A DNA stretch of 64,000 nt from Planctomycetota bacterium. Its GTDB lineage: Bacteria; Planctomycetota; UBA8108; UBA1146. Numbering within the stretch: the first letter of the stretch is position 1; each line of letters begins with the position of its first letter. Shown piece by piece: positions 1 to 64,000 of the stretch. The notes beneath the pieces were generated by a model. The model had not been told where the DNA came from. It made no database searches and saw only the letters and a program-made list of their open reading frames with translations. A program made the position numbers and the translations under genes. The stretch is from assembly GCA_014240375.1 (NCBI GenBank), contig JAAZXB010000002.1, forward strand, positions 124,001 through 188,000. Direction: 5' to 3'.

Positions 1-228
1 CGAAGACCAGAACTGAACTTTCCTGACTATGAAAACCCTCCAATCCCTCGAGAAGGGGAAGGGCATCATGGTCAAGAGATGATCCATCGACACCCTCGTG
101 GGTGCTTGCGGATCCGCAGGATGGAGGCAACGTCAGACGGGATCCGGCGCGCACGGTGAGCCCCTTGAAATCTGGCAGCGACCGCCCCATATTGAATCGA
201 CCCCATCTTCCGCCTGAGGAGTTCAACA

Positions 229-693
229 GTGGCATCCAACTCGACACGGCCGAGACCGGCTCTCCGCAAGATCCTCGTGTTGGTCGCCATCATCTCGATC
301 CTGGCACTGGTCCGCATCCCGCTGGGGATTGGCATCGCGATGCTTCACTACAGCAATACCCCTGACTTCGGCAGCTACCTGAGCCCGTATCCCGTTTCAG
401 AGCCACTGCCTGCGGAGTGGTGGCCCGTCGCTCGACTGCTGGCCGGGGAAGAGGGATGGACCATCGGTGAAGTCGACCCTTTCAGCCTCACCGAGGATGA
501 TCCCAACTTCCTGATAGATATCTGTGCCCAGCAGATCCAGCTATTCCATGGGGATCAATTACTGCTCGATCTCGAACAGGAAATTGCCTTCGCCTTCGAC
601 CGAGAGAGCGGGGAGCGCCTCGGCTTCGGCGCACGAACGGTGCGCTGCCAGAGTGCCCCGGAGATGCGCGCAGCCGTGCGGATCTGGGTGTAG
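229..693 (+). CDS. Hypothetical membrane-anchored protein, possibly truncated
   Basis: The start is the GTG at 229, chosen because a TGAGGAG ribosome site lies at 215-221. Residues about 13-38 are hydrophobic and preceded by Arg/Lys, so the product probably has a single N-terminal membrane anchor with the rest outside the membrane. The soluble part is acidic and contains several Trp and Cys residues. I do not recognise a family. The frame stops at TAG (691-693), but the same frame then stays open to a TGA at 982-984 with GC-rich third positions and protein-like composition. The original gene may therefore have been about 251 residues, ending just before the convergent repressor gene. Real gene: fairly likely. 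Function: unknown. Confidence 0.55.
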   Translation: MASNSTRPRPALRKILVLVAIISILALVRIPLGIGIAMLHYSNTPDFGSYLSPYPVSEPLPAEWWPVARLLAGEEGWTIGEVDPFSLTEDDPNFLIDICAQQIQLFHGDQLLLDLEQEIAFAFDRESGERLGFGARTVRCQSAPEMRAAVRIWV

Positions 694-984
694 ACCCCGC
701 AAGAACTGCTGCTACCTGTTTCTGGATCGATCTTCTTCGATGCCATGGTGGTGGCCGGGAGCGGTGACGACCGCCTCGAGATCGTCGAGTATGCCGGGAG
801 AGAGGGGCCGCCAGCGATTCCTCGACAGGATCTGTTACCTGCACCGTGGCGGCTCGTCGCCGGCTTGCTTCACCCCGCCGACCCCATCTCCAGCGACGGA
901 CTCGCCCATCGCTTCCACAGAAGAATTAGCACCAACTCGTGGGGGAAGAGCGGGGGGAGGGGCAGATCGACGGAAGAGTCGTGA
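694..984 (+). pseudogene. Possible detached 3' part of the preceding gene, after an in-frame TAG
   Basis: This stretch continues the reading frame of the gene at 229 without interruption for 97 codons until TGA at 982-984. Its translation looks like normal protein (for example SGSIFFDAMVVAGSGDD) and its third codon positions favour G/C as in neighbouring genes. The open frame ends 6 bp before the end of the convergent blaI-like gene, where a real gene end would be expected. It may be the remnant of a gene broken by one nonsense change, a sequencing error, or chance. Confidence 0.35.
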
Positions 985-990
985 GTTCCA

Positions 991-1383
991 TCATCTGTGA
1001 CTCGCCGATTCCATCTCATCGAGCCGTTTACGGATCTCGGCAATCTGCTGGGGGGTCGACTGCTGCAGCGAAAGCGCCTGCAGAACCAGTTCTCCTGGTG
1101 AGTTACGGAACACCTGACGAATGAGAGACTTCAGCATCCCCTGCTGGGTCTCTTCACGAGGCTTCGCCACTCGATAGACCTGCGGTCGCACCGAGGTATC
1201 ACGCACCAACAGTTCCTTGGAAATCATGATCTGCATAAACTTGAGAACGGTGGTATAGCCGATCTTCCGCTGGCTGCTCAGGTGGTCAAAGACCTGCCGC
1301 ACTGTCGCCGATTCCAGCTGCCAGATGGCGTCGAGGATGCTGCACTCCGCGGCGGTCGGTGATTTGGCGACTTTGGTGTGCAT
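991..1383 (-). CDS. BlaI/MecI/CopY-family transcriptional repressor
   Basis: A 130-residue protein with the N-terminal winged-helix layout of the BlaI/MecI family: SPTAAECSILDAIWQL (first helix), the segment ATVRQVFDHL, then IGYTTVLKFMQIMISKELL as the recognition helix and following helix, and a C-terminal dimerisation tail (residues 75-130). Family length is usually 120-140. The ATG start at 1383 follows GGGGAG with good spacing. BlaI proteins normally repress an adjacent operon that includes an M56 (BlaR1-type) sensor protease. No such gene is next to it, so its signal input is unknown. A palindromic element about 150 bp upstream may be its operator. Confidence 0.88.
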   Translation of the reverse strand: MHTKVAKSPTAAECSILDAIWQLESATVRQVFDHLSSQRKIGYTTVLKFMQIMISKELLVRDTSVRPQVYRVAKPREETQQGMLKSLIRQVFRNSPGELVLQALSLQQSTPQQIAEIRKRLDEMESASHR

Positions 1384-1496
1384 CGACGCGCTCCCCTGGT
1401 ACTGCTGGAACTACTCGAAGCCGGACACTGCCGTCCATTCGCGGAGACCGCCGTCGGCTGGCGGGGCGCGCTGCTTCGATGGCACGAGACGGCATG

Positions 1497-1546
1497 GTAC
1501 GAAGGACTTCGAGTCATGCAAGAGGACATTACGAAAAGATTCGTAC
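1497..1546 (-). promoter_or_regulatory. Candidate operator upstream of the BlaI-like gene
   Basis: The sequence shows a perfect dyad TACGAA-AAGA-TTCGTA at 1530-1545. A further GTACGAA at 1497-1503 is inverted relative to TTCGTAC at 1540-1546. It lies in the intergenic region upstream of the minus-strand repressor gene. The related 10-mer GATTCGTACA (1538-1547) recurs twice just before the secreted-protein gene at 24327. BlaI-family repressors bind short dyads and are often autoregulated; that this dyad is bound by this repressor is inference. Confidence 0.4.
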
Positions 1547-1593
1547 AGTGGCGAAGAGCCCTCCCCGTCAGCGCAGTGGTCGCCACAGTCGCT

Positions 1594-3774
1594 TCAGGAG
1601 CAGGGCAGCGAATCGGGAGTCGGATCGGGACCAGCGCTGCCGACCGGTGGCGGCACTGGCGGCGATCCGGTCACGAACAGCGAGTTGAGGAAGTAGATTT
1701 CGTCGGTCAGATTGACGTTCCCCGTGTCATCGGTATCGCACGCCTTCATGCACTGCGGCGGGATGCCGCCTGCAAACAGGTAGGTGAGTCCGAAGATGAC
1801 ATCTGCCAGGTTGACCGAATCATCGCCGTTGCAGTCGCCTCGCAGGAAGATCGGTTGCTCGAGGAAGGTCAAGGTCGCCCCATCTCGAGCAGGTCCCATG
1901 ATCGCCCCATCGATGATGATCTGATTGACCACCTGGGATGGACCCAATCCGTCGATGAAAGAGAGCTGCCGCTCCTCGCCATCGACGAATCCCGAGGCAG
2001 CCACCGAGAACTCGATCCACAAGATGGTCTGGTCTGTACCCGCCGGAAGTTCCTGCCCTGCATAGGGCGGACCCGCATCGAATACCACTTGAGCCGTGAT
2101 GTATCCGTCGATCGCTGCATCATCCATCTCGACCAGAACCTGCTCGGCTCCGATCACTCCAGCGTCAGTTCCGTCCAAGGTGACCTCGGCGACATCGAGC
2201 AGATCTGCGGGGAATTCGAGGGAAAGATTGTAGGCTTCCACCGGCGCACTGAAGGAGCTGAATACAGGAACCGGTAGCGACGACTGGCCGGCGATGGCGA
2301 CCTGGTCTTCGACGGAGATGGCGAGATCAAAGACGGTGACCGAGCAATTCTCGGCAACGGAAGCATCTCCAGCGAGAACGCCTCTCACCCCGTACTGGTA
2401 GTCCCCTGGCGCGGTCACCGCATCACTGAAGGTGGTCGCGTCTCCCGCCAAAGTGGTCAGAGGAAAGCCATCCTTTTCGACGATCAACTCGTCATAGTCG
2501 AGCGGATTCTGCCACTCGATGTCGATCCCGGCGGAGGACTGGGCACAGACCAGGTTGATCGGTGCATCGACCTGGGAACCCACTGGAGCCAGCACTGGCA
2601 CATTGACGGTGGAGGGCGTTCCTGGCTTGAAAAGGGTCACCGTGGCCATCGCATCGCTGGGCGGCTGATCGGTGATGATCCGGTAGTTGTACATGAACCC
2701 CCAACGCAACGCATTGGCCTCGGGATCCTGAAAGAACGGTGTGGTCGCCCAGGTCACCCCCGCCGGAGTGACCGCCGAGTTCCACAGTGCGGTCGAAAAT
2801 GGTTCCCCACTGTGATGCGAGATTCCGCGGTGACCGACGGCGCTGAGATTGGCCTGAGCGGAAACGGGAACGGTGAAGGCACCGGCACAGCGATCCGAAT
2901 TCATGTTGTAGAGAGCGTAGTCATAGCGCCATTGCCCACCGCCCAGATCGGTGACCTTGTATCCCAGCAGCAGCAAACCCTCTCCCGGAATCCTGACCTC
3001 TTCGATCACAACTTGCGGATCATAATCCTGCCACGCTTGAATTCCTGGCTGACCCGCCTGGGTCGGCGAACCTGGAACGAAATTGAGCGGGAAGGAAGCG
3101 GGATTATCACTGACGGTGACCTGGCGGTAGGCGACATTGTTATCGCCGTTGCCCCCCTGAGCATCATCGGGAGAGATGTAATGGCCGGAGACGAAGTAGA
3201 GGGTATTCGGATTGAGGTCCGGATCGATCAGCGCTTGCGCCACCTGAAGGCGGCGGTCGACCACGGTGACAAAAGGCGGCATCGGAGGATCGACCGGATA
3301 AGGGAACTCTCCGGTGTGAGCATTGACCTGAGATCGGGGGCCCAGGTTCGATTGCTGGCCATTGAGAGCGGCAGTATAGGGATCAGAGCAACCGATCCCC
3401 AGGGTATCGCAATCGGTCGGCTGGCAACTTCCACAAGCGTTGAGGCTCAACGCACAGAAACTGTGTTTGAGCCATGACACTCCGATCTGCTCCAGCACCC
3501 CATCGTAATAGCGATACATCTCCTGTCCGATCACCGGATGGAAACTATCGTTGGCGTGCCACAGCAGTTCCACCGATCCAATGTTGCAGGAGGTGGTTCC
3601 GACCGAATAGGCGTAGATGCCATTGTCCTCGCCGAAACTGCCCAGTTCTTGTAGATCGAACAGGAACACATCGGGAGCCTGGGCTAGTAGTGAACCAGAG
3701 GCCAGTACCGACCAGAGGATGCAGAGGCGCAAAATCCACGGCGCGCCAACCAAGCCACTTGGAATTCTGAACAT
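1594..3774 (-). CDS. Secreted protein with FN3-like, cohesin-like and dockerin-like domains
   Basis: 726 residues; the ATG at 3774 follows a GAGAGGAG site. An N-terminal signal peptide runs to about residue 31 (ends LLAQ). Residues 32-405 form a Cys-containing domain of unknown family that describes no recognisable catalytic motif. Residues about 410-490 resemble an FN3 fold (DIEWQNPLDYDELIVEKDG). Residues about 490-640 resemble a cohesin-like beta sandwich (VAIAGQSSLPVPVF, then YNLSLEFPADLLDVAEV). The last 85 residues contain two EF-hand loops (DCNGDDSVNLAD and DTDDTGNVNLTD), each followed by a hydrophobic helix, then a tail ending in PTPDSLPCS. This C-terminal layout is shared with ten other proteins in the window. 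Probably exported and surface-associated. Confidence 0.85.
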   Translation of the reverse strand: MFRIPSGLVGAPWILRLCILWSVLASGSLLAQAPDVFLFDLQELGSFGEDNGIYAYSVGTTSCNIGSVELLWHANDSFHPVIGQEMYRYYDGVLEQIGVSWLKHSFCALSLNACGSCQPTDCDTLGIGCSDPYTAALNGQQSNLGPRSQVNAHTGEFPYPVDPPMPPFVTVVDRRLQVAQALIDPDLNPNTLYFVSGHYISPDDAQGGNGDNNVAYRQVTVSDNPASFPLNFVPGSPTQAGQPGIQAWQDYDPQVVIEEVRIPGEGLLLLGYKVTDLGGGQWRYDYALYNMNSDRCAGAFTVPVSAQANLSAVGHRGISHHSGEPFSTALWNSAVTPAGVTWATTPFFQDPEANALRWGFMYNYRIITDQPPSDAMATVTLFKPGTPSTVNVPVLAPVGSQVDAPINLVCAQSSAGIDIEWQNPLDYDELIVEKDGFPLTTLAGDATTFSDAVTAPGDYQYGVRGVLAGDASVAENCSVTVFDLAISVEDQVAIAGQSSLPVPVFSSFSAPVEAYNLSLEFPADLLDVAEVTLDGTDAGVIGAEQVLVEMDDAAIDGYITAQVVFDAGPPYAGQELPAGTDQTILWIEFSVAASGFVDGEERQLSFIDGLGPSQVVNQIIIDGAIMGPARDGATLTFLEQPIFLRGDCNGDDSVNLADVIFGLTYLFAGGIPPQCMKACDTDDTGNVNLTDEIYFLNSLFVTGSPPVPPPVGSAGPDPTPDSLPCS

Positions 3775-3860
3775 GACAGACTCCTCTCCACCTCACCCAT
3801 CCGGATGGAGCCCGCATAGATCACAGCATCGATCCGCTCGAGCAGATCCTTTGCAGTTCG

Positions 3861-4055
3861 CTAGTTGGACTTCAGCATCTGGGGAGGCGGGCTGATATAA
3901 TCGACAAATCGGTCCAGTTGCGAGGACTTCGCCGCTTCCAGCACCTTCTGACGAATCGTCTCACGCATCGCTGCGGCTGATTTCAAGGGTTCCTGAATCC
4001 GGGCGGAGAGATTCTCGCCCACCTGGGATATCTTCTGTGGAATGTCGTTGATCAT
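3861..4055 (-). CDS. Small hypothetical protein
   Basis: A 64-residue protein starting at the ATG at 4055, chosen over a further upstream TTG because AGGAG lies seven bases before it. The sequence is charged and probably helical (IPQKISQVGENLSARIQEPL and ETIRQKVLEAAKSS), ending in a short Pro-rich tail. No signal peptide or membrane segment is visible. It lies 99 bp downstream of murQ on the same strand and may be co-transcribed with it. No family is recognised. Confidence 0.55.
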   Translation of the reverse strand: MINDIPQKISQVGENLSARIQEPLKSAAAMRETIRQKVLEAAKSSQLDRFVDYISPPPQMLKSN

Positions 4056-4154
4056 CGGTAATCTCCTGTTCCCCCGAGCCAAGCTCTTTGGAGCGGCTCA
4101 TGCCGCCGATGCTAGGGTGACCCCGGCAGGGAGGCAAGCCCAAGAATCACCGGA

Positions 4155-5120
4155 TCACTGCCAGGAAAGTCCTGATTTCGGCTGCAGAGGTCCCAGATGC
4201 CCCGAAGAAGCGGAAAGAAGTCTTTTCGCCATTTCCCGGTCACCGCACCAGATATACGCCACTGAATGTCGTATATCACCACCAAATAACGAGATAGCGT
4301 CGATGGCTGATTTTTCATCGGCACCGGTCAAATCCATCACCATTCGCACCGCCCGGCGCTTCAACTTCTGATTGGTCGCACGCATCGCGACCATCCGGCC
4401 TCGATAGATCCAGCCATTGTGCAGGGCGCAGATGGTCGAGGCCCTCTGCAACAATCGGTGGGTGGCGGTGGCAGCCTTCAGGCGAGTCGAACCGGCGACC
4501 GGCTCGGCACCGGTTTCGAGCAGGATACAGAGGGTGTCCTGCGCCGATCGGCTGGCCGCTGCCGTCCGATCACAGGTCACGAAAACCGTCTGGGCGCCGG
4601 CTCGCTGCGATTCTTCCAGCCCGGCGAGAACCCACGCCGCAGTTCCTGAGGCACTGATCCCCACCACCAGATCACCGCTTCCTACCGCCACCTCGAGCAG
4701 TTGTCGGCGAGCATCCTCCGCATCATCTTCGGCTCCCTCGATGGGAGTGGTCAGAGCCGCAGCTCCTCCGGCGAGAAGCGTCTGACGGCGCTCGGCGGGT
4801 ACCGAAAAGGTCGGCCCCCATTCCGCCATGTCGAGAGCGAGAAGTCGACCACTGGTTCCGGCACCGAGGCCGATGACACGACCCTTCTCCGATGCCAGGG
4901 TCACCGCCATCATCGATGCCAGTTGGAGGACACCATCCCGAGCAGCGGTGAGGGCCGCCTGCACCACTGATTCTTGCTGCTCGAAGTGGTTCCACAACTG
5001 CTGCGGATCGGACACGGCTGCCGCTGCGGAGTCGATCGCTTCCGTTTCAGGATCGAGCATCGGATCGAGCATCGGGTCGAGCATCGGGTCGAGCATCGGA
5101 TCGATCATCGGGTCGATCAT
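4155..5120 (-). CDS. murQ: N-acetylmuramic acid 6-phosphate etherase
   Basis: MurQ cleaves the lactyl ether of MurNAc-6-phosphate to GlcNAc-6-phosphate and D-lactate during recycling of cell-wall sugars in the cytoplasm. The SIS-type sugar-phosphate site GLGAGTSGRL is followed by ALDMAEWGPTF, whose Glu matches the catalytic acid/base of the family. The second conserved Glu sits in PIEGAEDD, and STRLKAATATH matches the family block near the C-terminal half. The ATG at 5120 overlaps the upstream stop by four bases (ATGA), which sets the start and gives 321 residues (family about 300). The extra N-terminus is a run of M-I/L-D-P tetrapeptides from a 12-bp tandem repeat, so several in-frame ATGs could serve as starts. 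Confidence 0.92.
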   Translation of the reverse strand: MIDPMIDPMLDPMLDPMLDPMLDPETEAIDSAAAAVSDPQQLWNHFEQQESVVQAALTAARDGVLQLASMMAVTLASEKGRVIGLGAGTSGRLLALDMAEWGPTFSVPAERRQTLLAGGAAALTTPIEGAEDDAEDARRQLLEVAVGSGDLVVGISASGTAAWVLAGLEESQRAGAQTVFVTCDRTAAASRSAQDTLCILLETGAEPVAGSTRLKAATATHRLLQRASTICALHNGWIYRGRMVAMRATNQKLKRRAVRMVMDLTGADEKSAIDAISLFGGDIRHSVAYIWCGDREMAKRLLSASSGHLGPLQPKSGLSWQ

Positions 5121-5122
5121 CG
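5051..5122 (-). repeat. 12-bp tandem repeat, six copies, at the start of murQ
   Basis: Six near-identical 12-bp units (plus strand consensus GRTCGAKCATCG) run from 5051 to 5122. Read on the minus strand each unit encodes Met-(Ile/Leu)-Asp-Pro, so the start codon is repeated in frame six times. The array also covers the ATGA overlap with the upstream gene. Copy number changes would lengthen or shorten the N-terminus without a frameshift. Confidence 0.9.
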
Positions 5123-6043
5123 AATCCCTCCACCGGGCCCCTGGATACGTTTCCAGACCCGACCGATCTCCGCGCGAGTTTGTTTCTCCCACGCTTCATG
5201 GGGAAACTTCTTGAGCACCATTTCGAGGGCAGATGCCGCCTCGCCAAGACGGTTTTTGCGCTCCAGTTCCTTGGCCTGGTCCATCGCCTTCTGCCAGCGC
5301 TTCTCGACCATCTCGAGCAGTTCCACCCGTCGCTGCTCTGGTGGAGCCTCGGGAGGAAGTTTCAGCCCCGTCACTTCGGTCAACAGTCGGCAGCAACTGG
5401 CAGTATCTTCCTTGCCCAGCACCAGAGTCGCACGGTCGAGCAACTTGGTGGCGGCCGCCGATTTGCGCGCCAGCATGCGAGACTCCTGGCTCGCCTGCCG
5501 CAGCACCTTCTTGAGGGTGGAGGAAGAGATGTTCTTTCCCTGGAGACGAGCGCGCTGGCGACCGAACAGGTCGAGCACCGCCACCACCGTCTCTGGAACT
5601 GGAGGACCGAGAGCCGATTCGATCACCTTTCGTGCCCGTTTTCTTGACCAGTGATCTTGTCGGTCCTTTGCTGAAACCGAATCCTCCGGGACCGGCCACT
5701 GCATATCGCCGGAAGAATCGGCGGCCCATACGATCCGAATCAACACCACATCCTTGAGTAGCCTTGCGGTCGAGGAGTTGCCCATCTGTTGTTCCAGGTG
5801 TCGAGCCGGCCCCGCATTGGTCGGAGATTCGAGCAGCACCAATAACGGCTGACGCAGCTGCAAGGCTCGAGGTAATCCCTGCTCTGGCGACAACCAGGGC
5901 AAAGCTTCGGGGGTATCACTGGCACCGAGCAGCGCGGTGCAAAGGCACAGCAGGAGCAGGGCGCGACCGCATCGATCGAGCCGCTGCTGGAGAGAGTGGT
6001 CACTACCGGCTCCCACCATCTGAGAATCCACGATTTCATGCAT
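5117..6043 (-). CDS. Exported thioredoxin-like-fold protein with helical C-terminus, hypothetical
   Basis: The ATG at 6043 is preceded by GGAGG at eight bases, so the long open frame further upstream is not used; this gives 308 residues. A hydrophobic segment LLLLCLCTALLGA near residue 35 suggests a signal peptide or lipoprotein signal. Residues about 55-115 read like a thioredoxin fold (RQPLLVLLESP, then LLKDVVLIRIVW) but lack a CxxC pair. The C-terminal 130 residues are Arg/Lys/Glu-rich helices reminiscent of TPR motifs (NRLGEAASALEMVLKKFP). It is translationally coupled to murQ through a 4-bp overlap. Its function is unknown; a role in envelope metabolism is only suggested by the neighbour. 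Confidence 0.7.
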   Translation of the reverse strand: MHEIVDSQMVGAGSDHSLQQRLDRCGRALLLLCLCTALLGASDTPEALPWLSPEQGLPRALQLRQPLLVLLESPTNAGPARHLEQQMGNSSTARLLKDVVLIRIVWAADSSGDMQWPVPEDSVSAKDRQDHWSRKRARKVIESALGPPVPETVVAVLDLFGRQRARLQGKNISSSTLKKVLRQASQESRMLARKSAAATKLLDRATLVLGKEDTASCCRLLTEVTGLKLPPEAPPEQRRVELLEMVEKRWQKAMDQAKELERKNRLGEAASALEMVLKKFPHEAWEKQTRAEIGRVWKRIQGPGGGIR

Positions 6044-6234
6044 CGGTCGAGCCTCCATCCTGTCGGGCCTATCCTGGTCCCCCTGAAGGTAGCAGGACCA
6101 TCCCTGCACCGCTTCCCCTTGCTCACCGATCCGCCTGCGATCATGATGAGTGCCTGAACTGCAAATTTGGAACCGCAATCGGAGACACAGCAGACCCCCC
6201 TTGGATGCCAAGGGAGACGGAGGAGAAGGCGCAG

Positions 6235-7002
6235 GTGACGAAATTGATCGATGTGCCCACCACCTCTGGATCGGATCGGGAATCTTCCGCAGGGAGACAC
6301 CCATTCCTCGACAAGGAGGGGCAAAAGATCCAGGGGTTGTTCGATGAGATCGCCCCGCGCTACGATCGACTCAATCGCCTTTTTTCCTTTTCGATCGATC
6401 TGTGGTGGCGTCGCCGTGCAGTCCGCAGCCTTCGTACACGCCCCGGAGACCGGGTTCTCGACGCCTGTTGTGGCACGGGAGATCTCGCGATGGCACTGCT
6501 CGAACAGGCTCCCGAGGCCGAGGTGATCGGAAGCGATTTCTCACTCCCGATGCTTCAGGCAGGAAACAGTAAATTTCTCACCACTCGTAGTCCGGCGCTG
6601 GTACGAGCCGATACGTTGCACCTGCCCTTCGATGACTGCACCTTCGATGGAGCGATGGTGGCGTTCGGAATGCGAAACGTGGTCGACCTGGACGCAGGGC
6701 TGCGCGAACTTCGTCGAATCCTCAAACCTGGAGGACGATTGATGATTCTCGAGTTCACCGAGATGCAAAATCGCTGGATCCGGCCATTCTCGACCTTTTA
6801 CCAGAGTCAACTGCTCCCACGCCTGGGCAATCGGCTGTCTGGCTCACAGGTCAAGGCCTACAGTTATCTCGACGAGTCGGTGCGTGACTGGCCCGATGCC
6901 GAACGGCTGGCGGAGAAGATTCGAAGTGCCCCGCTCCATGCAGTCCGCCATCACACTCTATTCCCCGGCAATGTTGCAGTACACGAAGCGGTGCGCGGGT
7001 AA
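6235..7002 (+). CDS. ubiE: Demethylmenaquinone/ubiquinone-type C-methyltransferase (MenG/UbiE)
   Basis: A SAM-dependent methyltransferase of about 255 residues that adds the ring C-methyl in the last step of quinone synthesis. Family blocks in order: FDEIAPRYDRLNRLFSFSID (N-terminus), VLDACCGTGDLA (SAM-binding motif I), GSDFSLPMLQAG, LPFDDCTFDGAMVAFGMRNV and LKPGGRLMILEF, all typical of UbiE/MenG. I chose the GTG at 6235 because GGAGGAG ends nine bases before it; an in-frame ATG at 6205 is an alternative. It heads a tight plus-strand operon with ubiX and a UbiA-type prenyltransferase. Planctomycetes usually make menaquinone, so demethylmenaquinone is the likely substrate (inference). Confidence 0.92.
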   Translation: MTKLIDVPTTSGSDRESSAGRHPFLDKEGQKIQGLFDEIAPRYDRLNRLFSFSIDLWWRRRAVRSLRTRPGDRVLDACCGTGDLAMALLEQAPEAEVIGSDFSLPMLQAGNSKFLTTRSPALVRADTLHLPFDDCTFDGAMVAFGMRNVVDLDAGLRELRRILKPGGRLMILEFTEMQNRWIRPFSTFYQSQLLPRLGNRLSGSQVKAYSYLDESVRDWPDAERLAEKIRSAPLHAVRHHTLFPGNVAVHEAVRG

Positions 7003-7012
7003 GGAGATCGGT

Positions 7013-7810
7013 TTGACTCGATACCACCATCTCCTGATCGCCCCTGGAACCAAACTCGATCCTTCAAAGATCGCGAAAGATAGCGCTCCCATCCTCGAGA
7101 GCACGGTGATCGATGAAACCCGGCGGCTCAGATATTGTGGCGGCTGGTGGCTTCGGGATGGAACCGAACAACAGGCCAAGTCGCTGCAGTCACTCGCTCT
7201 TGAACATGGAATCCCCCTGCGTCACATCGATGCACCACAACCATCCGTAAAGGTCGAAGTGATTCGTACCATCCGAGCGTCTTTCCGTGACGATCGGCTT
7301 GAACTGGTCACACCACATCAATCGAGACAGATCCCCATCACTTCACTGCGCGCCCTCGACCTTTCGCTGAAGGCAGATGACCTCGATGAAGAGAAGGACC
7401 TCGACACGACTCAGAGAAAAGCTCGAAGCATGAGGGGCCTGGCGGAGGTGATGATGGTCGGATCCCCTGCCGGTGACCTGCTCCAGTTGATCTCCGAAAG
7501 CCGACTTGGAAATCCTCGACCTCGATTGACCCTGCTCGGCCCGGACTCACAGGCGTGGTCGATCGATCGCGCCACCGTGTTTCCGGATCTGGCGGCTCAG
7601 GGGGCCGCACAATCTCTCGCCAATCTGCTTCGATTCAGCGGAATCCTCATCGGCTCGGTCTCCGCATCCTGCACCACACCAGAAACTCGTGCCCTGTGGC
7701 AGGGAGGCGACCTGCTACCCGTTCGGCGCGATTCCACGGTGGAACAGCAATCCCGAACTGAAGCGCTTCATGCATGGATCCAGGACGGGGGTCGCTGGGA
7801 GAAAGGGTAA
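7013..7810 (+). CDS. Hypothetical protein in the quinone operon
   Basis: 265 residues starting at TTG 7013, picked because AAGGAG overlaps the ubiE stop region and sits at the right distance, while upstream ATGs lie inside ubiE. No signal peptide or membrane helix is evident. The N-terminal 80 residues include YCGGWWLRDGTEQQAKSLQS; a middle charged region (KADDLDEEKDLDTTQRKARS) separates two alpha/beta-like parts. No catalytic motif is recognised. It lies 10 bp after ubiE and about 100 bp before ubiX on the same strand, so a role in quinone synthesis or its regulation is possible but unproven. Confidence 0.7.
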   Translation: MTRYHHLLIAPGTKLDPSKIAKDSAPILESTVIDETRRLRYCGGWWLRDGTEQQAKSLQSLALEHGIPLRHIDAPQPSVKVEVIRTIRASFRDDRLELVTPHQSRQIPITSLRALDLSLKADDLDEEKDLDTTQRKARSMRGLAEVMMVGSPAGDLLQLISESRLGNPRPRLTLLGPDSQAWSIDRATVFPDLAAQGAAQSLANLLRFSGILIGSVSASCTTPETRALWQGGDLLPVRRDSTVEQQSRTEALHAWIQDGGRWEKG

Positions 7811-7846
7811 CCAACCGTTAGGATCGAGCAATTATTGAACCCGGCG

Positions 7847-7909
7847 ATGATGATGGATTCGACGATGATGGAATCGACGTTGATGGAATCGACGATGAAA
7901 GAAGGGTAG
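7847..7909 (+). other. 20-codon leader ORF made of 15-bp repeats, just before ubiX
   Basis: An ATG-rich mini-ORF begins at 7847 (three ATGs in a row) and ends with TAG at 7907-7909, two bases before the ubiX ATG. Its product would be MMMDSTMMESTLMESTMKEG. It is built from three 15-bp units (7849-7893) of the form GATGATGGAWTCGAC. A stop this close to the next start could give translational coupling. No recognisable ribosome site precedes it, so whether it is translated is uncertain. Confidence 0.4.
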
Positions 7910-7911
7910 CG

Positions 7912-8517
7912 ATGACTGCAAGAGAAGCCGGTACGAAAGAGATCGTCGTCGGAGTCAGCGGCGCCAGTGGAGCGATCATCTCCGCACGCCTGGTCCACTT
8001 CCTGCTGGACAAAGGACACCGGGTCCATCTGGTCGCATCCAGGACGGGAAAACTGGTGGCCCACGATGAACTCTCTGTTGCCGAGGGCACCCGTGGAGTT
8101 TTTCCGGAGATGGAGCACGAGAACCTGACCGAATGGGGAGAACGCAACTTCTTCGCACCCTTTGCCAGTGGGACTGCACCCATCGATGGGATGGTCATCG
8201 CCCCCTGCTCGATGTCGACCGTCGCATCGCTGGCCCATGGGATCTCCGACAACCTGATCAAACGAGCCGGAGAGGTGATGATGAAGGAGCGCCGCCCGCT
8301 GATCATCGTTCCTCGAGAATCTCCTCTCGACAGGATCCACCTCAAGAACTTGCTGACTCTTTCCGAAAGCGGCGCGCTGATCGTCCCGCCGATGCTGACC
8401 TTTTATCAGCACCCAGGAGACTCGGTTCTCGAACAGGTCGACTTCGTCGTGAGTCGGGTGCTCGATCACCTGGGAATCGAAAACGATCTGTTTCGACGCT
8501 GGGGCAGTGAGAGGTGA
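7912..8517 (+). CDS. ubiX: Flavin prenyltransferase UbiX
   Basis: 201 residues. UbiX attaches a dimethylallyl group to FMN to make the prenylated flavin cofactor used by UbiD-type decarboxylases. The FMN-binding start IVVGVSGASGAIISARLV, the APCSMSTVASLAHGISDNLI block with its Ser/Met-rich loop, and PLIIVPRESPLDRIHLKNLL (phosphate/prenyl site with Arg and Glu) are all present. The ATG at 7912 follows GAAGGG. The stop overlaps the next gene by four bases (GTGA). Its role here is probably to activate a UbiD/MqnL-type decarboxylase of menaquinone synthesis, which is not in this window. Confidence 0.95.
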   Translation: MTAREAGTKEIVVGVSGASGAIISARLVHFLLDKGHRVHLVASRTGKLVAHDELSVAEGTRGVFPEMEHENLTEWGERNFFAPFASGTAPIDGMVIAPCSMSTVASLAHGISDNLIKRAGEVMMKERRPLIIVPRESPLDRIHLKNLLTLSESGALIVPPMLTFYQHPGDSVLEQVDFVVSRVLDHLGIENDLFRRWGSER

Positions 8518-9434
8518 CCCGCGCCATCTCGCGCCCCGCAAGCTGGCTGGGTGGCATCCGCGAATTCCTCGAGATGATCAAAGTCTCTCACACTTTGTTT
8601 GCGATGCCTTTCGCCATCGGCGCGCTGTTCCTGGCCGGTCGAGATCGCGCCATCGGCGCGCTGGACCTCGTGACTCTCTTGATCCAGGTGGTCGTGGCAG
8701 TGGCACTCGCACGCACCTCTGCGATGTCATTCAATCGCTGGGCCGATCGGAACATCGACGCCTTGAATCCGCGAACCTCTGGACGATCGATCCCCGCCGG
8801 CCGCCTCGGAGCCCGTACAGTTCTCTGGTGGACCGTCTGTAGTGCCGCTGGATTCGTCGCGGTCACCGCCACCATCCATCCGCTGGCACTGAAACTCTCT
8901 CCGGTGGTGCTGCTGGTCATCCTCGGCTACTCCTGGACCAAGCGTTTCACCAGTTTGTGCCACCTGGTTCTGGGCCTCGGGCTGGCCCTGGCTCCCATCG
9001 GCGCATGGGTTGCCGTGCGAGGCACACTGCTGGAAGCGTCAGGTGGCATCGACCCGGTCCCGTGGATCCTCGGAGGATCCGTTCTGTTGTGGACCGCCGG
9101 CTTTGACATCCTCTATGCGTGTCAGGACCACCAGTTTGATCTCCAGCAGCGTCTTCATAGCATTCCCACACGGTTCGGAATCGCCACTGCCCTGCGGCTA
9201 TCGCTACTCCTGCACATCCTGATGGTTGGATTATTGATCGCCTTGTCGAGGCAGGCCCAACTGGGAGTCCCCTTCGCCATCGCCATCGCCATCGTGAGCC
9301 TGTTGCTGGTGGCCCAACATCGCCGAGTCAAACCCGATGATCTGACCCGGATACAGGGTTCCTTCTTCACCCTCAATGCCATCATCAGCAGCATCTTGAT
9401 GATCGCCCTGATGGTCGAAGGTTGGCCCGGATGA
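8514..9434 (+). CDS. UbiA-family aromatic prenyltransferase (MqnP-like)
   Basis: 306 residues, integral membrane protein with about eight or nine hydrophobic helices. It joins a polyprenyl chain to an aromatic acid. The first Asp-rich motif reads NRWADRNIDALNPRTSGR and the second DILYACQDHQFDLQQRLHS-I-P, both with the Asp residues that bind Mg-diphosphate. The NRxxD form and the QDxxFD form resemble the UbiA-like enzymes (MqnP) of the futalosine menaquinone pathway more than classical 4-hydroxybenzoate enzymes; this is from memory of the family. The GTG start at 8514 overlaps ubiX by four bases; its own stop overlaps the next ATG. Confidence 0.88.
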   Translation: MTRAISRPASWLGGIREFLEMIKVSHTLFAMPFAIGALFLAGRDRAIGALDLVTLLIQVVVAVALARTSAMSFNRWADRNIDALNPRTSGRSIPAGRLGARTVLWWTVCSAAGFVAVTATIHPLALKLSPVVLLVILGYSWTKRFTSLCHLVLGLGLALAPIGAWVAVRGTLLEASGGIDPVPWILGGSVLLWTAGFDILYACQDHQFDLQQRLHSIPTRFGIATALRLSLLLHILMVGLLIALSRQAQLGVPFAIAIAIVSLLLVAQHRRVKPDDLTRIQGSFFTLNAIISSILMIALMVEGWPG

Positions 9435-11308
9435 ATCTGCAAGATCGGGAACGCGAGTTACTGATCAGTAGACCTTCTTGGCGGCAACCGGCATTGCCGG
9501 CCAGAAGAGGCGCTCTTCTGCGGGCCACCCTTGTCACGGTGCTGCTGTGGGCTCTGTTCTACCCGGTGGTTCCTGCCGGTCCCGAGATGATGGGTAGTTG
9601 TCAGGTGCTGGTCGAGGCCAGCCCTTTTGATGGCGGCGCTTCTCCTGCCCTCTCGGCTTGTCGGACTCTGCACCGTACCGTACTCGGCTGGATTCCTTCG
9701 ATGATGGCAGCGTCCTGCTTGTCGATCCTATTGATGGGGCTGAGTTGTGGGGCCGCTCTGTGCTGGTTACGACAACAAGATGCCGCCCGCGGAGTGCTGA
9801 TCCCGTTGACGCTGACGCTCGGCCTCAGCCAGGGAATCACCGAGCTCACCCGCATCGGTGGAGCCACCCCGCTGGCCATCTGTTTGGGAATGATCCTGAT
9901 CGCCACCACCGAGCAGATGCGAGCGGAAGCGGGACGGGGCCTGTGGCTGTGGGGGATTCTGCTGGGATTGTCGATCGCAGCCGGACCGAGCACGGCCCCC
10001 GCTCTGATCTATTCACTGCTGAGTCTCCTCAGCGACCGGGGAATCCGTGCCAGCCACCTGCGTTCCTTGCCCGCCGCTTCGATCGGCATCCTGATCGGAA
10101 TCTCGTTGCTGTTCCTGCTCGCCAGCGCATCTGCGAGCAACGGGCTGGCGGAAGTGTGGACCGAGTTCGTCTCGAGCTGGCGTCCGGTTCAGCACCCCGA
10201 TTACTCTCACCTGGGATCGGACCTGCGAAGCGTCCTCGAAGGAAACGGCTGGCTACTGGCAATGCTGGCCATCCCGGGGCTGCTGATCTCATGCCAGCGG
10301 CGACCCGGAGATCTTGCGCTGATCCTGACACTGGCGAGTTCAGGTCCCTTGCTCGGACCCTTGTTCGTGGAAGGATCGTCGGCCCCGACCCCATCGATCC
10401 CCGATTCGATCGCTGCGGCGCCCTTCATCCGGATGACCCTGACCTTGCTGGCGGCATGGAGTTTGACGATGGCCTACCGACGCCTGGGAAAACATCGCCG
10501 CACGACTCACCTGCTACTGTTGACCATCCTGTGGATTCTGGTCGGCGCTTCCCTCTCGATGCGAACGCCCGCTTTAGGCTCCGGAAAAACCCAGGTCGTG
10601 ACCCAGTGGGCCCGCTCCGTCCTCGAAGGATTGCCCGAAGATTCGCTACTTCTCTGTGGCGGCTCTCCTCTCGGTTCGGTGCTCTCGGTGGTCCAGTCGC
10701 ACGAGGGAATTCGCCCCGACGTCACGGTGCTCGATCGTGGTGGCGCCATCGATCCGATTCTCCTCGGTCTACCGGTCGAGACCCCGACTCCGAGGGTGCT
10801 TCAGGTCGCCCGATCCCTCATTGCATCGGGAAGACCGTTGCTGGCCTTGCCGCTGGCACTTCATCAGGAATTGCTGAGGGGGCGTGGACTGGCGCCATGG
10901 GGCCTACTGCTGATCGCCCGCGATCCAACCGATCCCGCTCCCGATGACAGTGGCGCGTGGCAGCAGGTCCAAATCGCCGATCTGCCCCTCGAATCCACCG
11001 GTGCCTGGCAGTGGATTCGAGGAGAAGGAGATCATCCCCATGCCAGCGGAAGGCTGGCGTCCGAGGTGGCTGCAGCGGCCTGGTTTGCCACTGCCCGGCG
11101 CGACGGAAATCTTCGTGACGGAGGTCGTTGGGCTGGAATTCTCGGATTGCTGGGAGATCTGATCAAAGATCCTGGCGGCACCCGTCGCTGGGCATTGCAG
11201 CAACCGGTCGACCTGTTCGGCGAGAGTCCTCGAGACACCGGTGGACCGGTTAACGATCCTCGAAGCGTTGGCTCGCCCGATCGAGAAAGCGACGCTCTTC
11301 AGGACTGA
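9431..11308 (+). CDS. Large polytopic membrane protein, hypothetical
   Basis: 625 residues starting at the ATG at 9431, which overlaps the stop of the prenyltransferase gene (ATGA), so it belongs to the same operon. About ten hydrophobic helices occupy residues 25-375, starting after an Arg-rich N-terminus. The remaining 240 residues are soluble and include LPEDSLLLCGGSPLGSVLSV and IRPDVTVLDRGG, reminiscent of the C-terminal domain of DUF2723-type membrane proteins. No catalytic site is recognised. The last 59 bp overlap the convergent M50 protease gene tail to tail. Confidence 0.75.
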   Translation: MNLQDRERELLISRPSWRQPALPARRGALLRATLVTVLLWALFYPVVPAGPEMMGSCQVLVEASPFDGGASPALSACRTLHRTVLGWIPSMMAASCLSILLMGLSCGAALCWLRQQDAARGVLIPLTLTLGLSQGITELTRIGGATPLAICLGMILIATTEQMRAEAGRGLWLWGILLGLSIAAGPSTAPALIYSLLSLLSDRGIRASHLRSLPAASIGILIGISLLFLLASASASNGLAEVWTEFVSSWRPVQHPDYSHLGSDLRSVLEGNGWLLAMLAIPGLLISCQRRPGDLALILTLASSGPLLGPLFVEGSSAPTPSIPDSIAAAPFIRMTLTLLAAWSLTMAYRRLGKHRRTTHLLLLTILWILVGASLSMRTPALGSGKTQVVTQWARSVLEGLPEDSLLLCGGSPLGSVLSVVQSHEGIRPDVTVLDRGGAIDPILLGLPVETPTPRVLQVARSLIASGRPLLALPLALHQELLRGRGLAPWGLLLIARDPTDPAPDDSGAWQQVQIADLPLESTGAWQWIRGEGDHPHASGRLASEVAAAAWFATARRDGNLRDGGRWAGILGLLGDLIKDPGGTRRWALQQPVDLFGESPRDTGGPVNDPRSVGSPDRESDALQD

Positions 11309-12188
11309 GAGAATCGATGCCATCGGTGGAGACCTTCTTCAGCAGGTCATCGACTCGTGCTCGAAGGCGCTGTTGACGAAGCGTCTTGCGCTGTTGCTTC
11401 CACTGGTGAAAGCGGTCTCGCTGACGCTGCCACCAGCCGACCGCGGATCTCGATCCACCACCAGGGCCGTTACGCCACGACTCCGCAGCACCAGAATCGC
11501 CCGACAACTGCTGCAATTGCTGGCTCTGGATCCACATCAACAGGGCCATCGCCAACAACAATCCACTGCGCTCGCCCGGCAGGAACCAGACCACTGCCAG
11601 TACCAGCGCCACGATCTTACCGCTGACCGCCAGTTTCTGAGTGGCCACTCCCTCGCCCCTGCGTTGCCACAGGATCGAATGAAGAATTCTTCCGCCGTCG
11701 AGGGGCAGTGCTGGCAACAGATTGAAAAGGAGTAGATCGAGGTTGACCGCCGCAGCGATGGCGATCGGATCGGTGATGGGTTCCGCCGGCCACCGGAGAA
11801 AGAAGGAACCGACCGGCGATCCCTGGGAGATGACAAAGGGTAGCAGAGCCAACCACAGGACCAGGTTGACCAGCGGCCCCCCCGAGGCTACCGCCAGATG
11901 CGAAAGTGGGCGGCTCGGGATATCCACCGAGGCTAACCCTCCGAGAGGCCATAGAGTCACCTCGTGAGCGTTTCCACCCACTTGTCGTGCCGCTCGACAG
12001 TGGCCCATCTCATGGAGGAAGACCGAGCCGAAGAGCAGCCCGAGATAGATCGCTACCTGCCCGGCTCCGCCGAAACGCTCTGCGGAAAAAAACTCGAACA
12101 GCGCCCAGACCAGGAAGATCCAGTGCAACCGCACCGAGATTCCTGCGACCTGACCGATACGAATTCCACCGCGATCAAACAAACTCAC
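11250..12188 (-). CDS. M50-family intramembrane metalloprotease (SpoIVFB/Rip-like)
   Basis: 312 residues with about five or six membrane helices. The zinc site HEMGH is at residues 59-63 and the second conserved block NLLPALPLDGGRIL, whose Asp is the third ligand, is near residue 160. Such site-2 proteases cut proteins within the membrane. The C-terminal 60 residues are charged and end in DSLSPEERRFLDRAS, a small motif also seen at the C-terminus of some rhomboid proteins. The GTG at 12188 has a poorly spaced site; the in-frame TTG at 12182 fits AGGGAG better. It follows the aldehyde dehydrogenase gene by 31 bp on the same strand. Its target is unknown. Confidence 0.9.
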   Translation of the reverse strand: MSLFDRGGIRIGQVAGISVRLHWIFLVWALFEFFSAERFGGAGQVAIYLGLLFGSVFLHEMGHCRAARQVGGNAHEVTLWPLGGLASVDIPSRPLSHLAVASGGPLVNLVLWLALLPFVISQGSPVGSFFLRWPAEPITDPIAIAAAVNLDLLLFNLLPALPLDGGRILHSILWQRRGEGVATQKLAVSGKIVALVLAVVWFLPGERSGLLLAMALLMWIQSQQLQQLSGDSGAAESWRNGPGGGSRSAVGWWQRQRDRFHQWKQQRKTLRQQRLRARVDDLLKKVSTDGIDSLSPEERRFLDRASQRFEDR

Positions 12189-12219
12189 TCCCTGCTGCTT
12201 CGGTCTTCACTGCAAAGAT

Positions 12220-13746
12220 TCAATCGCCAAACTGAATCCCCTGGGCCAGCGGTAACTCCTTCGAGTAGTTGATGGTGCAGGTTTGTCTGCGCATGTAGGT
12301 CTTCCAGGCATCTGAACCCGACTCGCGGCCGCCGCCAGTGTCCTTCTCTCCGCCAAAGGCTCCGCCGATCTCGGCGCCACTGGTTCCGATGTTGACGTTG
12401 GCGATTCCGCAATCGGAGCCCGCCGCAGAAAGGAACTTCTCCGACTCCTGGAGATCTCGAGTAAAGATGGCACTCGACAATCCCTGCGGAACAGCGTTAT
12501 GCCACTCGATCACCTGGTCCAGATCACGGTAACGCACCAGATACAGGATCGGTGCAAAGGTTTCCTCATGAACGATTTTCATGTCGTGACGAGCTCTGAC
12601 GAGTGTCGGCTGAACGTAATGACCCCCTTCAGGAACCCCCTCGGTGACACTCTGCCCACCGTAGATCACCTCTCCGCCCTCCTCTTGAACCGCCGTCAAC
12701 GCCTCCATCATGTCCCCCACGGCACCCTGTTGAACCAGCGGCCCCATCAAGGTGCTCCCCTCCAGCGGGTCACCGATCTTCACCTGCTGGTAGGCAGTGA
12801 TGAGGCGCGACTCCATCTCATCGGCGATGTCCTCGTGGAGAAACAATCGCCGGGTCGAGGTGCACCGCTGGCCGGCAGTTCCGCACGCTCCAAAAACCAC
12901 TGCTCTCATCGCAAGATCGAGATCTGCCCGATCTGAAACCACGATGGCATTGTTCCCTCCCAGTTCGAGGAGGGTCCTTCCAAGACGCAATCCAACCACT
13001 TCAGCGACACGACGGCCCATCCGACAGGACCCCGTGGCACTGATCAGAGGCAAGTTTCGATCGGCCAGCATCGCTTCTCCCACTGGATCGCGGTGGGCCA
13101 CCACCAGGCCAAAGATGGGAGGAGCTGCCATTTCATCGAGGACCTTCTGGGCGATCTTGTGGACAGCCACTGCGCAAAGAGGGGTCGAAGATGAGGGCTT
13201 CCAGATCACCGCATCGCCACAGGCGGCAGCGACCAGCGCATTCCAGGCCCAGACCGCAACCGGGAAATTGAACGCCGTGATGCAACCGACAACCCCGAGC
13301 GGGTGCCACTGTTCGTACATCCGGTGTCCAGGTCGTTCTGAATGCATCGAGAGGCCATACAGTTGCCTCGAGAGGCCCACTGAAAAATCAGCGATGTCGA
13401 TCATCTCCTGCACTTCCCCGATCCCCTCGGGAAGGATTTTCCCCATCTCTGCAGAGACCAGTCGACCGAGCGGATCGAGATGATCTCTCAGAGCATTTCC
13501 GATTCTCCGAACCACCTCGCCACGGCGCGGAGCGGGCCAGGTACGCCATTCGAGAAACGCCTCTCTGGTGGCACTCACGGTCTGCTGGTAATCCTCCAGG
13601 GTGGCCAGCGACACCTTGCCCAGCAGCGACCCATCGACCGGCGAATGACTTTCTAGCCACTGCTCTGAAGGTGCTTTCCAGTCGCCGCCGAAGACTCCAG
13701 GGTTTTCCTGCTGGAGACCCAGTGCATCGAGAAATGATAGATCCAT
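12220..13746 (-). CDS. Aldehyde dehydrogenase, ALDH7 type (piperideine-6-carboxylate/aminoadipate-semialdehyde dehydrogenase-like)
   Basis: 508 residues from the ATG at 13746; the open frame extends upstream but without a start signal. The NAD-binding and catalytic blocks are intact: FNFPVAVWAWNALVA, LLELGGNNAIVVSDRADLD with the general base Glu, and GTAGQRCTSTRRLF with the nucleophile Cys. The C-terminal run IGGAFGGEKDTGGGRESGSD and RRQTCTINYSKELPLAQGI are signatures of the antiquitin (ALDH7) branch, which oxidises alpha-aminoadipate semialdehyde in lysine breakdown. The exact substrate here is inferred. No other lysine genes are nearby. It precedes the M50 protease gene on the same strand. 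Confidence 0.9.
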   Translation of the reverse strand: MDLSFLDALGLQQENPGVFGGDWKAPSEQWLESHSPVDGSLLGKVSLATLEDYQQTVSATREAFLEWRTWPAPRRGEVVRRIGNALRDHLDPLGRLVSAEMGKILPEGIGEVQEMIDIADFSVGLSRQLYGLSMHSERPGHRMYEQWHPLGVVGCITAFNFPVAVWAWNALVAAACGDAVIWKPSSSTPLCAVAVHKIAQKVLDEMAAPPIFGLVVAHRDPVGEAMLADRNLPLISATGSCRMGRRVAEVVGLRLGRTLLELGGNNAIVVSDRADLDLAMRAVVFGACGTAGQRCTSTRRLFLHEDIADEMESRLITAYQQVKIGDPLEGSTLMGPLVQQGAVGDMMEALTAVQEEGGEVIYGGQSVTEGVPEGGHYVQPTLVRARHDMKIVHEETFAPILYLVRYRDLDQVIEWHNAVPQGLSSAIFTRDLQESEKFLSAAGSDCGIANVNIGTSGAEIGGAFGGEKDTGGGRESGSDAWKTYMRRQTCTINYSKELPLAQGIQFGD

Positions 13747-14388
13747 TCCGAACCCCTTTCCTGGGGAAGTGGTCGATCGAAGCCGCATCGTCCAGGCTTC
13801 GTCTCCGTGAGAGTGGCGTACCCTAGCCCTGCGAAGGGAAGTCGTCGAGGGTTCCCGATCGGTAGAGAATCGGTCAGTTGCTGGGTGCTCTTCCGGGGAG
13901 GACTGCGATCCGCGGCCCTCCCATTCGCTGCTGGCCCTCGTGACCAACCCTAACCACACAAAAATAATCGGCTTACGACCCACCCCGCAAACCACTCCGC
14001 GAATCACCACTCGGCTGAATCCGGAAAGACTTCCCTGAATGTCGCAAATGCTGACCCACTTTATCTTCAATTTACTCAACAAGGTACTCGCCTGAGGCCA
14101 TCTGGTTGCTACTATCGGAACATGGTCTGTATGAAGAGAGTGGAACCGAATTGAGTTCCATTTTCCTGGATAGACATGTCGTGGTGTTGGTTTCTACCTG
14201 TATTTGGTGAGGACTTTCGGGATTTAATCTCGAGTCACTCCTATCGGATGGATTCCAAGGCTTGGGAAATAATTGTTGTAAATTTCTGTCTTCTTCCGGT
14301 GACTTGGAATGTGGTTTCAAACCAGTTTCAGTTTCGGAGAAGCTGACTGATTATTTATTCACACCCTACGTGTGAAGAGAGGAACTCC
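13747..14388. other. 642-bp intergenic region between divergent genes
   Basis: No convincing gene is seen. The right half (about 13930-14388) is clearly richer in A/T than its surroundings, as expected for promoters of the secreted-protein gene at 14389 and the divergent dehydrogenase gene. A small dyad TCACAC-CCTAC-GTGTGA lies at 14359-14375, directly before the AGAGAGGA ribosome site of the gene at 14389. It could be a 5'-UTR hairpin or an operator. Confidence 0.6.
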
Positions 14389-17300
14389 ATGCGTTCTTTG
14401 AGTCTTTTGGCGATCATTTGTGGATTGATTTCTTTGGGAGGAATTTCGACCCTCCACGGACAGTCCGACGAATGTGACGTCGCCACCTTCATCGATGTCT
14501 CTGCCGGAGCCGGCGTCTATACTGCAGCGTTCGATACGACCACTGCAACAGACTCCGCAAATCCTGCACCGACAATTCCATGTCCAGTACTCGGAGCACT
14601 TTCCAATGATGTGTGGTGGGAGTTCACATCTTCTGTCGATGGGATTGCCGAACTTCACACTTGCGGTGTAGCGGGAGACCTCGACACCGATCTGGTCATG
14701 TACGAGGGTGCCGACTGCACCACGATGATCGAGGTCGGCTGCAACGGGGATGCCAACATCCTGGCCGGCTGCCAGGCGTACTACAGCCATATCCAATTTG
14801 TCCCGGTGATCGGTGGCCTGACCTACAAGATCCGCATGGGATCCTGGGCTGCCGGGGATGCGGGAGTGGGTACCTTGACCCTTGCGCTGGTCGTCCCCAG
14901 CCCTGAAATCTGTGACGACGGACTCGATAACGATTCTGACGGATTCGTCGACTGTTTCGATGCGGACTGCGTGGGTAACCCCGCCTGCTTCGAAGGTGAC
15001 CCGATCACCTGCGCCGACGGCGTCGACAACGACGGAGACGGCACCACTGATTGCGCCGATGTCGATTGCAGCGGAATCGGTCCCTGCGGACTCGAATCTG
15101 ACTTCTGTGACGACGGAATTGACAATGACGGTGACGGCCTCATCGACTGCGCCGATGTTATCGATTGCCCGCTGGGTAGCCCCGCGTGCCTCGCCGCTGA
15201 TAACGATGAGTGCGACGGAGCCATCGATATTGGCCCGGTCGCAGGATATGGAACCTACACCGGATTCATCGACACCACCTTGGCCAGTGACTCCGCCAAC
15301 CCAATGCCGACGATTCCCTGCGATGTTCTGGGATCGTTGAGCAATGACGTCTGGCACAGTTTCACACCGGATGCTGACGGTGCCATCACGGTTCACACCT
15401 GCGACGGTTCAGGATTTGACACTGACGTGGTGGTGTACGAGGATTCGTTGTTTGATTGCACCTCCCTGGTCGAGGTCGGTTGTAACGGCGATTCCAACAT
15501 CCTCGCCGGCTGCCAGATCTTCTACAGCCACATCACTGGAATCCCGGTGATAGGCGGGCAAACCTACAAGATCAGAACCGGAGCTTATGGACTGGGTGTT
15601 ACAGGAACCAATACCCTCACCGTGGAGTTCTTCTCCATCTCCGCGGAAATCTGTGACGATGGAATTGACAACGACGGCGATGGTCTGATCGACTGCGCCG
15701 ATCCCGTCGATTGCCCATTTGGGATTCCCCCCTGCGATGCCGCAGCTAACGACGAGTGCGATGGCGCCACGCTGATCGATGTCTCTGCCGGAGCGGGAAC
15801 CTACACCGCTTTCTTCGACACAACGCTGGCCAGTGATTCTGCCTACCCTGCACCGGCCATTCCTTGCGCCGTGCTGGGAGCCCTCGCCAATGATGTGTGG
15901 TTCGAGTTCTCGCCGTCCGTCGATGCGGTCGCCGAGATTCATACCTGCGGAGTTGCGGGCGACCTCGACACCGATCTGGTCGTCTACGAGGGCAGTGATT
16001 GCACCGCCCTGACCGAGATTGCCTGTAACGGTGACGCGGGAATCCTGGCGGGCTGCCAGGCGTACTACAGCCATGTCCAGTTTGTTCAATTGTCCGCTGG
16101 CCTCACCTACAAGATCCGAGTTGGAGCGTGGGCCGTAGAAACCGGCACCGGCACCGTGACCATCGATATGGTGGTCCCCGGTATTGAAGACTGCGCCAAT
16201 GGTGTGGATGATGACCTGGATGGATTCATCGACTGCTTCGATCCAGACTGCTACACCGACCCCAACTGCACTTACATTGACGGAGACGAGTGCTTCGTGG
16301 CCTTGGATGTAGTCGAAGGGGCCAATCTGATCGACACCACCCCCTTCACCGACAGTAGCGATCTGGCCGATTACGGCCTGTGCCCCGGAACCTTCGGTGG
16401 CAACATGGCTTCGGATGGCTGGTACCGCTGGGTGGCGACTTCCGACGCCGATTACTGGATTCACACCTGCGATGCCGCAGGATGGGATACAGATACGATC
16501 ATCTACGAGGGACCCTGTGATGCTCTCGTGCCGGTCGCCTGTAACGGTGACGACACCGCCGGGTTGGTGACGGGCTGCCAGATTTTCTTCTCGTTCATCG
16601 AGTTCACAGCGCTGGCTGGCACCGAGTACACGATTCGCGTGGGATCGTATGGTGCGGGAGGTGGCACTGGCACCCTCAATATCGTTCCGTTGCTGTGCCC
16701 GCCGATGGCTGGCTTGGCTTCAACCTCGGATTGTGTCACCGGTGATGTCACCCTGAGTTGGACCGGAAATGCTTACGACACCATCGATATCCTCCGCGAT
16801 TCGGTGCTGATCGACAGCGTGCCTGGAACCGATACCTCATACGTCGACCCCGGATTGGCGTCTGGTAGCTACCAGTACACCGTCCAGGGAATCTGTGCGG
16901 GTAATATCGGTGGCTCCCAGATCATCACCACCAATGTCGCCTCCTACGGTGGCGAGCCTCATGTGATCTTCGCCGTTGAGGGTGTGGACGATATCGACAG
17001 TGTCGCTGCTCTTCAGGCGGCACTCGATGCCAATGGTGTTTCCTATGTCACCACCACCCTCGGCCCCGCCGAGTGGGGTTGCCTCGGCAGCGGCACCCTT
17101 CAGTGCGCCTGGATGATGACCGGTACCTACCCCAATGATTACCGGATCACCGATGCCGACGGCGCTGCGCTGGCCAGTGCGGTGGAAAACGGCACCGCGG
17201 TCTACATGGAAGCGGGAGACCACTGGGGCTTTGCTCACCTGATCACCACCTACGACAACTACGATGGTGTCGATCAGGGATCAGTCCTCGATGGGGATGA

Positions 17301-17904
17301 CACATTCCTCGTCATGGACGGATTCGATTCCGGCTTCGGTCTCGACACCTCCGATCTCTCCGGCTCCGCCTACAACCAGGCCAATGGTGGTGGCAACGAC
17401 TGGACTGACCAGATTCAGCCTGGAGTCGGCGCGGCCGGCCCCAATGTCGCCCAGATCTGGGCTAACGCTGGTGGTGGATACGGCACGGGCAACTTCTACG
17501 CCACCGATGATCCGTTCGGAAATACCATCTCTCAATCGTGGGAGTTCGGTGGATTCGGCGGAGATCAGGTCGACCTGGCCGCACGCTACCTCGCTGTACT
17601 CGGCGGCGGTGGCCCTCCTCCGGGAACCACCTTCCAACGTGGTGACTGCAACGCGGACGGTGGATTCAACATCGCTGACCAGATCTACATCCTTGCCGCT
17701 CTCTTCTCGGGTGGTCCGGCCGGAGTCTGTGCCGATGCCTGTGACGAAAACGATGACGGTGGAATCAACATCGCCGACGGAATCTATGGTCTCGCTGCAC
17801 TGTTCAGTGGAGGTCCTCCTCCGCCAGCACCCAGTCCGGGAACCTGCGGCGTGGATCCCACCGACGATGCGCTTGATTGTGCGAGCTTCCCACCCTGCCT
17901 CTAG
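14389..17904 (+). CDS. Large secreted multimodular protein: four PPC-like modules, FN3, Rossmann-like domain, dockerin-like tail
   Basis: 1171 residues; ATG follows AGAGAGGA. Signal peptide about 1-25. Four PPC-like beta-sandwich modules (about 25-167, 272-417, 452-597, 632-767) share NDVWxxF, HTC, DLDTDLVxYEG, CNGD and YKIRxG blocks. They are joined by Cys/Asp linkers of the type CDDGxDNDxDGxxDCxD, five in all, which probably bind calcium and form disulfides. An FN3-like domain (about 770-847) and an alpha/beta domain (about 855-1072; starts [10 protein letters not shown], contains [14 protein letters not shown] and EAGDHWGF) follow. The last 90 residues hold two EF-hand loops ([24 protein letters not shown]) and a Cys-containing end. 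No catalytic residues are certain. Related to the genes at 20540 and 24327. Confidence 0.88.
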
Positions 17905-17933
17905 TCTCTAGCGGGTAGCCAACGGATGTCTCT

Positions 17934-17975
17934 GCGGGAGGCCTTTTCCAGTCGGGAAAGGCCTCCCGCTTTTTT
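17934..17975 (+). terminator. Rho-independent terminator after the 14389 gene
   Basis: A long GC-rich hairpin with arms GCGGGAGGCCTTTTCC (17934-17949) and GGGAAAGGCCTCCCGC (17954-17969), one mismatch, loop AGTC, followed by six T. It begins 30 bp after the stop codon of the upstream gene. Confidence 0.93.
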
Positions 17976-18261
17976 CATCGAACTATTTGCAGTCGCCCAT
18001 CTCTGACAGCCCGCAGCGATCTGTGTTGCTTCACAGCCTGCTGGAGTTCGCACCACCCTCGGATTGAACTTCTCATTCCTGCCACCTGTAGCATTCTGCA
18101 GCAGGCCATTAGTCAGGCACTGCTTGTTAGAATACGATCGATGACATGAAGAGGCTTGGGGCCAACTTGGATGGCCCCAGTCACATTATTTAGTGTGCCG
18201 CCAACTATTACATGGCCTGCCAGAGCGACTATCGGTCTGGACCTTCGAGTTCGGTTCCCCC
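17976..18261. other. Intergenic region upstream of the 18262 gene
   Basis: No open frame of gene-like character is seen between the terminator and the ATG at 18262. The region presumably holds the promoter of the next gene, but no clear -10/-35 pair or operator could be identified. The start at 18262 lacks an obvious ribosome site. Confidence 0.5.
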
Positions 18262-20271
18262 ATGAATTCAAACAATTTCAGATTCGTTATTCTCCTTCTC
18301 TCCTGGCTCTTGACGGCGACCACCGTCGGTTGGACACAGGTCGTACCCCGAGGATGGCTCACCCCGCTGGCGGGATCCGGGAACAACTTCTTTGTCGATC
18401 CCGCCGATCTGCTGGCGGGTCCTACTCCGTTGCAAGGAAGTTCAGCCCTGGGCATCTGCCTGGTCCCGGAACCCAATCCGTGGGGTGTCGATGCTGTCAT
18501 CGTGATCGACATCTTCAGTTTCCAGAACTGGGTTTACGATGCGGTGACCCTGGACCCGCTGGATTCGATCGTGAATCCAACCCCCCCCGGCTTCTTGACC
18601 ACCGGAATCACCACCGATGGAACCAATCTCTTCTGGGCGGTGGTCACTCCTGTCGGCACCAGTGACCTGTGGAGGAGCGATCTGGACGGCGCAAATCCTC
18701 AGCTACTGGGGGCGATGGGGCTTCAAGGTCCAGCATTCGCAGGGGGCCTCGCCTGGAACGGCTCCGATGGAATCTGGGCCACCAACATCTCTGCTGACCG
18801 ATACGACCTGATCTCGACCACCGATGGTAGTTATCTGGGAGAGAGTACTTTTCATCCCGATGGGTCTGGCCCTGGCAACGGAGTGGCCTGGCGCTCTGAT
18901 TGTGGACGGCTAGAGATTTCTCACGGCCCTGCAGGAGCCGATCGAGTCACCAGCATCTCGACCACCGATCCTGCGACCGATATCGCCCTCGCACCGATCG
19001 CGGTTGCGAATTCCATATTCTTCATCAACGGAATCGAAACCTCTCGATCCGCTGCAGCAGTTCCTGGCTTCGATATATTTGGCGTCTACTCGATCTGGGT
19101 CATCGACAATGGAACCAACAGTTTGATGGTCCTGGAGGGGCGCCAACAGTGCCCCGAGCCACTCGATCCCATCAACGATCTCGAGTACCGAGCCACAACC
19201 AACGGCGAAATTGTTGTCACCTGGCAACCGGATTCCTCGCTCGACAGCGTCGATATTCGGATCGATGGGGAATTGCAAGACAGTCTCGATGGAGCCAGCG
19301 GTCAATGGAGCGGGATCTCACCGATCCTACCGGCACTGGTGACACTTCAGATCAACGGGCATAGCGGAAACTCATGGACTCCCACCAGTTCCAGTGAACT
19401 ACTGATTCCCGGCTGTTCTGACGGGTCGATTCAACTCTCACACCTCGATCTGCCTGACTTCTTTGAGCCGGGCACTCCCGTCTGTGGCTCCGGCTTGGCC
19501 CACTTTTCGCAATCTTACTGGCGCACCTTCAATCACTGCGAAGCTCCATTTTCTCAAACCGAAGGGATGTGGGTCGAGTCGATTCGAGTGGCAGTGGAGA
19601 ACTCAGAACCGGGCCCAGGCTTCATCACCCAACCGGTAATTCTTCGCCTCTATGAGGATCCCAACCGAGATTCCATCGCACCCGTGGATACCTTGCTGGA
19701 ACTCCACGAGCAGCAATTTCAGGTCCCTCCCCTGGTTCAGCAACATTTCTGCCTCAACCTGAACTCACCTTTGGCCGTCGATTGTGGCACCCAGTTGGTC
19801 GTCGAACTGGAACTGGTGGATGGAGCCTTTGATGAACATCTCTTCGTTCTGGGATCGAACTCGCAGGGAGAAAGTTCCGCAGGAAATTACTCGGCCGCTT
19901 CTTGCGGCATTGCCGAACCGGTCCCCTTCGCTACCCTCGGGTGGGGAAGCGTGCACATCGGAATCGAGCTGATCGGTCGCAATCTCTCGCGCCCCTTCAT
20001 CCGTGGCGACAGCAATGGAGACGGTTCTCGAAATCTCGCCGATGCGATCCGGATCCTCGAGGTGCTGTTTATCCCCGGTTCGATCGGGTTCGACTGTTCC
20101 GACGCGGCAGATTGTAATGACGACGGCTCCGTGAACCTGGCCGATGCTGTGACCCTGCTGTCCTATCTGTTTATCCCTGGAACCCCACCAATCGCCGATC
20201 CCAGTAGTTGTGGGATAGATCCTCCGCCACCGGACTCGCTCCTCTGCGAAGAAAATGCCGGTTGCCTGTAA
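18262..20271 (+). CDS. Secreted protein with dockerin-like C-terminus
   Basis: 669 residues. The ATG at 18262 is chosen because a signal peptide (FRFVILLLSWLLTATTVGWTQ) begins right after it; a TTG/ATG further upstream would add a non-signal-like stretch. Residues 25-310 may form a beta-propeller-like region (TTDGTNLFWAVV, SDGIWATNISADRYDL). An FN3-like segment follows (EIVVTWQPDSSLDSVDI). Residues about 390-570 form a domain also found in the protein at 20540 (YWRTFNHCE, TQPVILRLYED, SAASCGIAEPVPFATLGWG). The tail has two EF-hand loops (DSNGDGSRNLAD, DCNDDGSVNLAD) and ends in ENAGCL. Probably surface-located; no enzyme motif recognised. Confidence 0.82.
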   Translation: MNSNNFRFVILLLSWLLTATTVGWTQVVPRGWLTPLAGSGNNFFVDPADLLAGPTPLQGSSALGICLVPEPNPWGVDAVIVIDIFSFQNWVYDAVTLDPLDSIVNPTPPGFLTTGITTDGTNLFWAVVTPVGTSDLWRSDLDGANPQLLGAMGLQGPAFAGGLAWNGSDGIWATNISADRYDLISTTDGSYLGESTFHPDGSGPGNGVAWRSDCGRLEISHGPAGADRVTSISTTDPATDIALAPIAVANSIFFINGIETSRSAAAVPGFDIFGVYSIWVIDNGTNSLMVLEGRQQCPEPLDPINDLEYRATTNGEIVVTWQPDSSLDSVDIRIDGELQDSLDGASGQWSGISPILPALVTLQINGHSGNSWTPTSSSELLIPGCSDGSIQLSHLDLPDFFEPGTPVCGSGLAHFSQSYWRTFNHCEAPFSQTEGMWVESIRVAVENSEPGPGFITQPVILRLYEDPNRDSIAPVDTLLELHEQQFQVPPLVQQHFCLNLNSPLAVDCGTQLVVELELVDGAFDEHLFVLGSNSQGESSAGNYSAASCGIAEPVPFATLGWGSVHIGIELIGRNLSRPFIRGDSNGDGSRNLADAIRILEVLFIPGSIGFDCSDAADCNDDGSVNLADAVTLLSYLFIPGTPPIADPSSCGIDPPPPDSLLCEENAGCL

Positions 20272-20539
20272 ATTCCCTGGTTAACCCCTGCAAGAACTAC
20301 CTAAATGAACTTTCTGGTCCTTGACCCAGCCCGTTGTCCCGGTAAATTTGACTTATAGGGCTGAATCCTTCTCCTTTTGATTTCTGGGTCAATTGTAGCC
20401 CAGGTTCAAATAGGTCTGAGATTATCGGGGTTCAACCAACGGGTCCAAATTCACAGTTTTCGATCTTGAGGTATCTGCGAAACAAGCCAACTGGCTGGGA
20501 CAAATTCGTCTCCGTTTTCGCTCGGAAGGGATTGGGTTG

Positions 20540-23500
20540 ATGCGTCTTCTTATTCTTGGACTGGCATTCACATTTGCATTGCCAACCTATGTTTACTCAC
20601 AGCCGGCAAATGATGAGTGTGCCGGTGCGGAAGTGATCCCTTACAGCACCGGGGTGACACTGCAGGCGATCGACACCACCACTGCCACGACCAGTGCGAC
20701 TCCTGTGGTTGGGGCACCCTGTGCAGGATCTGCCATCGGCACCTGTGAGTCCGATGTCTGGTATAGCTGGACACCTGCTGCCGATGGACTGGTTCAGATT
20801 TCCACCTGCAACCTGGTCGACTTCGACTCCGACATCCTGGTCTATTCCGGGGGGTGTGGACTCCTCGATGAAGTCGCTTGTAACGGGGACGGCGCCGGTT
20901 GTGCCGGGTTCTCCTCACTGATTGCTGGATTCCCGGTGCTCGGAGGTACCGAGTACCTCATCCGGGTCGGTGGATGGGAAGTTGGCAATACAGGAGTCGG
21001 GGACCTCGAGATCACATTTTCCGATTTACTTCCAGTCTCCAACCTCATTTGCACGCCGGACAACTCGTCCGGAATCAATGAAGTGACCGTTGCATGGGAC
21101 GAAGACATCTTCTACGACAACGTCAATCTTTACCTCGATGTGGTCGATCCAGCCAACTTGATCGCAACCGTTCCCGGTGGCGGAGCGGGTGCTACGGGTT
21201 CGTTCCTGTACTCGCCAGCTGCCGATGGTGGACACTCCATCATCGTCGAGGCGGAGTCGGGAGGCACTATTGCCCCGACTGCCACCTGCACTTACTTCTT
21301 CTCTGCCCCCTGCCCGACCACCAACGGTGCGACCATGGTCCCGGTAGCCACCAACTTGCCGCTGGGCGGCGCCGTTTCCTGCAACGCAGCAGGCCTCCAC
21401 GCAGACAACTCCTACTACCGTGCCTTCGATCTCTGTAACAACTACTCGATCACCAACAACATCGATGTGCGCTGTGTCACCACGGCGTTCGCCTCGACCC
21501 CCGCTGCTGGAACCACCACTCAGCCGGTTCGAGTACGCCTCAGCGTCGACACCAACGGCGGTGCTGTCGGGCCGTTGGCTGCGCTGACGCTGGTCTACGA
21601 GGAAGAGTTCCAGGTGCCAGTGGTACCCAATGATATCTACAGCTTCGTCATGGGCACCGGATTGGTCGACCCGGACGGAACCCTCGCAGGCACGGCCTCG
21701 ACCGTGATCGGCTGCCTCGATGGCGAAACCCTCGTGGTCGAAATCTTCACCCCCGACGGACAAGCCGCAGGACACAGCCTGTTCATGGCGATTCCAGATC
21801 CTGCTCAGACCAACCCGGCCACCGATCAGATCGGTGCCAGTTACATCTCGGCAGCGGCCTGTGGATTGACCGAACCGCTGGACATGGTCAACCTTGGATT
21901 CCCGACCAACATGTGGGTAATGGATGTCGCCTGGGATGACGCCGGACCTTGCGTCTGTGGTGGTGGGGTTTCCAACCTGATCTGTCAGCAGACCCCCGGA
22001 ACCACCCAGTGGGACATGGCCTGGACCCCGGTCGGACCCATCGGATCCTACGAGGTCGAGATCGACGGAAACATCGAGGCGGTCCTCGATGGAACAGCCA
22101 CCAGTTACCAGACACCTGCTGTGACCGCATACGAGGTTCAGCAGATGTTCATCACCGCCTATGACGGTCCCGGTGCCACCGGATCGATCATCAACTATGC
22201 CGGTTGCGACACCAACACCGCACCCGCCAATAGTTGGTTCGAAGGTGCCGAGGCGATCGCCATCGGAAATACCGATTTCAGCATCACCAATGCGGTGCTG
22301 ACCACCGGACCCGATCTCGATGCTGCAGTGTGCGCCATGAACATCGGAAATGATGGTATCTTCAATGACCTGTACTACTGCTTCACTGCAGGGAGTACCG
22401 GCGAAGTGCTGGTTTCCACCTGTGGCGGCGCCACCTTCGACACCCGTCTTGCGGTTTACACCGGCTGCACCAGTGACGATCCTGCCGGCGTGATCAGCTG
22501 TAACGATGACGCTGCCACTGGCGGTACCACTCCAGGTGGAACGGCTCCCGGCAGCACCAACCTTGCCTGCACCAACTTCGCTGCGGAATTGACCTTCGAG
22601 GCCACTCAGGGTGAGACTTACATGATCCGCGTCGGAACCTTCAATCAAGCGGGACTGGGCGACGGCACCCTGACGATGAACGACTGCATCCCACCGGGGA
22701 ACGTCACCGGGAGTGCCGATTGTGCCACTGGCGATGTCACCCTGTCGTGGGACTCCAACCCGAACTTTGTCTCGATGGAAATCACTCGCGACGGTGTCTC
22801 GATCGGCAACCCGGATCCAGCGGACACCTCGTTCGTCGATCCAGCTGTGGCCAACGGAAACTACCTCTACGAGATCAGCGGAGACTGTGGAAGCGGTGCA
22901 AATCCGGCTCCAATCGATGTCTCGGTACTGACCTTCAATGGCCAGACCGATATCATCCTGGCGATGGAAGGGCTGCAGACCAACGGTGCCCTCGGCGATA
23001 CCGATAGTGGCCAGGCCCTGCTCGATGCGCTGATCGCCGCCGGAAGAGACGCTGGCATGATCAGAACTTCGGTTCTCGATTACCCGTGCATCAATGAGAG
23101 TACCGTCGAGACCATCTGGGTAATGACCGGAACCGTCCCCTTCGACTACCGCATCACTGCCGGTGAAGGAGATGCCCTGGGACAGGCCAGCATCGACGGT
23201 AAGAACATCTACTTCGAGGGTGGAGACCACTTCGGTTTTATTCACCAGGCTTCCCTCTTCGATTCGCGTGACGGAGTCGACGATTCCACCTACGACACCG
23301 GCGATGGAGATGACACCTTCACCTCGATGAATGGTCTCGATAGCGGTCAAGGACTCGACCTCAGCGGTTTCCAGGCTGTGGCCTACATCCAGGACCTACC
23401 GCTCGACAATGAGTGGACCGATCAGTTGACCCCGGCCACCAGTGACGGCAGTGGACCCAATGCTGCCGCCATCTGGGAAAACCAGGATGACGGTCTCTCC

Positions 23501-23953
23501 GGTGGAAGCGTTCCCTCGCCCGGCGCCGAGGGTAACTACGTCACCACCGTCTTCTACAACACCGACGATGGTGGAAAAACGATCAGTAGTGGCTGGGAGT
23601 TCGGCGGTTTCTCTGGAGACCAGACGATTCTCGCACAGGACTACCTCGGAGCGTTCGCCTCTGGCCCGCCCCAGGTGCTCTTCAAGCGTGGCGACAAGAA
23701 CATGGATGGCGGATTCAACATCGCCGATGAAATCTACCTGTTGGCAGCCCTGTTCTCTGGCGGCGCTCCTTGCGCGTGCCCGGATTCCTGCGACGAGAAT
23801 GATGATGGTGCGGTCAACATCGCGGATGCGATCTATGGCCTTGCTGCCCTCTTCTCTGGTGGAGCCCCACCTCCGGCTCCGGGTCCGAACAGCTGCGGTC
23901 CCGACCCGACCGACGATGCTCTGGCAGACTGTGTTTACACCGGTGCCTGCTAG
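20540..23953 (+). CDS. Large secreted multimodular protein: PPC-like, FN3, shared 200-residue domain, Rossmann-like domain, dockerin-like tail
   Basis: 1137 residues from the ATG at 20540, with GGAAGGG upstream (the TTG just before it is less likely). Signal peptide about 1-22. PPC-like module about 22-160, FN3-like about 165-250, then a domain (about 255-475) homologous to the middle of the 18262 protein (YYRAFDLCN, EEEFQVPVVPND, YISAAACGLTEPLDMVNLGF). A second FN3 and a second PPC-like module (to about 715) precede a third FN3 and the alpha/beta domain (about 805-1050; starts IILAMEGLQT, contains IWVMTGTVPFDYRIT and FEGGDHFGF). The tail has loops [11 protein letters not shown] and DENDDGAVNIAD and ends in YTGAC. 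Exported structural or binding role is likely. Confidence 0.87.
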   Translation: MRLLILGLAFTFALPTYVYSQPANDECAGAEVIPYSTGVTLQAIDTTTATTSATPVVGAPCAGSAIGTCESDVWYSWTPAADGLVQISTCNLVDFDSDILVYSGGCGLLDEVACNGDGAGCAGFSSLIAGFPVLGGTEYLIRVGGWEVGNTGVGDLEITFSDLLPVSNLICTPDNSSGINEVTVAWDEDIFYDNVNLYLDVVDPANLIATVPGGGAGATGSFLYSPAADGGHSIIVEAESGGTIAPTATCTYFFSAPCPTTNGATMVPVATNLPLGGAVSCNAAGLHADNSYYRAFDLCNNYSITNNIDVRCVTTAFASTPAAGTTTQPVRVRLSVDTNGGAVGPLAALTLVYEEEFQVPVVPNDIYSFVMGTGLVDPDGTLAGTASTVIGCLDGETLVVEIFTPDGQAAGHSLFMAIPDPAQTNPATDQIGASYISAAACGLTEPLDMVNLGFPTNMWVMDVAWDDAGPCVCGGGVSNLICQQTPGTTQWDMAWTPVGPIGSYEVEIDGNIEAVLDGTATSYQTPAVTAYEVQQMFITAYDGPGATGSIINYAGCDTNTAPANSWFEGAEAIAIGNTDFSITNAVLTTGPDLDAAVCAMNIGNDGIFNDLYYCFTAGSTGEVLVSTCGGATFDTRLAVYTGCTSDDPAGVISCNDDAATGGTTPGGTAPGSTNLACTNFAAELTFEATQGETYMIRVGTFNQAGLGDGTLTMNDCIPPGNVTGSADCATGDVTLSWDSNPNFVSMEITRDGVSIGNPDPADTSFVDPAVANGNYLYEISGDCGSGANPAPIDVSVLTFNGQTDIILAMEGLQTNGALGDTDSGQALLDALIAAGRDAGMIRTSVLDYPCINESTVETIWVMTGTVPFDYRITAGEGDALGQASIDGKNIYFEGGDHFGFIHQASLFDSRDGVDDSTYDTGDGDDTFTSMNGLDSGQGLDLSGFQAVAYIQDLPLDNEWTDQLTPATSDGSGPNAAAIWENQDDGLSGGSVPSPGAEGNYVTTVFYNTDDGGKTISSGWEFGGFSGDQTILAQDYLGAFASGPPQVLFKRGDKNMDGGFNIADEIYLLAALFSGGAPCACPDSCDENDDGAVNIADAIYGLAALFSGGAPPPAPGPNSCGPDPTDDALADCVYTGAC

Positions 23954-24016
23954 AGATCGAGTGACAGTGAGTGAAGGTTCAAGTTGACCTATCGGGAGAC
24001 CTTGGACTGACTTAAA

Positions 24017-24062
24017 GCCGAGGGGCAGTGAGAGATTCCTCTCACTGCCTCTCGGCGTTTTT
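24017..24062 (+). terminator. Rho-independent terminator after the 20540 gene
   Basis: An 18-bp hairpin with arms GCCGAGGGGCAGTGAGAG (24017-24034) and CTCTCACTGCCTCTCGGC (24039-24056), a single G-T pair, loop ATTC, then G and five T. It lies about 65 bp after the stop codon. Confidence 0.93.
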
Positions 24063-24278
24063 ACTCACGGATCAGCGATATGAATTGAGAAAAATTCGCG
24101 TAGAGAACTGGAGGCGAGCGGCTCGCCGTTGGGTTCAACAACAGATGACGAAACATTTCGGCTAGAGTTGGATCCATCCGATACCTTCGTTGCGAGGAAC
24201 AGGTGTTCCGAATACGATGCTGTGCTGGGTGTGTGTCAATTACTCATCGTTTCCCTTGATCGCGAGACTGCATCTCGT

Positions 24279-24313
24279 GGATTCGTACATGAATCCGTTC
24301 AGGGATTCGTACA
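24279..24313 (+). promoter_or_regulatory. Candidate operator before the 24327 gene
   Basis: The 10-mer GATTCGTACA occurs at 24280-24289 and again at 24304-24313, the second copy abutting the AGGAGG ribosome site. The first copy is part of a perfect dyad GGATTC-GTACAT-GAATCC at 24279-24296. The same 10-mer is found in the palindromic region upstream of the BlaI-like repressor gene (1538-1547). The rest of the 370-bp intergenic region between 23954 and 24326 contains a terminator and nothing else recognised. Confidence 0.4.
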
Positions 24314-24326
24314 GGAGGTCAATATC

Positions 24327-27300
24327 ATGAAATCGCTCTCCATCGCAGTTCTACTGGTACTGCTCATCTCGGTCTTTCCCGGTGCTCTTTCTGGCCAGGT
24401 GGTCATCAACGAGGTGCGCATCGATCAGTCCGGTTCTGACGCCGATGAGTACTTTGAGCTCGCGGGTCCTGCAGGCCAATCGTTGACCGGGCTCTCCTAT
24501 ATAGTGCTCGGCGACAGCTCCGCGGGTAGTGGCTCCGTCGAAGCGGTGGTCACGCTGTTTGGCCAGACGATTCCTGGCAGCGGCTTGTTTGTCGCTGCAG
24601 AGGCGACCTTCACCATCGGCGTGGCAGACTTCACCACTGATCTGAACTTCGAAAACAGTGATAATGTGACTCACATGCTCGTCTCCGGTTTCACCGGTGT
24701 CGTCGGAGACGATCTGGATACTGACGACGACGGAATCCTCGATTCCACTCCATGGAGTTCCATCGAGGACGATTTCGCCCTGCTGGAAAATCCGATCGAT
24801 CCCGTCACTGGCAACACCTCAGCCGGTGAACTGGTTTACAGTCAAAACACCATCGGACCCGATGGAACCTTCACCCCCGCCCATGTGGTGCGCTGCCCCG
24901 ATATTTCGGGAGGCTGGGAGATCATGCCATTTGCTGATCTGGGTGCTCCCTTCGACACCCCAGGATCTCTCAATACCTGTCCTGAAGTTTGTGACAACGG
25001 TGCCGATGACGATGGGGATGGAGATACCGATTGCGCCGATCTCGATTGCGCAGGGGACCCTAGCTGCGCCCCCACTCCACCCAACGATGATTGCACCACA
25101 GCCACTGCGCTGATCGAGGGTGTCTTTGGTTTCACCACCCTTGGGTCCTCCACCGACGGCCCGACCAACTGCGGTGGCAGTTTGCTCAACGATATCTGGT
25201 TCCTCTACACGGCGTCCTGTAGCGGTACCGTCACCTTTTCCACCTGCAACACAACCAACTTCAATCCGCAGATGGCCATCTACCCCGGTAGCAGCCCCTG
25301 CCCTCCGGCAGTCGATTCCTTCCTCGCCTGCGATGCAGGAAGTTGTAGTGGCTCTGGTGAACCGGAAATCTTCCTCGATGCCATTGCCGGTGAGGACTAC
25401 TTGATCCAGATCGGTGGATTCAACGGAGAACGCGGCGACGGGACACTGACCATCAGCTGTCCACCTGCAGATTGTCATCAGTTCCCCAACCCCAACATCG
25501 AGTATGGCGGATTCGTCGGGACCTTGGTGAGCAATGCTCCGGCCGCTCCCATCACCGATACAGCACCCGCCTTCGACCTGATCGACGTCACCAGCGGTGG
25601 TACGATTGCCGATCTGGACGTGGGCGTCGAGATCACCCACGCATTCATCGGGAATCTCGACATCGATGTGGTAGCACCGTCTCAGACACAGATCCGTCTC
25701 TATCAGAATGAAACCAATTCCGATGATGACATGTCACTCATCTTTGACGATGAGGGTGTTGCTTACGGCAGCGTGACCACCTGGAGCGGCTCTCGAATGC
25801 AACCGTATGAGTTGTCGCAGGGCACCGGCTCCCTCGCCAACTTTGACGGGGAACCCGCCAACGGAACCTGGGGAATCATCATCGCCGACACCTTCCCGGG
25901 ATCCGCTGGAGGTACTCTGGACCAGTGGTTCCTGCAGATCAGCCAGCCACTGGCGATCCCCGATGGAACCTCCTTCTCCGAGAACCAGATCCTCATCGAT
26001 CCGACCGATACCACGGGAATTCTTGACCTCGATATCGACATCGACATCACCCATGGCGATGCATCCGATCTCGAGGTCGATCTGGTCTCCCCTCAGGGGA
26101 CCTCGATCCGACTGCACGACCATGGGGCTGGAACCGATCTGCTGGGACGCTTCGACGATGCCACCGGCTCCAACGACGGCTTCGGCGGACTGATCCCCTC
26201 GGGCCCTGGAACACTGGCTGACTTTGACGGTGAAGCGGTGGGAGGCGCCTGGACGCTGACCGTTGCAGATACCATCTCCGGCATCGAGGGCTCCCTCAAC
26301 GGCTGGGCGCTTCAGGTCTGTCCGGCAGACTGCGCCCCACCGACGGACCTGCTGTTGACCAGTAACTGCGGCGACGGCACCGTCAGCCTCTCGTGGATCA
26401 GCAACTCACCCTACGACAGCATCCAGATCGATCGAGATGGAGCCCCCCTCGATACCGTGGCGGGTACAGCCTCCGACTACACCGACCTCACCGCCTCCGA
26501 CGGATTCCATGACTACACCGTTCGAGGAATCTGTCCGGTTGGAGCGGCTTCCGTCGAGGAATCCATCACTCACTACTCCTACAATGGAGAGGACACCATC
26601 GTGGTAGCGCTCGAAGGGCTGTTCGATGGAGGCGATACCGGAGCCAACGATTCAGGACAGGCGATCCTCGACAGTTTGCTGGCGGCAGGGGCCAATGCTC
26701 GCCTGATCCGCACCCAGATCGATGAGTACGCCTGCCTCGATCCGCAAACAGTGTCCCAGGTGTGGATCACATGTGGCACCTACCCGACAGACTTCAACCT
26801 CACATCGGAGGAGGCGAACCTCATCGCCGACCTCGCCGCTGCGGGTGTAGCGATCTACTTCGAGAGTGCAGATCACTGGAGCTTCAACCACCCCATCTCC
26901 TCTTTCGACGATCGAGATGGAGTTGCGGAGCCGTATGCACAGGATGAGAACGACTCGTTGACATCGATCGACGGAGTCGATTCGGGTCTAGGGATCGACA
27001 TGTCCGGTAGTCAGAACGTGAGTTACAACCAGGATTCCAGTGGCAATGATTACAACAACTACCTGATTCCTGCATCGGCAGAACTCGCAGGTGGAAATGC
27101 TGGTCTGGTGTGGCAGTACGACGATGCCATCGGCAATATCGATCCGAACCTGGGTGTCACCACGGCATATCTGCCGGCCACCGGTGCTCCGGTCATCTGC
27201 TCCTCCTTCGAACTGGGGGGCATGGGAAGTGCCGCAGATCGAGATGCCGCAGTTGCTGCCTATCGGGCCTTCTTCGGCGGAGGTCCGCCTCCACCGACAG

Positions 27301-27575
27301 GAGGCTTCCAGCGGGCTGATTGCAACGCAGACGGAGCATTCAACATCGCCGACGCCGTCTTCACACTGGCGAATCTCTTCTCCGGTGGACCCGAGAGTAC
27401 CTGCGTCGACGCCTGCGACTCCAACGACGACGGCAGCATCAACATCGCCGATGCGGTCTTTGCTCTGGCGACTCTCTTCAGTGGAGGTCCCAATCCTCCA
27501 GCACCGTTCGGGGACTGCGATGCCGATCCGACCTCCGACTCCCTCGAGTGCGTGGAGTACAACAGCTGCCCCTGA
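24327..27575 (+). CDS. Large secreted protein: lamin-tail-like domain, PPC-like, two P-domains, FN3, Rossmann-like domain, dockerin-like tail
   Basis: 1082 residues; the ATG at 24327 follows AGGAGG at eight bases. Signal peptide 1-24. Residues about 25-215 resemble a lamin-tail domain (VVINEVRIDQSG, DADEYFELAGPAG). A Cys/Asp linker (VCDNGADDDGDG) and a PPC-like module (about 250-375) follow. Two domains (about 384-544 and 545-664) resemble proprotein-convertase P-domains (HAFIGNLDIDVVAP, NGTWGIIIADTFPG; DASDLEVDLVSPQG, GGAWTLTVADT). FN3 (about 670-750), the alpha/beta domain (about 754-984, starts VVALEGLFDGG) and two EF-hand loops (DCNADGAFNIAD, DSNDDGSINIAD) complete it; it ends YNSCP. No protease catalytic domain is present, so the P-domains probably act in binding or stability. 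Confidence 0.87.
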   Translation: MKSLSIAVLLVLLISVFPGALSGQVVINEVRIDQSGSDADEYFELAGPAGQSLTGLSYIVLGDSSAGSGSVEAVVTLFGQTIPGSGLFVAAEATFTIGVADFTTDLNFENSDNVTHMLVSGFTGVVGDDLDTDDDGILDSTPWSSIEDDFALLENPIDPVTGNTSAGELVYSQNTIGPDGTFTPAHVVRCPDISGGWEIMPFADLGAPFDTPGSLNTCPEVCDNGADDDGDGDTDCADLDCAGDPSCAPTPPNDDCTTATALIEGVFGFTTLGSSTDGPTNCGGSLLNDIWFLYTASCSGTVTFSTCNTTNFNPQMAIYPGSSPCPPAVDSFLACDAGSCSGSGEPEIFLDAIAGEDYLIQIGGFNGERGDGTLTISCPPADCHQFPNPNIEYGGFVGTLVSNAPAAPITDTAPAFDLIDVTSGGTIADLDVGVEITHAFIGNLDIDVVAPSQTQIRLYQNETNSDDDMSLIFDDEGVAYGSVTTWSGSRMQPYELSQGTGSLANFDGEPANGTWGIIIADTFPGSAGGTLDQWFLQISQPLAIPDGTSFSENQILIDPTDTTGILDLDIDIDITHGDASDLEVDLVSPQGTSIRLHDHGAGTDLLGRFDDATGSNDGFGGLIPSGPGTLADFDGEAVGGAWTLTVADTISGIEGSLNGWALQVCPADCAPPTDLLLTSNCGDGTVSLSWISNSPYDSIQIDRDGAPLDTVAGTASDYTDLTASDGFHDYTVRGICPVGAASVEESITHYSYNGEDTIVVALEGLFDGGDTGANDSGQAILDSLLAAGANARLIRTQIDEYACLDPQTVSQVWITCGTYPTDFNLTSEEANLIADLAAAGVAIYFESADHWSFNHPISSFDDRDGVAEPYAQDENDSLTSIDGVDSGLGIDMSGSQNVSYNQDSSGNDYNNYLIPASAELAGGNAGLVWQYDDAIGNIDPNLGVTTAYLPATGAPVICSSFELGGMGSAADRDAAVAAYRAFFGGGPPPPTGGFQRADCNADGAFNIADAVFTLANLFSGGPESTCVDACDSNDDGSINIADAVFALATLFSGGPNPPAPFGDCDADPTSDSLECVEYNSCP

Positions 27576-27604
27576 TGACAGGATCAGTTCAGAGATGAAA
27601 ATGC

Positions 27605-27644
27605 ACTGGCGGGTGAGGTCGAGTCGATCTCACCCGCCAGTTTT
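27605..27644 (+). terminator. Rho-independent terminator after the 24327 gene
   Basis: A perfect 13-bp hairpin with arms ACTGGCGGGTGAG (27605-27617) and CTCACCCGCCAGT (27629-27641), an 11-base loop and a run of T. It starts 30 bp after the stop codon and precedes murJ. Confidence 0.92.
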
Positions 27645-27695
27645 CTGATACCATGCTCCTGCCGCGGCGGCGACAGCGTAGCCGCAGAGGAAGGG

Positions 27696-29285
27696 GTGTC
27701 CTTGACAGCAACGGACCGATCGGTGACGAGGGATAGTAGCAGTCGTGCCGGATCGGTGACGGGGGCACTGCTGATCTCGCGGCTGCTCGGCCTCGGTCGC
27801 GATATGGTGCTGAACATGTTGCTCGGTGCGGGCCCCACCTCCGATGCCCTCCGAGCGGCGCTGAAGATCCCGTCGATGTTCCGTGACCTGGTCGCAGAAG
27901 GAAGCGTCTCGGCAGCTTTCCTGCCCTCCTTCGAGGAGCAGAAGGTGACCGGCGGATTGAATGCCGCCCTTCGTTTCTCACGAGCGGCTCTGACCCTCCT
28001 CCTGCTCGGTTCCACCCTGATCGCCGTGCTGCTATGGCACTTCGCCCCTGCCTGGATGCAGCAACTGGCACCGGGGCTGGAAAAACCGCAGCTGGCGCTG
28101 CAACTGTTCAACGGATTGCTCCCCTTCCTCCTGATGGTGCCCTTTCTTGCCATCCTTCGAGGACTACTCCTGGCGGCAGACCGCAACCGCTCCGCCATGG
28201 CTGCCCAGGCCCTCCAGAATGCGACCCTGATCGGCGCAGGACTATGGATGGTGACCGAGGTGCAGACTCCAGAGCTGGTCGCCTCCGGTTGGACCTGGGC
28301 GTTCCTGATCGGTGCTGCGGGCAGTGTCGGCATGCTCGCCATCTCCTGTCGCACCGTCCACCCGATTCCACTGCCCACCCTGGGGCTCCGCGCTGCTGGT
28401 ACCGGCCGATTCTGTCGAGATCTGATCTTCCAGCTGCTGGCCAGTTCGGTCACCTACATCAACTCGTTGATGGCGATCCACTTCGCCACCCTGATCGGAA
28501 CCGGCGCAGTCACCTACCTCGACAATGCCTTTCGATTTCACTTCCTCCCGGTAGCCCTCATCGGAGTCGCTCTCGGGACCATTGCAGGGGTCGACGCCGC
28601 CAGGCTGGTGGCGAGAAAACAGTCGAGGGCGCTGGCGATTCGTATCGGACGGAACTTGCGTAATGCCCTCTTCATCTCACTCCCAGCCGCCGTCGGCCTG
28701 GCGATCCTGGCTGACCCGCTGATCCGTGTCCTGCTCCAGCGGGGACAGTTCACCGCTGCCGACACCACCGAGACGGTTGCGGTGTTGAAGATATTCTGCT
28801 TGTCGATTCCGTTCGCCTGTCTGTGCCCTGCACTGATCCGCACCAGCATGGCGCTGGGACTACGAACGCTGCTGATGCCCGCATCCGTAGCAGCCTTGCT
28901 GGTCAACTGGACACTGTTGACGTCGCTGGAAGGTCGCTGGGGAGTGCCCGGGCTGGCTGCTGCTTCGGTGATCTCCACCATCACCAGCTGGATCATCTTC
29001 GAGGTCGGGCTTCGAAAGCACCTGGCACTGCCGAGACCCCGTTTTGCTGCGGTGTTCCGCAATGTATGCGTGGTGGTGGCAGTGGCAGCGGTGACCGGTG
29101 TTGTCCTGCAACTATCCCGGTCCCTTCCGGGACCTACTTGGGTAGCCGACCTCATCTCCCTCCTGGCAGGAGTTTCCCTGGGGATTGGCGTCACCATCGT
29201 GGTCGGACGAGCCACCGGTGCGCCGGAGGTACGGGCACTGCAGAAATTACTCCGGTCCGCCGTCAGGGTGTTTCACCGCAATTGA
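27696..29285 (+). CDS. murJ: Lipid II flippase MurJ (MviN family)
   Basis: 529 residues with about 14 hydrophobic helices, the usual size and layout of MurJ, which moves lipid II across the inner membrane for peptidoglycan synthesis. Typical blocks are the N-terminal ALLISRLLGLGRDMVLNMLLG, GPTSDALRAALKIPSMFRDL, AEGSVSAAFLPSF and the mid-protein VTYLDNAFRFHFLPVALIGV with ALGTIAG. The GTG at 27696 begins the frame; the TTG at 27702 has better spacing to AAGGGG and may be the real start. It is a single gene between a terminator and a convergent operon. Together with murQ it shows normal peptidoglycan metabolism in this organism. Confidence 0.93.
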   Translation: MSLTATDRSVTRDSSSRAGSVTGALLISRLLGLGRDMVLNMLLGAGPTSDALRAALKIPSMFRDLVAEGSVSAAFLPSFEEQKVTGGLNAALRFSRAALTLLLLGSTLIAVLLWHFAPAWMQQLAPGLEKPQLALQLFNGLLPFLLMVPFLAILRGLLLAADRNRSAMAAQALQNATLIGAGLWMVTEVQTPELVASGWTWAFLIGAAGSVGMLAISCRTVHPIPLPTLGLRAAGTGRFCRDLIFQLLASSVTYINSLMAIHFATLIGTGAVTYLDNAFRFHFLPVALIGVALGTIAGVDAARLVARKQSRALAIRIGRNLRNALFISLPAAVGLAILADPLIRVLLQRGQFTAADTTETVAVLKIFCLSIPFACLCPALIRTSMALGLRTLLMPASVAALLVNWTLLTSLEGRWGVPGLAAASVISTITSWIIFEVGLRKHLALPRPRFAAVFRNVCVVVAVAAVTGVVLQLSRSLPGPTWVADLISLLAGVSLGIGVTIVVGRATGAPEVRALQKLLRSAVRVFHRN

Positions 29286-29286
29286 T

Positions 29287-29328
29287 TCGACCCTCTGAAC
29301 ACCGGTTGGCACTGCGGGAGAGGGTCGA
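29287..29328. terminator. Candidate bidirectional hairpin between murJ and the epimerase gene
   Basis: Inverted repeat TCGACCCTCT (29287-29296) and AGAGGGTCGA (29319-29328) fills the 43-bp gap between the two convergent genes. There is no T-run on either side, so intrinsic termination is only possible, not certain. Confidence 0.5.
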
Positions 29329-30555
29329 TCAGGTGACCGAGAGTGACTGGCTGGCCCCATCTTCACCGGGCCAGATGGGTGGTTCTGGGATCGCCTCGGA
29401 TAAGATGGATCGCTTCTCCAGCAACCGAGGTCCCAGCGTCACCGAAGCGATGATCTCGGCGATCTGCACGCCGGCGGTACCATCTCCATACGGGTTGACC
29501 ATCCCCTCGAGAGACGCACGGAATCGTGGATCACGCACCTGGCGAATCCCTTCGAGGATGGCGGCCTCGTTCGCAGGGACATCGATGATGCAGCGACTTC
29601 GCTCCCGGCCCTGTTGCCTGCGACCGATGTTGAGGGTCGGCAATTTCAAGGCAGGAGCCTCCATGATGCCACTCGAAGAGTTGCCCACGATGGCACAGGC
29701 GTGTTCCAGCAACGACCAGTACAGGCGGTGCTCCAGGTTCACGTGAATCCGAGCATCCTCTCGAGTTTCACAAAATCGTCTGGCACGATCACGGATCGCG
29801 CGACTTCCGGCATCGGAATTGGGAAAGCAAAATACGATGGGACCGGAGACCTGTTCGATGGCCGTGAAGAATGGATCCGTTTCCTTGCTGACTTGCTCGT
29901 CGAGCGTCACCGGATGCCAGACCACCACCAGCGGCGGTACGTCGAGACAGAGATCGATCCGTTCACACAACTCCTCTGCCGAAGGGATGTCGCCGCTGTA
30001 CAGATGATCGATGCTGGGGGCACCGACCTGGTGAACTCTCCACGGCTCCTCTCCCGCCATCAGCAAGCGCCGCTTGGCGGTCTCCGTCGGCACCAGGTGA
30101 AGATGTGCAATCGAGGTCAGGGCCTGACGAACGGCGTGATCGACCGCCCCTTCGGAGACCTCTCCCCCCTCGATATGGGCGACCGGAATCCTTAACGATA
30201 GGGCTACCGCCGCAGGAGCCAGCATCTCGTAACGATCTGCGATGAGCAGCAATAAGTCCGGTCGCTGTTGCGAGAGGATCTCGGTCAGGGATAGGATCGC
30301 CAAGCCGATCGTCTTCGCCATCCCGACATCGGTATCGCTGCTCAGCAGGCACTCGATGCGATGATCGACCTGGAATCCCTCCTGTTCGATCTCATCGACG
30401 GTCATACCAAACTCCGGCGACAGGTGGGCACCCAGCACCGCCAGATGGAGATCGATGTCATCGCGATCGCGTAGCTGCGTCAGCGGCGAGGAGAGGTGTC
30501 CCCAGTCTGCTCGGCTGGTGGTAAGGGCCAGAACCCTCCGTGGCGAGGAACTCAC
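29329..30555 (-). CDS. UDP-N-acetylglucosamine 2-epimerase, NeuC-like
   Basis: 408 residues. The GTG at 30555 overlaps the previous stop by four bases (GTGA); an ATG at 30579 is an alternative. The N-terminus VLALTTSRADWGHLSSPL matches the hydrolysing NeuC branch, which makes ManNAc and UDP. The two Rossmann-like halves include PDLLLLIADRYEMLAPAAVA with IPVAHIEGGEVSEGAVDHAV (substrate site) and the C-terminal CAIVGNSSSGIMEAPALKLPTLNIG with QGRERS, which binds the nucleotide. Such enzymes feed sialic-acid or related nonulosonate synthesis; no other gene of that pathway is in the window. It is the last gene of a three-gene operon. Confidence 0.88.
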   Translation of the reverse strand: MSSSPRRVLALTTSRADWGHLSSPLTQLRDRDDIDLHLAVLGAHLSPEFGMTVDEIEQEGFQVDHRIECLLSSDTDVGMAKTIGLAILSLTEILSQQRPDLLLLIADRYEMLAPAAVALSLRIPVAHIEGGEVSEGAVDHAVRQALTSIAHLHLVPTETAKRRLLMAGEEPWRVHQVGAPSIDHLYSGDIPSAEELCERIDLCLDVPPLVVVWHPVTLDEQVSKETDPFFTAIEQVSGPIVFCFPNSDAGSRAIRDRARRFCETREDARIHVNLEHRLYWSLLEHACAIVGNSSSGIMEAPALKLPTLNIGRRQQGRERSRCIIDVPANEAAILEGIRQVRDPRFRASLEGMVNPYGDGTAGVQIAEIIASVTLGPRLLEKRSILSEAIPEPPIWPGEDGASQSLSVT

Positions 30556-31436
30556 TCTTCCGCTTCCAGGTCGAGCCATGTCGCCCAGGTACCCGGCTCC
30601 AGCCTGCTCTCCACCACCCAGGCGCGGACCCATTCGGACGCCGAGACACCGACCGCCTGCCCATGCTTGAGGATCTGGGATTGCTCGAGACAGTAGTGAG
30701 CCACGGTATAACTCCACGCCCTGACTTGCTCGGCACTGCTGGTCGACCCGATCACCTCGAGTTCCCGCTGACCCAGGGCACAGAGACCGCGAGTGGCCAG
30801 CCCGCGGGTTCCATCGGTCGCTTCCCAGAGACGAAAGTCGATCCAGATTCGCAAGGGCAGACGGTCCGGCGTCATCGACTGACATGATTCTACGAAAGCA
30901 GGCCATGCGTGGATGGTCGTGGAAGAGTCCCAGTAGACCCCCACTGCAGCAAAGGCATCTCCAAGAACCTGCGAGACTCTCGTCAACAGCAAGGCTCGCT
31001 GAACCGAGAACCCGATCTCACCCTCATCCAGAGGTGGAGCCGATTCGAGTGGAGCCGATTCGAGTGGAGCCGATTCGGCTGCTGCCGACTCCATCTCGAC
31101 TCCGGACTCTGGCATCTCGGAAGTCGCCACGTCCTGCTCTTCTTCGGTTGTAGACTTCTGGCAGATGACGATCAGGTGAGAGGCGTGAGATAAGAAAACT
31201 TGCCGAGCCTCTGGCCAGTACCAGGCATTCTCGATGGGACCGTCAAGAAGTTCATTCGGAATCGGATGGTCCCTTCTTGAGACCTTGACCACGACTCCAG
31301 CAACTTCAGCGATGGTGGTGATTCCATCATCCCCCAGGCGGACGATCGTGTCTTCCCCCAGCAATTCTCGCAACCGATCCCCGATCTCGTGGGTCTGGTC
31401 AACGATTTCCGATTTCAATGCAAGTATGGAGATCAT
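30552..31436 (-). CDS. DUF4261-like protein, function unknown
   Basis: 294 residues; the ATG at 31436 overlaps the upstream stop (ATGA). The N-terminal part (NAWYWPEARQVFLSHASHLIVI) and the part after residue 140 (LLLTRVSQVLGDAFAAVGVYW, then LPLRIWIDFRLWE and ATRGLCALGQRELEVIGS) resemble DUF4261 proteins as I remember them. A low-complexity linker of Glu-Ser-Ala-Pro repeats (about residues 118-135), from a 15-bp tandem repeat, splits the two parts. No signal peptide, so cytoplasmic. DUF4261 has no established biochemical function. Coupling to a phosphoesterase and an epimerase is unusual and gives no clear hint. Confidence 0.75.
   Translation of the reverse strand: MISILALKSEIVDQTHEIGDRLRELLGEDTIVRLGDDGITTIAEVAGVVVKVSRRDHPIPNELLDGPIENAWYWPEARQVFLSHASHLIVICQKSTTEEEQDVATSEMPESGVEMESAAAESAPLESAPLESAPPLDEGEIGFSVQRALLLTRVSQVLGDAFAAVGVYWDSSTTIHAWPAFVESCQSMTPDRLPLRIWIDFRLWEATDGTRGLATRGLCALGQRELEVIGSTSSAEQVRAWSYTVAHYCLEQSQILKHGQAVGVSASEWVRAWVVESRLEPGTWATWLDLEAEE
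31034..31078. repeat. 15-bp tandem repeat, three copies, inside the DUF4261-like gene
   Basis: Three consecutive units GTGGAGCCGATTCGA (last one ending in G) at 31034-31048, 31049-31063 and 31064-31078. On the coding strand they give an in-frame Glu-Ser-Ala-Pro-Leu repeat that forms the linker of the protein. Confidence 0.92.
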
Positions 31437-33328
31437 TTTCTTGTCGCTTGCCTGTCCAGAAGAAGACGGTCAAAGAGCCGCCCTTCGGTATCAAATGCAG
31501 AGAGTTCCATCTGGTCGCCGTTGACATTCACCATCATGAAATGATGTCCGACTCGCTTGTTGGAACTGAACCAGGTCCTGTTGGGAGCAAAGTTCTCGAG
31601 GCTTCCTCCGCCTCCACCCGTGGTGATGTAAACCACGCCCTTGCCATTTCCGACGGTTTTCCCGCCTTCAATCGGCCAGGTCCGTTCGTACAGATGAATG
31701 TGCCCGTTGAAGACAACATCGACATGGTACTTCTCATAGATCGGCACCAGGTATTCCTGCACCGGGGGATAGCCCTGGGTCGACGAACCCTTCCAGGTAT
31801 CGCCGTAGTCATTCTCATCCGAACTCCAGGCGGGGTGATGATGATAGACCACCTTCCAGGTCGCATCGCTGGCTGCGAGGGCTCCCTCGAGCCATGTCAC
31901 CTGGTCACAGTTCGCAGTGATGGTCTTGTTGGTATCGAGTACGAAAAAATCGGTATTACCCCACCGATACTGGTAGTGATATTCGGGATCCGGCATCGTG
32001 AAGTAGTCGTAGTAGAGAGCGGCATTTTGTTCATGATTTCCCAGCGTTGGAAACATCGAGTAGCGGCCGAGGATTCCGGAAGCGGCAGAGAAGAACTCGT
32101 GGACCCATTCACGCTTGTTGGATCCAGTTCCGACCAGATCTCCGCAATGCACGATGAAGTTGGGACGATGACCCCACGCCAGGTCGCTGACCGCCTTGGT
32201 CACCACCGGATTGTTCTGGGTGTCTCCCACGACCAGGAACCCGAAAGCAGTCTCATATCCCGCAGCAGTCTGGAAGGTCAAGATCTTACTGCTCACCGCT
32301 TCCAACGTGTCTCCCGATTGACCTGCCGGTCGAGCACTCACGCGGTAGAAATAGGGAGTTCCTTCTTCCAGATCATCGATCCGCAAATGGTGCAATTTCG
32401 CTTCAGGTCCGGTCGCCGTCATCCCCAGTTCCGCTGTTCGCCCGTATTCCACCACCGGCACCGTCGGACGAGAAGTCTCGAAGCACACGGTGATCTCGGT
32501 GCGGGTTCCCCACTGGAGATAAGGGGCCACCACCATCGTCAAAGGTGGTCTTGGAGGAGCGGAGGCCACGCAGCCTGGTTTCGCCATCGATACACTCTTC
32601 ACCTCGGCGACAGAGAGCGCAGTGGTCCACATCCTCAGATCCTGAATCGCTCCGACATGAGGATTGTGCTCGTTGTCATCCTTGTAGGCTCCGATCACCA
32701 GCGGTGCCTCTTGCGGATACAGGATCGGGCCCGACTGGAGGTCGCTCTCTCCCACCAGTTGGCCGTCCAGATAGATGCGCATCGCCTTTCCATCGTAACT
32801 GCCGGCGATGTGATGCCACTGACCCAGATCCATCGTCTGATCTCCCTCGAGATAGGTCATCCATCCATCTCCATCGTCACTACCTTCACTGGCCACTGCG
32901 ATGCAGGGCGCTCCTTTACGAGTTCCCACTAACCAGCCCTTCTCGAACCCACCATTATCCTGCAGGCAGCCGAAGATCGAACCCCATTCCATCTTCTCTT
33001 CCAGCACGATCCAGGCGCTGACCGTGAAATCCTGGCGCGGAAGATGCTCCAGAACATCCCGATACTGGCGAGCCAGCAGTAACATTCCATTGGCCCCACC
33101 TCCCAGCAGCAGCGGCCCACTTCCTCCATCCGCCAGACCAAGGTCTCCCGAGAGTTGCCCCTGGATCTTTCCTTCGACCGAGCCGACAACCCCCGAAGCC
33201 GAGATGAATGAATCCCTGAAGTCCCAGCGAAGCGCCGGCACAGGAGTGTCTGCTGCCATCACGACCGTGGATGAGATCCAGACGGCACAGAGTATATGTA
33301 GCGAGAATGGGCAATGGCTCGGTCGCAT
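31433..33328 (-). CDS. Secreted LamG-domain purple-acid-phosphatase-like metallophosphoesterase
   Basis: 631 residues; the ATG at 33328 follows AGGAGG. Signal peptide about 1-25. A LamG/concanavalin-like domain lies at about 30-250 (LGQWHHIAGSYDGKAMRIYLDG). An FN3-like purple-acid-phosphatase N-domain (about 265-355; EGTPYFYRVSA) leads into a calcineurin-like catalytic domain (about 360-610). Metal-binding blocks are all present: VVGDTQNN, HCGDLVGTG, TLGNHEQN, VYHHHPAW and FNGHIHLYER. The enzyme probably hydrolyses phosphate esters outside the cytoplasm, with the LamG domain binding carbohydrate. First gene of an operon with the DUF4261-like and epimerase genes. Unlike the two other phosphoesterases in the window it has no dockerin-like tail. 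Confidence 0.9.
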   Translation of the reverse strand: MRPSHCPFSLHILCAVWISSTVVMAADTPVPALRWDFRDSFISASGVVGSVEGKIQGQLSGDLGLADGGSGPLLLGGGANGMLLLARQYRDVLEHLPRQDFTVSAWIVLEEKMEWGSIFGCLQDNGGFEKGWLVGTRKGAPCIAVASEGSDDGDGWMTYLEGDQTMDLGQWHHIAGSYDGKAMRIYLDGQLVGESDLQSGPILYPQEAPLVIGAYKDDNEHNPHVGAIQDLRMWTTALSVAEVKSVSMAKPGCVASAPPRPPLTMVVAPYLQWGTRTEITVCFETSRPTVPVVEYGRTAELGMTATGPEAKLHHLRIDDLEEGTPYFYRVSARPAGQSGDTLEAVSSKILTFQTAAGYETAFGFLVVGDTQNNPVVTKAVSDLAWGHRPNFIVHCGDLVGTGSNKREWVHEFFSAASGILGRYSMFPTLGNHEQNAALYYDYFTMPDPEYHYQYRWGNTDFFVLDTNKTITANCDQVTWLEGALAASDATWKVVYHHHPAWSSDENDYGDTWKGSSTQGYPPVQEYLVPIYEKYHVDVVFNGHIHLYERTWPIEGGKTVGNGKGVVYITTGGGGGSLENFAPNRTWFSSNKRVGHHFMMVNVNGDQMELSAFDTEGRLFDRLLLDRQATRK

Positions 33329-33515
33329 GGAACACCTCCTGGGTCAGGGAAGAAGATGGCCATCACCTCCTCACCTGTGGATGAATGGTATTCGACAATA
33401 TTGCTGGATCAAAAAAACTTTGCTCCCAGAGCCTCAATCCGGGGTTAAATTTGGACCCATGCCATGGCGCTGGAGCCAAATTGGTTCCCGTCGGCGATAG
33501 ATTCGAGGTGATTGG

Positions 33516-34673
33516 ATGACGGTCCTCCTGCTCCAGATACCCGCCCTCAAACTACTGGCCCTCAAAATACTGGCCCTCAAAATACCCGCCCTCAAACTAC
33601 TGGCCCTCAAAATATTGGCCCTCAGTGGCGGCTTGGAACTGCTCCCGCTGGAGCAGCCGCCAGCGCTTCCCGAGCCCGCGATACAGGCCTCCCAGGCGCC
33701 CGACGGCGAAACCGAATCCGCTGCAGGCTTCTCGGGTCACTATCCCGCCGGAGTCGCCTGGTGGGGAACCTGGGAAGGGGCCTCCGTGGAAGCCCGTCGC
33801 AGCGGCAAGCCGATCTTGCTGCTGTCGGCGGCACCTCAGTGTCATGGCATTCCCGGCATCTGGTGACCGGGGAAACAAGAGATGGATCAGAGTCTCTGGT
33901 CCGACCCACTCGTCATCGAAGCGTCACGAAAGTTTGTCTGCGCTCGCCTGGCCACCTATGAAGATGCGGGAGAAGGCAAGTTTCTCGAGGGGATCTACCG
34001 CGGCCGCTCGGGGCAGCTGGAGAACACGGTTTTTGTGATACTCACTTCCGATGGGAAGACGCGCTTGAGTCGATCGGGTCGTAGCCCGACGATGGTCTTT
34101 GGTGGAGCCGTCGGCTGGGAAGGCACCGTACTGGCCCTCGAGATGGATAATATTGCGGAAGCTCACCCTCCACCCAAGGATCACAAGAGCGCCGCTGGCC
34201 CAGCACTTCCCATCGCCAAGAGTGTCCGCCTCGCCGTCAACATCGCCGCATGCGACCGACTCCCGCTGGTGATCAGCTGCGGACTCGATGATACGCAACT
34301 CCAGTCCCTTGCAACGGTGGGCTGGAAAGAACCCTACCTCGGACGCTTATGCTGGGCCTCCACCGACGAGCCAGCACAGTTGAAGGAGGTGGGAATCGAG
34401 AAACCGTCCGCTGGAATCTGGGTCGTCCAGCCCGGCAACTTCGGACTTCAAGTCGAGGTGATCACCAAGGTCGCCGCCGACGCCGATCCGCAGAAGATTG
34501 CCAGAGTTCTCGACCAGGCGCTCGAGACCAGCCGCCGCTCACAGAAATATACCCGCGCCCATGTCGCGCAGGGACAGCGCCTCGGCAAGAAGTGGCAAAC
34601 CGAGATCCCGGTCACCGATCCAGGTATTCCGCCGCAAGGTCGAGGGAGGCCGGGCCGTCGACCCGGAGGTTAA
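33516..34673 (+). CDS. Thioredoxin-like protein with in-frame UGA, candidate selenoprotein
   Basis: The ATG at 33516 opens a frame that is interrupted by one TGA at 33864-33866 and continues in the same frame to TGA at 34671-34673 (385 residues if UGA is read). The N-terminus is a hydrophobic Ala-Leu-Lys-(Ile/Leu)-Leu repeat that may act as a signal anchor. A thioredoxin-like segment follows: RRSGKPILLLSAAPQCHGI, PGIW-UGA-PGKQEM, then EASRKFVCARL. Parts before and after UGA join into one plausible domain, and a hairpin just after UGA resembles a bacterial SECIS element. Alternatives are a nonsense mutation, with a restart at the ATG at 33882, or a sequencing error. The family is otherwise unknown. 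Confidence 0.6.
33546..33620 (+). repeat. 15-bp tandem repeat, five copies, in the N-terminal coding region
   Basis: Five units of the type CTCAAAMTACTGGCC run from 33546 to 33620, with a more diverged sixth before them (33531-33545). Each encodes five residues of the form (Leu)-Lys-(Leu/Ile)-(Leu/Pro)-Ala, giving a hydrophobic, Lys-spaced N-terminus. Confidence 0.92.
33864..33904 (+). promoter_or_regulatory. Candidate bacterial SECIS element
   Basis: Directly after the in-frame TGA (33864-33866), the sequence can fold with lower arms GACC (33865-33868) and GGTC (33898-33901). The upper arms are AGAGA (33878-33882) and TCTCT (33893-33897). The apical loop is UGGAUCAGAG, with G as its second base (or first, if U-G pairs), 17-18 bases after UGA. 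Known bacterial SECIS hairpins lie immediately after UGA with a G at the start of the apical loop at about this distance. The stem is short, so this is suggestive only. Confidence 0.4.
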
Positions 34674-34701
34674 ACCGCGCAAGAGCGCCGCTCAGTAGGC
34701 G

Positions 34702-35220
34702 TCAGTAAGCGTAGTCATCCTGGAACGGCTGCAATCGAGCCGAGGCGGCATCGGCGTGCCAGCGGGCGATCTGAGACAGGTGTGCCAGATCATGGGCGAC
34801 CCACGCCAACAGAAGGTCGCCAGCGCGCAGCGCCCCGAGGGGGTGATCCTTCTCCACATGCCAGTCGGGATCATCCAGTGCTCCGAGCCATGAGAGCGAT
34901 CGTTGCCGCTCGTCCTGGAAGAGCCGAAGTACCTCCTGTACCGATCGATCTCGATAGCGGCGCTCATCGACCCAGCCTTGCGGGTCGATGGCGGGCCACG
35001 GAGCACAAGGATCCTCGAAAATCAGTTCGATCCTCGCTCGAAAGTCTTCCCGTTCTTCATCGAGCAAGTGCCCGACCACTTCGACGAGAGACCAGTGGTC
35101 ATCGTCGTGTCGTACTCGTGCAGCCTCATCGCCAACTCCTTCGACCAGAGCCGTGATGGAGGAGAGAGTACGACCCAGACTTCGGGCCGCTTCGATTTGC
35201 GGAGGCACTTGTGGATCCAT
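34702..35220 (-). CDS. DinB-family protein
   Basis: 172 residues from the ATG at 35220, which overlaps the stop of the upstream gene (TGATG) and follows AGGGAGAG. A four-helix DinB-type bundle is suggested by DDHWSLVEVVGHLLDEERED and LLLAWVAHDLAHLSQIARWH, where the His residues would bind a metal. DinB-like proteins include thiol transferases and many of unknown function. It is the last gene in a minus-strand series behind the sugar transporter and the LOG gene and ends 28 bp from the convergent candidate selenoprotein gene. Confidence 0.85.
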   Translation of the reverse strand: MDPQVPPQIEAARSLGRTLSSITALVEGVGDEAARVRHDDDHWSLVEVVGHLLDEEREDFRARIELIFEDPCAPWPAIDPQGWVDERRYRDRSVQEVLRLFQDERQRSLSWLGALDDPDWHVEKDHPLGALRAGDLLLAWVAHDLAHLSQIARWHADAASARLQPFQDDYAY

Positions 35221-35771
35221 CAAGACTCTCCCTTCAATAACTGCTGCAACACCTCCAGTGCTGACGTTCCGTCCACCGCCTGGCGAATCAGTTCCTGATA
35301 CCCGGTCGGTAGCATCCGTTGAGCGAACATCTGCTCGATCTGGTTCCACAGTGGATTCCAGAAGCCGTTGAGATTGGCCAGCACCACCGGTTTCCGGACC
35401 AACTCGAGTTGATTGAGAACCAGCATCTCGGAGACTTCCTCAAGGGTGCCGAATCCCCCAGGCAGGGTGATGACACCATCGCTTCGCTCCCACATCATCC
35501 GGCGCCTTTGCTGCATATCTTCGGTGATGTGGACCTCGGTCGATCCTTCGTAGGTGAGCCCCCGCTCGTGAAAGAAGCGAGGAATCACCGAGATCACCTT
35601 GGCCCCGGCAGCGATGGCTGCCTCGGCGAGTGCCCCCATCGAACCGATATTGCCGCCGCCATAGACCAGTTGATGCCCACCCACGCCGAGCGCAGTCCCC
35701 AGCGCAGCGGCATCCTCTCGAAAACTGTGATGAGCCTCATCGCTGGAGGCGCAATAGACGGCAACACGCAC
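35220..35771 (-). CDS. LOG-family nucleoside 5'-monophosphate phosphoribohydrolase
   Basis: 183 residues. LOG proteins split nucleotide 5'-monophosphates (such as cytokinin riboside monophosphate or AMP) to the base and ribose 5-phosphate. The start VAVYCASSD, YGGGNIGSMGALAEAAI, the Arg-rich MQQRRRMMWERSD and the active-site motif LPGGFGTLEEVSE are all present. The GTG at 35771 follows GAGGAGG. It lies 9 bp after the permease gene and overlaps the DinB gene, so it is probably in the transporter operon. The true substrate is not evident. Confidence 0.92.
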   Translation of the reverse strand: MRVAVYCASSDEAHHSFREDAAALGTALGVGGHQLVYGGGNIGSMGALAEAAIAAGAKVISVIPRFFHERGLTYEGSTEVHITEDMQQRRRMMWERSDGVITLPGGFGTLEEVSEMLVLNQLELVRKPVVLANLNGFWNPLWNQIEQMFAQRMLPTGYQELIRQAVDGTSALEVLQQLLKGES

Positions 35772-35780
35772 GAATCCTCC

Positions 35781-36758
35781 TCAATGATTGGATCTGCGAA
35801 TTCTCCACTGATCGATGGCCACCGCCAAGATGATGATGTGCCCGACGATCATGTGTTCGACGAAGTCTGGCCAGCCGGCCGCAGTGCAGCGATTACTCAG
35901 GACGGCCATCAGTAATGCTCCTGCCAACGTTCCACTGATCGAGCCCTGCCCACCGGAAAGACTGGCCCCTCCGATGACGACTGCGGCGATGACCTTGAGT
36001 TCAATTCCAACCGCAGCGGTCGAATCTCCCACGGTCAATCTTCCAAAGAGCATGACGCCTGCCAGCCCTGCCAGCAGTCCCGCGATGGCATAGATCACGA
36101 TCTTGGTTCGTTTGATCTGAACCCCGCACAGACGGGCAGTCAACTCGTTGGAGCCGATCGCCACGGTGTGACGTCCGAGAACGGTCCAGCGCAGCGCCAA
36201 CGCTCCCAGGATGGTGATGATCAGCAGCAGCCACACTGCAGGGGGGAGCCATTGTCCTTCGCTACCATTCTTGACCCAGTTGGCGATCCCATCGGTGGTG
36301 GAGATCCCTTGAGCATCTTCGGGTCGCACCGATCCATTGTTGGCGACCCACAGCGCCACCCCCCGGAAAAACCCCATCGTCCCGAGTGTTGCGATGAAGG
36401 GAGGAAGTCGCAGGCCGACGATGAGGATTCCGTTGTAAATTCCACACACCGCTCCAGTGGCCAGCGCAACAGTGATCGCTCCGATCGCTCCCCACCCGGC
36501 ATCTACCGCAAGGGCTGCACTGACTCCCGACAGGGCGATCACCGATCCCACCGACAGGTCGATCCCGGCGGAGATGATCACCCAGGTCATTCCGACTGCG
36601 GCCAGACCGACCACCACGGTATGGGTCGCCACTATTTGCCATGTCTTGAGAGTCATCGGCTGATCGGGGTACAGAATCCAGAAGACCAGGACCACCACCA
36701 GCACTCCGAGAAAGGGCGCCAAAGTGGCGAACCAGTGGCGTGGAATGGTGAACTTCAT
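35781..36758 (-). CDS. Sugar ABC transporter permease (RbsC-like)
   Basis: 325 residues with about nine or ten hydrophobic helices, typical of the ribose/xylose/rhamnose-type permeases. The conserved VGMTWVIISAGIDLSVGSVIALSGV and LPPFIATLGTMGFFRGVAL blocks and the C-terminal IAAVVIGGASLSGGQGSISGTLAGALLM are clear. The ATG at 36758 overlaps the stop of the ATPase gene (ATGA). It is the membrane pore of the import system formed with the two genes upstream. The sugar is probably L-fucose, L-rhamnose or a related sugar, judged only from neighbouring catabolic genes. Confidence 0.93.
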   Translation of the reverse strand: MKFTIPRHWFATLAPFLGVLVVVLVFWILYPDQPMTLKTWQIVATHTVVVGLAAVGMTWVIISAGIDLSVGSVIALSGVSAALAVDAGWGAIGAITVALATGAVCGIYNGILIVGLRLPPFIATLGTMGFFRGVALWVANNGSVRPEDAQGISTTDGIANWVKNGSEGQWLPPAVWLLLIITILGALALRWTVLGRHTVAIGSNELTARLCGVQIKRTKIVIYAIAGLLAGLAGVMLFGRLTVGDSTAAVGIELKVIAAVVIGGASLSGGQGSISGTLAGALLMAVLSNRCTAAGWPDFVEHMIVGHIIILAVAIDQWRIRRSNH

Positions 36759-38254
36759 GCCGCCTCTTCCCCCCCCACTGCGCATACCATCAAGGAATGC
36801 TCATCCCATTTCTCGACCTCACGAGGTTCTCCCAGAACCCCGCGGTGCATCACCTGAATCCGATCGCAAATGCCGAGCAACTCCTGCATCGATGAGGAAA
36901 CCACCAGCACCGCTTTTCCTGCAGCGGACATCTCGCTGATCCAGCGGAATACTTCCGTCTTCGATCCGACATCGATGCCACGGGTCGGTTCATCGAGTAG
37001 CACCGCATCGACATCGAGGTGCATCAGACGCGCCAGCGCCACCTTCTGCTGGTTTCCGCCGCTGAGTGTCCGTACTGGCTGATCGGGGCCCCGGGTTCGA
37101 ATCGAGAACCGATCGATCCACCACTCGACCTGGCTCCGTTCCTTCTTCAATCCAAGAAGTGAGAAGAAGGGGCGAGCCGAGGAGGAGCCGAGGGTCAGAT
37201 TGGTCGCCAGGGACAGATCGGTGGCCAGTCCTTCTTCCTTGCGATCTTCACTGGCAAGACCAATCCCTGACTCGATGCTACGGGTCGGATCGGGACGATG
37301 CGATCGCCCCGCAACCTGCACCGAGCCCGAATCGATGGGGTCGAGGCCATAGATTCCACGGAGCAGTTCCGATCGGCCAGAACCGATCAAGCCGGCGATG
37401 CCCAGCACCTCACCGCGATGCAAGGTGAGGTTTGCATGCTGGAGACCGGTTCGTGTCTTCAGATCGCTCACCTCGATCAAGGCGTCGCCTCGCTGGTGGG
37501 GAATCCGAGGGTACATCTCGTCGAGCTGACGACCGATCATGTGGCTGACCAGCTGCTCGGTAGTGGTCTCGGATATCCACCCTTCCCCCACCACTTCACC
37601 GTCGCGCAATACGGTCCAGCGATCAGCGATACGCTGCACTTCCTCGAGGAAGTGAGAGATGTAGACCACTGCCCGACCATCATCTCGCAAGCGACCGATC
37701 ACCTCGAACAGATGCTCAATATCCTGGGCACCAAGGCTGCTGGTCGGCTCGTCGAAAACGATGACAGGAGCGTCGTGAACCAGCGCCCGGGCGATTTCAA
37801 CCAGTTGACGCGCCGCAACGGATAGTTGTGAGACGGGAGTCGAAGGTTGGATTTCACTGCGGCCCAGCAGGGTCAGTGATGAAAGGACACGATCTCTCAT
37901 GCGGAAAGGAAGATACAATCCAGCGCTGCTCGGCTCCGCTCCCAGTAACAGGTTTTCCTCGACGGAGAGATCCTCCACCACGGCCAGTTCCTGGTGGACC
38001 ATCGCGATGCCACCATCTCTGGCCTGCTGGGGATTGGCCGGCGAGAACAGTTCTCCCGAGATCCGGATGGTGCCCGAGTCGGGGGTCTCGACACCGCTGA
38101 GGATCCGCATCAGTGTCGACTTTCCCGCACCATTTTCACCGATCAGAGCGCGCACCTCGCCCGCCTCGACGCGAAGGTGGGCACCCGAGAGTGCCACTGT
38201 CGCCCCGAAGGCCTTATCGACCGCCGTCATCTCCAGTAGTGGAGGTTGCGTCAC
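36755..38254 (-). CDS. Sugar ABC transporter ATP-binding protein (RbsA-like, two ATPase domains)
   Basis: 499 residues with two ATPase halves. The first has Walker A GENGAGKSTLMR, the signature region SVAARQLVEIARAL (degenerate) and Walker B VIVFDEPTSSL. The second has a degenerate Walker A GLIGSGRSELLRG, a full signature LSGGNQQKVALARL and Walker B AVLLDEPTRGIDVG. This asymmetry is normal for the RbsA/XylG/MglA type. The GTG at 38254 overlaps the stop of the binding-protein gene (GTGA). It drives import through the permease encoded next. Confidence 0.95.
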   Translation of the reverse strand: MTQPPLLEMTAVDKAFGATVALSGAHLRVEAGEVRALIGENGAGKSTLMRILSGVETPDSGTIRISGELFSPANPQQARDGGIAMVHQELAVVEDLSVEENLLLGAEPSSAGLYLPFRMRDRVLSSLTLLGRSEIQPSTPVSQLSVAARQLVEIARALVHDAPVIVFDEPTSSLGAQDIEHLFEVIGRLRDDGRAVVYISHFLEEVQRIADRWTVLRDGEVVGEGWISETTTEQLVSHMIGRQLDEMYPRIPHQRGDALIEVSDLKTRTGLQHANLTLHRGEVLGIAGLIGSGRSELLRGIYGLDPIDSGSVQVAGRSHRPDPTRSIESGIGLASEDRKEEGLATDLSLATNLTLGSSSARPFFSLLGLKKERSQVEWWIDRFSIRTRGPDQPVRTLSGGNQQKVALARLMHLDVDAVLLDEPTRGIDVGSKTEVFRWISEMSAAGKAVLVVSSSMQELLGICDRIQVMHRGVLGEPREVEKWDEHSLMVCAVGGEEAA

Positions 38255-39246
38255 TCGCCGAGATACTTCTTCAGGGGAGGAGTGAGCAGATCGACGATCT
38301 GTGGTTCATCGATGTTTTCACCGGTGACCAGTTTGGCACCGGTATCGACCAGCGTCTCGACCTTTTCACCGCGTAGAACCGCCAATGCAGTCTTGACTCC
38401 CAGTTCCCCCATCGCGACAGGATCTTGTACCACCAATCCATGGATCTCGCCGGCGCGCATTCCCTCGACGAGGCCGTCGCTGGCATCGAACCCGACCAGG
38501 AACACCTTTCCCGCCATCGCCCTGGCCCTCAAAGCGAGCAACATTCCAAAGGTAGCAGATTCGTTGGAGCAGAAGATTCCGGCATAGTCGCTATCGGCCT
38601 CGAGCAAGTTCTCTGCGGCCTGGCGTGCACTCTCCCTTGTCGATCCGGCGTAGCGCCCAGGATCGACCACTTCGATCGCTTCGAAACTCTCGAGAGCCTC
38701 GACAAATCCCTGCTCCCGCTGGGTGGTACTGCCCGAGCCTTGCTGATATCTCAACACCAGTACTCGCCCCTTCCCCCCGGTCAACTCGGCGATGCGGCGA
38801 CCGGCGATCCTGCCACCCTCAACATTGTCGGTAGCGATGTAGGAAGCGTAGTCGGTTCCGGCCACTCCCTGGACCCCGCTGTCGATGACGATGACAGGGG
38901 TGCCCCCCTGATTCGCAACAGAGATGGGAGAAGCCAGGGCTCGATCATCGGCGGGAGCGATGACGATGGCACTGATCCCCGAAGCGACGAAATTCTGCAC
39001 CAGATCGACCTGCTGGCTCTTGTCATTTTCCCGTTCTGGACCGCGCCATACCACCTCGAAGCCGCCCACCTCCTGGCGCGCCTTTTCGGCACCCGCATGG
39101 ATCGATTTCCAGAACTCGTGGCTGGTTCCCTTGGGGATCACTGCGATCTTGGGGGTCGAACTGGTCACTCCCGAGGTACAGCCGGTCCCCAGAAGAAGCA
39201 GCAGTAAGATCCACGAATATCTGCATGGAAGTTGTCGAACACTCAT
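38251..39246 (-). CDS. Sugar ABC transporter substrate-binding lipoprotein
   Basis: 331 residues from the ATG at 39246 (GAGGAG site); the much longer open frame upstream has no start signal. A signal of the lipoprotein type ends LLLLLLGTGC, with Cys at residue 23. The rest is a periplasmic-binding-protein type 1 (RbsB-like) fold: KIAVIPKGTSHEFWKSIHAG, ISAIVIAPADDRALASPI, TPVIVIDSG, and GFDASDGLVEGMRAGEIHGL. It captures the sugar and heads the operon. It is divergent from the SDR gene with a 144-bp shared promoter region. Confidence 0.93.
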   Translation of the reverse strand: MSVRQLPCRYSWILLLLLLGTGCTSGVTSSTPKIAVIPKGTSHEFWKSIHAGAEKARQEVGGFEVVWRGPERENDKSQQVDLVQNFVASGISAIVIAPADDRALASPISVANQGGTPVIVIDSGVQGVAGTDYASYIATDNVEGGRIAGRRIAELTGGKGRVLVLRYQQGSGSTTQREQGFVEALESFEAIEVVDPGRYAGSTRESARQAAENLLEADSDYAGIFCSNESATFGMLLALRARAMAGKVFLVGFDASDGLVEGMRAGEIHGLVVQDPVAMGELGVKTALAVLRGEKVETLVDTGAKLVTGENIDEPQIVDLLTPPLKKYLGE

Positions 39247-39390
39247 CCTTGGCTCCTCACTGAAGGGCTGATCTGCTCTTCCCGAGTATCCTGCCCCAGC
39301 ACGGCTCCCGGTCAAGGTGGGCCCGCTCCCCGAGGGGGAAGATGCATGATATCCTCCTCGCTTCGAAGAATCGTGGAGAAGGGAGACAAG

Positions 39391-40170
39391 ATGGCACTCG
39401 AGGGTCGCCTGACCGACAAGATTGCGGTCATCACAGGAGCAGGATCTGGTATCGGACTCGCCATTGCGGGCCGATTTGCGGAACAGGGTGCTCGGATCGC
39501 CCTGCTCGACATCGATGCCGAGAGCCTGGAAGCCGCACGGCAGCACTTCTCCAGTGCCGGGATCGTCGTCGAGACGATGGTCTGTGATGTAGCGCAGAAA
39601 GACTCGGTGGCTGAGGCATTTCGAAGGGTCGATGACACCCTCGGCAGCACGCAGATTCTCGTCAACAACGCCGGCATTGCCCATGTTGGAAATGTCCTCA
39701 ACACCGAAGAGGAAGACCTGGATCGGCTCTATGCGGTCAACATCAAAGGTGTCGCATTCTGTGCTCGAGAAGCGGTTTCCCGCATGCTCGAGAGATCGGG
39801 GGGAGTGATTCTCAATCTCGCCTCCATCGCCAGTCACATCGGGCTGGAGGATCGTTTCGCCTACTCGATGACCAAGGGAGCGGTGTTCACCATGACTCGC
39901 TCCATCGCGACCGACTACATGAAGCAAGGAATCCGCTGCAATTGCGTGGCACCTGCAAGGGTGCACACTCCCTTTGTCGACGGATTCATCCAGGACAACT
40001 ATCCCGGCCAGGAAAAAGAAAAGTTCGAGGAGTTGTCTCAGTACCAACCGATGGGCCGTATGGCCCGACCAGAGGAGGTCGCGGATCTCGCGCTCTTTCT
40101 CTGCAGTGATGAATCCGCCTTCATCACGGGGCATTCGTTTCCCGTCGATGGCGGCGTGATGGTGATCTAG
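39391..40170 (+). CDS. Short-chain dehydrogenase, probable 2-keto-3-deoxy-L-fuconate dehydrogenase-like
   Basis: 259 residues; ATG at 39391 follows AAGGGAGA. The NAD-binding TGAGSGIGLAIAGRFAEQG, the NNAGIAHVG block and the catalytic Tyr/Lys pair in YSMTKGAVFTMTRSI are intact, with NLASIASH supplying the Ser. General SDR activity is certain. The specific assignment rests on context: it is followed after 8 bp by an FAH-family hydrolase and is divergent from a sugar transporter, as in non-phosphorylative L-fucose/L-rhamnose pathways, where the SDR oxidises a 2-keto-3-deoxy acid. Other SDR substrates are possible. Confidence 0.85.
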   Translation: MALEGRLTDKIAVITGAGSGIGLAIAGRFAEQGARIALLDIDAESLEAARQHFSSAGIVVETMVCDVAQKDSVAEAFRRVDDTLGSTQILVNNAGIAHVGNVLNTEEEDLDRLYAVNIKGVAFCAREAVSRMLERSGGVILNLASIASHIGLEDRFAYSMTKGAVFTMTRSIATDYMKQGIRCNCVAPARVHTPFVDGFIQDNYPGQEKEKFEELSQYQPMGRMARPEEVADLALFLCSDESAFITGHSFPVDGGVMVI

Positions 40171-40178
40171 GAGGATCG

Positions 40179-41036
40179 ATGAAACTGTTTAGATTTGGAA
40201 AACCTGGCGATGAAACTCCTGGAGCAGTACTCCCGGATGGCACTCGGATCGACTGCTCCGCCTTTGGCGAGGACTGGAATGAGCAGTTCTTCGGCTCGGG
40301 TGGATTGTCACGACTCGCCTCCTGGATCGAACGGGATGGCCCCACTGCTCCCCGAGTGGCGGATGATGTTCGGCTGGGCGCACCCATCTGCCGCCCCAGC
40401 AAGATCGTCTGTATCGGTCTCAACTACCGCGATCACGCCGCAGAGACGGGAGCAGAACTGCCGGCAGAACCGGTGATCTTCTTCAAGTCCACCACTGCCA
40501 TCGTCGGACCCGATGACGATGTCATTCTCCCTCCCGAGAGCAAAAAATCGGACTGGGAAGTGGAGCTGGCCGTGGTGGTGGGTGCCACCCTCAGCCATGC
40601 AGACCGCCACACAGCGGCCAACAGCATCGCCGGATACTGCCTTCACAATGATCTCTCGGAGCGGGAGTTCCAGCTGGAGAGGTGTGGTCAGTGGGTCAAG
40701 GGCAAGTCGTGCAACACCTTCGCACCTCTCGGCCCCGAACTGGTCACTCCAGATGAACTGCCCGACCCGCTACACCTCGACATGGGACTGAAGGTCAATG
40801 GCGAGCCATTACAAAAATCCAACACCAGAGAACTCCACTTCGATGTAGCGGCGATCCTCTCGAGCGTCAGTCAGTACATGACCCTACTCCCCGGGGATGT
40901 GATCTCTACCGGTACACCTGCAGGAGTGGGGCTGGGTCTCGACCCTCCTCGGTTCCTCAAGGCCGGAGATGTGATGGAGCTCTTCATCGAAGGGCTGGGA
41001 ACTCAGCGCCAGGAGGTGCGCGCTTTCGGCCAGTGA
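40179..41036 (+). CDS. FAH-family hydrolase, probable 2,4-diketo-3-deoxy-L-fuconate hydrolase
   Basis: 285 residues; ATG follows AGGAGGATCG. The fumarylacetoacetate-hydrolase fold is shown by KIVCIGLNYRDHAAETG, EPVIFFKSTTAIVGPDDDV, DWEVELAVVVG (metal-binding Glu), YCLHNDLSEREFQ, KSCNTFAPLGPELVT and PGDVISTGTPAGVGLG. Enzymes of this group cut 2,4-diketo-3-deoxy sugar acids to pyruvate and a small acid (lactate or glycolate) in L-fucose/L-rhamnose breakdown. That substrate is inferred from the adjacent SDR and transporter genes; the family also contains many acylpyruvate hydrolases. Confidence 0.88.
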   Translation: MKLFRFGKPGDETPGAVLPDGTRIDCSAFGEDWNEQFFGSGGLSRLASWIERDGPTAPRVADDVRLGAPICRPSKIVCIGLNYRDHAAETGAELPAEPVIFFKSTTAIVGPDDDVILPPESKKSDWEVELAVVVGATLSHADRHTAANSIAGYCLHNDLSEREFQLERCGQWVKGKSCNTFAPLGPELVTPDELPDPLHLDMGLKVNGEPLQKSNTRELHFDVAAILSSVSQYMTLLPGDVISTGTPAGVGLGLDPPRFLKAGDVMELFIEGLGTQRQEVRAFGQ

Positions 41037-41150
41037 TGGTGGACGAGAAGTGGCGTGACGCTCATCCGAGAGCAGGCGAATGCTGGCAAGATCAACGGCA
41101 TCCTGTCTCCAGGAGATGGCCACCTCTTTCCTGGAGAACGGAGTCGGAAC

Positions 41151-41173
41151 CACGGTGAGTCGGAATCACCGTG
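41151..41173. terminator. Hairpin between convergent FAH and mutarotase genes
   Basis: Perfect inverted repeat CACGGTGA (41151-41158) and TCACCGTG (41166-41173) with a 7-base loop, one base from the stop of the mutarotase gene. No T-run follows on either strand, so it may act as an RNA end stabiliser or weak terminator. Confidence 0.45.
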
Positions 41174-41174
41174 A

Positions 41175-41504
41175 TCAATCCTGGTGAAAAACTTCCTCGA
41201 GGGTCAGCCACCACTCGTCGGGGGGGCGGCCATCCCTGGGCTTCTGCAGCGGCTCCATGATGTCCCACCATTCCCTCATACGAGGAGCCTCTGCGAGACA
41301 TTTCATCCTCGCCTGGAACTCATCGTCGGGAGCGTGGTATTCGAAGTAACCAAAGAGCTGGTCACCATCGATAAAGATCGAGTAATTGCGAATCCCCGCC
41401 GCTCGGATCGCCGATTCGATCTCGGGCCAGATCTTCTGATGAAAGCTACGGTATCTCTCGACCCCGGATGGATCGATGCCGATCACCTGACCAAAGCGTC
41501 GCAT
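41175..41504 (-). CDS. L-rhamnose mutarotase-like protein
   Basis: 109 residues, the usual size. RhaM-type mutarotases interconvert sugar anomers. Characteristic elements are the N-terminal RFGQVIGIDPSGVERYRSFH, the IRNYSIFIDGDQLFGYFEY core and the C-terminal MREWWDIMEPLQKP, ending in a Trp-containing segment. The ATG at 41504 lies nine bases after the stop of the large protease gene on the same strand, so both may share a transcript. Its function fits the fucose/rhamnose genes next door. Confidence 0.9.
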   Translation of the reverse strand: MRRFGQVIGIDPSGVERYRSFHQKIWPEIESAIRAAGIRNYSIFIDGDQLFGYFEYHAPDDEFQARMKCLAEAPRMREWWDIMEPLQKPRDGRPPDEWWLTLEEVFHQD

Positions 41505-41513
41505 CTGCCCCCA

Positions 41514-44500
41514 TCAATTACAGGAGTTGTACTGAGCACAATCCAGTGCGGTTCCTGCCGGATCGGGTCCACACGCCCCGCCGAAGGGTGCCGGCGGTGG
41601 AGGACCTCCCGAGAAGAGATACGAGAGCAGGTAAACCCCGTCAGCGATGTTGGAAAGTTCATCATCGTTGGTATCCGAGGCATCCATGCAGTTGATCGCT
41701 CCACCGAGGAACAGCGCATCGAGAACCGTGATCGCATCCGCCAGATTGATCAGTGAATCGTCATTGACATCGGAGCGCACGAAACCACCCACCCCTGGGA
41801 TGAGGGTGATGGTGCCATCCATCCCGACGGCACCGAGCGCAGCGGAGTTCACGACCACCACTACCTGAACCGGTGGAACTCCAAGGTTGCTCGAGATCGA
41901 CAAGGTGGTCAGCACATCTGTCGACGCTCCAGCGAGAGTTCCAGGAACGGTGTCGTAGCTGGCGATCGCCAGTTCGATGGCTGTTGCGAACTGGATGGTG
42001 CCAAGTCCCAGGAAACTGTAAACACAGCCCATCGTGAACCCATCGGTGAACAGATTCACATCGATGAAGTCTGGCCCGGTAGCGCCATTGAGCTGGTCGA
42101 TCACTGGCCCACCCGCCGCTGCCACCACCGTCAAGATCGAAGGATCATGCGCCGCACCGAAGGAGAAGCCCTGGGTCTCATTGGGGTATCCGGCATTCCC
42201 CGGATCTTCTTCGAGGGTGAAGGAAGCATCAAAACTGGCCACCCCTGTCGACTGCGAGAAGCCCACCGCCTGGTCGACGGCGCTGAGGATGAAGCCCGAA
42301 GGTGTCAGGGTCACGATCGCTCCGGTCGGAATCACACCCACTGCAGTCCCGGAATCGGTCGAGATGACCGCCTCCACCGGCGGGGATCCCAGCGATTCGG
42401 AGAAATCGAGTGGAGAGATCACCGTACCTGAAGTGGTATTGAAGACTCCCGGTAACGATTCGTAGTGGACCGAAGCCAGATCGGTATCGCTGATCATCTG
42501 AATCGTCTCGGCAAAGGTGAAGCTGTAAACACAGCCCACCGTGATGCCAGCGGGGTAGTTGGCCGAGTCGAAGAATTGCGGACCGGCTCCGCCATCGAGC
42601 AGGGCTACCGGTCCAGCCGGTGCCGCATCGACTGCGGCGAACAGATCAGGATTGTGTGCCAGACCGAAAGAGAAGCCGGCAGTATTGGTCGGGTACCCCG
42701 GGTGATCGGTAAACTCGCGCCCGGTGATGGTCGTTTCGAACTGAACTCCGGCAGCGCTGTAACCGGCGCTGACATTCTGAGCCACCAGGCTGAACCCGGC
42801 AGTCTGACTGACCGTCACGATGCAAGTCACCTCGGGGGCTTGCTGGCTGCCTCCACAGACTCCAGTCACTCCGTAGATATGATCACCGAGGGCGGCGGAT
42901 CCATCGGTGAACCCGGTTGCAGAGCCGGCCAGGGTCTGGATCAGCAGTCCATCTCTACGCACCGCGATCTCGCTGTAAGTCTCTCCATTGACCCATGAGA
43001 GGTTCACATTGGAACCGCTTCCCTGGCCACAACTCAGTGAGCCTACCGCATCACAGACGCAATCGGGGTCTCCGATACAATCGGGATCCTCGCAGTCGGT
43101 CAGCCCATCCAGGTCGTCATCGACTCCATTGGAGCAGTTCTCGGGAGGGGGCGGAGCAGTGGCAGACTCGATCTCCAGTATCCCTGTTCCGCTGGCGGTT
43201 TGATTCCACCCACCCACTCGTATGAGATACAGAACTCCGCTGGTCATCGACATCTGGACCAGGCTACTGAATCCTGGGCAACCGGGGCCATCCCCGTTAC
43301 AGGCGACCTGGGTCAGGGCTCCGCAATCGCCCTGATAGATGACGATGTCAGAATCGAAGTCGATGGTGCCACAGGTGGAAATTGTGTAATCGCCACTCAG
43401 GTCCGGAGTGAACTCAAACCAGACATCACTGGTCATCTCGCCGAGAAAACTGCCGGGACAACTGTTGGAGTCGTAAGGGTCAGCACTCTGGGTCGCAGTG
43501 GTGGTATCGAGCGTGTTCGATCCGAAAACGGCGACCGCAGCGGAGACACATTCATCTCCCGGAGCCACCGGTACGCAAGCGGGATCGGTGACACAATCGA
43601 GATCCTCGCAATCGACCAGACCATCGCCATCATCATCGACACCGTTACTGCAGTTCTCGACCGGTCCCGACGGGGTGAGATCGAGCAGCAATGCGCCGGG
43701 TCCCGGATCTCCATTGCCCGGATGCGGGGTGCCCCAGGCACCGACACGGAACCAGTAGGTCTCCCCAGCTGTGACGCTAGCGGTCAATTCCGACCAGTAC
43801 TGCTGACACGCGGTCGAAGGGTTCTGACTCACATCTCCATTACAGGCGACCAGGATCAGCGAGTTACAAGACCCCGCGTACATCACCAGGTCGGAGTCAA
43901 AACTGCCCGGCTGACAGGTCGAAACGAACAAGTTTCCTGACTGGTCCGGAGTGTAGGTGAACCAGATATCTCCGATCATCGACCCGAGACCATCGCCGCA
44001 CAAAGCCGGAGTGGGAATCGGATCGGTTCCTGTGGTCGCACCGGTGCTGTCGAAGGGATTCTCACCCAGCACCGCCGCTTCAGCAGAGACGCACTCGTCC
44101 CCCGCAGGAGGAGGAACACAGGCGGGTGCCGCGGCGCAATCGGGATCCTCGCAATCGATCCACCCGTCGCCATCGTCATCGACGCCGTTGGTGCAGTTCT
44201 CCACCGCTCCTCCGCCGCCGCCAACAAACCCGACATCCAGTTGCCCGGTGCCGGTGGTTCCGTCACTCCAGGAGGCGACACGGATCTGGTAGGTCAATCC
44301 ACCACTGACCGGAATGTTTTCGATGAGGGATGTAAATGTGGAACAGCCCCCGGTATCTCCGTTGCAGGCGATCTGGGTCAAGGACCCACAATTCCCGCTG
44401 TAAACCAGTACATCGGTATCCCAGTTGGCGATGTCACAGGTACTGACCGTGAGCAATCCATCTTCAGGTGGCACGTAGGAGTACCAGATGTCATTCCCGA

Positions 44501-46289
44501 CATCCCCGAGGAAGGTACCGCTACATTGGCTCGCATCCGCGGCCGGCCCACCGGTGGTGGCGTTGTTGCTATCGATACTGTTGAGACCCACAAATACCGG
44601 CACCGAACCGGCGCAGTCATCATTGGCGGGAGGAGGTCCCGGAGGAGCCTGTCCGCAGACCAGTTCCGACATCCCCACGGCCGTCATCGCAGCCGCGACT
44701 TGATCGGCATCCGATTGCGTGAAGGTCGCACCGGCCGCGCCGGTGCGGGGATCATTGGGGGCACTTCCCACCAGGTCGGCGGCGGCCTGATTCATCAGCG
44801 TATCCGCCACCGGGAAGGTGGTTCCCGATGTCATGTATACGGTCAAGGCTCGGAAGTACACGGCGATCGCCTTGGTCATGCCAATCGCCGAAACGGTCTG
44901 ACCATTGTAGGTCTTTCCATCGACGAGCATGGCGAAGGAGTGGTTGAACACTCCACTGCCGATGTGGACTCCGCCATTGTCAAAGGGACCACAAGCGTTC
45001 TGATTGTAGAGCGGGTCGGTGGTACTGGGAGGATCATTGAAGCACTCGGGGAACCACATGTCTCGAATCGGTCCCAGGCTGGTCTGTTCACCCATCATCC
45101 AGCGGGTAGATCCATCGTTGCAAGAGGTTCTCGGGTTGTTGGGAGTATCCATTCCGCCGCCGGTGGTTCCTCCGGGCCATGGAGTGCCGCCGGGGGGGCC
45201 CACTTCCGATGTGTTGCCGTTCCACAGATCGATCGCCTCCCCGAAGATATCGGAATAGGATTCGTTCAACTGGCCCGACTGGTTCTGATAGATCAAGCCT
45301 GCCGAGAACTGGGTGAGCCCGTGGGCAAATTCGTGTGCGATCACATCATCCGTGGCCAGACCGTTGCACAGTGCGATCTGATTCCCGTTCCAGATGGCAT
45401 TGGGGCAGATTCCATCGTTCCAGTGCACGGTGGCGGTCAACGTCGAGCCGTTTCCGTTGAGAGAATCGCGGCCGAGTCCATCGAACAGCAGTCGATAGAA
45501 GTCTCCTGCGGTGTCGTATCCCTCATCGATGTCGGTGTCGCCGCTGGCCGAAGAACCTTCCGAGCGAGCCAGGCTTCCCGGCAAGGTGCCTCCCCCGCCG
45601 TCATAGATCTCCCGGAACATTGCACTGTGGACCGCCGGCCAGTGATCGAGTAGCTCGCCACTACTGGCGGCAATCAGCACATGCTCGGCGAGCATCTCAG
45701 GCCCCTCAACAACCAGGTGATGAGCCAGTACCGGTCGAGGCAGGGGAGCATCTCCCCACCAGCCAGGATTCACCACGGCCAGCTGGGGCTCTTCTGTCTG
45801 CACCAAAAATTGCTGCTCGAGTAACGACCCGGCGATCATCAACGCCTCTTCCGAGGTCAAGACCGGCGTCACTGACAACTTCTTGGGTAAGCGAAAGAAA
45901 TCACCGTTGATGGAGAGCGGAGTTCCATCCGCTTGCAGGTGAACCTTGATCACAGCGGTGAAGACATCCACTCCCAGATGAACCTGCTGAAAGGTGTGGT
46001 GAATCATCCCAAGAGAGCATCGCTCGGTCTTGATGATCTTCAACTGTTGCTCGGGATGCTGGATCCCGAAGCGAGCGCCGTGATAGCGTAATACCTGGTA
46101 TGGATCTTTCAGGTTCGGGGCGACGCCCTCTGGAAACGGCAATGGTTGGCCGTCGACTCCTGAAATCATGTGAACTCTACTCCCCGGGGTCGCGTTCTCG
46201 ACCACTCCCTGGAGCCACGACTGACCCGATCCAGTCGTTGGAATCATGCACTGAATCAGCAGAACGCACACAGCGATCATGGCTCGCAT
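41514..46289 (-). CDS. Giant secreted M4 (thermolysin-type) metalloprotease with PPC-like, cohesin-like and dockerin-like modules
   Basis: 1591 residues; ATG at 46289 (GAAAGGTG site) begins a signal peptide ending TTGSGQ. An FTP-like propeptide (about 55-145) precedes the M4 catalytic domain (about 230-560) with zinc site HEFAH (about 319-323) and the third ligand Glu in NESYSDIFGE. PPC-like modules follow, with three Cys/Asp linkers such as CTNGVDDDGDGWIDC. After an FN3-like segment come two cohesin-like domains (TAGFSFGLAHNPDLF and TQGFSFGAAHDPSIL). The tail has EF-hand loops DVNDDSLINLAD and DTNDDELSNIAD and ends YNSCN. The catalytic core looks intact, so it probably degrades protein outside the cell, possibly surface-bound. 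Confidence 0.9.
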   Translation of the reverse strand: MRAMIAVCVLLIQCMIPTTGSGQSWLQGVVENATPGSRVHMISGVDGQPLPFPEGVAPNLKDPYQVLRYHGARFGIQHPEQQLKIIKTERCSLGMIHHTFQQVHLGVDVFTAVIKVHLQADGTPLSINGDFFRLPKKLSVTPVLTSEEALMIAGSLLEQQFLVQTEEPQLAVVNPGWWGDAPLPRPVLAHHLVVEGPEMLAEHVLIAASSGELLDHWPAVHSAMFREIYDGGGGTLPGSLARSEGSSASGDTDIDEGYDTAGDFYRLLFDGLGRDSLNGNGSTLTATVHWNDGICPNAIWNGNQIALCNGLATDDVIAHEFAHGLTQFSAGLIYQNQSGQLNESYSDIFGEAIDLWNGNTSEVGPPGGTPWPGGTTGGGMDTPNNPRTSCNDGSTRWMMGEQTSLGPIRDMWFPECFNDPPSTTDPLYNQNACGPFDNGGVHIGSGVFNHSFAMLVDGKTYNGQTVSAIGMTKAIAVYFRALTVYMTSGTTFPVADTLMNQAAADLVGSAPNDPRTGAAGATFTQSDADQVAAAMTAVGMSELVCGQAPPGPPPANDDCAGSVPVFVGLNSIDSNNATTGGPAADASQCSGTFLGDVGNDIWYSYVPPEDGLLTVSTCDIANWDTDVLVYSGNCGSLTQIACNGDTGGCSTFTSLIENIPVSGGLTYQIRVASWSDGTTGTGQLDVGFVGGGGGAVENCTNGVDDDGDGWIDCEDPDCAAAPACVPPPAGDECVSAEAAVLGENPFDSTGATTGTDPIPTPALCGDGLGSMIGDIWFTYTPDQSGNLFVSTCQPGSFDSDLVMYAGSCNSLILVACNGDVSQNPSTACQQYWSELTASVTAGETYWFRVGAWGTPHPGNGDPGPGALLLDLTPSGPVENCSNGVDDDGDGLVDCEDLDCVTDPACVPVAPGDECVSAAVAVFGSNTLDTTTATQSADPYDSNSCPGSFLGEMTSDVWFEFTPDLSGDYTISTCGTIDFDSDIVIYQGDCGALTQVACNGDGPGCPGFSSLVQMSMTSGVLYLIRVGGWNQTASGTGILEIESATAPPPPENCSNGVDDDLDGLTDCEDPDCIGDPDCVCDAVGSLSCGQGSGSNVNLSWVNGETYSEIAVRRDGLLIQTLAGSATGFTDGSAALGDHIYGVTGVCGGSQQAPEVTCIVTVSQTAGFSLVAQNVSAGYSAAGVQFETTITGREFTDHPGYPTNTAGFSFGLAHNPDLFAAVDAAPAGPVALLDGGAGPQFFDSANYPAGITVGCVYSFTFAETIQMISDTDLASVHYESLPGVFNTTSGTVISPLDFSESLGSPPVEAVISTDSGTAVGVIPTGAIVTLTPSGFILSAVDQAVGFSQSTGVASFDASFTLEEDPGNAGYPNETQGFSFGAAHDPSILTVVAAAGGPVIDQLNGATGPDFIDVNLFTDGFTMGCVYSFLGLGTIQFATAIELAIASYDTVPGTLAGASTDVLTTLSISSNLGVPPVQVVVVVNSAALGAVGMDGTITLIPGVGGFVRSDVNDDSLINLADAITVLDALFLGGAINCMDASDTNDDELSNIADGVYLLSYLFSGGPPPPAPFGGACGPDPAGTALDCAQYNSCN

Positions 46290-46571
46290 GGATGCACCTT
46301 TCTCATTGGAATTCACGAATAACAATCTTGGTTGGATTCAGAGCCCAAAAACAACAATCCCGTCCAGCCAGACCAGAACTCATCGCCCATCTCCACCTCC
46401 TTCGATGGTAGCCACCGCAACTCTCGATGGCAACTCTCGATGGCAACGAGCGGATCCCCACTCAGATCGGCTCCTGGTCGTCCCGCTCCGGCTCATCCGG
46501 CAATCGATACCGGAATTCCACCATTTCCGGAGAACCTCAGCCGCCGTCGAGTGGTGCCGCGGGAGACCGAC
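46290..46571. other. Intergenic region upstream of the M4 protease gene
   Basis: No gene is supported. A direct duplication of CAACTCTCGATGG occurs at 46418-46430 and 46431-46443. The promoter for the protease gene probably lies here, since a strong terminator for the preceding gene sits just to its right. Confidence 0.5.
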
Positions 46572-46614
46572 AAAAATCCAGGGCCGCGAGTCTCGCTGGA
46601 CTCGCGGCCCTGGA
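46572..46614 (-). terminator. Rho-independent terminator after the cohesin-like protein gene
   Basis: A perfect 16-bp hairpin with arms TCCAGGGCCGCGAGTC (46577-46592) and GACTCGCGGCCCTGGA (46599-46614) and loop TCGCTG. On the minus strand it is followed by a run of five T (46572-46576). It lies about 40 bp after the stop of the gene ending at 46655. Confidence 0.94.
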
Positions 46615-46654
46615 TCGATGAAATAGGGTCCATCTACCGGTCAACCCAACCCCC

Positions 46655-48031
46655 TCAGGAGCAGGAGTCGTACACCTCACACCCGAGCGCACCGGGGGTC
46701 GGATCGGGAGCGCAACTACCGGTTCCAGGAGGCATCGGGCCGCCATTGAACAAGGCCGCCAGCATGTGCACGGCATCGGCAATGTTCCCCTGGTTATCGT
46801 CATTACTATCGCAAGCGTTGGCGCAACCGATGGCTCCACCCAGAAAAAGGCCATCGAGCAGGGTGATCGCATCTCCGATGTTGAAGCTGGAATCGTCGTT
46901 GCAATCTCCACGATTGAATCCACCGATCGCCGTGAGCAATACGCTGCCCGCTTGACCGGTCATGTCGATCGATTGCCCATCCACCACCATCACCATGGTG
47001 ACTGCTGTCGGCCCGAGGCCGCTGGTCGGTGTCAACGTGGTCGAGATGCTATCTCCCGGAGGCGTGCCGGCCAGCGGTCCTGGGACCGTGTCATACTGGA
47101 CCAGCACTGCTTCTGTCGGTGTGCCGAAGCCGATGAAGGCTCCTCCCTGAAAATCGTAGATGCAACCGACGGTGATTCCACCGCTGAGGATTCCGACATT
47201 GAAGAACTCCGGGCCGGTTCCCCCTTCAAGATTCGCCAACGCTGCGCCATAGTCGACTGCGGTGGCCTCGAGTACAGCGGCGTCATGGGCCACTCCCAGT
47301 GAGAATCCCTGGGTCTCTGCAGCAGTATCGCCCGGCTCCACGTCCTGATCGATCTGCACGGTTCCTGTGAAGGATCCGACCCCTGTGGAGGAACTGAAAG
47401 TTGCTGTCTGATCGACACAACTCACCTCGAAGGCCATCGGAGGAGCGGCCTGAAAGGTGATCGAAAAGGGCATTCCAGAGGTCGGTGCCGAGGAACCGGC
47501 TCCGATCACCACGACGGTGGTGGCGGGCGGAGTTCCGAGGTCGCTGGCACTGCTGATGGTGGTGACCACATTTCCGGTCGATCCCGAAAGGGCTCCCGGA
47601 ATCGTCGCGTAATCCACCTCGATCATCGGCAGTGGAGTCGCGAAGGTGATGACCTGGGACTGATCGACGAATGCGTAGATCACTCCGACTGTGAAGCCAT
47701 CGGTGAACACCTCACCCTGGATGAAATCCGGTCCTGTGCCGCCATTGAGCGCGGCCAGTGACCCGACAGGAGTCGGGATATAGGGGTTGGATCCCACCAC
47801 TTCCAGCAAGGTCGAATCGTGACCGTAGGCCATCGAAAAGCCCTTGGTCTCCTCGAGTGCACCCGTGACCTGCACGATGCTGAAGGTTGCACTGAATGTT
47901 GCAGAACCTCCGCCCGCAGCGACGGTTTGATCCGGGGATGAGATTTCAAAAGTCTGCCCCAACGCCACAGATGCGGTGAAGAGCACAAACATCGAAACAA
48001 AAATACAGGGAATTAGACCACCATGACGCAT
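46655..48031 (-). CDS. Secreted protein with two cohesin-like domains and dockerin-like tail
   Basis: 458 residues from the ATG at 48031 (AGGAAGAGG site). Signal peptide about 1-25. Two related domains (about 27-195 and 200-370) each contain the block TKGFSMAYGHDSTLLE or TQGFSLGVAHDAAVLE, then GGTGPxF and GxTVGxIYxF. These resemble cohesin or motility-type beta sandwiches and match two domains in the M4 protease next to it. The tail has loops DCNDDSSFNIGD and DSNDDNQGNIAD with hydrophobic helices and ends YDSCS. No enzyme motif; likely a scaffolding or adhesive surface protein. Confidence 0.85.
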   Translation of the reverse strand: MRHGGLIPCIFVSMFVLFTASVALGQTFEISSPDQTVAAGGGSATFSATFSIVQVTGALEETKGFSMAYGHDSTLLEVVGSNPYIPTPVGSLAALNGGTGPDFIQGEVFTDGFTVGVIYAFVDQSQVITFATPLPMIEVDYATIPGALSGSTGNVVTTISSASDLGTPPATTVVVIGAGSSAPTSGMPFSITFQAAPPMAFEVSCVDQTATFSSSTGVGSFTGTVQIDQDVEPGDTAAETQGFSLGVAHDAAVLEATAVDYGAALANLEGGTGPEFFNVGILSGGITVGCIYDFQGGAFIGFGTPTEAVLVQYDTVPGPLAGTPPGDSISTTLTPTSGLGPTAVTMVMVVDGQSIDMTGQAGSVLLTAIGGFNRGDCNDDSSFNIGDAITLLDGLFLGGAIGCANACDSNDDNQGNIADAVHMLAALFNGGPMPPGTGSCAPDPTPGALGCEVYDSCS

Positions 48032-48313
48032 TGAAACACCTCTTCCTGACACCTGGATCCAGCACTCAGGCCACAAGACCTCCGGAAGGATACCCTTCCG
48101 AATAATCAGGGATGATAGTGGTCAGTCCCGAGCGAAATCCGAGCATCCAAACTGTTTATTACAGCGAGCTATGACTTGACTGATAACGAAGAGAGCACCC
48201 GAAGGAGTAGCACACTCCGCTCCAGTCTAACTCTTAGGATACCGTTGCAATTGGAAACCTCAAGCACGGGCAATCCACTGTTGTGTATCTATCCTGCAAC
48301 AGCGCACTATTCA

Positions 48314-49555
48314 TCACCAATCCTGCCCCTTGCTCGAGCGAATCTCTCTCAGGCTATCGCTCTGGATCTCCCAGAACCCGGCAGATCGCCGCACCAATCG
48401 ACTGACCATTCGCCCGTTGAGGTAAACTCCCGGGGTTCCGCGGATTTTGGCTTTCCTCGCCAGCGCCATATCCTGCCCGATCCGCGTCGAGACCGAGCGG
48501 CTCGCCATATCCCTGGTAAATCGATCCGCATCCATCTCCAGTGCAGCTGCCGCATCGGTCCAGCGAACCGCCCCGAGGGTGGCGCGGCGCGGCAGTAACC
48601 AATCCCGCATCTCCCAGAACTTGCCCTGCAATCTTGCCGCTTCCAGCGCCTGAGCCCCTCGCATCGCATTGGGATGCTCCGATGTGTTGGGGAAGTGCTT
48701 CCACACCACCTCCAGGTGCCCGTTCCAGATCGGCAAGATGGTGTCCTTGAGATACTGATCAAAGCGAGCGCAATTGGGACATTCGACATCGGAGAAGATC
48801 ACCAGTTGATAATGAAGCCCGCCCACATCATCGATGATGGGATCATCTTTTCTGACCCCGGTTTCGATCTTGGTCTGATTCCGGTGCAGGGTTTCCAGTT
48901 TCTCGACATCTCTGGCGAGTTGCCTCAGAGTTTCAGTCTCCTCGCGAAGTGCGCTGGAGTTTGTTCGCTCGACTCCAGCCTGATAGATCTGAAACTGTGC
49001 CACGCAAGCGAGAAGCACCACGGAGGTCGCCGCGATCAGCAGTCGATTCGAAGGGACCCCGACGGCTCGGTGTGATTTATCGACGGGGCGTAACCACCAG
49101 GAGATCAGCAAGATGGCACCGTTACAGCCGTGGGTCAGCAGGCACAGGTAGCAAGGAGTTCCGATCGCCCACAGCATCACACCGGTATAGAAGATCGATC
49201 CCAGCATTCCGAGTGCATTGAGCCACAGAACTCCGCGAGCCAGCCATTGCCGCCCCGGATCGGGAACCCCGATCAGCAGATACCATGCCGCCAGCAGCGA
49301 GTAGTAGAGGAAGCCGAGGGCGGCCACCGGAATTCCGTCGCCCGATCGTTGCTGCCCCTCGCCCTCGAACGGCAACACTCCCCAGCGGCTATTGACCACC
49401 GAGGCACACCCCTCATCTCCTGCGGCGCAGATCCCTGCGAGCAGACCCAGATCAGCATCCTTCTCGGCGTGGAGCATCAGCAGAGATCCGCTGGTCCAAG
49501 CGGCCAGCAAGGCGATGATCCCCGCAACCGTTGCCAGACCCTGTTTGCGATTCAT
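48314..49555 (-). CDS. VKOR-DsbA fusion, membrane disulfide-forming protein
   Basis: 413 residues; ATG at 49555 follows GGGAGG. The N-terminal half (about 1-190) has four or five membrane helices and VKOR features: paired Cys in ICAAGDEGCASVVNS, then the active CxxC in GTPCYLCLLTHG. The C-terminal half (about 225-413) is a DsbA-type thioredoxin domain with FSDVECPNCARFDQYL (CPNC) and the cis-Pro loop RGTPGVYLNGR. VKOR reoxidises the thioredoxin domain, and the pair forms disulfides in exported proteins. This fits the many Cys-rich secreted proteins in the window. Divergent from the amidohydrolase gene. Confidence 0.92.
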   Translation of the reverse strand: MNRKQGLATVAGIIALLAAWTSGSLLMLHAEKDADLGLLAGICAAGDEGCASVVNSRWGVLPFEGEGQQRSGDGIPVAALGFLYYSLLAAWYLLIGVPDPGRQWLARGVLWLNALGMLGSIFYTGVMLWAIGTPCYLCLLTHGCNGAILLISWWLRPVDKSHRAVGVPSNRLLIAATSVVLLACVAQFQIYQAGVERTNSSALREETETLRQLARDVEKLETLHRNQTKIETGVRKDDPIIDDVGGLHYQLVIFSDVECPNCARFDQYLKDTILPIWNGHLEVVWKHFPNTSEHPNAMRGAQALEAARLQGKFWEMRDWLLPRRATLGAVRWTDAAAALEMDADRFTRDMASRSVSTRIGQDMALARKAKIRGTPGVYLNGRMVSRLVRRSAGFWEIQSDSLREIRSSKGQDW

Positions 49556-49665
49556 GTCGGTGCCTCCCATATGAGGAGTTTGGCCAGATCTCGCCAGCAT
49601 ATCAAGTCGAGTCACTCGACTGAATCGCTGGATCGGGTGAAGATGTCCGCTGGAGGACCCCACCG

Positions 49666-50520
49666 ATGAAGATCGACGCCCATCAACACTTCTGGCGCCA
49701 TGATCCTGCCATCCACACCTGGATGGATGAAAAGATGCAATTATTGCGGCAGGACTTCCTCCCCGCTCAATTGCTGCCGCTGCTGCAAGCCGAAGGGATC
49801 AACGGCTGCGTGGCCGTCCAGGCCGATTCTTCCCGGCGAGAAAACGACTTCCTGCTCGGGCTCGCGGCAGATCACCCGTGGATCCTCGGGGTGGTCGGCT
49901 GGGTCGATCTCCAGTCCGATCAGTTAGAATCTCAGCTCGATCAGTTCTGCCAGCACTCCAAAGCGGTCGGAGTGCGTCACATCGTCCAGGATGAACCGGA
50001 CGATCGCTTTCTCGATGGAGTCGCCTTCCGCCGTGGGGTGAAGTCACTGCCAGCGAGAAATTTGACCTTTGATCTGCTCATCTACGAGCGCCAGCTCCCT
50101 GCGGCCATCGATTTCGTGCGGGCCCTACCGGCTGTTCCGATGGTGCTCGATCACATCGCCAAGCCGAAAATCGCCGACGGGCAACTCGATCCCTGGGCCG
50201 AGAACCTGAAGGAACTGGCTCGCTCCCCTCACCTGATGTGCAAACTCTCCGGCATCGTGACCGAGGCCAACTGGCTCCAATGGACCCCTGCCGATCTTGC
50301 GCCTTACCTCGAAACAGCGATCGAAGCGTTCGGACCGGAGCGATTGATGCTGGGAAGCGACTGGCCAGTGTGTTGCCTGGCAGCGGAGTACTCGCAAGTC
50401 AAAAGTCTCGTGGAACCGTTTCTCCAGCCACTCTCTTGGACCGAAAGAAGTGCCATCGAAGGAGGGAATGCGAGCCGCTTCTACCAGCTCAAAGGACCCC
50501 AACAAGTCGATGAGGGGTGA
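49666..50520 (+). CDS. Amidohydrolase, probable L-fuconolactonase-like
   Basis: 284 residues; ATG follows GGAGG. TIM-barrel amidohydrolase-2 type: N-terminal metal site KIDAHQHFWRHDPAIHTWMD, the VAVQADSSRRENDFLL block, AVPMVLDHIAKPKI (His), LMCKLSGIVTEANW, and the C-terminal LMLGSDWPVCCLAA with the catalytic Asp. COG3618 members of this kind open L-fucono- or L-rhamnono-lactone in sugar breakdown. The gene is separated by about 8 kb from the SDR/FAH/transporter group, but the combination supports the same pathway. Other lactones remain possible. Confidence 0.87.
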   Translation: MKIDAHQHFWRHDPAIHTWMDEKMQLLRQDFLPAQLLPLLQAEGINGCVAVQADSSRRENDFLLGLAADHPWILGVVGWVDLQSDQLESQLDQFCQHSKAVGVRHIVQDEPDDRFLDGVAFRRGVKSLPARNLTFDLLIYERQLPAAIDFVRALPAVPMVLDHIAKPKIADGQLDPWAENLKELARSPHLMCKLSGIVTEANWLQWTPADLAPYLETAIEAFGPERLMLGSDWPVCCLAAEYSQVKSLVEPFLQPLSWTERSAIEGGNASRFYQLKGPQQVDEG

Positions 50521-50526
50521 GTTCTC

Positions 50527-53466
50527 CTAGGGGCACCCCAACACCCCGACACAGTCGAGCAGATCCGCGGTCGGATCCTCGCCACAGGTGGGGAAGGGGA
50601 GCGGCGGGGTAGCGCCTCCACTGAAGAGGAAGCCGAGCAGGAAGACCGGATCGGAGATATCCCCCGAACCATCATCGTTGGCGTCGAGCGCATCGACACA
50701 TCCACTGCTTCCGCCACCAAACAGAAAGTTCAACATTCCCACGGCATCGGAGATATCGATCGAACCGTCGCCATTGGCATCGGCGCGGACAAACTGCTCG
50801 ATCGGATCATCGACAAAGATGCCCGCAGCATCGGGACCGCCAAGAGCCGCGATCGCCGCGTCTCCCATCCGCGCATCGACGATGGCGAGGTTGGCGCAGC
50901 GCACCAGCGACACATCGGAATCGGGCCCGTTGTCGCTCAGCATCCAGACCGGTAGGCCGCTTCCTTGCGAGTAGAGCCAGTCGGGGGCGACCAGTTCATC
51001 ATCTCCCAGCACCTTGACACCGTTGACAAACAGCGCCGAGGTGTTGTTCTGGTAGTCGACCCGCTGGGCGATGCGAACCCACTCACCGAGGTTCCAGGAG
51101 CCCGCGCCAACATAGCCATTCCCTGCGTTGTAGAAGGCCCCATCGCTGCATCGGAGAAACAACTCCGCATCATTATTATTGGTCGCATTGCCCTGCCACA
51201 GCGCCTGCAACTGGGTCTGGCTGCTATCGAGAAAGACATCGAAGATCAGCGTGAAGTGATAAGCATCACAGCAACCTCCCCCACCATTGCCGGGGGCGTT
51301 GAAGTAGGTCTCGAGACCTCGCCCCGATCCGAAGACGTTGTCGAGCCAGAGGTAGTCCACCGGTTGCTGATCGATGTGGGGGACCTCGCTGCCATCGCTG
51401 ACTGCGGTTCCCCACTCCACATCGTGAAACATCCCTCGTGGAGTCAGCACCGAAGAACCCAGTTGCGCCACCAGCGCCAGGTCATCGGCGGGAGACCCAT
51501 CATCGAATCTCCACTCGGTAGTGAACTGGGTCGGATAATTCAGATCGGTGGTGAAACTCCACGTCGGACCCTCGGTCACCTGGGAGCCGAGATGGGAATC
51601 GATGCGCCAGAAGTAGCCGGTCATTTCATCGAGGAGACCGGGATCGAAGGTGGTCGCGAGTTGATTGCCCTGGAAGTCGCCGGCACCGAGGGTTGCGGTG
51701 CTGCCCAGGTAGACGTCGTAGGAATCGGCCGGATCGCAGGGGAACCACTGCAACAGTGGAGTACTGGAGACGTGGAGATCGCCATCGGCGGGGATCGGTG
51801 CGGATGCGCCGGCAGTGGAATCTCCGACCTGAAAGGTCGTTTCCACCGACCAGTCACTCCAACCGAGACTGCGATCGCGATAACGCACCCGCCAGTACAC
51901 CGAGGTGCAACCAGGCAGTGCAACATCCAGGCAAGTATGGGTCATGTCCGGATCCACCACGGTGTCGATGCTGATTCCAGGATCGACTGCCGGGGTGCGG
52001 TACCAGTTCTGGAAGCGTCTCCACTGATCGACCACCGGGTTGTTGTAATCTCCCGAGGTGAGAGACACCTGCCACTGACTCTCGATGTGGTCATGGCCAT
52101 CTGGGTCGAGGTAAGGACTGGCACTGAGAACCACACCGTCCCCCGGGATCACACCTGAACCGGGACCCGGAGAGAGGGGGATCGGCGTCTCAGGGGAGGT
52201 GTTGTAGCGCTGGATGTAGATGTCATCGATGATCTCATTATCGCGAAAGATGTAATCATTGCCGCGACTGATCCTCCTCAAGCGGAATGCTGGATCTGCC
52301 CCCGCCTCGACATCCATCAGCACGAATCCCCACTCCGGAACGCTGAACTCGAACTCCTGGTAATCAGCATTGGGATAGAGGCCCCAGTAATCGAGCGATC
52401 CCATGGCACTGGCCACGTTCACCATGGTGTGTGAATGGTCGCGGCTCTGGCCCCGCGAGTACCCATGGGTATGACCGAAGAAGTGAACCGATGGCTTGCC
52501 GGTCAAGGTGCTGAATTGCTCGACCATGCTGACCATCTGGCTGCTAAAAAGGGTTTCGCCCGGGGTCCAGATCTCCGACTTGTGTGGGTGGTGAAACTGG
52601 GCAAAGACGAAATCGATCCGGTCATCGATGGAAGCATCTTCCAGAACCAGAGCGAGCCAGTCCAACTGTTCCTGGATGCGATAGCCGGGATTGGTATCGA
52701 GGGTGATGACCCTGACATTGCGATGATCGAGATAATGCCAGTGCTCCTCGTAACCAGCGGTACCGTTGGTCGGCAATTGCAGGTAATCGAAGTAATACTG
52801 CGCATCCGCCTCATGATTTCCCAGCGCAGGAATCAGCGGCACATGCCGATAAAGCAGTTTCGCCTGAGCAAAGAAGTGATCCTGCCAGTGCGAATGATTG
52901 GATCCGGTCGAGACCAGATCTCCCGGTACCAGTGAGAAGGAGAGACTTCGATCGAGGGGCAAGCCGTACTCCTGCGCGCAGAAGGAAATCACCCCTTCAT
53001 CGATCACCTCTCGATGCTTGATGCCGTTGCTTCCGTACTGGCAATCGGAATAGGCGATGAAACGAAACGGGCTCTCATCGGTGAGTGGCGGTGGAGTGCT
53101 GAAAAAGTGGGTCGCACTGATGATGGTTCCGCTGGTCACCCGGTAGTAATAACGGGTATCGGGAGTGAGACTCGACAGTTCCACATGGTGAATGAAAGCT
53201 CCGCCACCGCTGGCGATGCTGGTACCGCTCGACTGCTGGCCAAGGGCACTGGTGAGACCATACTCCACCAGACTCTGGCTACTCACCGCAGTCTCCCAGC
53301 CGATCACCATCGAGGAGGGGGTCGGGGACTGCAGATACGGCTCCACCAGCAGGTTTCCGACCTGAGATTGTGCCGGCGTCGACAGCGCCAGCAGCAGTAG
53401 CAGCGGAAGTGACCGGGAAGGTTTCAATGAAGCTACAAATGAAAGTGCCTGCGCTTTTCTTCTCAT
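50527..53466 (-). CDS. Secreted purple-acid-phosphatase-like metallophosphoesterase with dockerin-like tail
   Basis: 979 residues; ATG at 53466 after GGGAAGGG. Signal peptide about 1-35. An FN3-like N-domain (about 40-130; RYYYRVTSGT) precedes the calcineurin-like domain: IAYSDCQYGSNG, VPGDLVSTGSNH, ALGNHEADA, AQFHHPHK and FFGHTHGYSRG are its metal-binding blocks. Further beta domains with Trp-rich segments (VYWRVRYRDRSLGWSDWS) and a LamG-like region (about 720-890) follow. The tail has loops DANGDGSIDISD and DANDDGSGDISD and ends VLGCP. It is convergent with the amidohydrolase gene, 6 bp apart. Substrate unknown. Confidence 0.88.
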   Translation of the reverse strand: MRRKAQALSFVASLKPSRSLPLLLLLALSTPAQSQVGNLLVEPYLQSPTPSSMVIGWETAVSSQSLVEYGLTSALGQQSSGTSIASGGGAFIHHVELSSLTPDTRYYYRVTSGTIISATHFFSTPPPLTDESPFRFIAYSDCQYGSNGIKHREVIDEGVISFCAQEYGLPLDRSLSFSLVPGDLVSTGSNHSHWQDHFFAQAKLLYRHVPLIPALGNHEADAQYYFDYLQLPTNGTAGYEEHWHYLDHRNVRVITLDTNPGYRIQEQLDWLALVLEDASIDDRIDFVFAQFHHPHKSEIWTPGETLFSSQMVSMVEQFSTLTGKPSVHFFGHTHGYSRGQSRDHSHTMVNVASAMGSLDYWGLYPNADYQEFEFSVPEWGFVLMDVEAGADPAFRLRRISRGNDYIFRDNEIIDDIYIQRYNTSPETPIPLSPGPGSGVIPGDGVVLSASPYLDPDGHDHIESQWQVSLTSGDYNNPVVDQWRRFQNWYRTPAVDPGISIDTVVDPDMTHTCLDVALPGCTSVYWRVRYRDRSLGWSDWSVETTFQVGDSTAGASAPIPADGDLHVSSTPLLQWFPCDPADSYDVYLGSTATLGAGDFQGNQLATTFDPGLLDEMTGYFWRIDSHLGSQVTEGPTWSFTTDLNYPTQFTTEWRFDDGSPADDLALVAQLGSSVLTPRGMFHDVEWGTAVSDGSEVPHIDQQPVDYLWLDNVFGSGRGLETYFNAPGNGGGGCCDAYHFTLIFDVFLDSSQTQLQALWQGNATNNNDAELFLRCSDGAFYNAGNGYVGAGSWNLGEWVRIAQRVDYQNNTSALFVNGVKVLGDDELVAPDWLYSQGSGLPVWMLSDNGPDSDVSLVRCANLAIVDARMGDAAIAALGGPDAAGIFVDDPIEQFVRADANGDGSIDISDAVGMLNFLFGGGSSGCVDALDANDDGSGDISDPVFLLGFLFSGGATPPLPFPTCGEDPTADLLDCVGVLGCP

Positions 53467-53722
53467 CTTTGCCCTTCCCGGTGGATCGATGCCAGACCGT
53501 TGATCGGCGAGCGCCCGGCACCCGTGAAAAGAACGACTCTCGAAGTGCTGGAGCGGATCTGTAGGATTCCAATTCTCCCCATCCACCGCGGCAGAGTCAA
53601 CTGCTCAGATTGCAGGAGATTCCGGTCTCTTCCCTTCGATCCCGACATAATGGACAATCCGGTTCAGAGGTGACGAACTCAATGGTATCGATCCGAACGA
53701 ACAGAACACGGAGGCCCCTTCG

Positions 53723-54955
53723 ATGACCACTCTCGAGATCCCTGAAGCGGAATTTGCACGACGCAGAGCCAGTGTTCTCACCGATCTTGCTGGAGCGACT
53801 GGACTGGTCTTCGCCGGTACCGGCGGTGGGCTAGAGGAAGACTTTCGGCCCGATCTCAACTTCCAGTACCTGACTGGAATCATCGATGAGCCGGGAGCAG
53901 TCTTGCTGCTGGATCCCAGCGCAGTACAGAGTTCTCGCCAGCAGATCCTATTTCTCACCCCGCATCTGCCAGAAGTGGAACGCTGGGATGGTTGGCGCGG
54001 CCCGATCGACGCCTCCCTGAAACAGAAGTACGGCTTCAAGACCGTCATGCGCACCAGCCACTTCGCCGGCGCATTGTTGCAATCTTGCAAGCGATCGAAG
54101 AAGGCCGCGTGCCTCCACCCCCTCTCCAATCACATCAGCCCGATCGGCCCCGATCTGGAAGTGTTGCAGAAGTTGCAGCAGCGAATCCCGGGACTGGTGA
54201 TCGACGACAGCAGTTTGATCGTTCCACGACTGCGGGCGGTGAAATCGGAACCCGAATTGGCGATGATCCGTCGCTCAGCGGAGATCACCGAGGAGGGATT
54301 CAGTTCCATCCTGTCGATGCTCAAACCGGGAGTCTCCGAGTTCGATGTCCAGGAGGCCGCAGAACATGGTTATCGAAGCCATGGATCGAGGGGACCCTTC
54401 TACGGCACCATCGTCGGTGCGGGATTCAACGGCACCATCCTTCATTACCGTGCCAATTCAAAAATCATCAGCGAGAACGACCTGGTCGTCATCGATAGCG
54501 GAGCTCGCTACGGCAGTGGTGCCTGTGGATACGGTTCCGATGTCACCCGCACCTATCCAGCCAGTGGGGTCTTCACCGAACGGCAGAAGGAAATCTACCA
54601 GATCGTGCTCGATTCTCTCGAGGCCACCATCGCTGCTGTCAAGGCAGGCGTGCAGTACTCCGAACTGGATGCGATCTCCAGAAAGATCATCACGGATGCT
54701 GGATACGGCGACTATTACCCCCACGGTGTCGGTCACCCGATCGGCCTCGAGGTCCATGATGTTCAACCAGATCCGACGGCTCCCGAGGGTGCCGTGATCA
54801 CCATCGAACCGGGGATCTACTTGCCCGATGAAAACTTCGGCGTTCGCATCGAGGACGACATCCTGGTCACTGCCGATGGACATGTGAATCTGACCGGCAA
54901 CATCCCCAAGACCATCGACGAGATCGAATCCTCGATGGCGAACTTGCAGACCTGA
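53723..54955 (+). CDS. pepP: Aminopeptidase P (M24B family)
   Basis: 410 residues; ATG at 53723 follows GGAGG. Aminopeptidase P removes an N-terminal residue before proline. The N-terminal creatinase-like domain includes DFRPDLNFQYLTGIIDEPGA. The catalytic pita-bread domain has all five metal ligands: Asp in VVIDSGARYG, Asp in YGSDVTRTYP, His in HGVGHPIGLEVHD, Glu in TIEPGIYLPDE and Glu in VRIEDDILVT. Cytoplasmic; no signal peptide. It is followed by an HD-domain gene about 20 bp later, probably in the same transcript. Confidence 0.95.
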   Translation: MTTLEIPEAEFARRRASVLTDLAGATGLVFAGTGGGLEEDFRPDLNFQYLTGIIDEPGAVLLLDPSAVQSSRQQILFLTPHLPEVERWDGWRGPIDASLKQKYGFKTVMRTSHFAGALLQSCKRSKKAACLHPLSNHISPIGPDLEVLQKLQQRIPGLVIDDSSLIVPRLRAVKSEPELAMIRRSAEITEEGFSSILSMLKPGVSEFDVQEAAEHGYRSHGSRGPFYGTIVGAGFNGTILHYRANSKIISENDLVVIDSGARYGSGACGYGSDVTRTYPASGVFTERQKEIYQIVLDSLEATIAAVKAGVQYSELDAISRKIITDAGYGDYYPHGVGHPIGLEVHDVQPDPTAPEGAVITIEPGIYLPDENFGVRIEDDILVTADGHVNLTGNIPKTIDEIESSMANLQT

Positions 54956-54977
54956 TCCGATGGAAGAAGGAATCGCC

Positions 54978-55517
54978 TTGAATCGAACTGAAGCGAGGGA
55001 ACTCCTCGACTCGATGATGGAATCGCCCGCTCTTCGAGCCCACGTGAGATCGGTCGAACTGGTGATGGAAGCTTACGCCGGAAAGTTCGGAGAGGACCCG
55101 GATCAGTGGGCCATCACCGGCCTGCTCCACGACGCCGATTACGAGAAGTATCCCGATCAACATCCACAGGTCATCACTGGCATCCTCGAAGAGCGAGGTG
55201 AGCAAAAGATTGCCCATGCGATCCATTGCCACTACACCCGGTGGGGCTACACCTGTGAGGACCTGCTCGACAAGGCACTCCTCGCATCGGATGAACTGAC
55301 CGGGCTGATCATCGCTGTCGCTCGTCTTCGCCCCAACAAACTGCAGGATTTGACCCCGAAATCGGTGAAGAAGAAGTTGAAGGACAAGAACTTCGCTGCC
55401 GGAGTCGACCGTGAAGAGGTACGGATCGGCGTCGAATTGCTCGAAGTGGATCTGGACGATCACATCCGATTCATCATCGATGCTCTTCGGCCGCATGAGA
55501 GCGAATTGATCCTTTGA
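54978..55517 (+). CDS. HD-domain phosphohydrolase-like protein
   Basis: 179 residues from TTG 54978, preferred because GGAAGAAGGA lies at the right distance; the ATG at 54960 has no site. The HD fold is shown by a His in LRAHVRSVELVMEAYA, the HD pair in AITGLLHDADYEKYPDQHP and IAHAIHCHYT, matching the metal-binding pattern of HD hydrolases. The C-terminal third is Lys-rich (KSVKKKLKDKNFA). The substrate may be a nucleotide, but nothing in the sequence identifies it. It follows aminopeptidase P closely. Confidence 0.85.
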   Translation: MNRTEARELLDSMMESPALRAHVRSVELVMEAYAGKFGEDPDQWAITGLLHDADYEKYPDQHPQVITGILEERGEQKIAHAIHCHYTRWGYTCEDLLDKALLASDELTGLIIAVARLRPNKLQDLTPKSVKKKLKDKNFAAGVDREEVRIGVELLEVDLDDHIRFIIDALRPHESELIL

Positions 55518-55609
55518 TGCGCTTCCAGTCTCTTGCCTGGACGCCACAGGTCCAGGAAAATGGGCGTGCGAGAAAAGGCTGCTTCACTACTGGATAGGAC
55601 TGGCTGCAA

Positions 55610-58465
55610 ATGGTTCGAATGGGCTCACTGGTTCCGCTGATCTCGATCACGTTGATCAGCACGCTGCTGATCAACACACTGCTGATCAGCACACGGATGA
55701 TCAACACACCTGCCAATACAACAGCCAGCGCACTGGTGGCGGTTGCCGATGAACTGGCACCACCTACCGAAGAGTCGCCGACACCCGTAGATTCCCGGTC
55801 GGCTCCCGCGCCTCGCTGGTGTGACCTGCCGCTGGTTCGTCCTTCGATTCCGCAGGTTCAATCGACCACGCTAGCGATCCGCTCCGATCTCGATCGTATC
55901 TGGCTCCATCGGCTTCAGTCGATGGGACTGGAGCCTGCTCCGCCCGCTTCCGAGGTGGACCTGATTCGACGACTCCATTACACCCTGACCGGCCTGCCCC
56001 CTTCCCCCGAACAGGTAGATAACTATCTCGCCGATGACACTCCCGATCGGTGGCAGAGGTTGGTCGATCGACTGCTGCAAGATGAACAGTTCGGTGTCCA
56101 CTGGGCGCGCCACTGGCTGGACCTGGTCCGCTGGGCAGAAACGGACAGTTATGAACGAGATCGTCTGAAACCAGGGGCGTGGAGATATCGCGACTGGGTC
56201 ATCGACAGTTTCAATGCTGATATGCCCTACGACCAGTTCCTCACCATGCAGTTGGCCGGAGATGAACTGGATGATGAAACCATCGACCACCACATCGCCA
56301 CCGGCTTCTTGCACCTGGGGATCCGCGATGACGAACCGGCAGATCCAGTGCAGGCGGTTTACGACGATTTCGATGGAATGCTCGATACCACATGTCGAAC
56401 GATGCTCGGAATCAGTATCGGTTGCGCACGCTGCCACGATCACAAGGGAGACCCGATCCCGACCCGCGATTACTACCGGCTGTTGACCTTCTTCGAGGGG
56501 CTCAAGCCGTACAAGAGTGGCGGTGGCAACGGAATCTCCACCAACAACTTCGTCCGTACTCTTCCGGTCGACCTGGGACGCTCGAATTACCAGGCCACCG
56601 TGCAGCAGTGGAAGACCGAGCGAAGTGAGCGGCTGTCAGAGGTCAACAACCTGTTGACCGAGGTGAAGGAACGCTGGGGCGAAGATGTTCTGCAGCAAGC
56701 ACGGTCCTCGCTGTGGCGAGGCCAGCTGCTGCACCTGCCCTTCTCCGGTGAAGAAAGTGCGTTGAAGGAAGATCGTGGCAGTTCCCGCGCACCAGGACGT
56801 CATGGGGAAGGAGTGGTGCTCGACGAAAATGATCGACTTCTCATCGATCGCCCCGTCCAGGACGACTTCTCCATCTCCTTGTGGTTCCGTACCGATCGTC
56901 AAGGCGCCGGAGGAAATACTGATCTCCGCTGGTTCCGCGGCACCGGGCTGGTCGACGGTGAAATCGGCGGAGTCGTCAACGACTTCGGAGTCTCACTGGT
57001 AGGAGATCATGTCTGTGTCGGTACCGGCAATCCTGAAGTTTTCATTCATGGGCCCCAGGGGATGGCCAACGGTCAGTGGCATCACGTGGTCTTTACCCGC
57101 CACCGAAAGAGCGGAGAAATCGTTCTCTGGATCGACGGCAGCCGAGTCAGTTCGGGAAGCGGCGGAAAACAAGCACTCGACGCTCCCCAGCAACTCAGCA
57201 TCGGCAGGATGTTGCCGGACCACCAGACACTGCAAGGATCGCTCGACGAGATCCGCTTCTGGGATCGAGTCCTCGATGCCAGTGAAGTGCTCGATCTTGC
57301 CATCGATGGAGGAGCCCTTCCCGCTCACCAGCAACTGGTGGAGGAGCGTCTCGGAACGGCGGAAGCGCTTCGCCTGAACGCTGCAGTCACGAGGCTCGGT
57401 CAACTCTCTCCCCCCACCCGAGAGGAAGTACAGGTACTCTCCGCTCAGGAGTTGCCGACCCCTGCCATCGGCCATGTTCGGGTTCGCGGCACCGCATCGG
57501 TCAAGGGAGAAGCAGTGACTCCCGGATTCCCGCAGATTCTCGGCGGCCAGGAAGCCACCATCGTCCCCCCTTCGGATGGTCAGAGTTCCGGACGGCGACT
57601 GGCGCTGGCCAGCTGGATCACATCCCCTGACAACCCGAGAACTTCACGAGTCATCGCCAATCGCATCTGGCAGCATGTCTTCGGCCGGGCAATCGTCGAG
57701 TCTCCCAATGACTTCGGCAAGCTGGGCCTGCTTCCCCATGACCAGCAATTGCTCGACCTGTTCGCCACGGAGATCGAAGCACAACAGTGGAGCATCAAGT
57801 CGGCCATCCGACTGCTGGTCTCCTCATCGATGTTCAGGATGTCGAATCAGTTCGACGAGGAATCGAACCGGGTGGATCCTGAAAACAACCACCTGTGGCG
57901 CTTTCGTAGCCGCCGTCTCTCCGCCGAAGAGGTTCGCGATTCGGTGTTAGCGGTCAACGGCTCACTCAATCGCTCCCTCGGGGGACCCGGTGTCTACCCG
58001 CCGATGCCAAGCGAAGTGCTCGCCACCGCATCTCGCCCCGGCCAGGCGTGGGGCCGATCGAGTCCAGAAGATGCCGCTCGCAGGAGTCTCTTCATCCATG
58101 TGAAGCGATCACTCCTGCACCCCTTGTTACTGGCCTTTGACATGGCAGATACCGATTCACCCTGCCCGGTCAGGTTCAACACCATTCAACCAACCCAGGC
58201 GCTGACCCTGCTCAACAGTGATTTCACCGGCAAGCAAGCTCGCCTACTGGCTCAGAAGATGAGCCGCCAAGAAACAACACTGTCACGGCAAATCGAACAG
58301 ATCCTCTACCTCATCTCGCAGCACCCCCCGGATGCGCAACGAGTCGAGAGGAATCTGGCTTTCGTCGAGAGTTTGAAGACCGAACACCAACTCGATGAGA
58401 ACCAGGCGCTGGAAGTGTTCTGCTTGATGGCATTCAACCTGAACGAGTTCATTCATATCGATTGA
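55610..58465 (+). CDS. DUF1549-LamG-DUF1553 planctomycete protein
   Basis: 951 residues. DUF1549 spans about 92-300 (IRRLHYTLTGLPPSPEQVDNYL; WARHWLDLVRWAETDSYERD) and includes a c-type-haem-like CxxCH in IGCARCHDHKGDP (residues 272-276). A LamG-type domain (about 370-565; NGQWHHVVFTRHRKSGEIVL) sits between it and DUF1553 (about 660-920; NPRTSRVIANRIWQHVFGRA, ESPNDFGKLG). This pair with a DUF1501 gene is typical of planctomycetes; no function is established. The N-terminus is a hydrophobic run from a 15-bp repeat, possibly a signal. The ATG at 55610 has no clear ribosome site. The stop overlaps the next gene (TGATG). Confidence 0.9.
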   Translation: MVRMGSLVPLISITLISTLLINTLLISTRMINTPANTTASALVAVADELAPPTEESPTPVDSRSAPAPRWCDLPLVRPSIPQVQSTTLAIRSDLDRIWLHRLQSMGLEPAPPASEVDLIRRLHYTLTGLPPSPEQVDNYLADDTPDRWQRLVDRLLQDEQFGVHWARHWLDLVRWAETDSYERDRLKPGAWRYRDWVIDSFNADMPYDQFLTMQLAGDELDDETIDHHIATGFLHLGIRDDEPADPVQAVYDDFDGMLDTTCRTMLGISIGCARCHDHKGDPIPTRDYYRLLTFFEGLKPYKSGGGNGISTNNFVRTLPVDLGRSNYQATVQQWKTERSERLSEVNNLLTEVKERWGEDVLQQARSSLWRGQLLHLPFSGEESALKEDRGSSRAPGRHGEGVVLDENDRLLIDRPVQDDFSISLWFRTDRQGAGGNTDLRWFRGTGLVDGEIGGVVNDFGVSLVGDHVCVGTGNPEVFIHGPQGMANGQWHHVVFTRHRKSGEIVLWIDGSRVSSGSGGKQALDAPQQLSIGRMLPDHQTLQGSLDEIRFWDRVLDASEVLDLAIDGGALPAHQQLVEERLGTAEALRLNAAVTRLGQLSPPTREEVQVLSAQELPTPAIGHVRVRGTASVKGEAVTPGFPQILGGQEATIVPPSDGQSSGRRLALASWITSPDNPRTSRVIANRIWQHVFGRAIVESPNDFGKLGLLPHDQQLLDLFATEIEAQQWSIKSAIRLLVSSSMFRMSNQFDEESNRVDPENNHLWRFRSRRLSAEEVRDSVLAVNGSLNRSLGGPGVYPPMPSEVLATASRPGQAWGRSSPEDAARRSLFIHVKRSLLHPLLLAFDMADTDSPCPVRFNTIQPTQALTLLNSDFTGKQARLLAQKMSRQETTLSRQIEQILYLISQHPPDAQRVERNLAFVESLKTEHQLDENQALEVFCLMAFNLNEFIHID
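55637..55711 (+). repeat. 15-bp tandem repeat, five copies, at the start of the DUF1549 gene
   Basis: Five units resembling CTGATCARCACACTG run from 55637 to 55711. They encode a hydrophobic Leu-Ile-Ser/Asn-Thr-Leu repeat that forms the N-terminal signal-like segment of the protein. Confidence 0.88.
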
Positions 58466-58476
58466 TGGAGACCTAC

Positions 58477-59949
58477 ATGACCGACCAGCCACAGGCCAAG
58501 GGCCAATTTTGCGGCAGAACTCGCAGGGAATTCCTCTGGGAATCAGGGGCGGGATTCACATCTCTGGCTCTCGGAGGCTTGCTCGGTAACGGCTTCTTCG
58601 CTGGCCAGAGCCTCGCTGCAGATGGCTTGACTCAATTCAAGAGCCCACTGACTCCGCTGCCGGCGATGCTCGCCGCACGAGCAAAATCGGTGATCTTTCT
58701 GTTCATGTATGGTGGTCCCAGTCATATGGACACCTTTGATTACAAGCCTGCTCTTTACCCGCTCGATGGTAAGACCATCGATGTCACGACCTTTGGTCGA
58801 GGGGGTCATCGCAAACAGGGTCGAGTCGTCGGCCCGAAGTGGAACTTCAAGCAATACGGAGAATGTGGCAAGTATGTCAGTGATCTGTTTCCCAATGTCG
58901 GCTCGATGGTCGATGACATCACTTTCCTCCACTCGATGACTGCCGATTCTCCATTGCACGGCTCTGCCATGTTGATGATGAACTCGGGAAAGTTGCTGAG
59001 CGGATCCCCCTGCCTCGGATCGTGGGTCAACTATGGCCTGGGCACCCTCAACGAGAATCTTCCCGGATTCGTGGTGATGCTCGATCAAACCGGCGGCCCC
59101 ATCTCCGGGGCCAAGAACTGGTCGAGTGGCTACATGCCCGGCCAGTACCAGGGCACTGTCCTGCGGTCGGAAGACCCTCCCATCCTCGATCTCCAGCCAC
59201 CGCCAGCGCTGGGAGGTGGAATCCAGCGCTCGGTACTCGATCACCTCCGAGCAGAGAACGCTGAACATGCCATCGAGCGACTGGGGAATCCCGATCTATC
59301 GGCGAGGATCGCCAGTTACGAACTCGCCTATCAGATGCAAAGTTCTGCGCCCGAAGCTGTTGATCTCGCAAAAGAAGATGAGGAAACCCACGCCCTCTAT
59401 GGCATCGACCAGGCCAAGACCCAGGACTTTGGCAAGAAGTGCCTGATGGCGAGGCGATTGGTCGAAAGAGGCGTTCGCTTCGTCCAGATCTACTCGGGAG
59501 GCAATCACAACGACAACAACTGGGATGCCCACGGGGACCTGAAACTCAATCACGATAAACATGCCGGAGCGACCGACCTCCCCATCGCCGGGCTGCTGAA
59601 AGACCTCAAGAGAAGAGGGATGCTCGATGAGACTCTGGTGATCTGGGGTGGTGAATTTGGAAGACAACCCACGGCAGAGTATTCAGAGGGAACCGGACGC
59701 GATCACAACGCGTATGGCTTCACGATGTGGATGGCTGGCGGCGGAACCAAGGGCGGAACCAGTATCGGCCAGACCGATGAACTCGGAGCCGCTGCAGTCG
59801 AGAGTCCTTTGCAGGTCAAGAATTTGCACGCCACAGCACTACACTTGATGGGGCTCGATCCAAATCGGCTCACCTATTTCCATGCCGGACTCGATCGAAA
59901 GCTGGTCGGATTCGAAGATGAACAACCGATCTGGAATGCCATCTCGTGA
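58477..59949 (+). CDS. DUF1501 protein with Tat-type signal
   Basis: 490 residues from the ATG at 58477, which has GGAG six bases before it; an ATG at 58465 overlapping the previous stop is an alternative. The twin-Arg motif RREFLWESG is followed by a hydrophobic stretch (FTSLALGGLLG), so the folded protein is probably exported by Tat. Family blocks are SVIFLFMYGGPSHMDTFDYKP, MVDDITFLHSMTADSPLHG, MLDQTGGPISGAKNWSSGY and the C-terminal VIWGGEFGRQPTAEYSEGTG with GRDHN, resembling alkaline-phosphatase-like or sulfatase-like folds. It works with the DUF1549/DUF1553 gene, presumably outside the cytoplasm; the reaction is not known. Confidence 0.93.
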   Translation: MTDQPQAKGQFCGRTRREFLWESGAGFTSLALGGLLGNGFFAGQSLAADGLTQFKSPLTPLPAMLAARAKSVIFLFMYGGPSHMDTFDYKPALYPLDGKTIDVTTFGRGGHRKQGRVVGPKWNFKQYGECGKYVSDLFPNVGSMVDDITFLHSMTADSPLHGSAMLMMNSGKLLSGSPCLGSWVNYGLGTLNENLPGFVVMLDQTGGPISGAKNWSSGYMPGQYQGTVLRSEDPPILDLQPPPALGGGIQRSVLDHLRAENAEHAIERLGNPDLSARIASYELAYQMQSSAPEAVDLAKEDEETHALYGIDQAKTQDFGKKCLMARRLVERGVRFVQIYSGGNHNDNNWDAHGDLKLNHDKHAGATDLPIAGLLKDLKRRGMLDETLVIWGGEFGRQPTAEYSEGTGRDHNAYGFTMWMAGGGTKGGTSIGQTDELGAAAVESPLQVKNLHATALHLMGLDPNRLTYFHAGLDRKLVGFEDEQPIWNAIS

Positions 59950-60062
59950 GCAAATGGAGTCATCTCCGCCTGGATGGTGATTCAGGTCTGAACAGTCGGC
60001 GGGTGCTGTTGTAGCGCTGTGAACGACAGTATCATCGCTGGTAAGGGCCTAAGGAGGTCATC

Positions 60063-61040
60063 ATGCCAGATTCATTTTCTCGGTCATCTCTGCTGTTGCT
60101 GTGCGGCTGCTTGTTGCTGCTGTTCCTGTCCTTCCCCACTTTCTGCCAGGCGCAATTCACTCCAACCCTGTCGACCAGTATCGATAATCTCGATTCAGCG
60201 CAATCGAGTGGGTTCATCCAGGATGGGTTCTTCTTCGAGGGTCAAGAGGGACCCTCTTCGATGCTGATTCAATTCGACCGCGGCTCCTTCGACTTCTCCA
60301 GCTATGCTCCTGGACAATCGGTGGGAAGCCTGGTCGTCGAGGTCTTCGTCAGTGTTATTTTCGTCACCATCTCAGGCGACATCATTGCGGATGTTCAGGT
60401 GACCTCGGTCGGTCCCGATACGATGCAGGCGATCGCAGTCATCACCGACATCACGGGAAATGTTTCGGCAGGTCTCTCGCTGCTGGGGATTGATCTCAAC
60501 ATCGGCGATACCGCATTCGATGTGCTCTATACCGATCTTCCCGGAGACACCGGAGCCACCATGAATGTCACCGACGCAGGAACCCTGCCGCTGAGTGGCA
60601 CTCTAGATTTCGACATTCCGCTGACCTGGACAACGGCTCCGATTCTCACTCACTCCCCATTCGGAGGAGATCTCGTCGTCGAAACGCTTCTCACTTCGAC
60701 CAGCGGGATCGAGGCGACCTTTAACGAGGTGTTCCCACTCAATGGGGGTACCACTGCGGATCCGGATCTGATGAACCGAGGAGATGCCAACCAGGACGGC
60801 ACTTTTGATATCAGCGACCCGATTACGATGCTCGGATTCTTGTTCAACAACCTGCCGGTATCTTGCGTACTGTCCTGCGATGCCAACGACGATAACAGTG
60901 TCGACATCGCGGATGCTGTCTTCTGCCTGAGCGGACTCTTTGGCAGCGGCGCTCAACCTCCTGCGCCACACGGTGCCTGTGGCGAGGATCCGACTCCGGG
61001 ATCGCTGAGTTGTCTGGAACTGAACAACAACTGTCCCTGA
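60063..61040 (+). CDS. Secreted dockerin-tagged protein, copy 1 of tandem pair
   Basis: 325 residues; ATG follows TAAGGAGG. Signal peptide about 1-31 (ends FCQAQ). The main domain (about 32-235) is unrecognised, beta-rich and nearly free of Cys; it contains MLIQFDRGSFDFSSYAPGQ and MNVTDAGTLPLSGTLDFDI. The tail has loops DANQDGTFDISD and DANDDNSVDIAD with hydrophobic helices and ends NNNCP. The next gene encodes a close relative, so the pair arose by duplication. Confidence 0.85.
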   Translation: MPDSFSRSSLLLLCGCLLLLFLSFPTFCQAQFTPTLSTSIDNLDSAQSSGFIQDGFFFEGQEGPSSMLIQFDRGSFDFSSYAPGQSVGSLVVEVFVSVIFVTISGDIIADVQVTSVGPDTMQAIAVITDITGNVSAGLSLLGIDLNIGDTAFDVLYTDLPGDTGATMNVTDAGTLPLSGTLDFDIPLTWTTAPILTHSPFGGDLVVETLLTSTSGIEATFNEVFPLNGGTTADPDLMNRGDANQDGTFDISDPITMLGFLFNNLPVSCVLSCDANDDNSVDIADAVFCLSGLFGSGAQPPAPHGACGEDPTPGSLSCLELNNNCP

Positions 61041-61058
61041 TCTGCCCTGAATGCGGAG

Positions 61059-62030
61059 GTGTGTATCGATAATTCTCGATCATTTTCGACGGTTCTGGGC
61101 CGGGGATTGCTGCTCGTAACACTGGCGGTTTCCTCCCCCTGTTCCGCACAGTTCGACCCATCGGTGACCACCTCCTTCGACAACCTGCAGGGTGGTTTTG
61201 CGAGTGGGTTCAGCCAGGACGTACTCTTCCCCGAGGGCAGTGAAGGTCCCACCAGCCTCGTGATTCAGTTCGACCGAGGATCCTTTGATTTCACCGGCTT
61301 CGTTCCCGGCCAGCAGGTCGGCGCAGTCGTCTTCGACATCCTCATTCAAACTCCTGTCGTCATCGTCGCCGGACAGATCATCGCCGAGGTTCAAATCAGC
61401 ACGGTCAGTTCCGATACGATGAGTGCGATCGCAATGGTCACAGAGATCACCGGAAATGTTGCGGCGGGTCTTGCACTGCTGGGGTTCCCCAACCCAACAG
61501 GTCAGGTAGCATTCGATGTTCTCTTCACTGACTTGCCTGATGACACCGGCGGCATCATGAGTGTCACAGATGCGGGTAGCCTGCCCTTGACTGGAATTCT
61601 AGATTTCGATGTCCCACTGATCTGGACCACCGAGCCGATTTTCAGACACTCGCCGACAGGTGAAGACCTTGGGGTCAATACCATCTTCACATCCACAACG
61701 GGTGCTGTTGTCTCATTCGATGAACTGTTCCCAGTTGCGGATTCTCTGGGACCGGAGTTCCAGCGCGGGGACTGCAACACCGATGGCTCTTTCAACATCG
61801 CAGACGCCATTTTTTCACTGGATTCGCTCTTTGGCGGTGGAGTGGATGGCAGTTGCGGCGACGCATGCGATTCGAACGATGATGGGAGCATCAATATTGC
61901 CGATGCAATCTTCACCCTCGCTGCATTGTTCAATGGAGGCACGATGCCAGATCCTCCCACCCCTGGCTCATGCGGTTGGGATGAAACCAACAACGACACT
62001 CTCTTCTGCGCGGTGTACAACGCCTGCTGA
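61059..62030 (+). CDS. Secreted dockerin-tagged protein, copy 2 of tandem pair
   Basis: Up to 323 residues. The GTG at 61059 begins the frame, but its ribosome site (GGAG) is too close, so the true start is uncertain. The hydrophobic signal (LLLVTLAVSSPCSAQ) ends near residue 31. The main domain matches the upstream gene block by block (LVIQFDRGSFDFTGFVPGQ; MSVTDAGSLPLTGILDFDV). The tail loops are DCNTDGSFNIAD and DSNDDGSINIAD, ending YNAC. It lies 18 bp after the first copy and is probably co-transcribed. Function unknown. Confidence 0.82.
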   Translation: MCIDNSRSFSTVLGRGLLLVTLAVSSPCSAQFDPSVTTSFDNLQGGFASGFSQDVLFPEGSEGPTSLVIQFDRGSFDFTGFVPGQQVGAVVFDILIQTPVVIVAGQIIAEVQISTVSSDTMSAIAMVTEITGNVAAGLALLGFPNPTGQVAFDVLFTDLPDDTGGIMSVTDAGSLPLTGILDFDVPLIWTTEPIFRHSPTGEDLGVNTIFTSTTGAVVSFDELFPVADSLGPEFQRGDCNTDGSFNIADAIFSLDSLFGGGVDGSCGDACDSNDDGSINIADAIFTLAALFNGGTMPDPPTPGSCGWDETNNDTLFCAVYNAC

Positions 62031-62082
62031 TCCTGAGACCATCACATCCGCTTCACGGCACATTCCTGTTCCTGATGGAGAA

Positions 62083-64000
62083 TCAGGGGCAGACAGAAAA
62101 TGAGTCGCAACCACCGATAGTTCCCGCCGGGACACCACAGTCCGGGTAGGGAAACTCTGGTGGGGTTCCACCCTGAAAGATGAAGCTCAACTCCCCGATC
62201 ACATCCGATAGATCCAGCAGTTCGTCACCGTTGAAATCGAAAGCTGCCACGCAATCGACCTGCGCAGTTGCAAACAGATACTGCAGCATCCAGACCGGGT
62301 CGGAGATATCCATGCCGCCATCCTGATTTACATCACCTCGGATGAAAGCACTGCCCTGACAAACGTCGAGAACCCCATCCCCGTTGTCATCCGGTCCCTG
62401 GCACTCGTCTGGAATACCGTCGAGATTGCAATCAGTAGAGGTACCCGAGGCCAGGTCCACAGAATCGGCAACGCCGTTGCCATTGCAGTCGGGCGGTGGT
62501 CCCTTGGAGATGCTGAATACATCCTCATAACTACCATCGCTTCGAACCATCGTGGCTCCGAGGTTGGATCCGGAAAAGTTGAGCGCCAGTGACCCGAGTA
62601 CCGATCCTGAGTAATACATTGCCGGGTGATCCAGCGATCCGCTTCCCACCGTGCCGCTCGATCCCATGACGATGTACACGGTACCCTGATTCGGCGACGA
62701 GTCCTTCTGGTACCCTCCGTCTCCGAGCGGGTCTCCGTTACCACCATCAACGATGTGGAGTGCGGGGTTCCAGGTTCCACTGTTGCCATCGTGTCCGTCG
62801 ATCAGAAACGATCTTTCGTAAACATGGCTATGCCCCGACAGCACCAGGTCACAACCTCCTGCCTCGAGGATGGGTAACGCATTCTCTCTCATATCTCTCA
62901 TCCGACCGCCACTGTCAGCCACTTGGTCCGAATCGTGGGTCCCCTTGGTGTAGGGAGGATGATGAAAGAAGGTCACGATCCAATCCTGAGCAGTGCTCGC
63001 GAGGTCGAGTTCAAGCCAGGTCAACATCGGCGCAGTTGTAGAGAGGTCCGATCCTTCCGAGTCGAGACAGATGAAGTGCGCATTACCAAAATCAAAGGAA
63101 TAGAACGCTTCTGTCCCGGAAGCGACTCCTCCAGAGACTCCATCGGTCGGATTGGTTACCAGTCCGTAGTAGACCGAAGGCATCGTTTCGTGGTTTCCAC
63201 GTGTCGAGGCAAACGGTGTCTGGATCAACATCTGCTGGTAAACATTGAAGAACGCAGCCTGATACTGGGCATCGGTGCCAGAGAGATAGGCGTTATCCCC
63301 CAGCAATAACCACAGATCCGTGTATGTCGAATCCGAATAGGAATAGTAAGCATCTCGCACAAGTGCCTGGCTGCTATTTGCGGTTCCGAAATCTCCAATC
63401 GCCCACACACTGAAAGGGGTCGCAGATCCCGGGATGGGAGAAGTTTCGAAGAAGTGATTTGCGGAATCGCCTGCCAGGTCCTGGTCTGCCGTACCGATGG
63501 AATAGTAATAGCGGGTATCTGGCATCAAGCCAGTCAGCGCAACCTCATGGTCGATGGTAGTGGTCGATGTAGATACGGAACCTGTCAATGAACCTGCTTC
63601 GACCCCGAAGCGCACGCTACTGGTCGTTGCCGTATCGGTTCTCCATCGGACCGTGATCGAATCAGCTGTGACCCTCTGAAGATAAGGACCGCGCAGCACA
63701 GATGCTGGAGGCGGCGCACCTTCATTGATGACGACGGTGAGTTTCGGTCGCTCTGTTGTCTGAGTCGCCTCGCTACTTCGCAACACTGCTCCATTAGTTC
63801 CGCCGGTCGGCCGGAAAATCCAACCGCGGTTGCTGGCCGGGTTGACCGCCCATTGTTCGATACTGTGCAGTACATCGATGGACTGCGGCCCGGTAGCACC
63901 GAGTGCGGACCCGACCTCTAATCCATAATCTTCAGATTGCACGCCAGCAGCGGCTCCAAAACTGTTGAAAGTAGTCGGAGACGGTGGAGACCAGTCGACC
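62083..64000 (-). CDS. Secreted metallophosphoesterase with dockerin-like tail, N-terminus beyond the window
   Basis: The frame is open to the window edge, so the start lies beyond 64000. The visible N-terminal part (WIFRPTGGTNGAVLRSSEAT) resembles the end of a DNRLRE-type beta domain. An FN3-like purple-acid-phosphatase N-domain follows (TRYYYSIGTADQDL), then the calcineurin-like domain with WAIGDFGTAN, LLLGDNAYLSG, TRGNHETM, TFFHHPPYTKG and LSGHSHVYERSF. A short thrombospondin-3-like Asp-rich linker (DCNGNGVADSVDLASGTSTD) precedes EF-hand loops DVNQDGGMDISD and DFNGDELLDLSD. It ends FSVCP. Active-site residues appear intact. Convergent with the gene ending at 62030. Confidence 0.88.
   Translation of the reverse strand, partial: VDWSPPSPTTFNSFGAAAGVQSEDYGLEVGSALGATGPQSIDVLHSIEQWAVNPASNRGWIFRPTGGTNGAVLRSSEATQTTERPKLTVVINEGAPPPASVLRGPYLQRVTADSITVRWRTDTATTSSVRFGVEAGSLTGSVSTSTTTIDHEVALTGLMPDTRYYYSIGTADQDLAGDSANHFFETSPIPGSATPFSVWAIGDFGTANSSQALVRDAYYSYSDSTYTDLWLLLGDNAYLSGTDAQYQAAFFNVYQQMLIQTPFASTRGNHETMPSVYYGLVTNPTDGVSGGVASGTEAFYSFDFGNAHFICLDSEGSDLSTTAPMLTWLELDLASTAQDWIVTFFHHPPYTKGTHDSDQVADSGGRMRDMRENALPILEAGGCDLVLSGHSHVYERSFLIDGHDGNSGTWNPALHIVDGGNGDPLGDGGYQKDSSPNQGTVYIVMGSSGTVGSGSLDHPAMYYSGSVLGSLALNFSGSNLGATMVRSDGSYEDVFSISKGPPPDCNGNGVADSVDLASGTSTDCNLDGIPDECQGPDDNGDGVLDVCQGSAFIRGDVNQDGGMDISDPVWMLQYLFATAQVDCVAAFDFNGDELLDLSDVIGELSFIFQGGTPPEFPYPDCGVPAGTIGGCDSFSVCP

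Follow-up and report, generated by a model that had tools for sequence, protein, structure and literature searches.

A 2026 review lists 119 prokaryotic selenoprotein families and subfamilies (PMC13188914, Table 1). The described systems that come closest to the protein presented here are: (i) the Trx7/PDZ (seleno)protein NF041199, by its name a selenoprotein with a Thioredoxin_7 domain, for which the published table gives the motif CxxU (PMC13188914), (ii) the VPGUxxT proteins NF041382 and NF041383 (OS_HP5), which are thioredoxin-like selenoproteins, (iii) GOS_C (NF045500), a Sec-containing family of marine bacteria, described from marine metagenomes, with a Trx-like fold, a UxxC motif and 312 listed Cys homologues (PMC2398784), and (iv) SelD (UxxK), PrdC form 2 (UPGQ) and the methyltransferase/UXPK-star protein, whose motif or name resembles UPGK (PMC13188914, Table 1). 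For bacterial SECIS elements, a spacing of 16–37 nt from the UGA and a G in the first two positions of the apical loop are given as limits (PMC13188914). With respect to the relation between Sec and Cys, the 2025 deep-Sep paper states that Cys-containing homologues now seem to exist for all known selenoproteins, and that proteins lacking them may be filtered out; GrdA (glycine reductase selenoprotein A) was once thought to have no such homologues and they were later found (PMC12013277).

In this study, a gene with an in-frame TGA was analyzed in a 64,000-nt stretch of planctomycete DNA (the window), which belongs to a draft genome of 3.39 Mb in 120 contigs (94.8% complete). An initial annotation had described one frame of about 385 codons broken only by a TGA at 33864, and translation bore this out: from the ATG at 33516 to a TAA the frame is open except for TGA 33864–33866, and readthrough gives 385 aa with U117 as the sole interruption. 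With high confidence, the best explanation is a UGA-recoded two-domain thioredoxin-like selenoprotein with a presumed extracytoplasmic redox role; on the sequence evidence presented below, the insertion of selenocysteine at codon 117 is itself almost certain. The features of the locus are as follows (bases of assignment in brackets):

33516–34673, + strand: proposed selenoprotein gene, 385 codons with one TGA read through and a TAA stop, encoding a probably exported, two-domain thioredoxin-like protein (frame and homologues)
33516–33640, + strand: probable signal peptide, a hydrophobic stretch at the N-terminus; tandem repeats of 15 bp and 45 bp at 33537–33624 (predicted from the sequence)
33738–34178, + strand: thioredoxin domain 1, residues 75–221, which holds U117 (model and structural matches)
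33840–33842, + strand: Cys109 codon, proposed selenenylsulfide partner of U117 (Cys in 107 of 109 distinct proteins)
33864–33866, + strand: TGA codon 117, proposed selenocysteine U117 (translation; TGA in all 162 family loci with the position)
33873–33875, + strand: Lys120 codon, three residues after U117, giving UxxK (K in 94, Y in 14 and F in 1 of 109; never Cys)
33883–33903, + strand: SECIS-like hairpin, 33883–33891 pairing with 33895–33903, apical loop GUC at 33892–33894 (fold, conservation and covariation)
33939–33941, + strand: Cys142 codon (Cys in 109 of 109 distinct proteins; model strand 141–146)
34200–34529, + strand: thioredoxin-like domain 2, residues 229–338, without CxxC (model, structural matches and sequence)

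Searches with the window protein gave no NCBIfam match at E ≤ 1 and no Pfam match at its cut-off. When 23 members of the family were searched, the best NCBIfam selenoprotein models were Trx7/PDZ (E 0.0011) and VPGUxxT (E 0.0026), and one cytochrome model matched a single member at 2.8e-4. NF041199 was matched by 17 of the 23 members at E ≤ 1; the family motif is, however, UxxK, and a Pfam scan of the 23 members at E ≤ 0.1 showed no PDZ domain. One member matched type 1 of the VPGUxxT proteins and four matched type 2 (best E 0.021), but the cut-offs of 350 and 275 bits were missed by far and the motif of the family is G-x-W-U-P-G-K. None of the 23 members matched NF045500 (GOS_C), nor the models of SelD, PrdC form 2 and the UXPK-star protein, at E ≤ 1; the latter three are other families. 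GrdA is an unrelated enzyme, and the new family, by contrast, is without an orthologue-level Cys form in the data searched.

The likeness to Thioredoxin_7 (PF13899) is a weak sequence match, seen in 22 of the 23 members at E ≤ 0.1 (best E 7e-7), with the window protein at 17.4 bits against a gathering threshold of 27. The fold was modelled with AlphaFold from an alignment of the 23 sequences, with Cys substituted for Sec (mean pLDDT 82.3, pTM 0.75). Residues 75–221 of this model resemble a domain of an exported Bacteroides protein (3f9u, Z 12.5) and, with Z of about 10–11, DsbH, the C-terminal domain of DsbD, Rp19 (TXNDC12) and AGR2 (VIA-align, rmsd 2.4–3.1 in most rows), while residues 229–338 resemble classical thioredoxins (Z up to 9.5). 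Compared with Thioredoxin_7 and these solved folds, the family has UxxK instead of CxxC, a longer loop that contains C109, and a second thioredoxin domain. No entry for it was found in Table 1 of PMC13188914, and no description in the open-access literature on planctomycete, verrucomicrobial or WUPGK-type selenoproteins, as covered by article texts including passages of PMC4807772, PMC12013277, PMC2398784, PMC9312934 and PMC5029168. The S9 Table of PMC4807772 holds the selenoprotein candidates of two Planctomycetes and might include a member. The selenoprotein family is apparently undescribed so far.

Ordinary ORF calling splits the gene into pieces of 116 aa and 263 aa, and a TGA that occurs once in a draft genome can always be read as a true stop, resulting from a sequencing error, a recent nonsense mutation or the decay of a pseudogene. 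The thioredoxin-type segment that had been seen to continue past the TGA was recovered as a Thioredoxin_7 match across this codon (residues 82–146, E 0.0048, below the threshold given above), and five comparisons with relatives gave dN/dS values of 0.29, 0.51, 0.21, 0.15 and 0.16 downstream of it, the first two from few changes. As judged from these ratios, purifying selection is maintained 3' of the TGA. This persistence, the covariation of the hairpin described below, and the presence of TGA in every one of 162 loci (109 distinct, several phyla) argue against a true stop, to which we assign next to no probability.

The 162 loci are those that have the codon-117 column and a score of 300 or higher against the window protein; they come from three tabulations (132, 25 and 5 loci) and comprise 109 distinct 150-base contexts, many being the same gene met twice. 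They are spread over about a hundred genomes, some with two copies, and the family spans Planctomycetota, Verrucomicrobiota and Eremiobacterota. Two sets used below, 109 distinct proteins and 87 non-redundant genes, were chosen for TGA at the position and a score of at least 300, so their TGA content is by construction and the open count is that of the 162 loci. Loci without the column are L034 and L082, which start after the position at a contig end, and L041/L045, one frameshifted gene; also outside the count are L207, which covers just the C-terminal part (score 197), and the low-scoring L042, L043, L181–L185, L209 and L215–L219, while L046, L047, L158–L177 and L220–L229 are not in the conservation table.

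Matches were found in 26 of 98 related genomes, two of them (G050 and G056, loci L042 and L043) being weak matches to other thioredoxins. When 84,980 species, each represented by one genome, were scanned with a pattern, 111 relatives were obtained, the best 80 of which were taken as named loci; 79 of these 80 keep the TGA and the remaining one is cut by a contig end. Of 392 Planctomycetota genomes searched with a profile, 89 had a match at E ≤ 1e-3 and 52 of these are family members at E ≤ 1e-20; the E-values leave a gap: long family matches lie at or below 1e-70, family fragments at or below 1.2e-10, and all others at or above 4.6e-8. The family was also present in 3 of 387 Verrucomicrobiota genomes and 5 of 149 genomes of the Eremiobacterota phylum. 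In the tree, the planctomycete-named rows L077, L102 and L117 fall among 12 of the 13 Verrucomicrobiota rows (L070 stands apart), a placement that suggests, from sequence relationships, either transfer between phyla or mislabelled bins.

Homologues with either Cys or UGA at codon 117 had been expected, and only the latter were found. No Cys orthologue was seen in the 98 relatives or in the 392 Planctomycetota, 387 Verrucomicrobiota and 149 Eremiobacterota-phylum genomes, no family-level Cys form among the best 80 of the 111 relatives from the 84,980-species pattern scan, and none in the viral contigs and plasmids searched. TGC, TGT or AGC stands at the aligned place only in 12 distant thioredoxin loci that score 49–117 against the window protein. 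These are other thioredoxins; if they are counted as homologues, the domain has Cys relatives at the superfamily level. Several other distant thioredoxin loci have TGA themselves.

A further possibility is that two proteins are made, the N-terminal piece ending at the TGA and the second starting at the ATG of codon 123 (33882), six codons past the TGA, which opens the 263-aa ORF. Met occupies this position in 81 of the 109 distinct proteins, but Thr, Ser, Leu and other residues do so in the remaining 28. According to the model, such a split would cut the thioredoxin domain within its active-site helix, and it leaves the hairpin and the link to SelA unexplained. This reading is vanishingly improbable.

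The initial annotation had also placed a hairpin with a G early in its apical loop 17–18 bases beyond the UGA. In the window, nucleotides 17–25 after the UGA pair with nucleotides 29–37 through nine pairs, two of them G-U, and the loop is GUC, with G as its first base; the stem thus begins 17 nt past the UGA, the loop lies 25 nt from it, and both values fit the published limits. The hairpin alone has an energy of -10.5 kcal/mol and, minus its outermost U-G pair, is the minimum-energy fold over the first 37, 40, 50 and 60 nt. The more stable structure over 45 nt (-12.5) is a second hairpin with the loop GGAUCAGA, which also passes the SECIS model that was applied, i.e. a loop of 3–9 nt with G in the first two positions, a spacing of 16–37 nt and a minimum free energy of at most -7.5. 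This model was passed by 81 of the 87 non-redundant genes, compared with 25–34 of 87 after synonymous codon shuffling (10 repeats), and it is therefore lenient as a general model, given the number of shuffles that pass. Among the six genes that failed it, two (L039 and L186) were without a candidate hairpin.

A sharper result was obtained with the register held fixed (nucleotides 17–25 with 29–37 and a 3-nt loop). At least eight of the nine pairs formed in 77 of the 87 genes, against 3–9 of 87 in the shuffles (10 repeats), and all nine formed in 36. Across the alignment 91.4% of cells were paired, whereas column shuffles gave a mean of 85.0% and a maximum of 86.2%; compensatory double changes were found in 39 cells (shuffle mean 6.9, maximum 13). 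Pairing dropped to 28–55% when the register was slid. The loop has G at its first position in 81 of the 87 genes, U at the second in 81 and U at the third in 76. After the terminal TGA stops of family genes, at least eight of nine pairs were formed at 0 of 31 distinct stops. The window hairpin is beyond chance. Searches with Rfam SECIS_1 over whole genomes gave no match in any genome, with 14 controls likewise silent, and therefore carry no information; cmscan of 33800–34000 at E ≤ 10 reported no SECIS family, only four unrelated families below their cut-offs.

The sel genes whose presence had been proposed as a check were all identified in the source genome. The tRNA-Sec scored 67.5 bits (cut-off 47) and was called tRNA-SeC with anticodon tca by ARAGORN; SelA matched at E 2.6e-127, over the family cut-off, SelB at 390.9 bits (cut-off 242) and SelD at 344 bits (cut-off 125). 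The genes selA, selD and selC (tRNA-Sec) are clustered on one contig, and selB lies about 160 kb off on the same contig (G000 C32, 220922–223345 and 385289–387178). The selD gene carries an in-frame TGA of its own, at residue 28 of the translated stretch. Among the 392 Planctomycetota genomes, SelA (E ≤ 1e-50) was present in 49 of the 52 family genomes compared with 192 of the 340 others (Fisher p 2.1e-8), the family set being defined by E ≤ 1e-20 and the strong SelA set as 271 rows minus 30 weak ones, i.e. 241 of 392. Three family genomes are without a full SelA (none in G005 and G107, a partial match in G290), as is one (G408) of the 22 genomes behind chosen named loci, 21 of which have SelA; genome incompleteness is a possible cause of these few absences.

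Readthrough of TGA is possible in principle also as tryptophan or another ordinary residue, by reassignment or leaky decoding and without selenium. TGA is, however, the terminal stop of six of the seven window ORFs taken as genes and of many homologues (31 distinct terminal TGA stops), and the genome has tRNA-Sec, SelA, SelB and SelD together with a covarying SECIS hairpin, which leaves this reading very improbable. Since TGA is an ordinary stop here and the Sec machinery is present, selective recoding, not an altered code, is indicated. The sel genes, the conserved TGA, the covarying hairpin and the selection after the TGA all support the proposal of the initial annotation that this UGA would encode selenocysteine.

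In thioredoxin domains, redox nucleophiles usually occupy the position just ahead of the active-site helix, and in the model U117 immediately precedes helix 118–125. Cys142, Arg144, Glu149 and Asn170 are invariant in the 109 distinct proteins, while Cys246 is present in 76 of them. The two proteins without Cys109 (L040 and L044) have a Cys elsewhere in the same loop; they form a divergent subfamily with WUKGK in which the Cys is shifted within the loop. The initial annotation had the Cys that lies eight residues ahead of Sec take the usual first redox position, which is one possible reading: in five of seven alignments to CxxC thioredoxins (L042, L043, L181, L215 and L217), C109 was matched with the first Cys of the motif and U117 with the second. 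In the other two (L182 and L183) U117 fell on the first Cys. In L042, L174 and L177, 13 residues separate the first Cys from the Asp/Asn that follows the helix, and U117 lies at the same distance, by which Lys120 would occupy the second Cys position and the preceding loop would be eight residues longer. The helix spacing and the model favour the placement of U117 on the first Cys of CxxC.

The following course of events is proposed for the selenoprotein. SelB and Sec-tRNA, guided by the hairpin 17–37 nt after the UGA, would insert selenocysteine at codon 117 of a probably exported protein with tandem thioredoxin domains, so that Sec would stand directly ahead of the active-site helix of domain 1. 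The U117 selenolate would then attack a peroxide, disulfide or sulfoxide as its oxidised substrate, Cys109, from the loop that precedes Sec, would resolve the product as a selenenylsulfide, and a donor of the DsbD/thioredoxin type might subsequently re-reduce it. A plain CxxC-type disulfide exchange is disfavoured, and a peroxidase- or monothiol-like cycle favoured, because the residue three places past Sec is not a second Cys. We tentatively assign to the protein the function of an oxidoreductase or peroxidase that uses a selenol and acts outside the cytoplasm.

A different role for the selenoprotein is unlikely, though less remote than the readings that dispense with selenium. The selenol might, for instance, bind a metal, or the protein might serve partners as a chaperone or activator, one example of a partner being the sulfatase whose gene adjoins it in one clade. 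Such a role would fit the lack of CxxC, the Lys, Tyr or Phe at position 120 and the loss of C109 in 2 of 109 proteins, but not so readily the modelled position of Sec immediately ahead of the active-site helix. A sulfatase-type gene is found directly downstream on the same strand in ten named loci of Verrucomicrobiota (L081, L083, L084, L092, L093, L095, L100, L101, L107 and L109), with its start between 4 nt before and 75 nt beyond the end of the selenoprotein gene; Pfam Sulfatase was confirmed for L081 only, and in L080 a DUF3500 gene takes this place. Against a general role with such partners, the sulfatase neighbour is mostly missing outside that clade. The window gene is itself flanked by a phosphoesterase gene and by DinB/LOG-type genes on the other strand. 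Comparison of the gene neighbourhoods of the loci revealed no neighbour common to the whole family, and function thus cannot be drawn from context.

Several members (e.g. L038 and L039) have signal-peptide-like starts. In L032 (21–1448; the same gene as L068/L142) a PSCyt1 Planctomycete cytochrome c domain with CxxCH lies in frame between the signal peptide and the thioredoxin domain, an arrangement that may be a real fusion or an assembly effect. Together, the signal-like starts, the hydrophobic N-terminus of the window protein and PSCyt1 in L032 suggest that the protein is probably extracytoplasmic. The tandem repeats of the window gene lie inside the region coding for the hydrophobic N-terminus, and the close relatives L019–L021 have shorter N-termini than the window protein.

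On balance we lean, by a small degree, towards regarding this as a selenocysteine-only family, i.e. a widespread, probably exported, two-domain enzyme whose chemistry Cys would not be able to replace. If this is true, the loss of the Sec machinery from a genome would entail loss of the gene, not a change to Cys, the 2025 claim that all known selenoproteins seem to have Cys homologues (PMC12013277) would be contradicted, and methods based on Cys/TGA pairs would be blind to one class of selenoproteins. Such filters would overlook a Sec-only family of about a hundred genomes, the gene showing up as two ORFs, and the family would offer a direct test of when Cys cannot stand in for Sec. The conserved SECIS (25 nt to the loop, mostly GUU) constitutes a clean element for Sec insertion tests. 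For Planctomycetota, in which a strong SelA match was found in 241 of the 392 sampled genomes, a probable extracytoplasmic redox protein is added.

Other Sec candidates were encountered in the course of these searches. The search for paralogues in the source genome gave only a weak second match, L047 (E 0.198), which was rejected as a clear paralogue and is rather another Sec candidate. This locus (G000:C28, near 47217–47411, - strand) is a thioredoxin-like ORF with an in-frame TGA (GGLUSAGHS), followed by a hairpin of -16.4 kcal/mol over 57 nt, and has a weak match to VPGUxxT type 2 (E 0.0044); it is probably another selenoprotein gene of the source genome, the second one after that in the window. 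Sec thioredoxins seem to be plentiful in Planctomycetota. Thioredoxin-like ORFs with an in-frame TGA in the motif CTUNNG were found in L160, L162, L165, L166, L168, L170 and L185 (ETUNNG in L185), these loci belonging to planctomycete genomes and one Verrucomicrobiota-phylum genome. Thioredoxin_7-type ORFs with an in-frame TGA are also present in L158, L159, L161, L163, L164, L167, L169, L171, L172 and L209; their motifs vary, with UxxC, UxxxC and CU among them, and L169 carries two in-frame TGA codons (UxxU).

Follow-up and report, generated by a model that had tools for sequence, protein, structure and literature searches.

The window analysed here is a single stretch of 64,000 nt from a 3.39 Mb assembly of 120 contigs. 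Positions 41514 to 46325 on its reverse strand encode a secreted, thermolysin-like metalloprotease of the M4 family (1603 amino acids), identified through Pfam and profile matches. The protein starts with an FTP propeptide, this is followed by the catalytic domain, three repeat units, an Fn3-like segment, two cohesin-like domains and a dockerin tail. The catalytic region (Peptidase_M4 and Peptidase_M4_C, amino acids 273–522, positions 44760 to 45509) contains the motif HEFAH with NESYSD downstream. The repeat units are of a GBD_T9SS_assoc-like, acidic-disulfide type, their number and the Fn3-like segment are our reading of the sequence. Alignment and profile matches delimit the first cohesin-like domain (amino acids 1177–1342, positions 42300 to 42797), the second (amino acids 1344–1510, positions 41796 to 42296) and the dockerin tail (amino acids 1511–1603, positions 41517 to 41795), which the second domain immediately precedes.

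The neighbouring gene on the same strand (46655 to 48076) encodes a secreted protein of 473 amino acids, which consists of a signal peptide, two cohesin-like domains and a dockerin tail and is referred to below as the adaptor. The listed frame opens with a TTG codon, but translation more probably begins at the ATG of listed residue 16. Its domains were assigned by alignment, profile and predicted fold and span amino acids 40–210 (47447 to 47959) and 215–383 (46928 to 47434), its tail was assigned by alignment and profile and spans amino acids 383–473 (46658 to 46930). The adaptor and M4 protease genes adjoin in conserved order at ten loci of relatives, and in some of these the adaptor has three cohesins.

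A third gene (1594 to 3774, reverse strand) encodes a secreted protein of 726 amino acids, with a diverged cohesin-like domain (amino acids 475–639, positions 1858 to 2352) and a dockerin tail (1597 to 1860) at its C-terminus. Profile matches place the tail in eight further genes of the window which encode no cohesin-like domain. Four candidate client genes lie on the forward strand at 14389 to 17904, 18193 to 20271, 20537 to 23953 and 24129 to 27575; the product of the first has a C-terminal dockerin and repeats resembling those of the M4 protease. A tandem pair of dockerin-only proteins is encoded on the same strand at 60063 to 61040 and 61059 to 62030. Two more candidate clients are encoded on the reverse strand, one appears metallophosphoesterase-like (50527 to 53586) and the other phosphoesterase-like (62083 to 63942, the frame continuing beyond the listed end).

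The M4 protease and the adaptor had been described as sharing one domain in four copies. An alignment of about 165 amino acids bears this out, the copies being 27–38% identical to the first of them. The T, the G-F-S, the H and the positions of a GxxxGxxY-type stretch (G-x-T-x-G-x-x-Y) are invariant or nearly so. The pattern proposed in the preliminary description is found in all four copies except at one point, after the H-D the fourth copy has V-L and not [LI]-[LF]. The motif T-x-G-F-S-x4-H-[DN] occurs four times in the six-frame translation of the window, 0.004 occurrences are expected from composition and none was found in 50 shuffled sequences. The looser relative suspected in the gene at 1594 is also real, it was matched at amino acids 475–639 by the iterated profile (E 4.6e-23) and has the same predicted fold. 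A profile built from the four domains finds 61 matches across the genome and the iterated profile finds 85, four copies thus understate the scale of the family. Among 83 copies the most conserved positions include G42 (85%), D50 (78%) and small residues next to them.

Neither Pfam nor NCBIfam names the repeated domain when the two full-length proteins are scanned. The domain is unnamed because it scores below the threshold of the Pfam Cohesin family (PF00963): none of the four domains in the M4 protease and the adaptor reaches the curated cut-off, over which there is a single match in the whole genome. At E≤1 the family matches seven of 79 domain copies, and it is the sole Pfam family to match more than one of them. 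When a profile of these 79 copies was compared with the PDB, 29 of the 30 matches with E up to 10 were cohesins (E 1.6e-7 to 0.55), the other was a weak match to an antibody chain. The proposed cohesin relationship is thus supported by profile comparison, and it is supported again by structure prediction. AlphaFold2 models were built from alignments of the sequences in the window and those of relatives. The model of the cohesin and dockerin of the gene at 1594 has a pLDDT of 80.6, its best match in the PDB is a cohesin (Z 14.7 over 133 residues, rmsd 2.1) and the top 47 rows are cohesins, with the dockerin entry 8x39 among them. The model of the two-cohesin adaptor has a pLDDT of 86.4, its best match is again a cohesin, to the second domain (Z 16.5 over 140 residues, rmsd 2.1), and the top 42 rows are cohesins. 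The pTM of the three-domain model is 0.52, so it gives no confident arrangement of the domains, docked or otherwise. The cohesin-like fold guessed in the preliminary description is therefore correct.

A Big-like or generic Ig-like identity was also considered and was rejected, non-cohesin sandwiches start only at rank 48 for the gene at 1594 (Z 9.4) and at rank 43 for the adaptor (Z 10.5). Profile and predicted fold identify the repeated domain as a divergent cohesin. The Pfam cut-off is not reached, and we therefore treat it as a separate cohesin family and not as PF00963 as currently drawn.

Cohesins and carbohydrate-binding modules have related sandwich folds, and many of the domains which co-occur with the modules described here are adhesive or Ig-like. 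The cohesin-like domains could in principle be adhesins which attach to carbohydrates or proteins of particles, and the dockerins would then have some other partner, so far unrecognised. We regard this as very improbable, since apart from the antibody chain every PDB profile match is a cohesin and the same genomes hold dockerins in large numbers. The GFSxGxxHD block of the divergent cohesin aligns, in the PDB profile alignments, with a cohesin stretch ending in YDxxxL. In the type I complex of Clostridium thermocellum residues of the corresponding strand touch the dockerin. By analogy the same strand may contact the dockerin here.

When aligned, the eleven tails in the window show two calcium-loop repeats. 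Dockerins rank first when the tail profile is compared with the PDB (E 3.3e-5), and the second half of the gene-at-1594 model matches the double dockerin 8x39 (Z 9.8, rmsd 1.9 over 70 residues). The tail model contains two helices, as dockerins do. Across 142 tails the calcium-loop positions D, N, D, D/N and D are kept at 83–100% in both repeats, the fourth being counted as D and N combined. Positions 10 and 11 of the loop, which determine specificity in known dockerins, are I/L/V and A/S/G in both repeats of these 142 tails. The same tails end in a cysteine-rich extension of about 30 amino acids with three additional conserved cysteines. Six of the eleven tails in the window match Pfam Dockerin_1 at E≤1 (best 3e-7), and in two scanned sets 13 of 71 and 8 of 30 tail-bearing proteins match it at E≤0.001. 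The profile and model comparisons indicate that the tails are dockerins, lengthened by a cysteine-rich extension.

Some properties of the tails would equally suit a C-terminal sorting or surface-attachment signal for a dedicated export or anchoring machine, in which case the cohesin-like domain would be a mere stalk and the modules would not bind. About 135 of 146 tails lie no more than a few residues from the C-terminus, the tail profile finds 150 matches in the genome and so exceeds the number of cohesin-like domains, and the conserved cysteine-rich end is missing from classical dockerins. A sorting signal of this kind should always be C-terminal. In five proteins, however, the dockerin lies directly behind the signal peptide, where such a signal could not sit, and this lowers our estimate for the sorting signal. 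Two of these proteins have CxxCH haem-binding motifs, the others are a DUF1800 protein, a penicillin amidase and an alpha/beta hydrolase-like protein. The tails also retain the calcium-loop residues and the dockerin fold, and a matching cohesin family was found in every tail-rich genome. We consider a sorting signal unlikely and continue with the dockerin assignment.

At least 85 cohesin-like domains are present in the genome, counted in the regions that the census covered. Of 151 module-bearing proteins, 52 combine cohesin and dockerin, 93 have a dockerin alone and six a cohesin alone, so that about 145 secreted proteins carry the dockerin. The combination of both modules in one protein, first seen in the window, is thus the rule. 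Several cohesins precede the dockerin in 19 proteins (two in fifteen, three in four). The architectures therefore include multi-cohesin scaffoldins, dockerin-bearing clients and lipoprotein anchors, as in cellulosomes, the comparison being one of architecture only.

In nearly all two-module proteins only 0–5 residues separate the last cohesin from the dockerin. So short a linker is equally expected of a structural partner module, and the domain next to the dockerin could play the part that the X module has in type II scaffoldins, folding on its own dockerin and stabilising it; the tail would then bind another partner. In a tree of the domains, dockerin-adjacent and inner cohesins also cluster by position, with 13 changes against 30 in shuffles. 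However, whole-gene duplication could give the same clustering, and we therefore claim no functional division between the positional types. The cohesins of anchor lipoproteins without a dockerin share a supported clade with many dockerin-adjacent copies, 93 proteins have a dockerin without such a neighbour, and both the sequence and the fold of the domain match those of cohesins. A role as X module thus appears distinctly unlikely, and we retain the reading of the domain as a cohesin.

Two of the six cohesin-only proteins are truncated by contig ends and one, of 2009 amino acids, has a diverged tail. The three complete proteins all have an N-terminal lipobox, and the cohesin is at the very C-terminus, preceded by He_PIG Ig-like repeats. 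By the same rule a lipobox is present in none of the 52 two-module proteins (3/3 versus 0/52, Fisher p 4e-5) and in one of the 93 dockerin-only proteins. Anchor matches occur in 16 of 16 genomes of the same family, one of them weak. In 15 of the 16 there is a protein that has a lipobox and a C-terminal cohesin but lacks a dockerin; in three of the 15 the lipobox was read by eye, because it lay behind an upstream start or was missed by the rule. One family genome has the anchor gene split over two frames. The longer protein adjoining the anchor also carries a lipobox wherever its start was within reach. The lipid-anchored, cohesin-only proteins would provide a means of surface attachment that the preliminary description lacked, provided that they face outwards, as we infer.

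The domain is present in every one of the 29 class genomes sampled and in four of 363 others of the phylum. These four carry one copy each and all belong to one family. Tails are likewise present in all 29 class genomes, with at least 59 scored matches in each and at least 87 in most, outside the class three of 30 genomes have one or two matches. A first look gave up to 772 tail candidates, all unconfirmed, in one genome of 9.1 Mb. Pfam Cohesin has 0–5 matches in the same class genomes. Counts of cohesins and tail candidates hardly correlate over the whole class (rho 0.17), a point against the two modules forming one system; they do so within the family (0.72) or when taken per Mb (0.53). Most of the named relatives are MAGs of planctomycetes, and the few records filed under other phylum names are probably misassigned. 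The names of the isolates suggest that the group is mainly marine.

Client domains were scanned in 101 tail-bearing proteins, in sets of 71 and 30. The frequent or striking ones include FG-GAP, P_proprotein (seven proteins), HYR (four), PKD and di-haem cytochrome c peroxidase. Metallophosphoesterase (Metallophos in two of the 71), penicillin amidase, endonuclease I and peptidases of families M4, M9 and M12B are also found. Glycoside hydrolases, cellulases and cellulose-binding modules are absent from the 25 commonest Pfam families in either set.

We therefore propose that the domain is a divergent cohesin, that the tails are its dockerins and that together they form a surface assembly of three tiers, a reading we consider probable. 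The first tier would consist of the lipoprotein anchors, each presenting its C-terminal cohesin at the cell surface on a stalk of He_PIG Ig-like repeats. The second would be made up of adaptors, small secreted proteins in which one to three cohesins are followed by a C-terminal dockerin, such as that encoded at 46655 to 48076. Adaptors may dock onto anchors and onto each other, which would extend the network. The M4 protease, having two cohesins and a dockerin, could be adaptor and client at once and act as a branch point. In the third tier, secreted enzymes and adhesive proteins which have a dockerin only would occupy the remaining cohesins. Binding between the modules would presumably require calcium, and its product would be a branched network that retains secreted hydrolases on the cell.

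A broader proposal may be made more tentatively: this class of marine planctomycetes possibly arranges a large part of its secretome, proteases, phosphatases and cytochromes included, in a single lipid-anchored cohesin-dockerin matrix, with its own cohesin family and position-specific types, and the matrix might be an external protein layer of general use rather than a polysaccharide degrader. The whole class may gather secreted enzymes on its surface as cellulose degraders do, with cellulases not the evident cargo. Since Pfam Cohesin picks up no more than a few of these domains in any one genome, surveys based on it would overlook the system. Should the modules bind, this would be, to our knowledge, among the largest cohesin-dockerin repertoires in a small genome, with a new type of anchor and non-cellulolytic cargo. 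New cohesin-dockerin pairs would also serve protein engineering.

Known cellulosomal cohesins and dockerins (PF00963, PF00404) from Clostridium, Acetivibrio and Ruminococcus resemble the present modules in profile and fold (Z up to 16.5). Both systems have anchor, adaptor and client architectures and calcium-loop dockerins. The cohesins described here differ in falling below the Pfam threshold and in their hallmark G-F-S-x-G-x-x-H-D block, the dockerins in their cysteine-rich extension of about 30 amino acids. The anchors are lipoproteins here, whereas cellulosomes use SLH or sortase anchors, and the commonest client families include no cellulases. The dyad of X module and dockerin in type II systems (CipA, ScaA) likewise has a sandwich domain immediately before the dockerin, here this domain is a cohesin and it also occurs in lipoproteins without a dockerin.

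Cohesin and dockerin modules unconnected with cellulose are known in bacteria and archaea, and the archaea known to carry them lacked large multi-cohesin scaffoldins (PMC9012536). The proteins of ANME archaea (PMC9012536) are likewise non-cellulolytic, whereas many proteins here contain two or three cohesins. A non-cellulosomal cohesin from Archaeoglobus (2xdh) is among the fold matches of both models. We found no description of the present cohesin family in open-access papers.

There is also a likeness to the 'planctosome' of freshwater Nemodlikiaceae, which has been proposed to function in peptide degradation (Andrei et al. 2019, PMC6461901). A few proteins and a lamin-tail anchor are described for it, and anchor and adaptor roles have been proposed (PMC6461901). 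The two systems share planctomycete cohesin-dockerin modules that are unlinked to cellulose and partnered with peptidase, P-proprotein and HYR domains (PMC6461901), the corresponding set here being M4, M9, M12B, P_proprotein and HYR among the 101 scanned proteins. Compared by description, the present system differs in its at least 85 cohesins and about 150 dockerins, its lipoprotein anchors, its own cohesin family and its occurrence in a whole class. It resembles the planctosome at a far larger scale, and with a few purified modules that idea becomes testable.

The window encodes three large dockerin-tailed proteins within 14389-27575 (at 14389, 20537 and 24129), all of which have a similar segment of about 200 amino acids ahead of the tail, and two of which contain M4-protease-like repeats. 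A tandem pair of homologous proteins is found at 60063-62030, each with an N-terminal domain of about 230 amino acids and a dockerin tail.

Elsewhere in the source genome, about ten genes are arrayed on one strand at 46-63 kb of contig C43 (positions 6299-19847 of region L037 and 739-3470 of region L038), and every one encodes one to three cohesins together with a dockerin. Another such array is present on contig C120 at 68.5-79.5 kb (region L047). Adjoining the large C43 array is the gene for a 1711-amino-acid lipobox protein with a dockerin and without a cohesin (L037, 926-6058), the sole such protein by the lipobox rule in the set from this genome.

On contig C31, consecutive genes (region L040, 2732-10453) encode two lipoprotein anchors, first a short one and then a long one that contains 15 He_PIG stretches, followed by a cohesin-plus-dockerin protein; this gene order is similar in several relatives. 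A 2009-amino-acid protein (region L039, 3475-9501) contains three cohesin-like domains and ends in a diverged dockerin, with a very long run of calcium-binding-like DxDxDG repeats separating two of the cohesin-like domains from the third.

Four genomes of one family in another class (G116, G213, G366 and G378) each contain exactly one strong match to the cohesin-like domain (E ~1e-36). These single copies perhaps reflect transfer.
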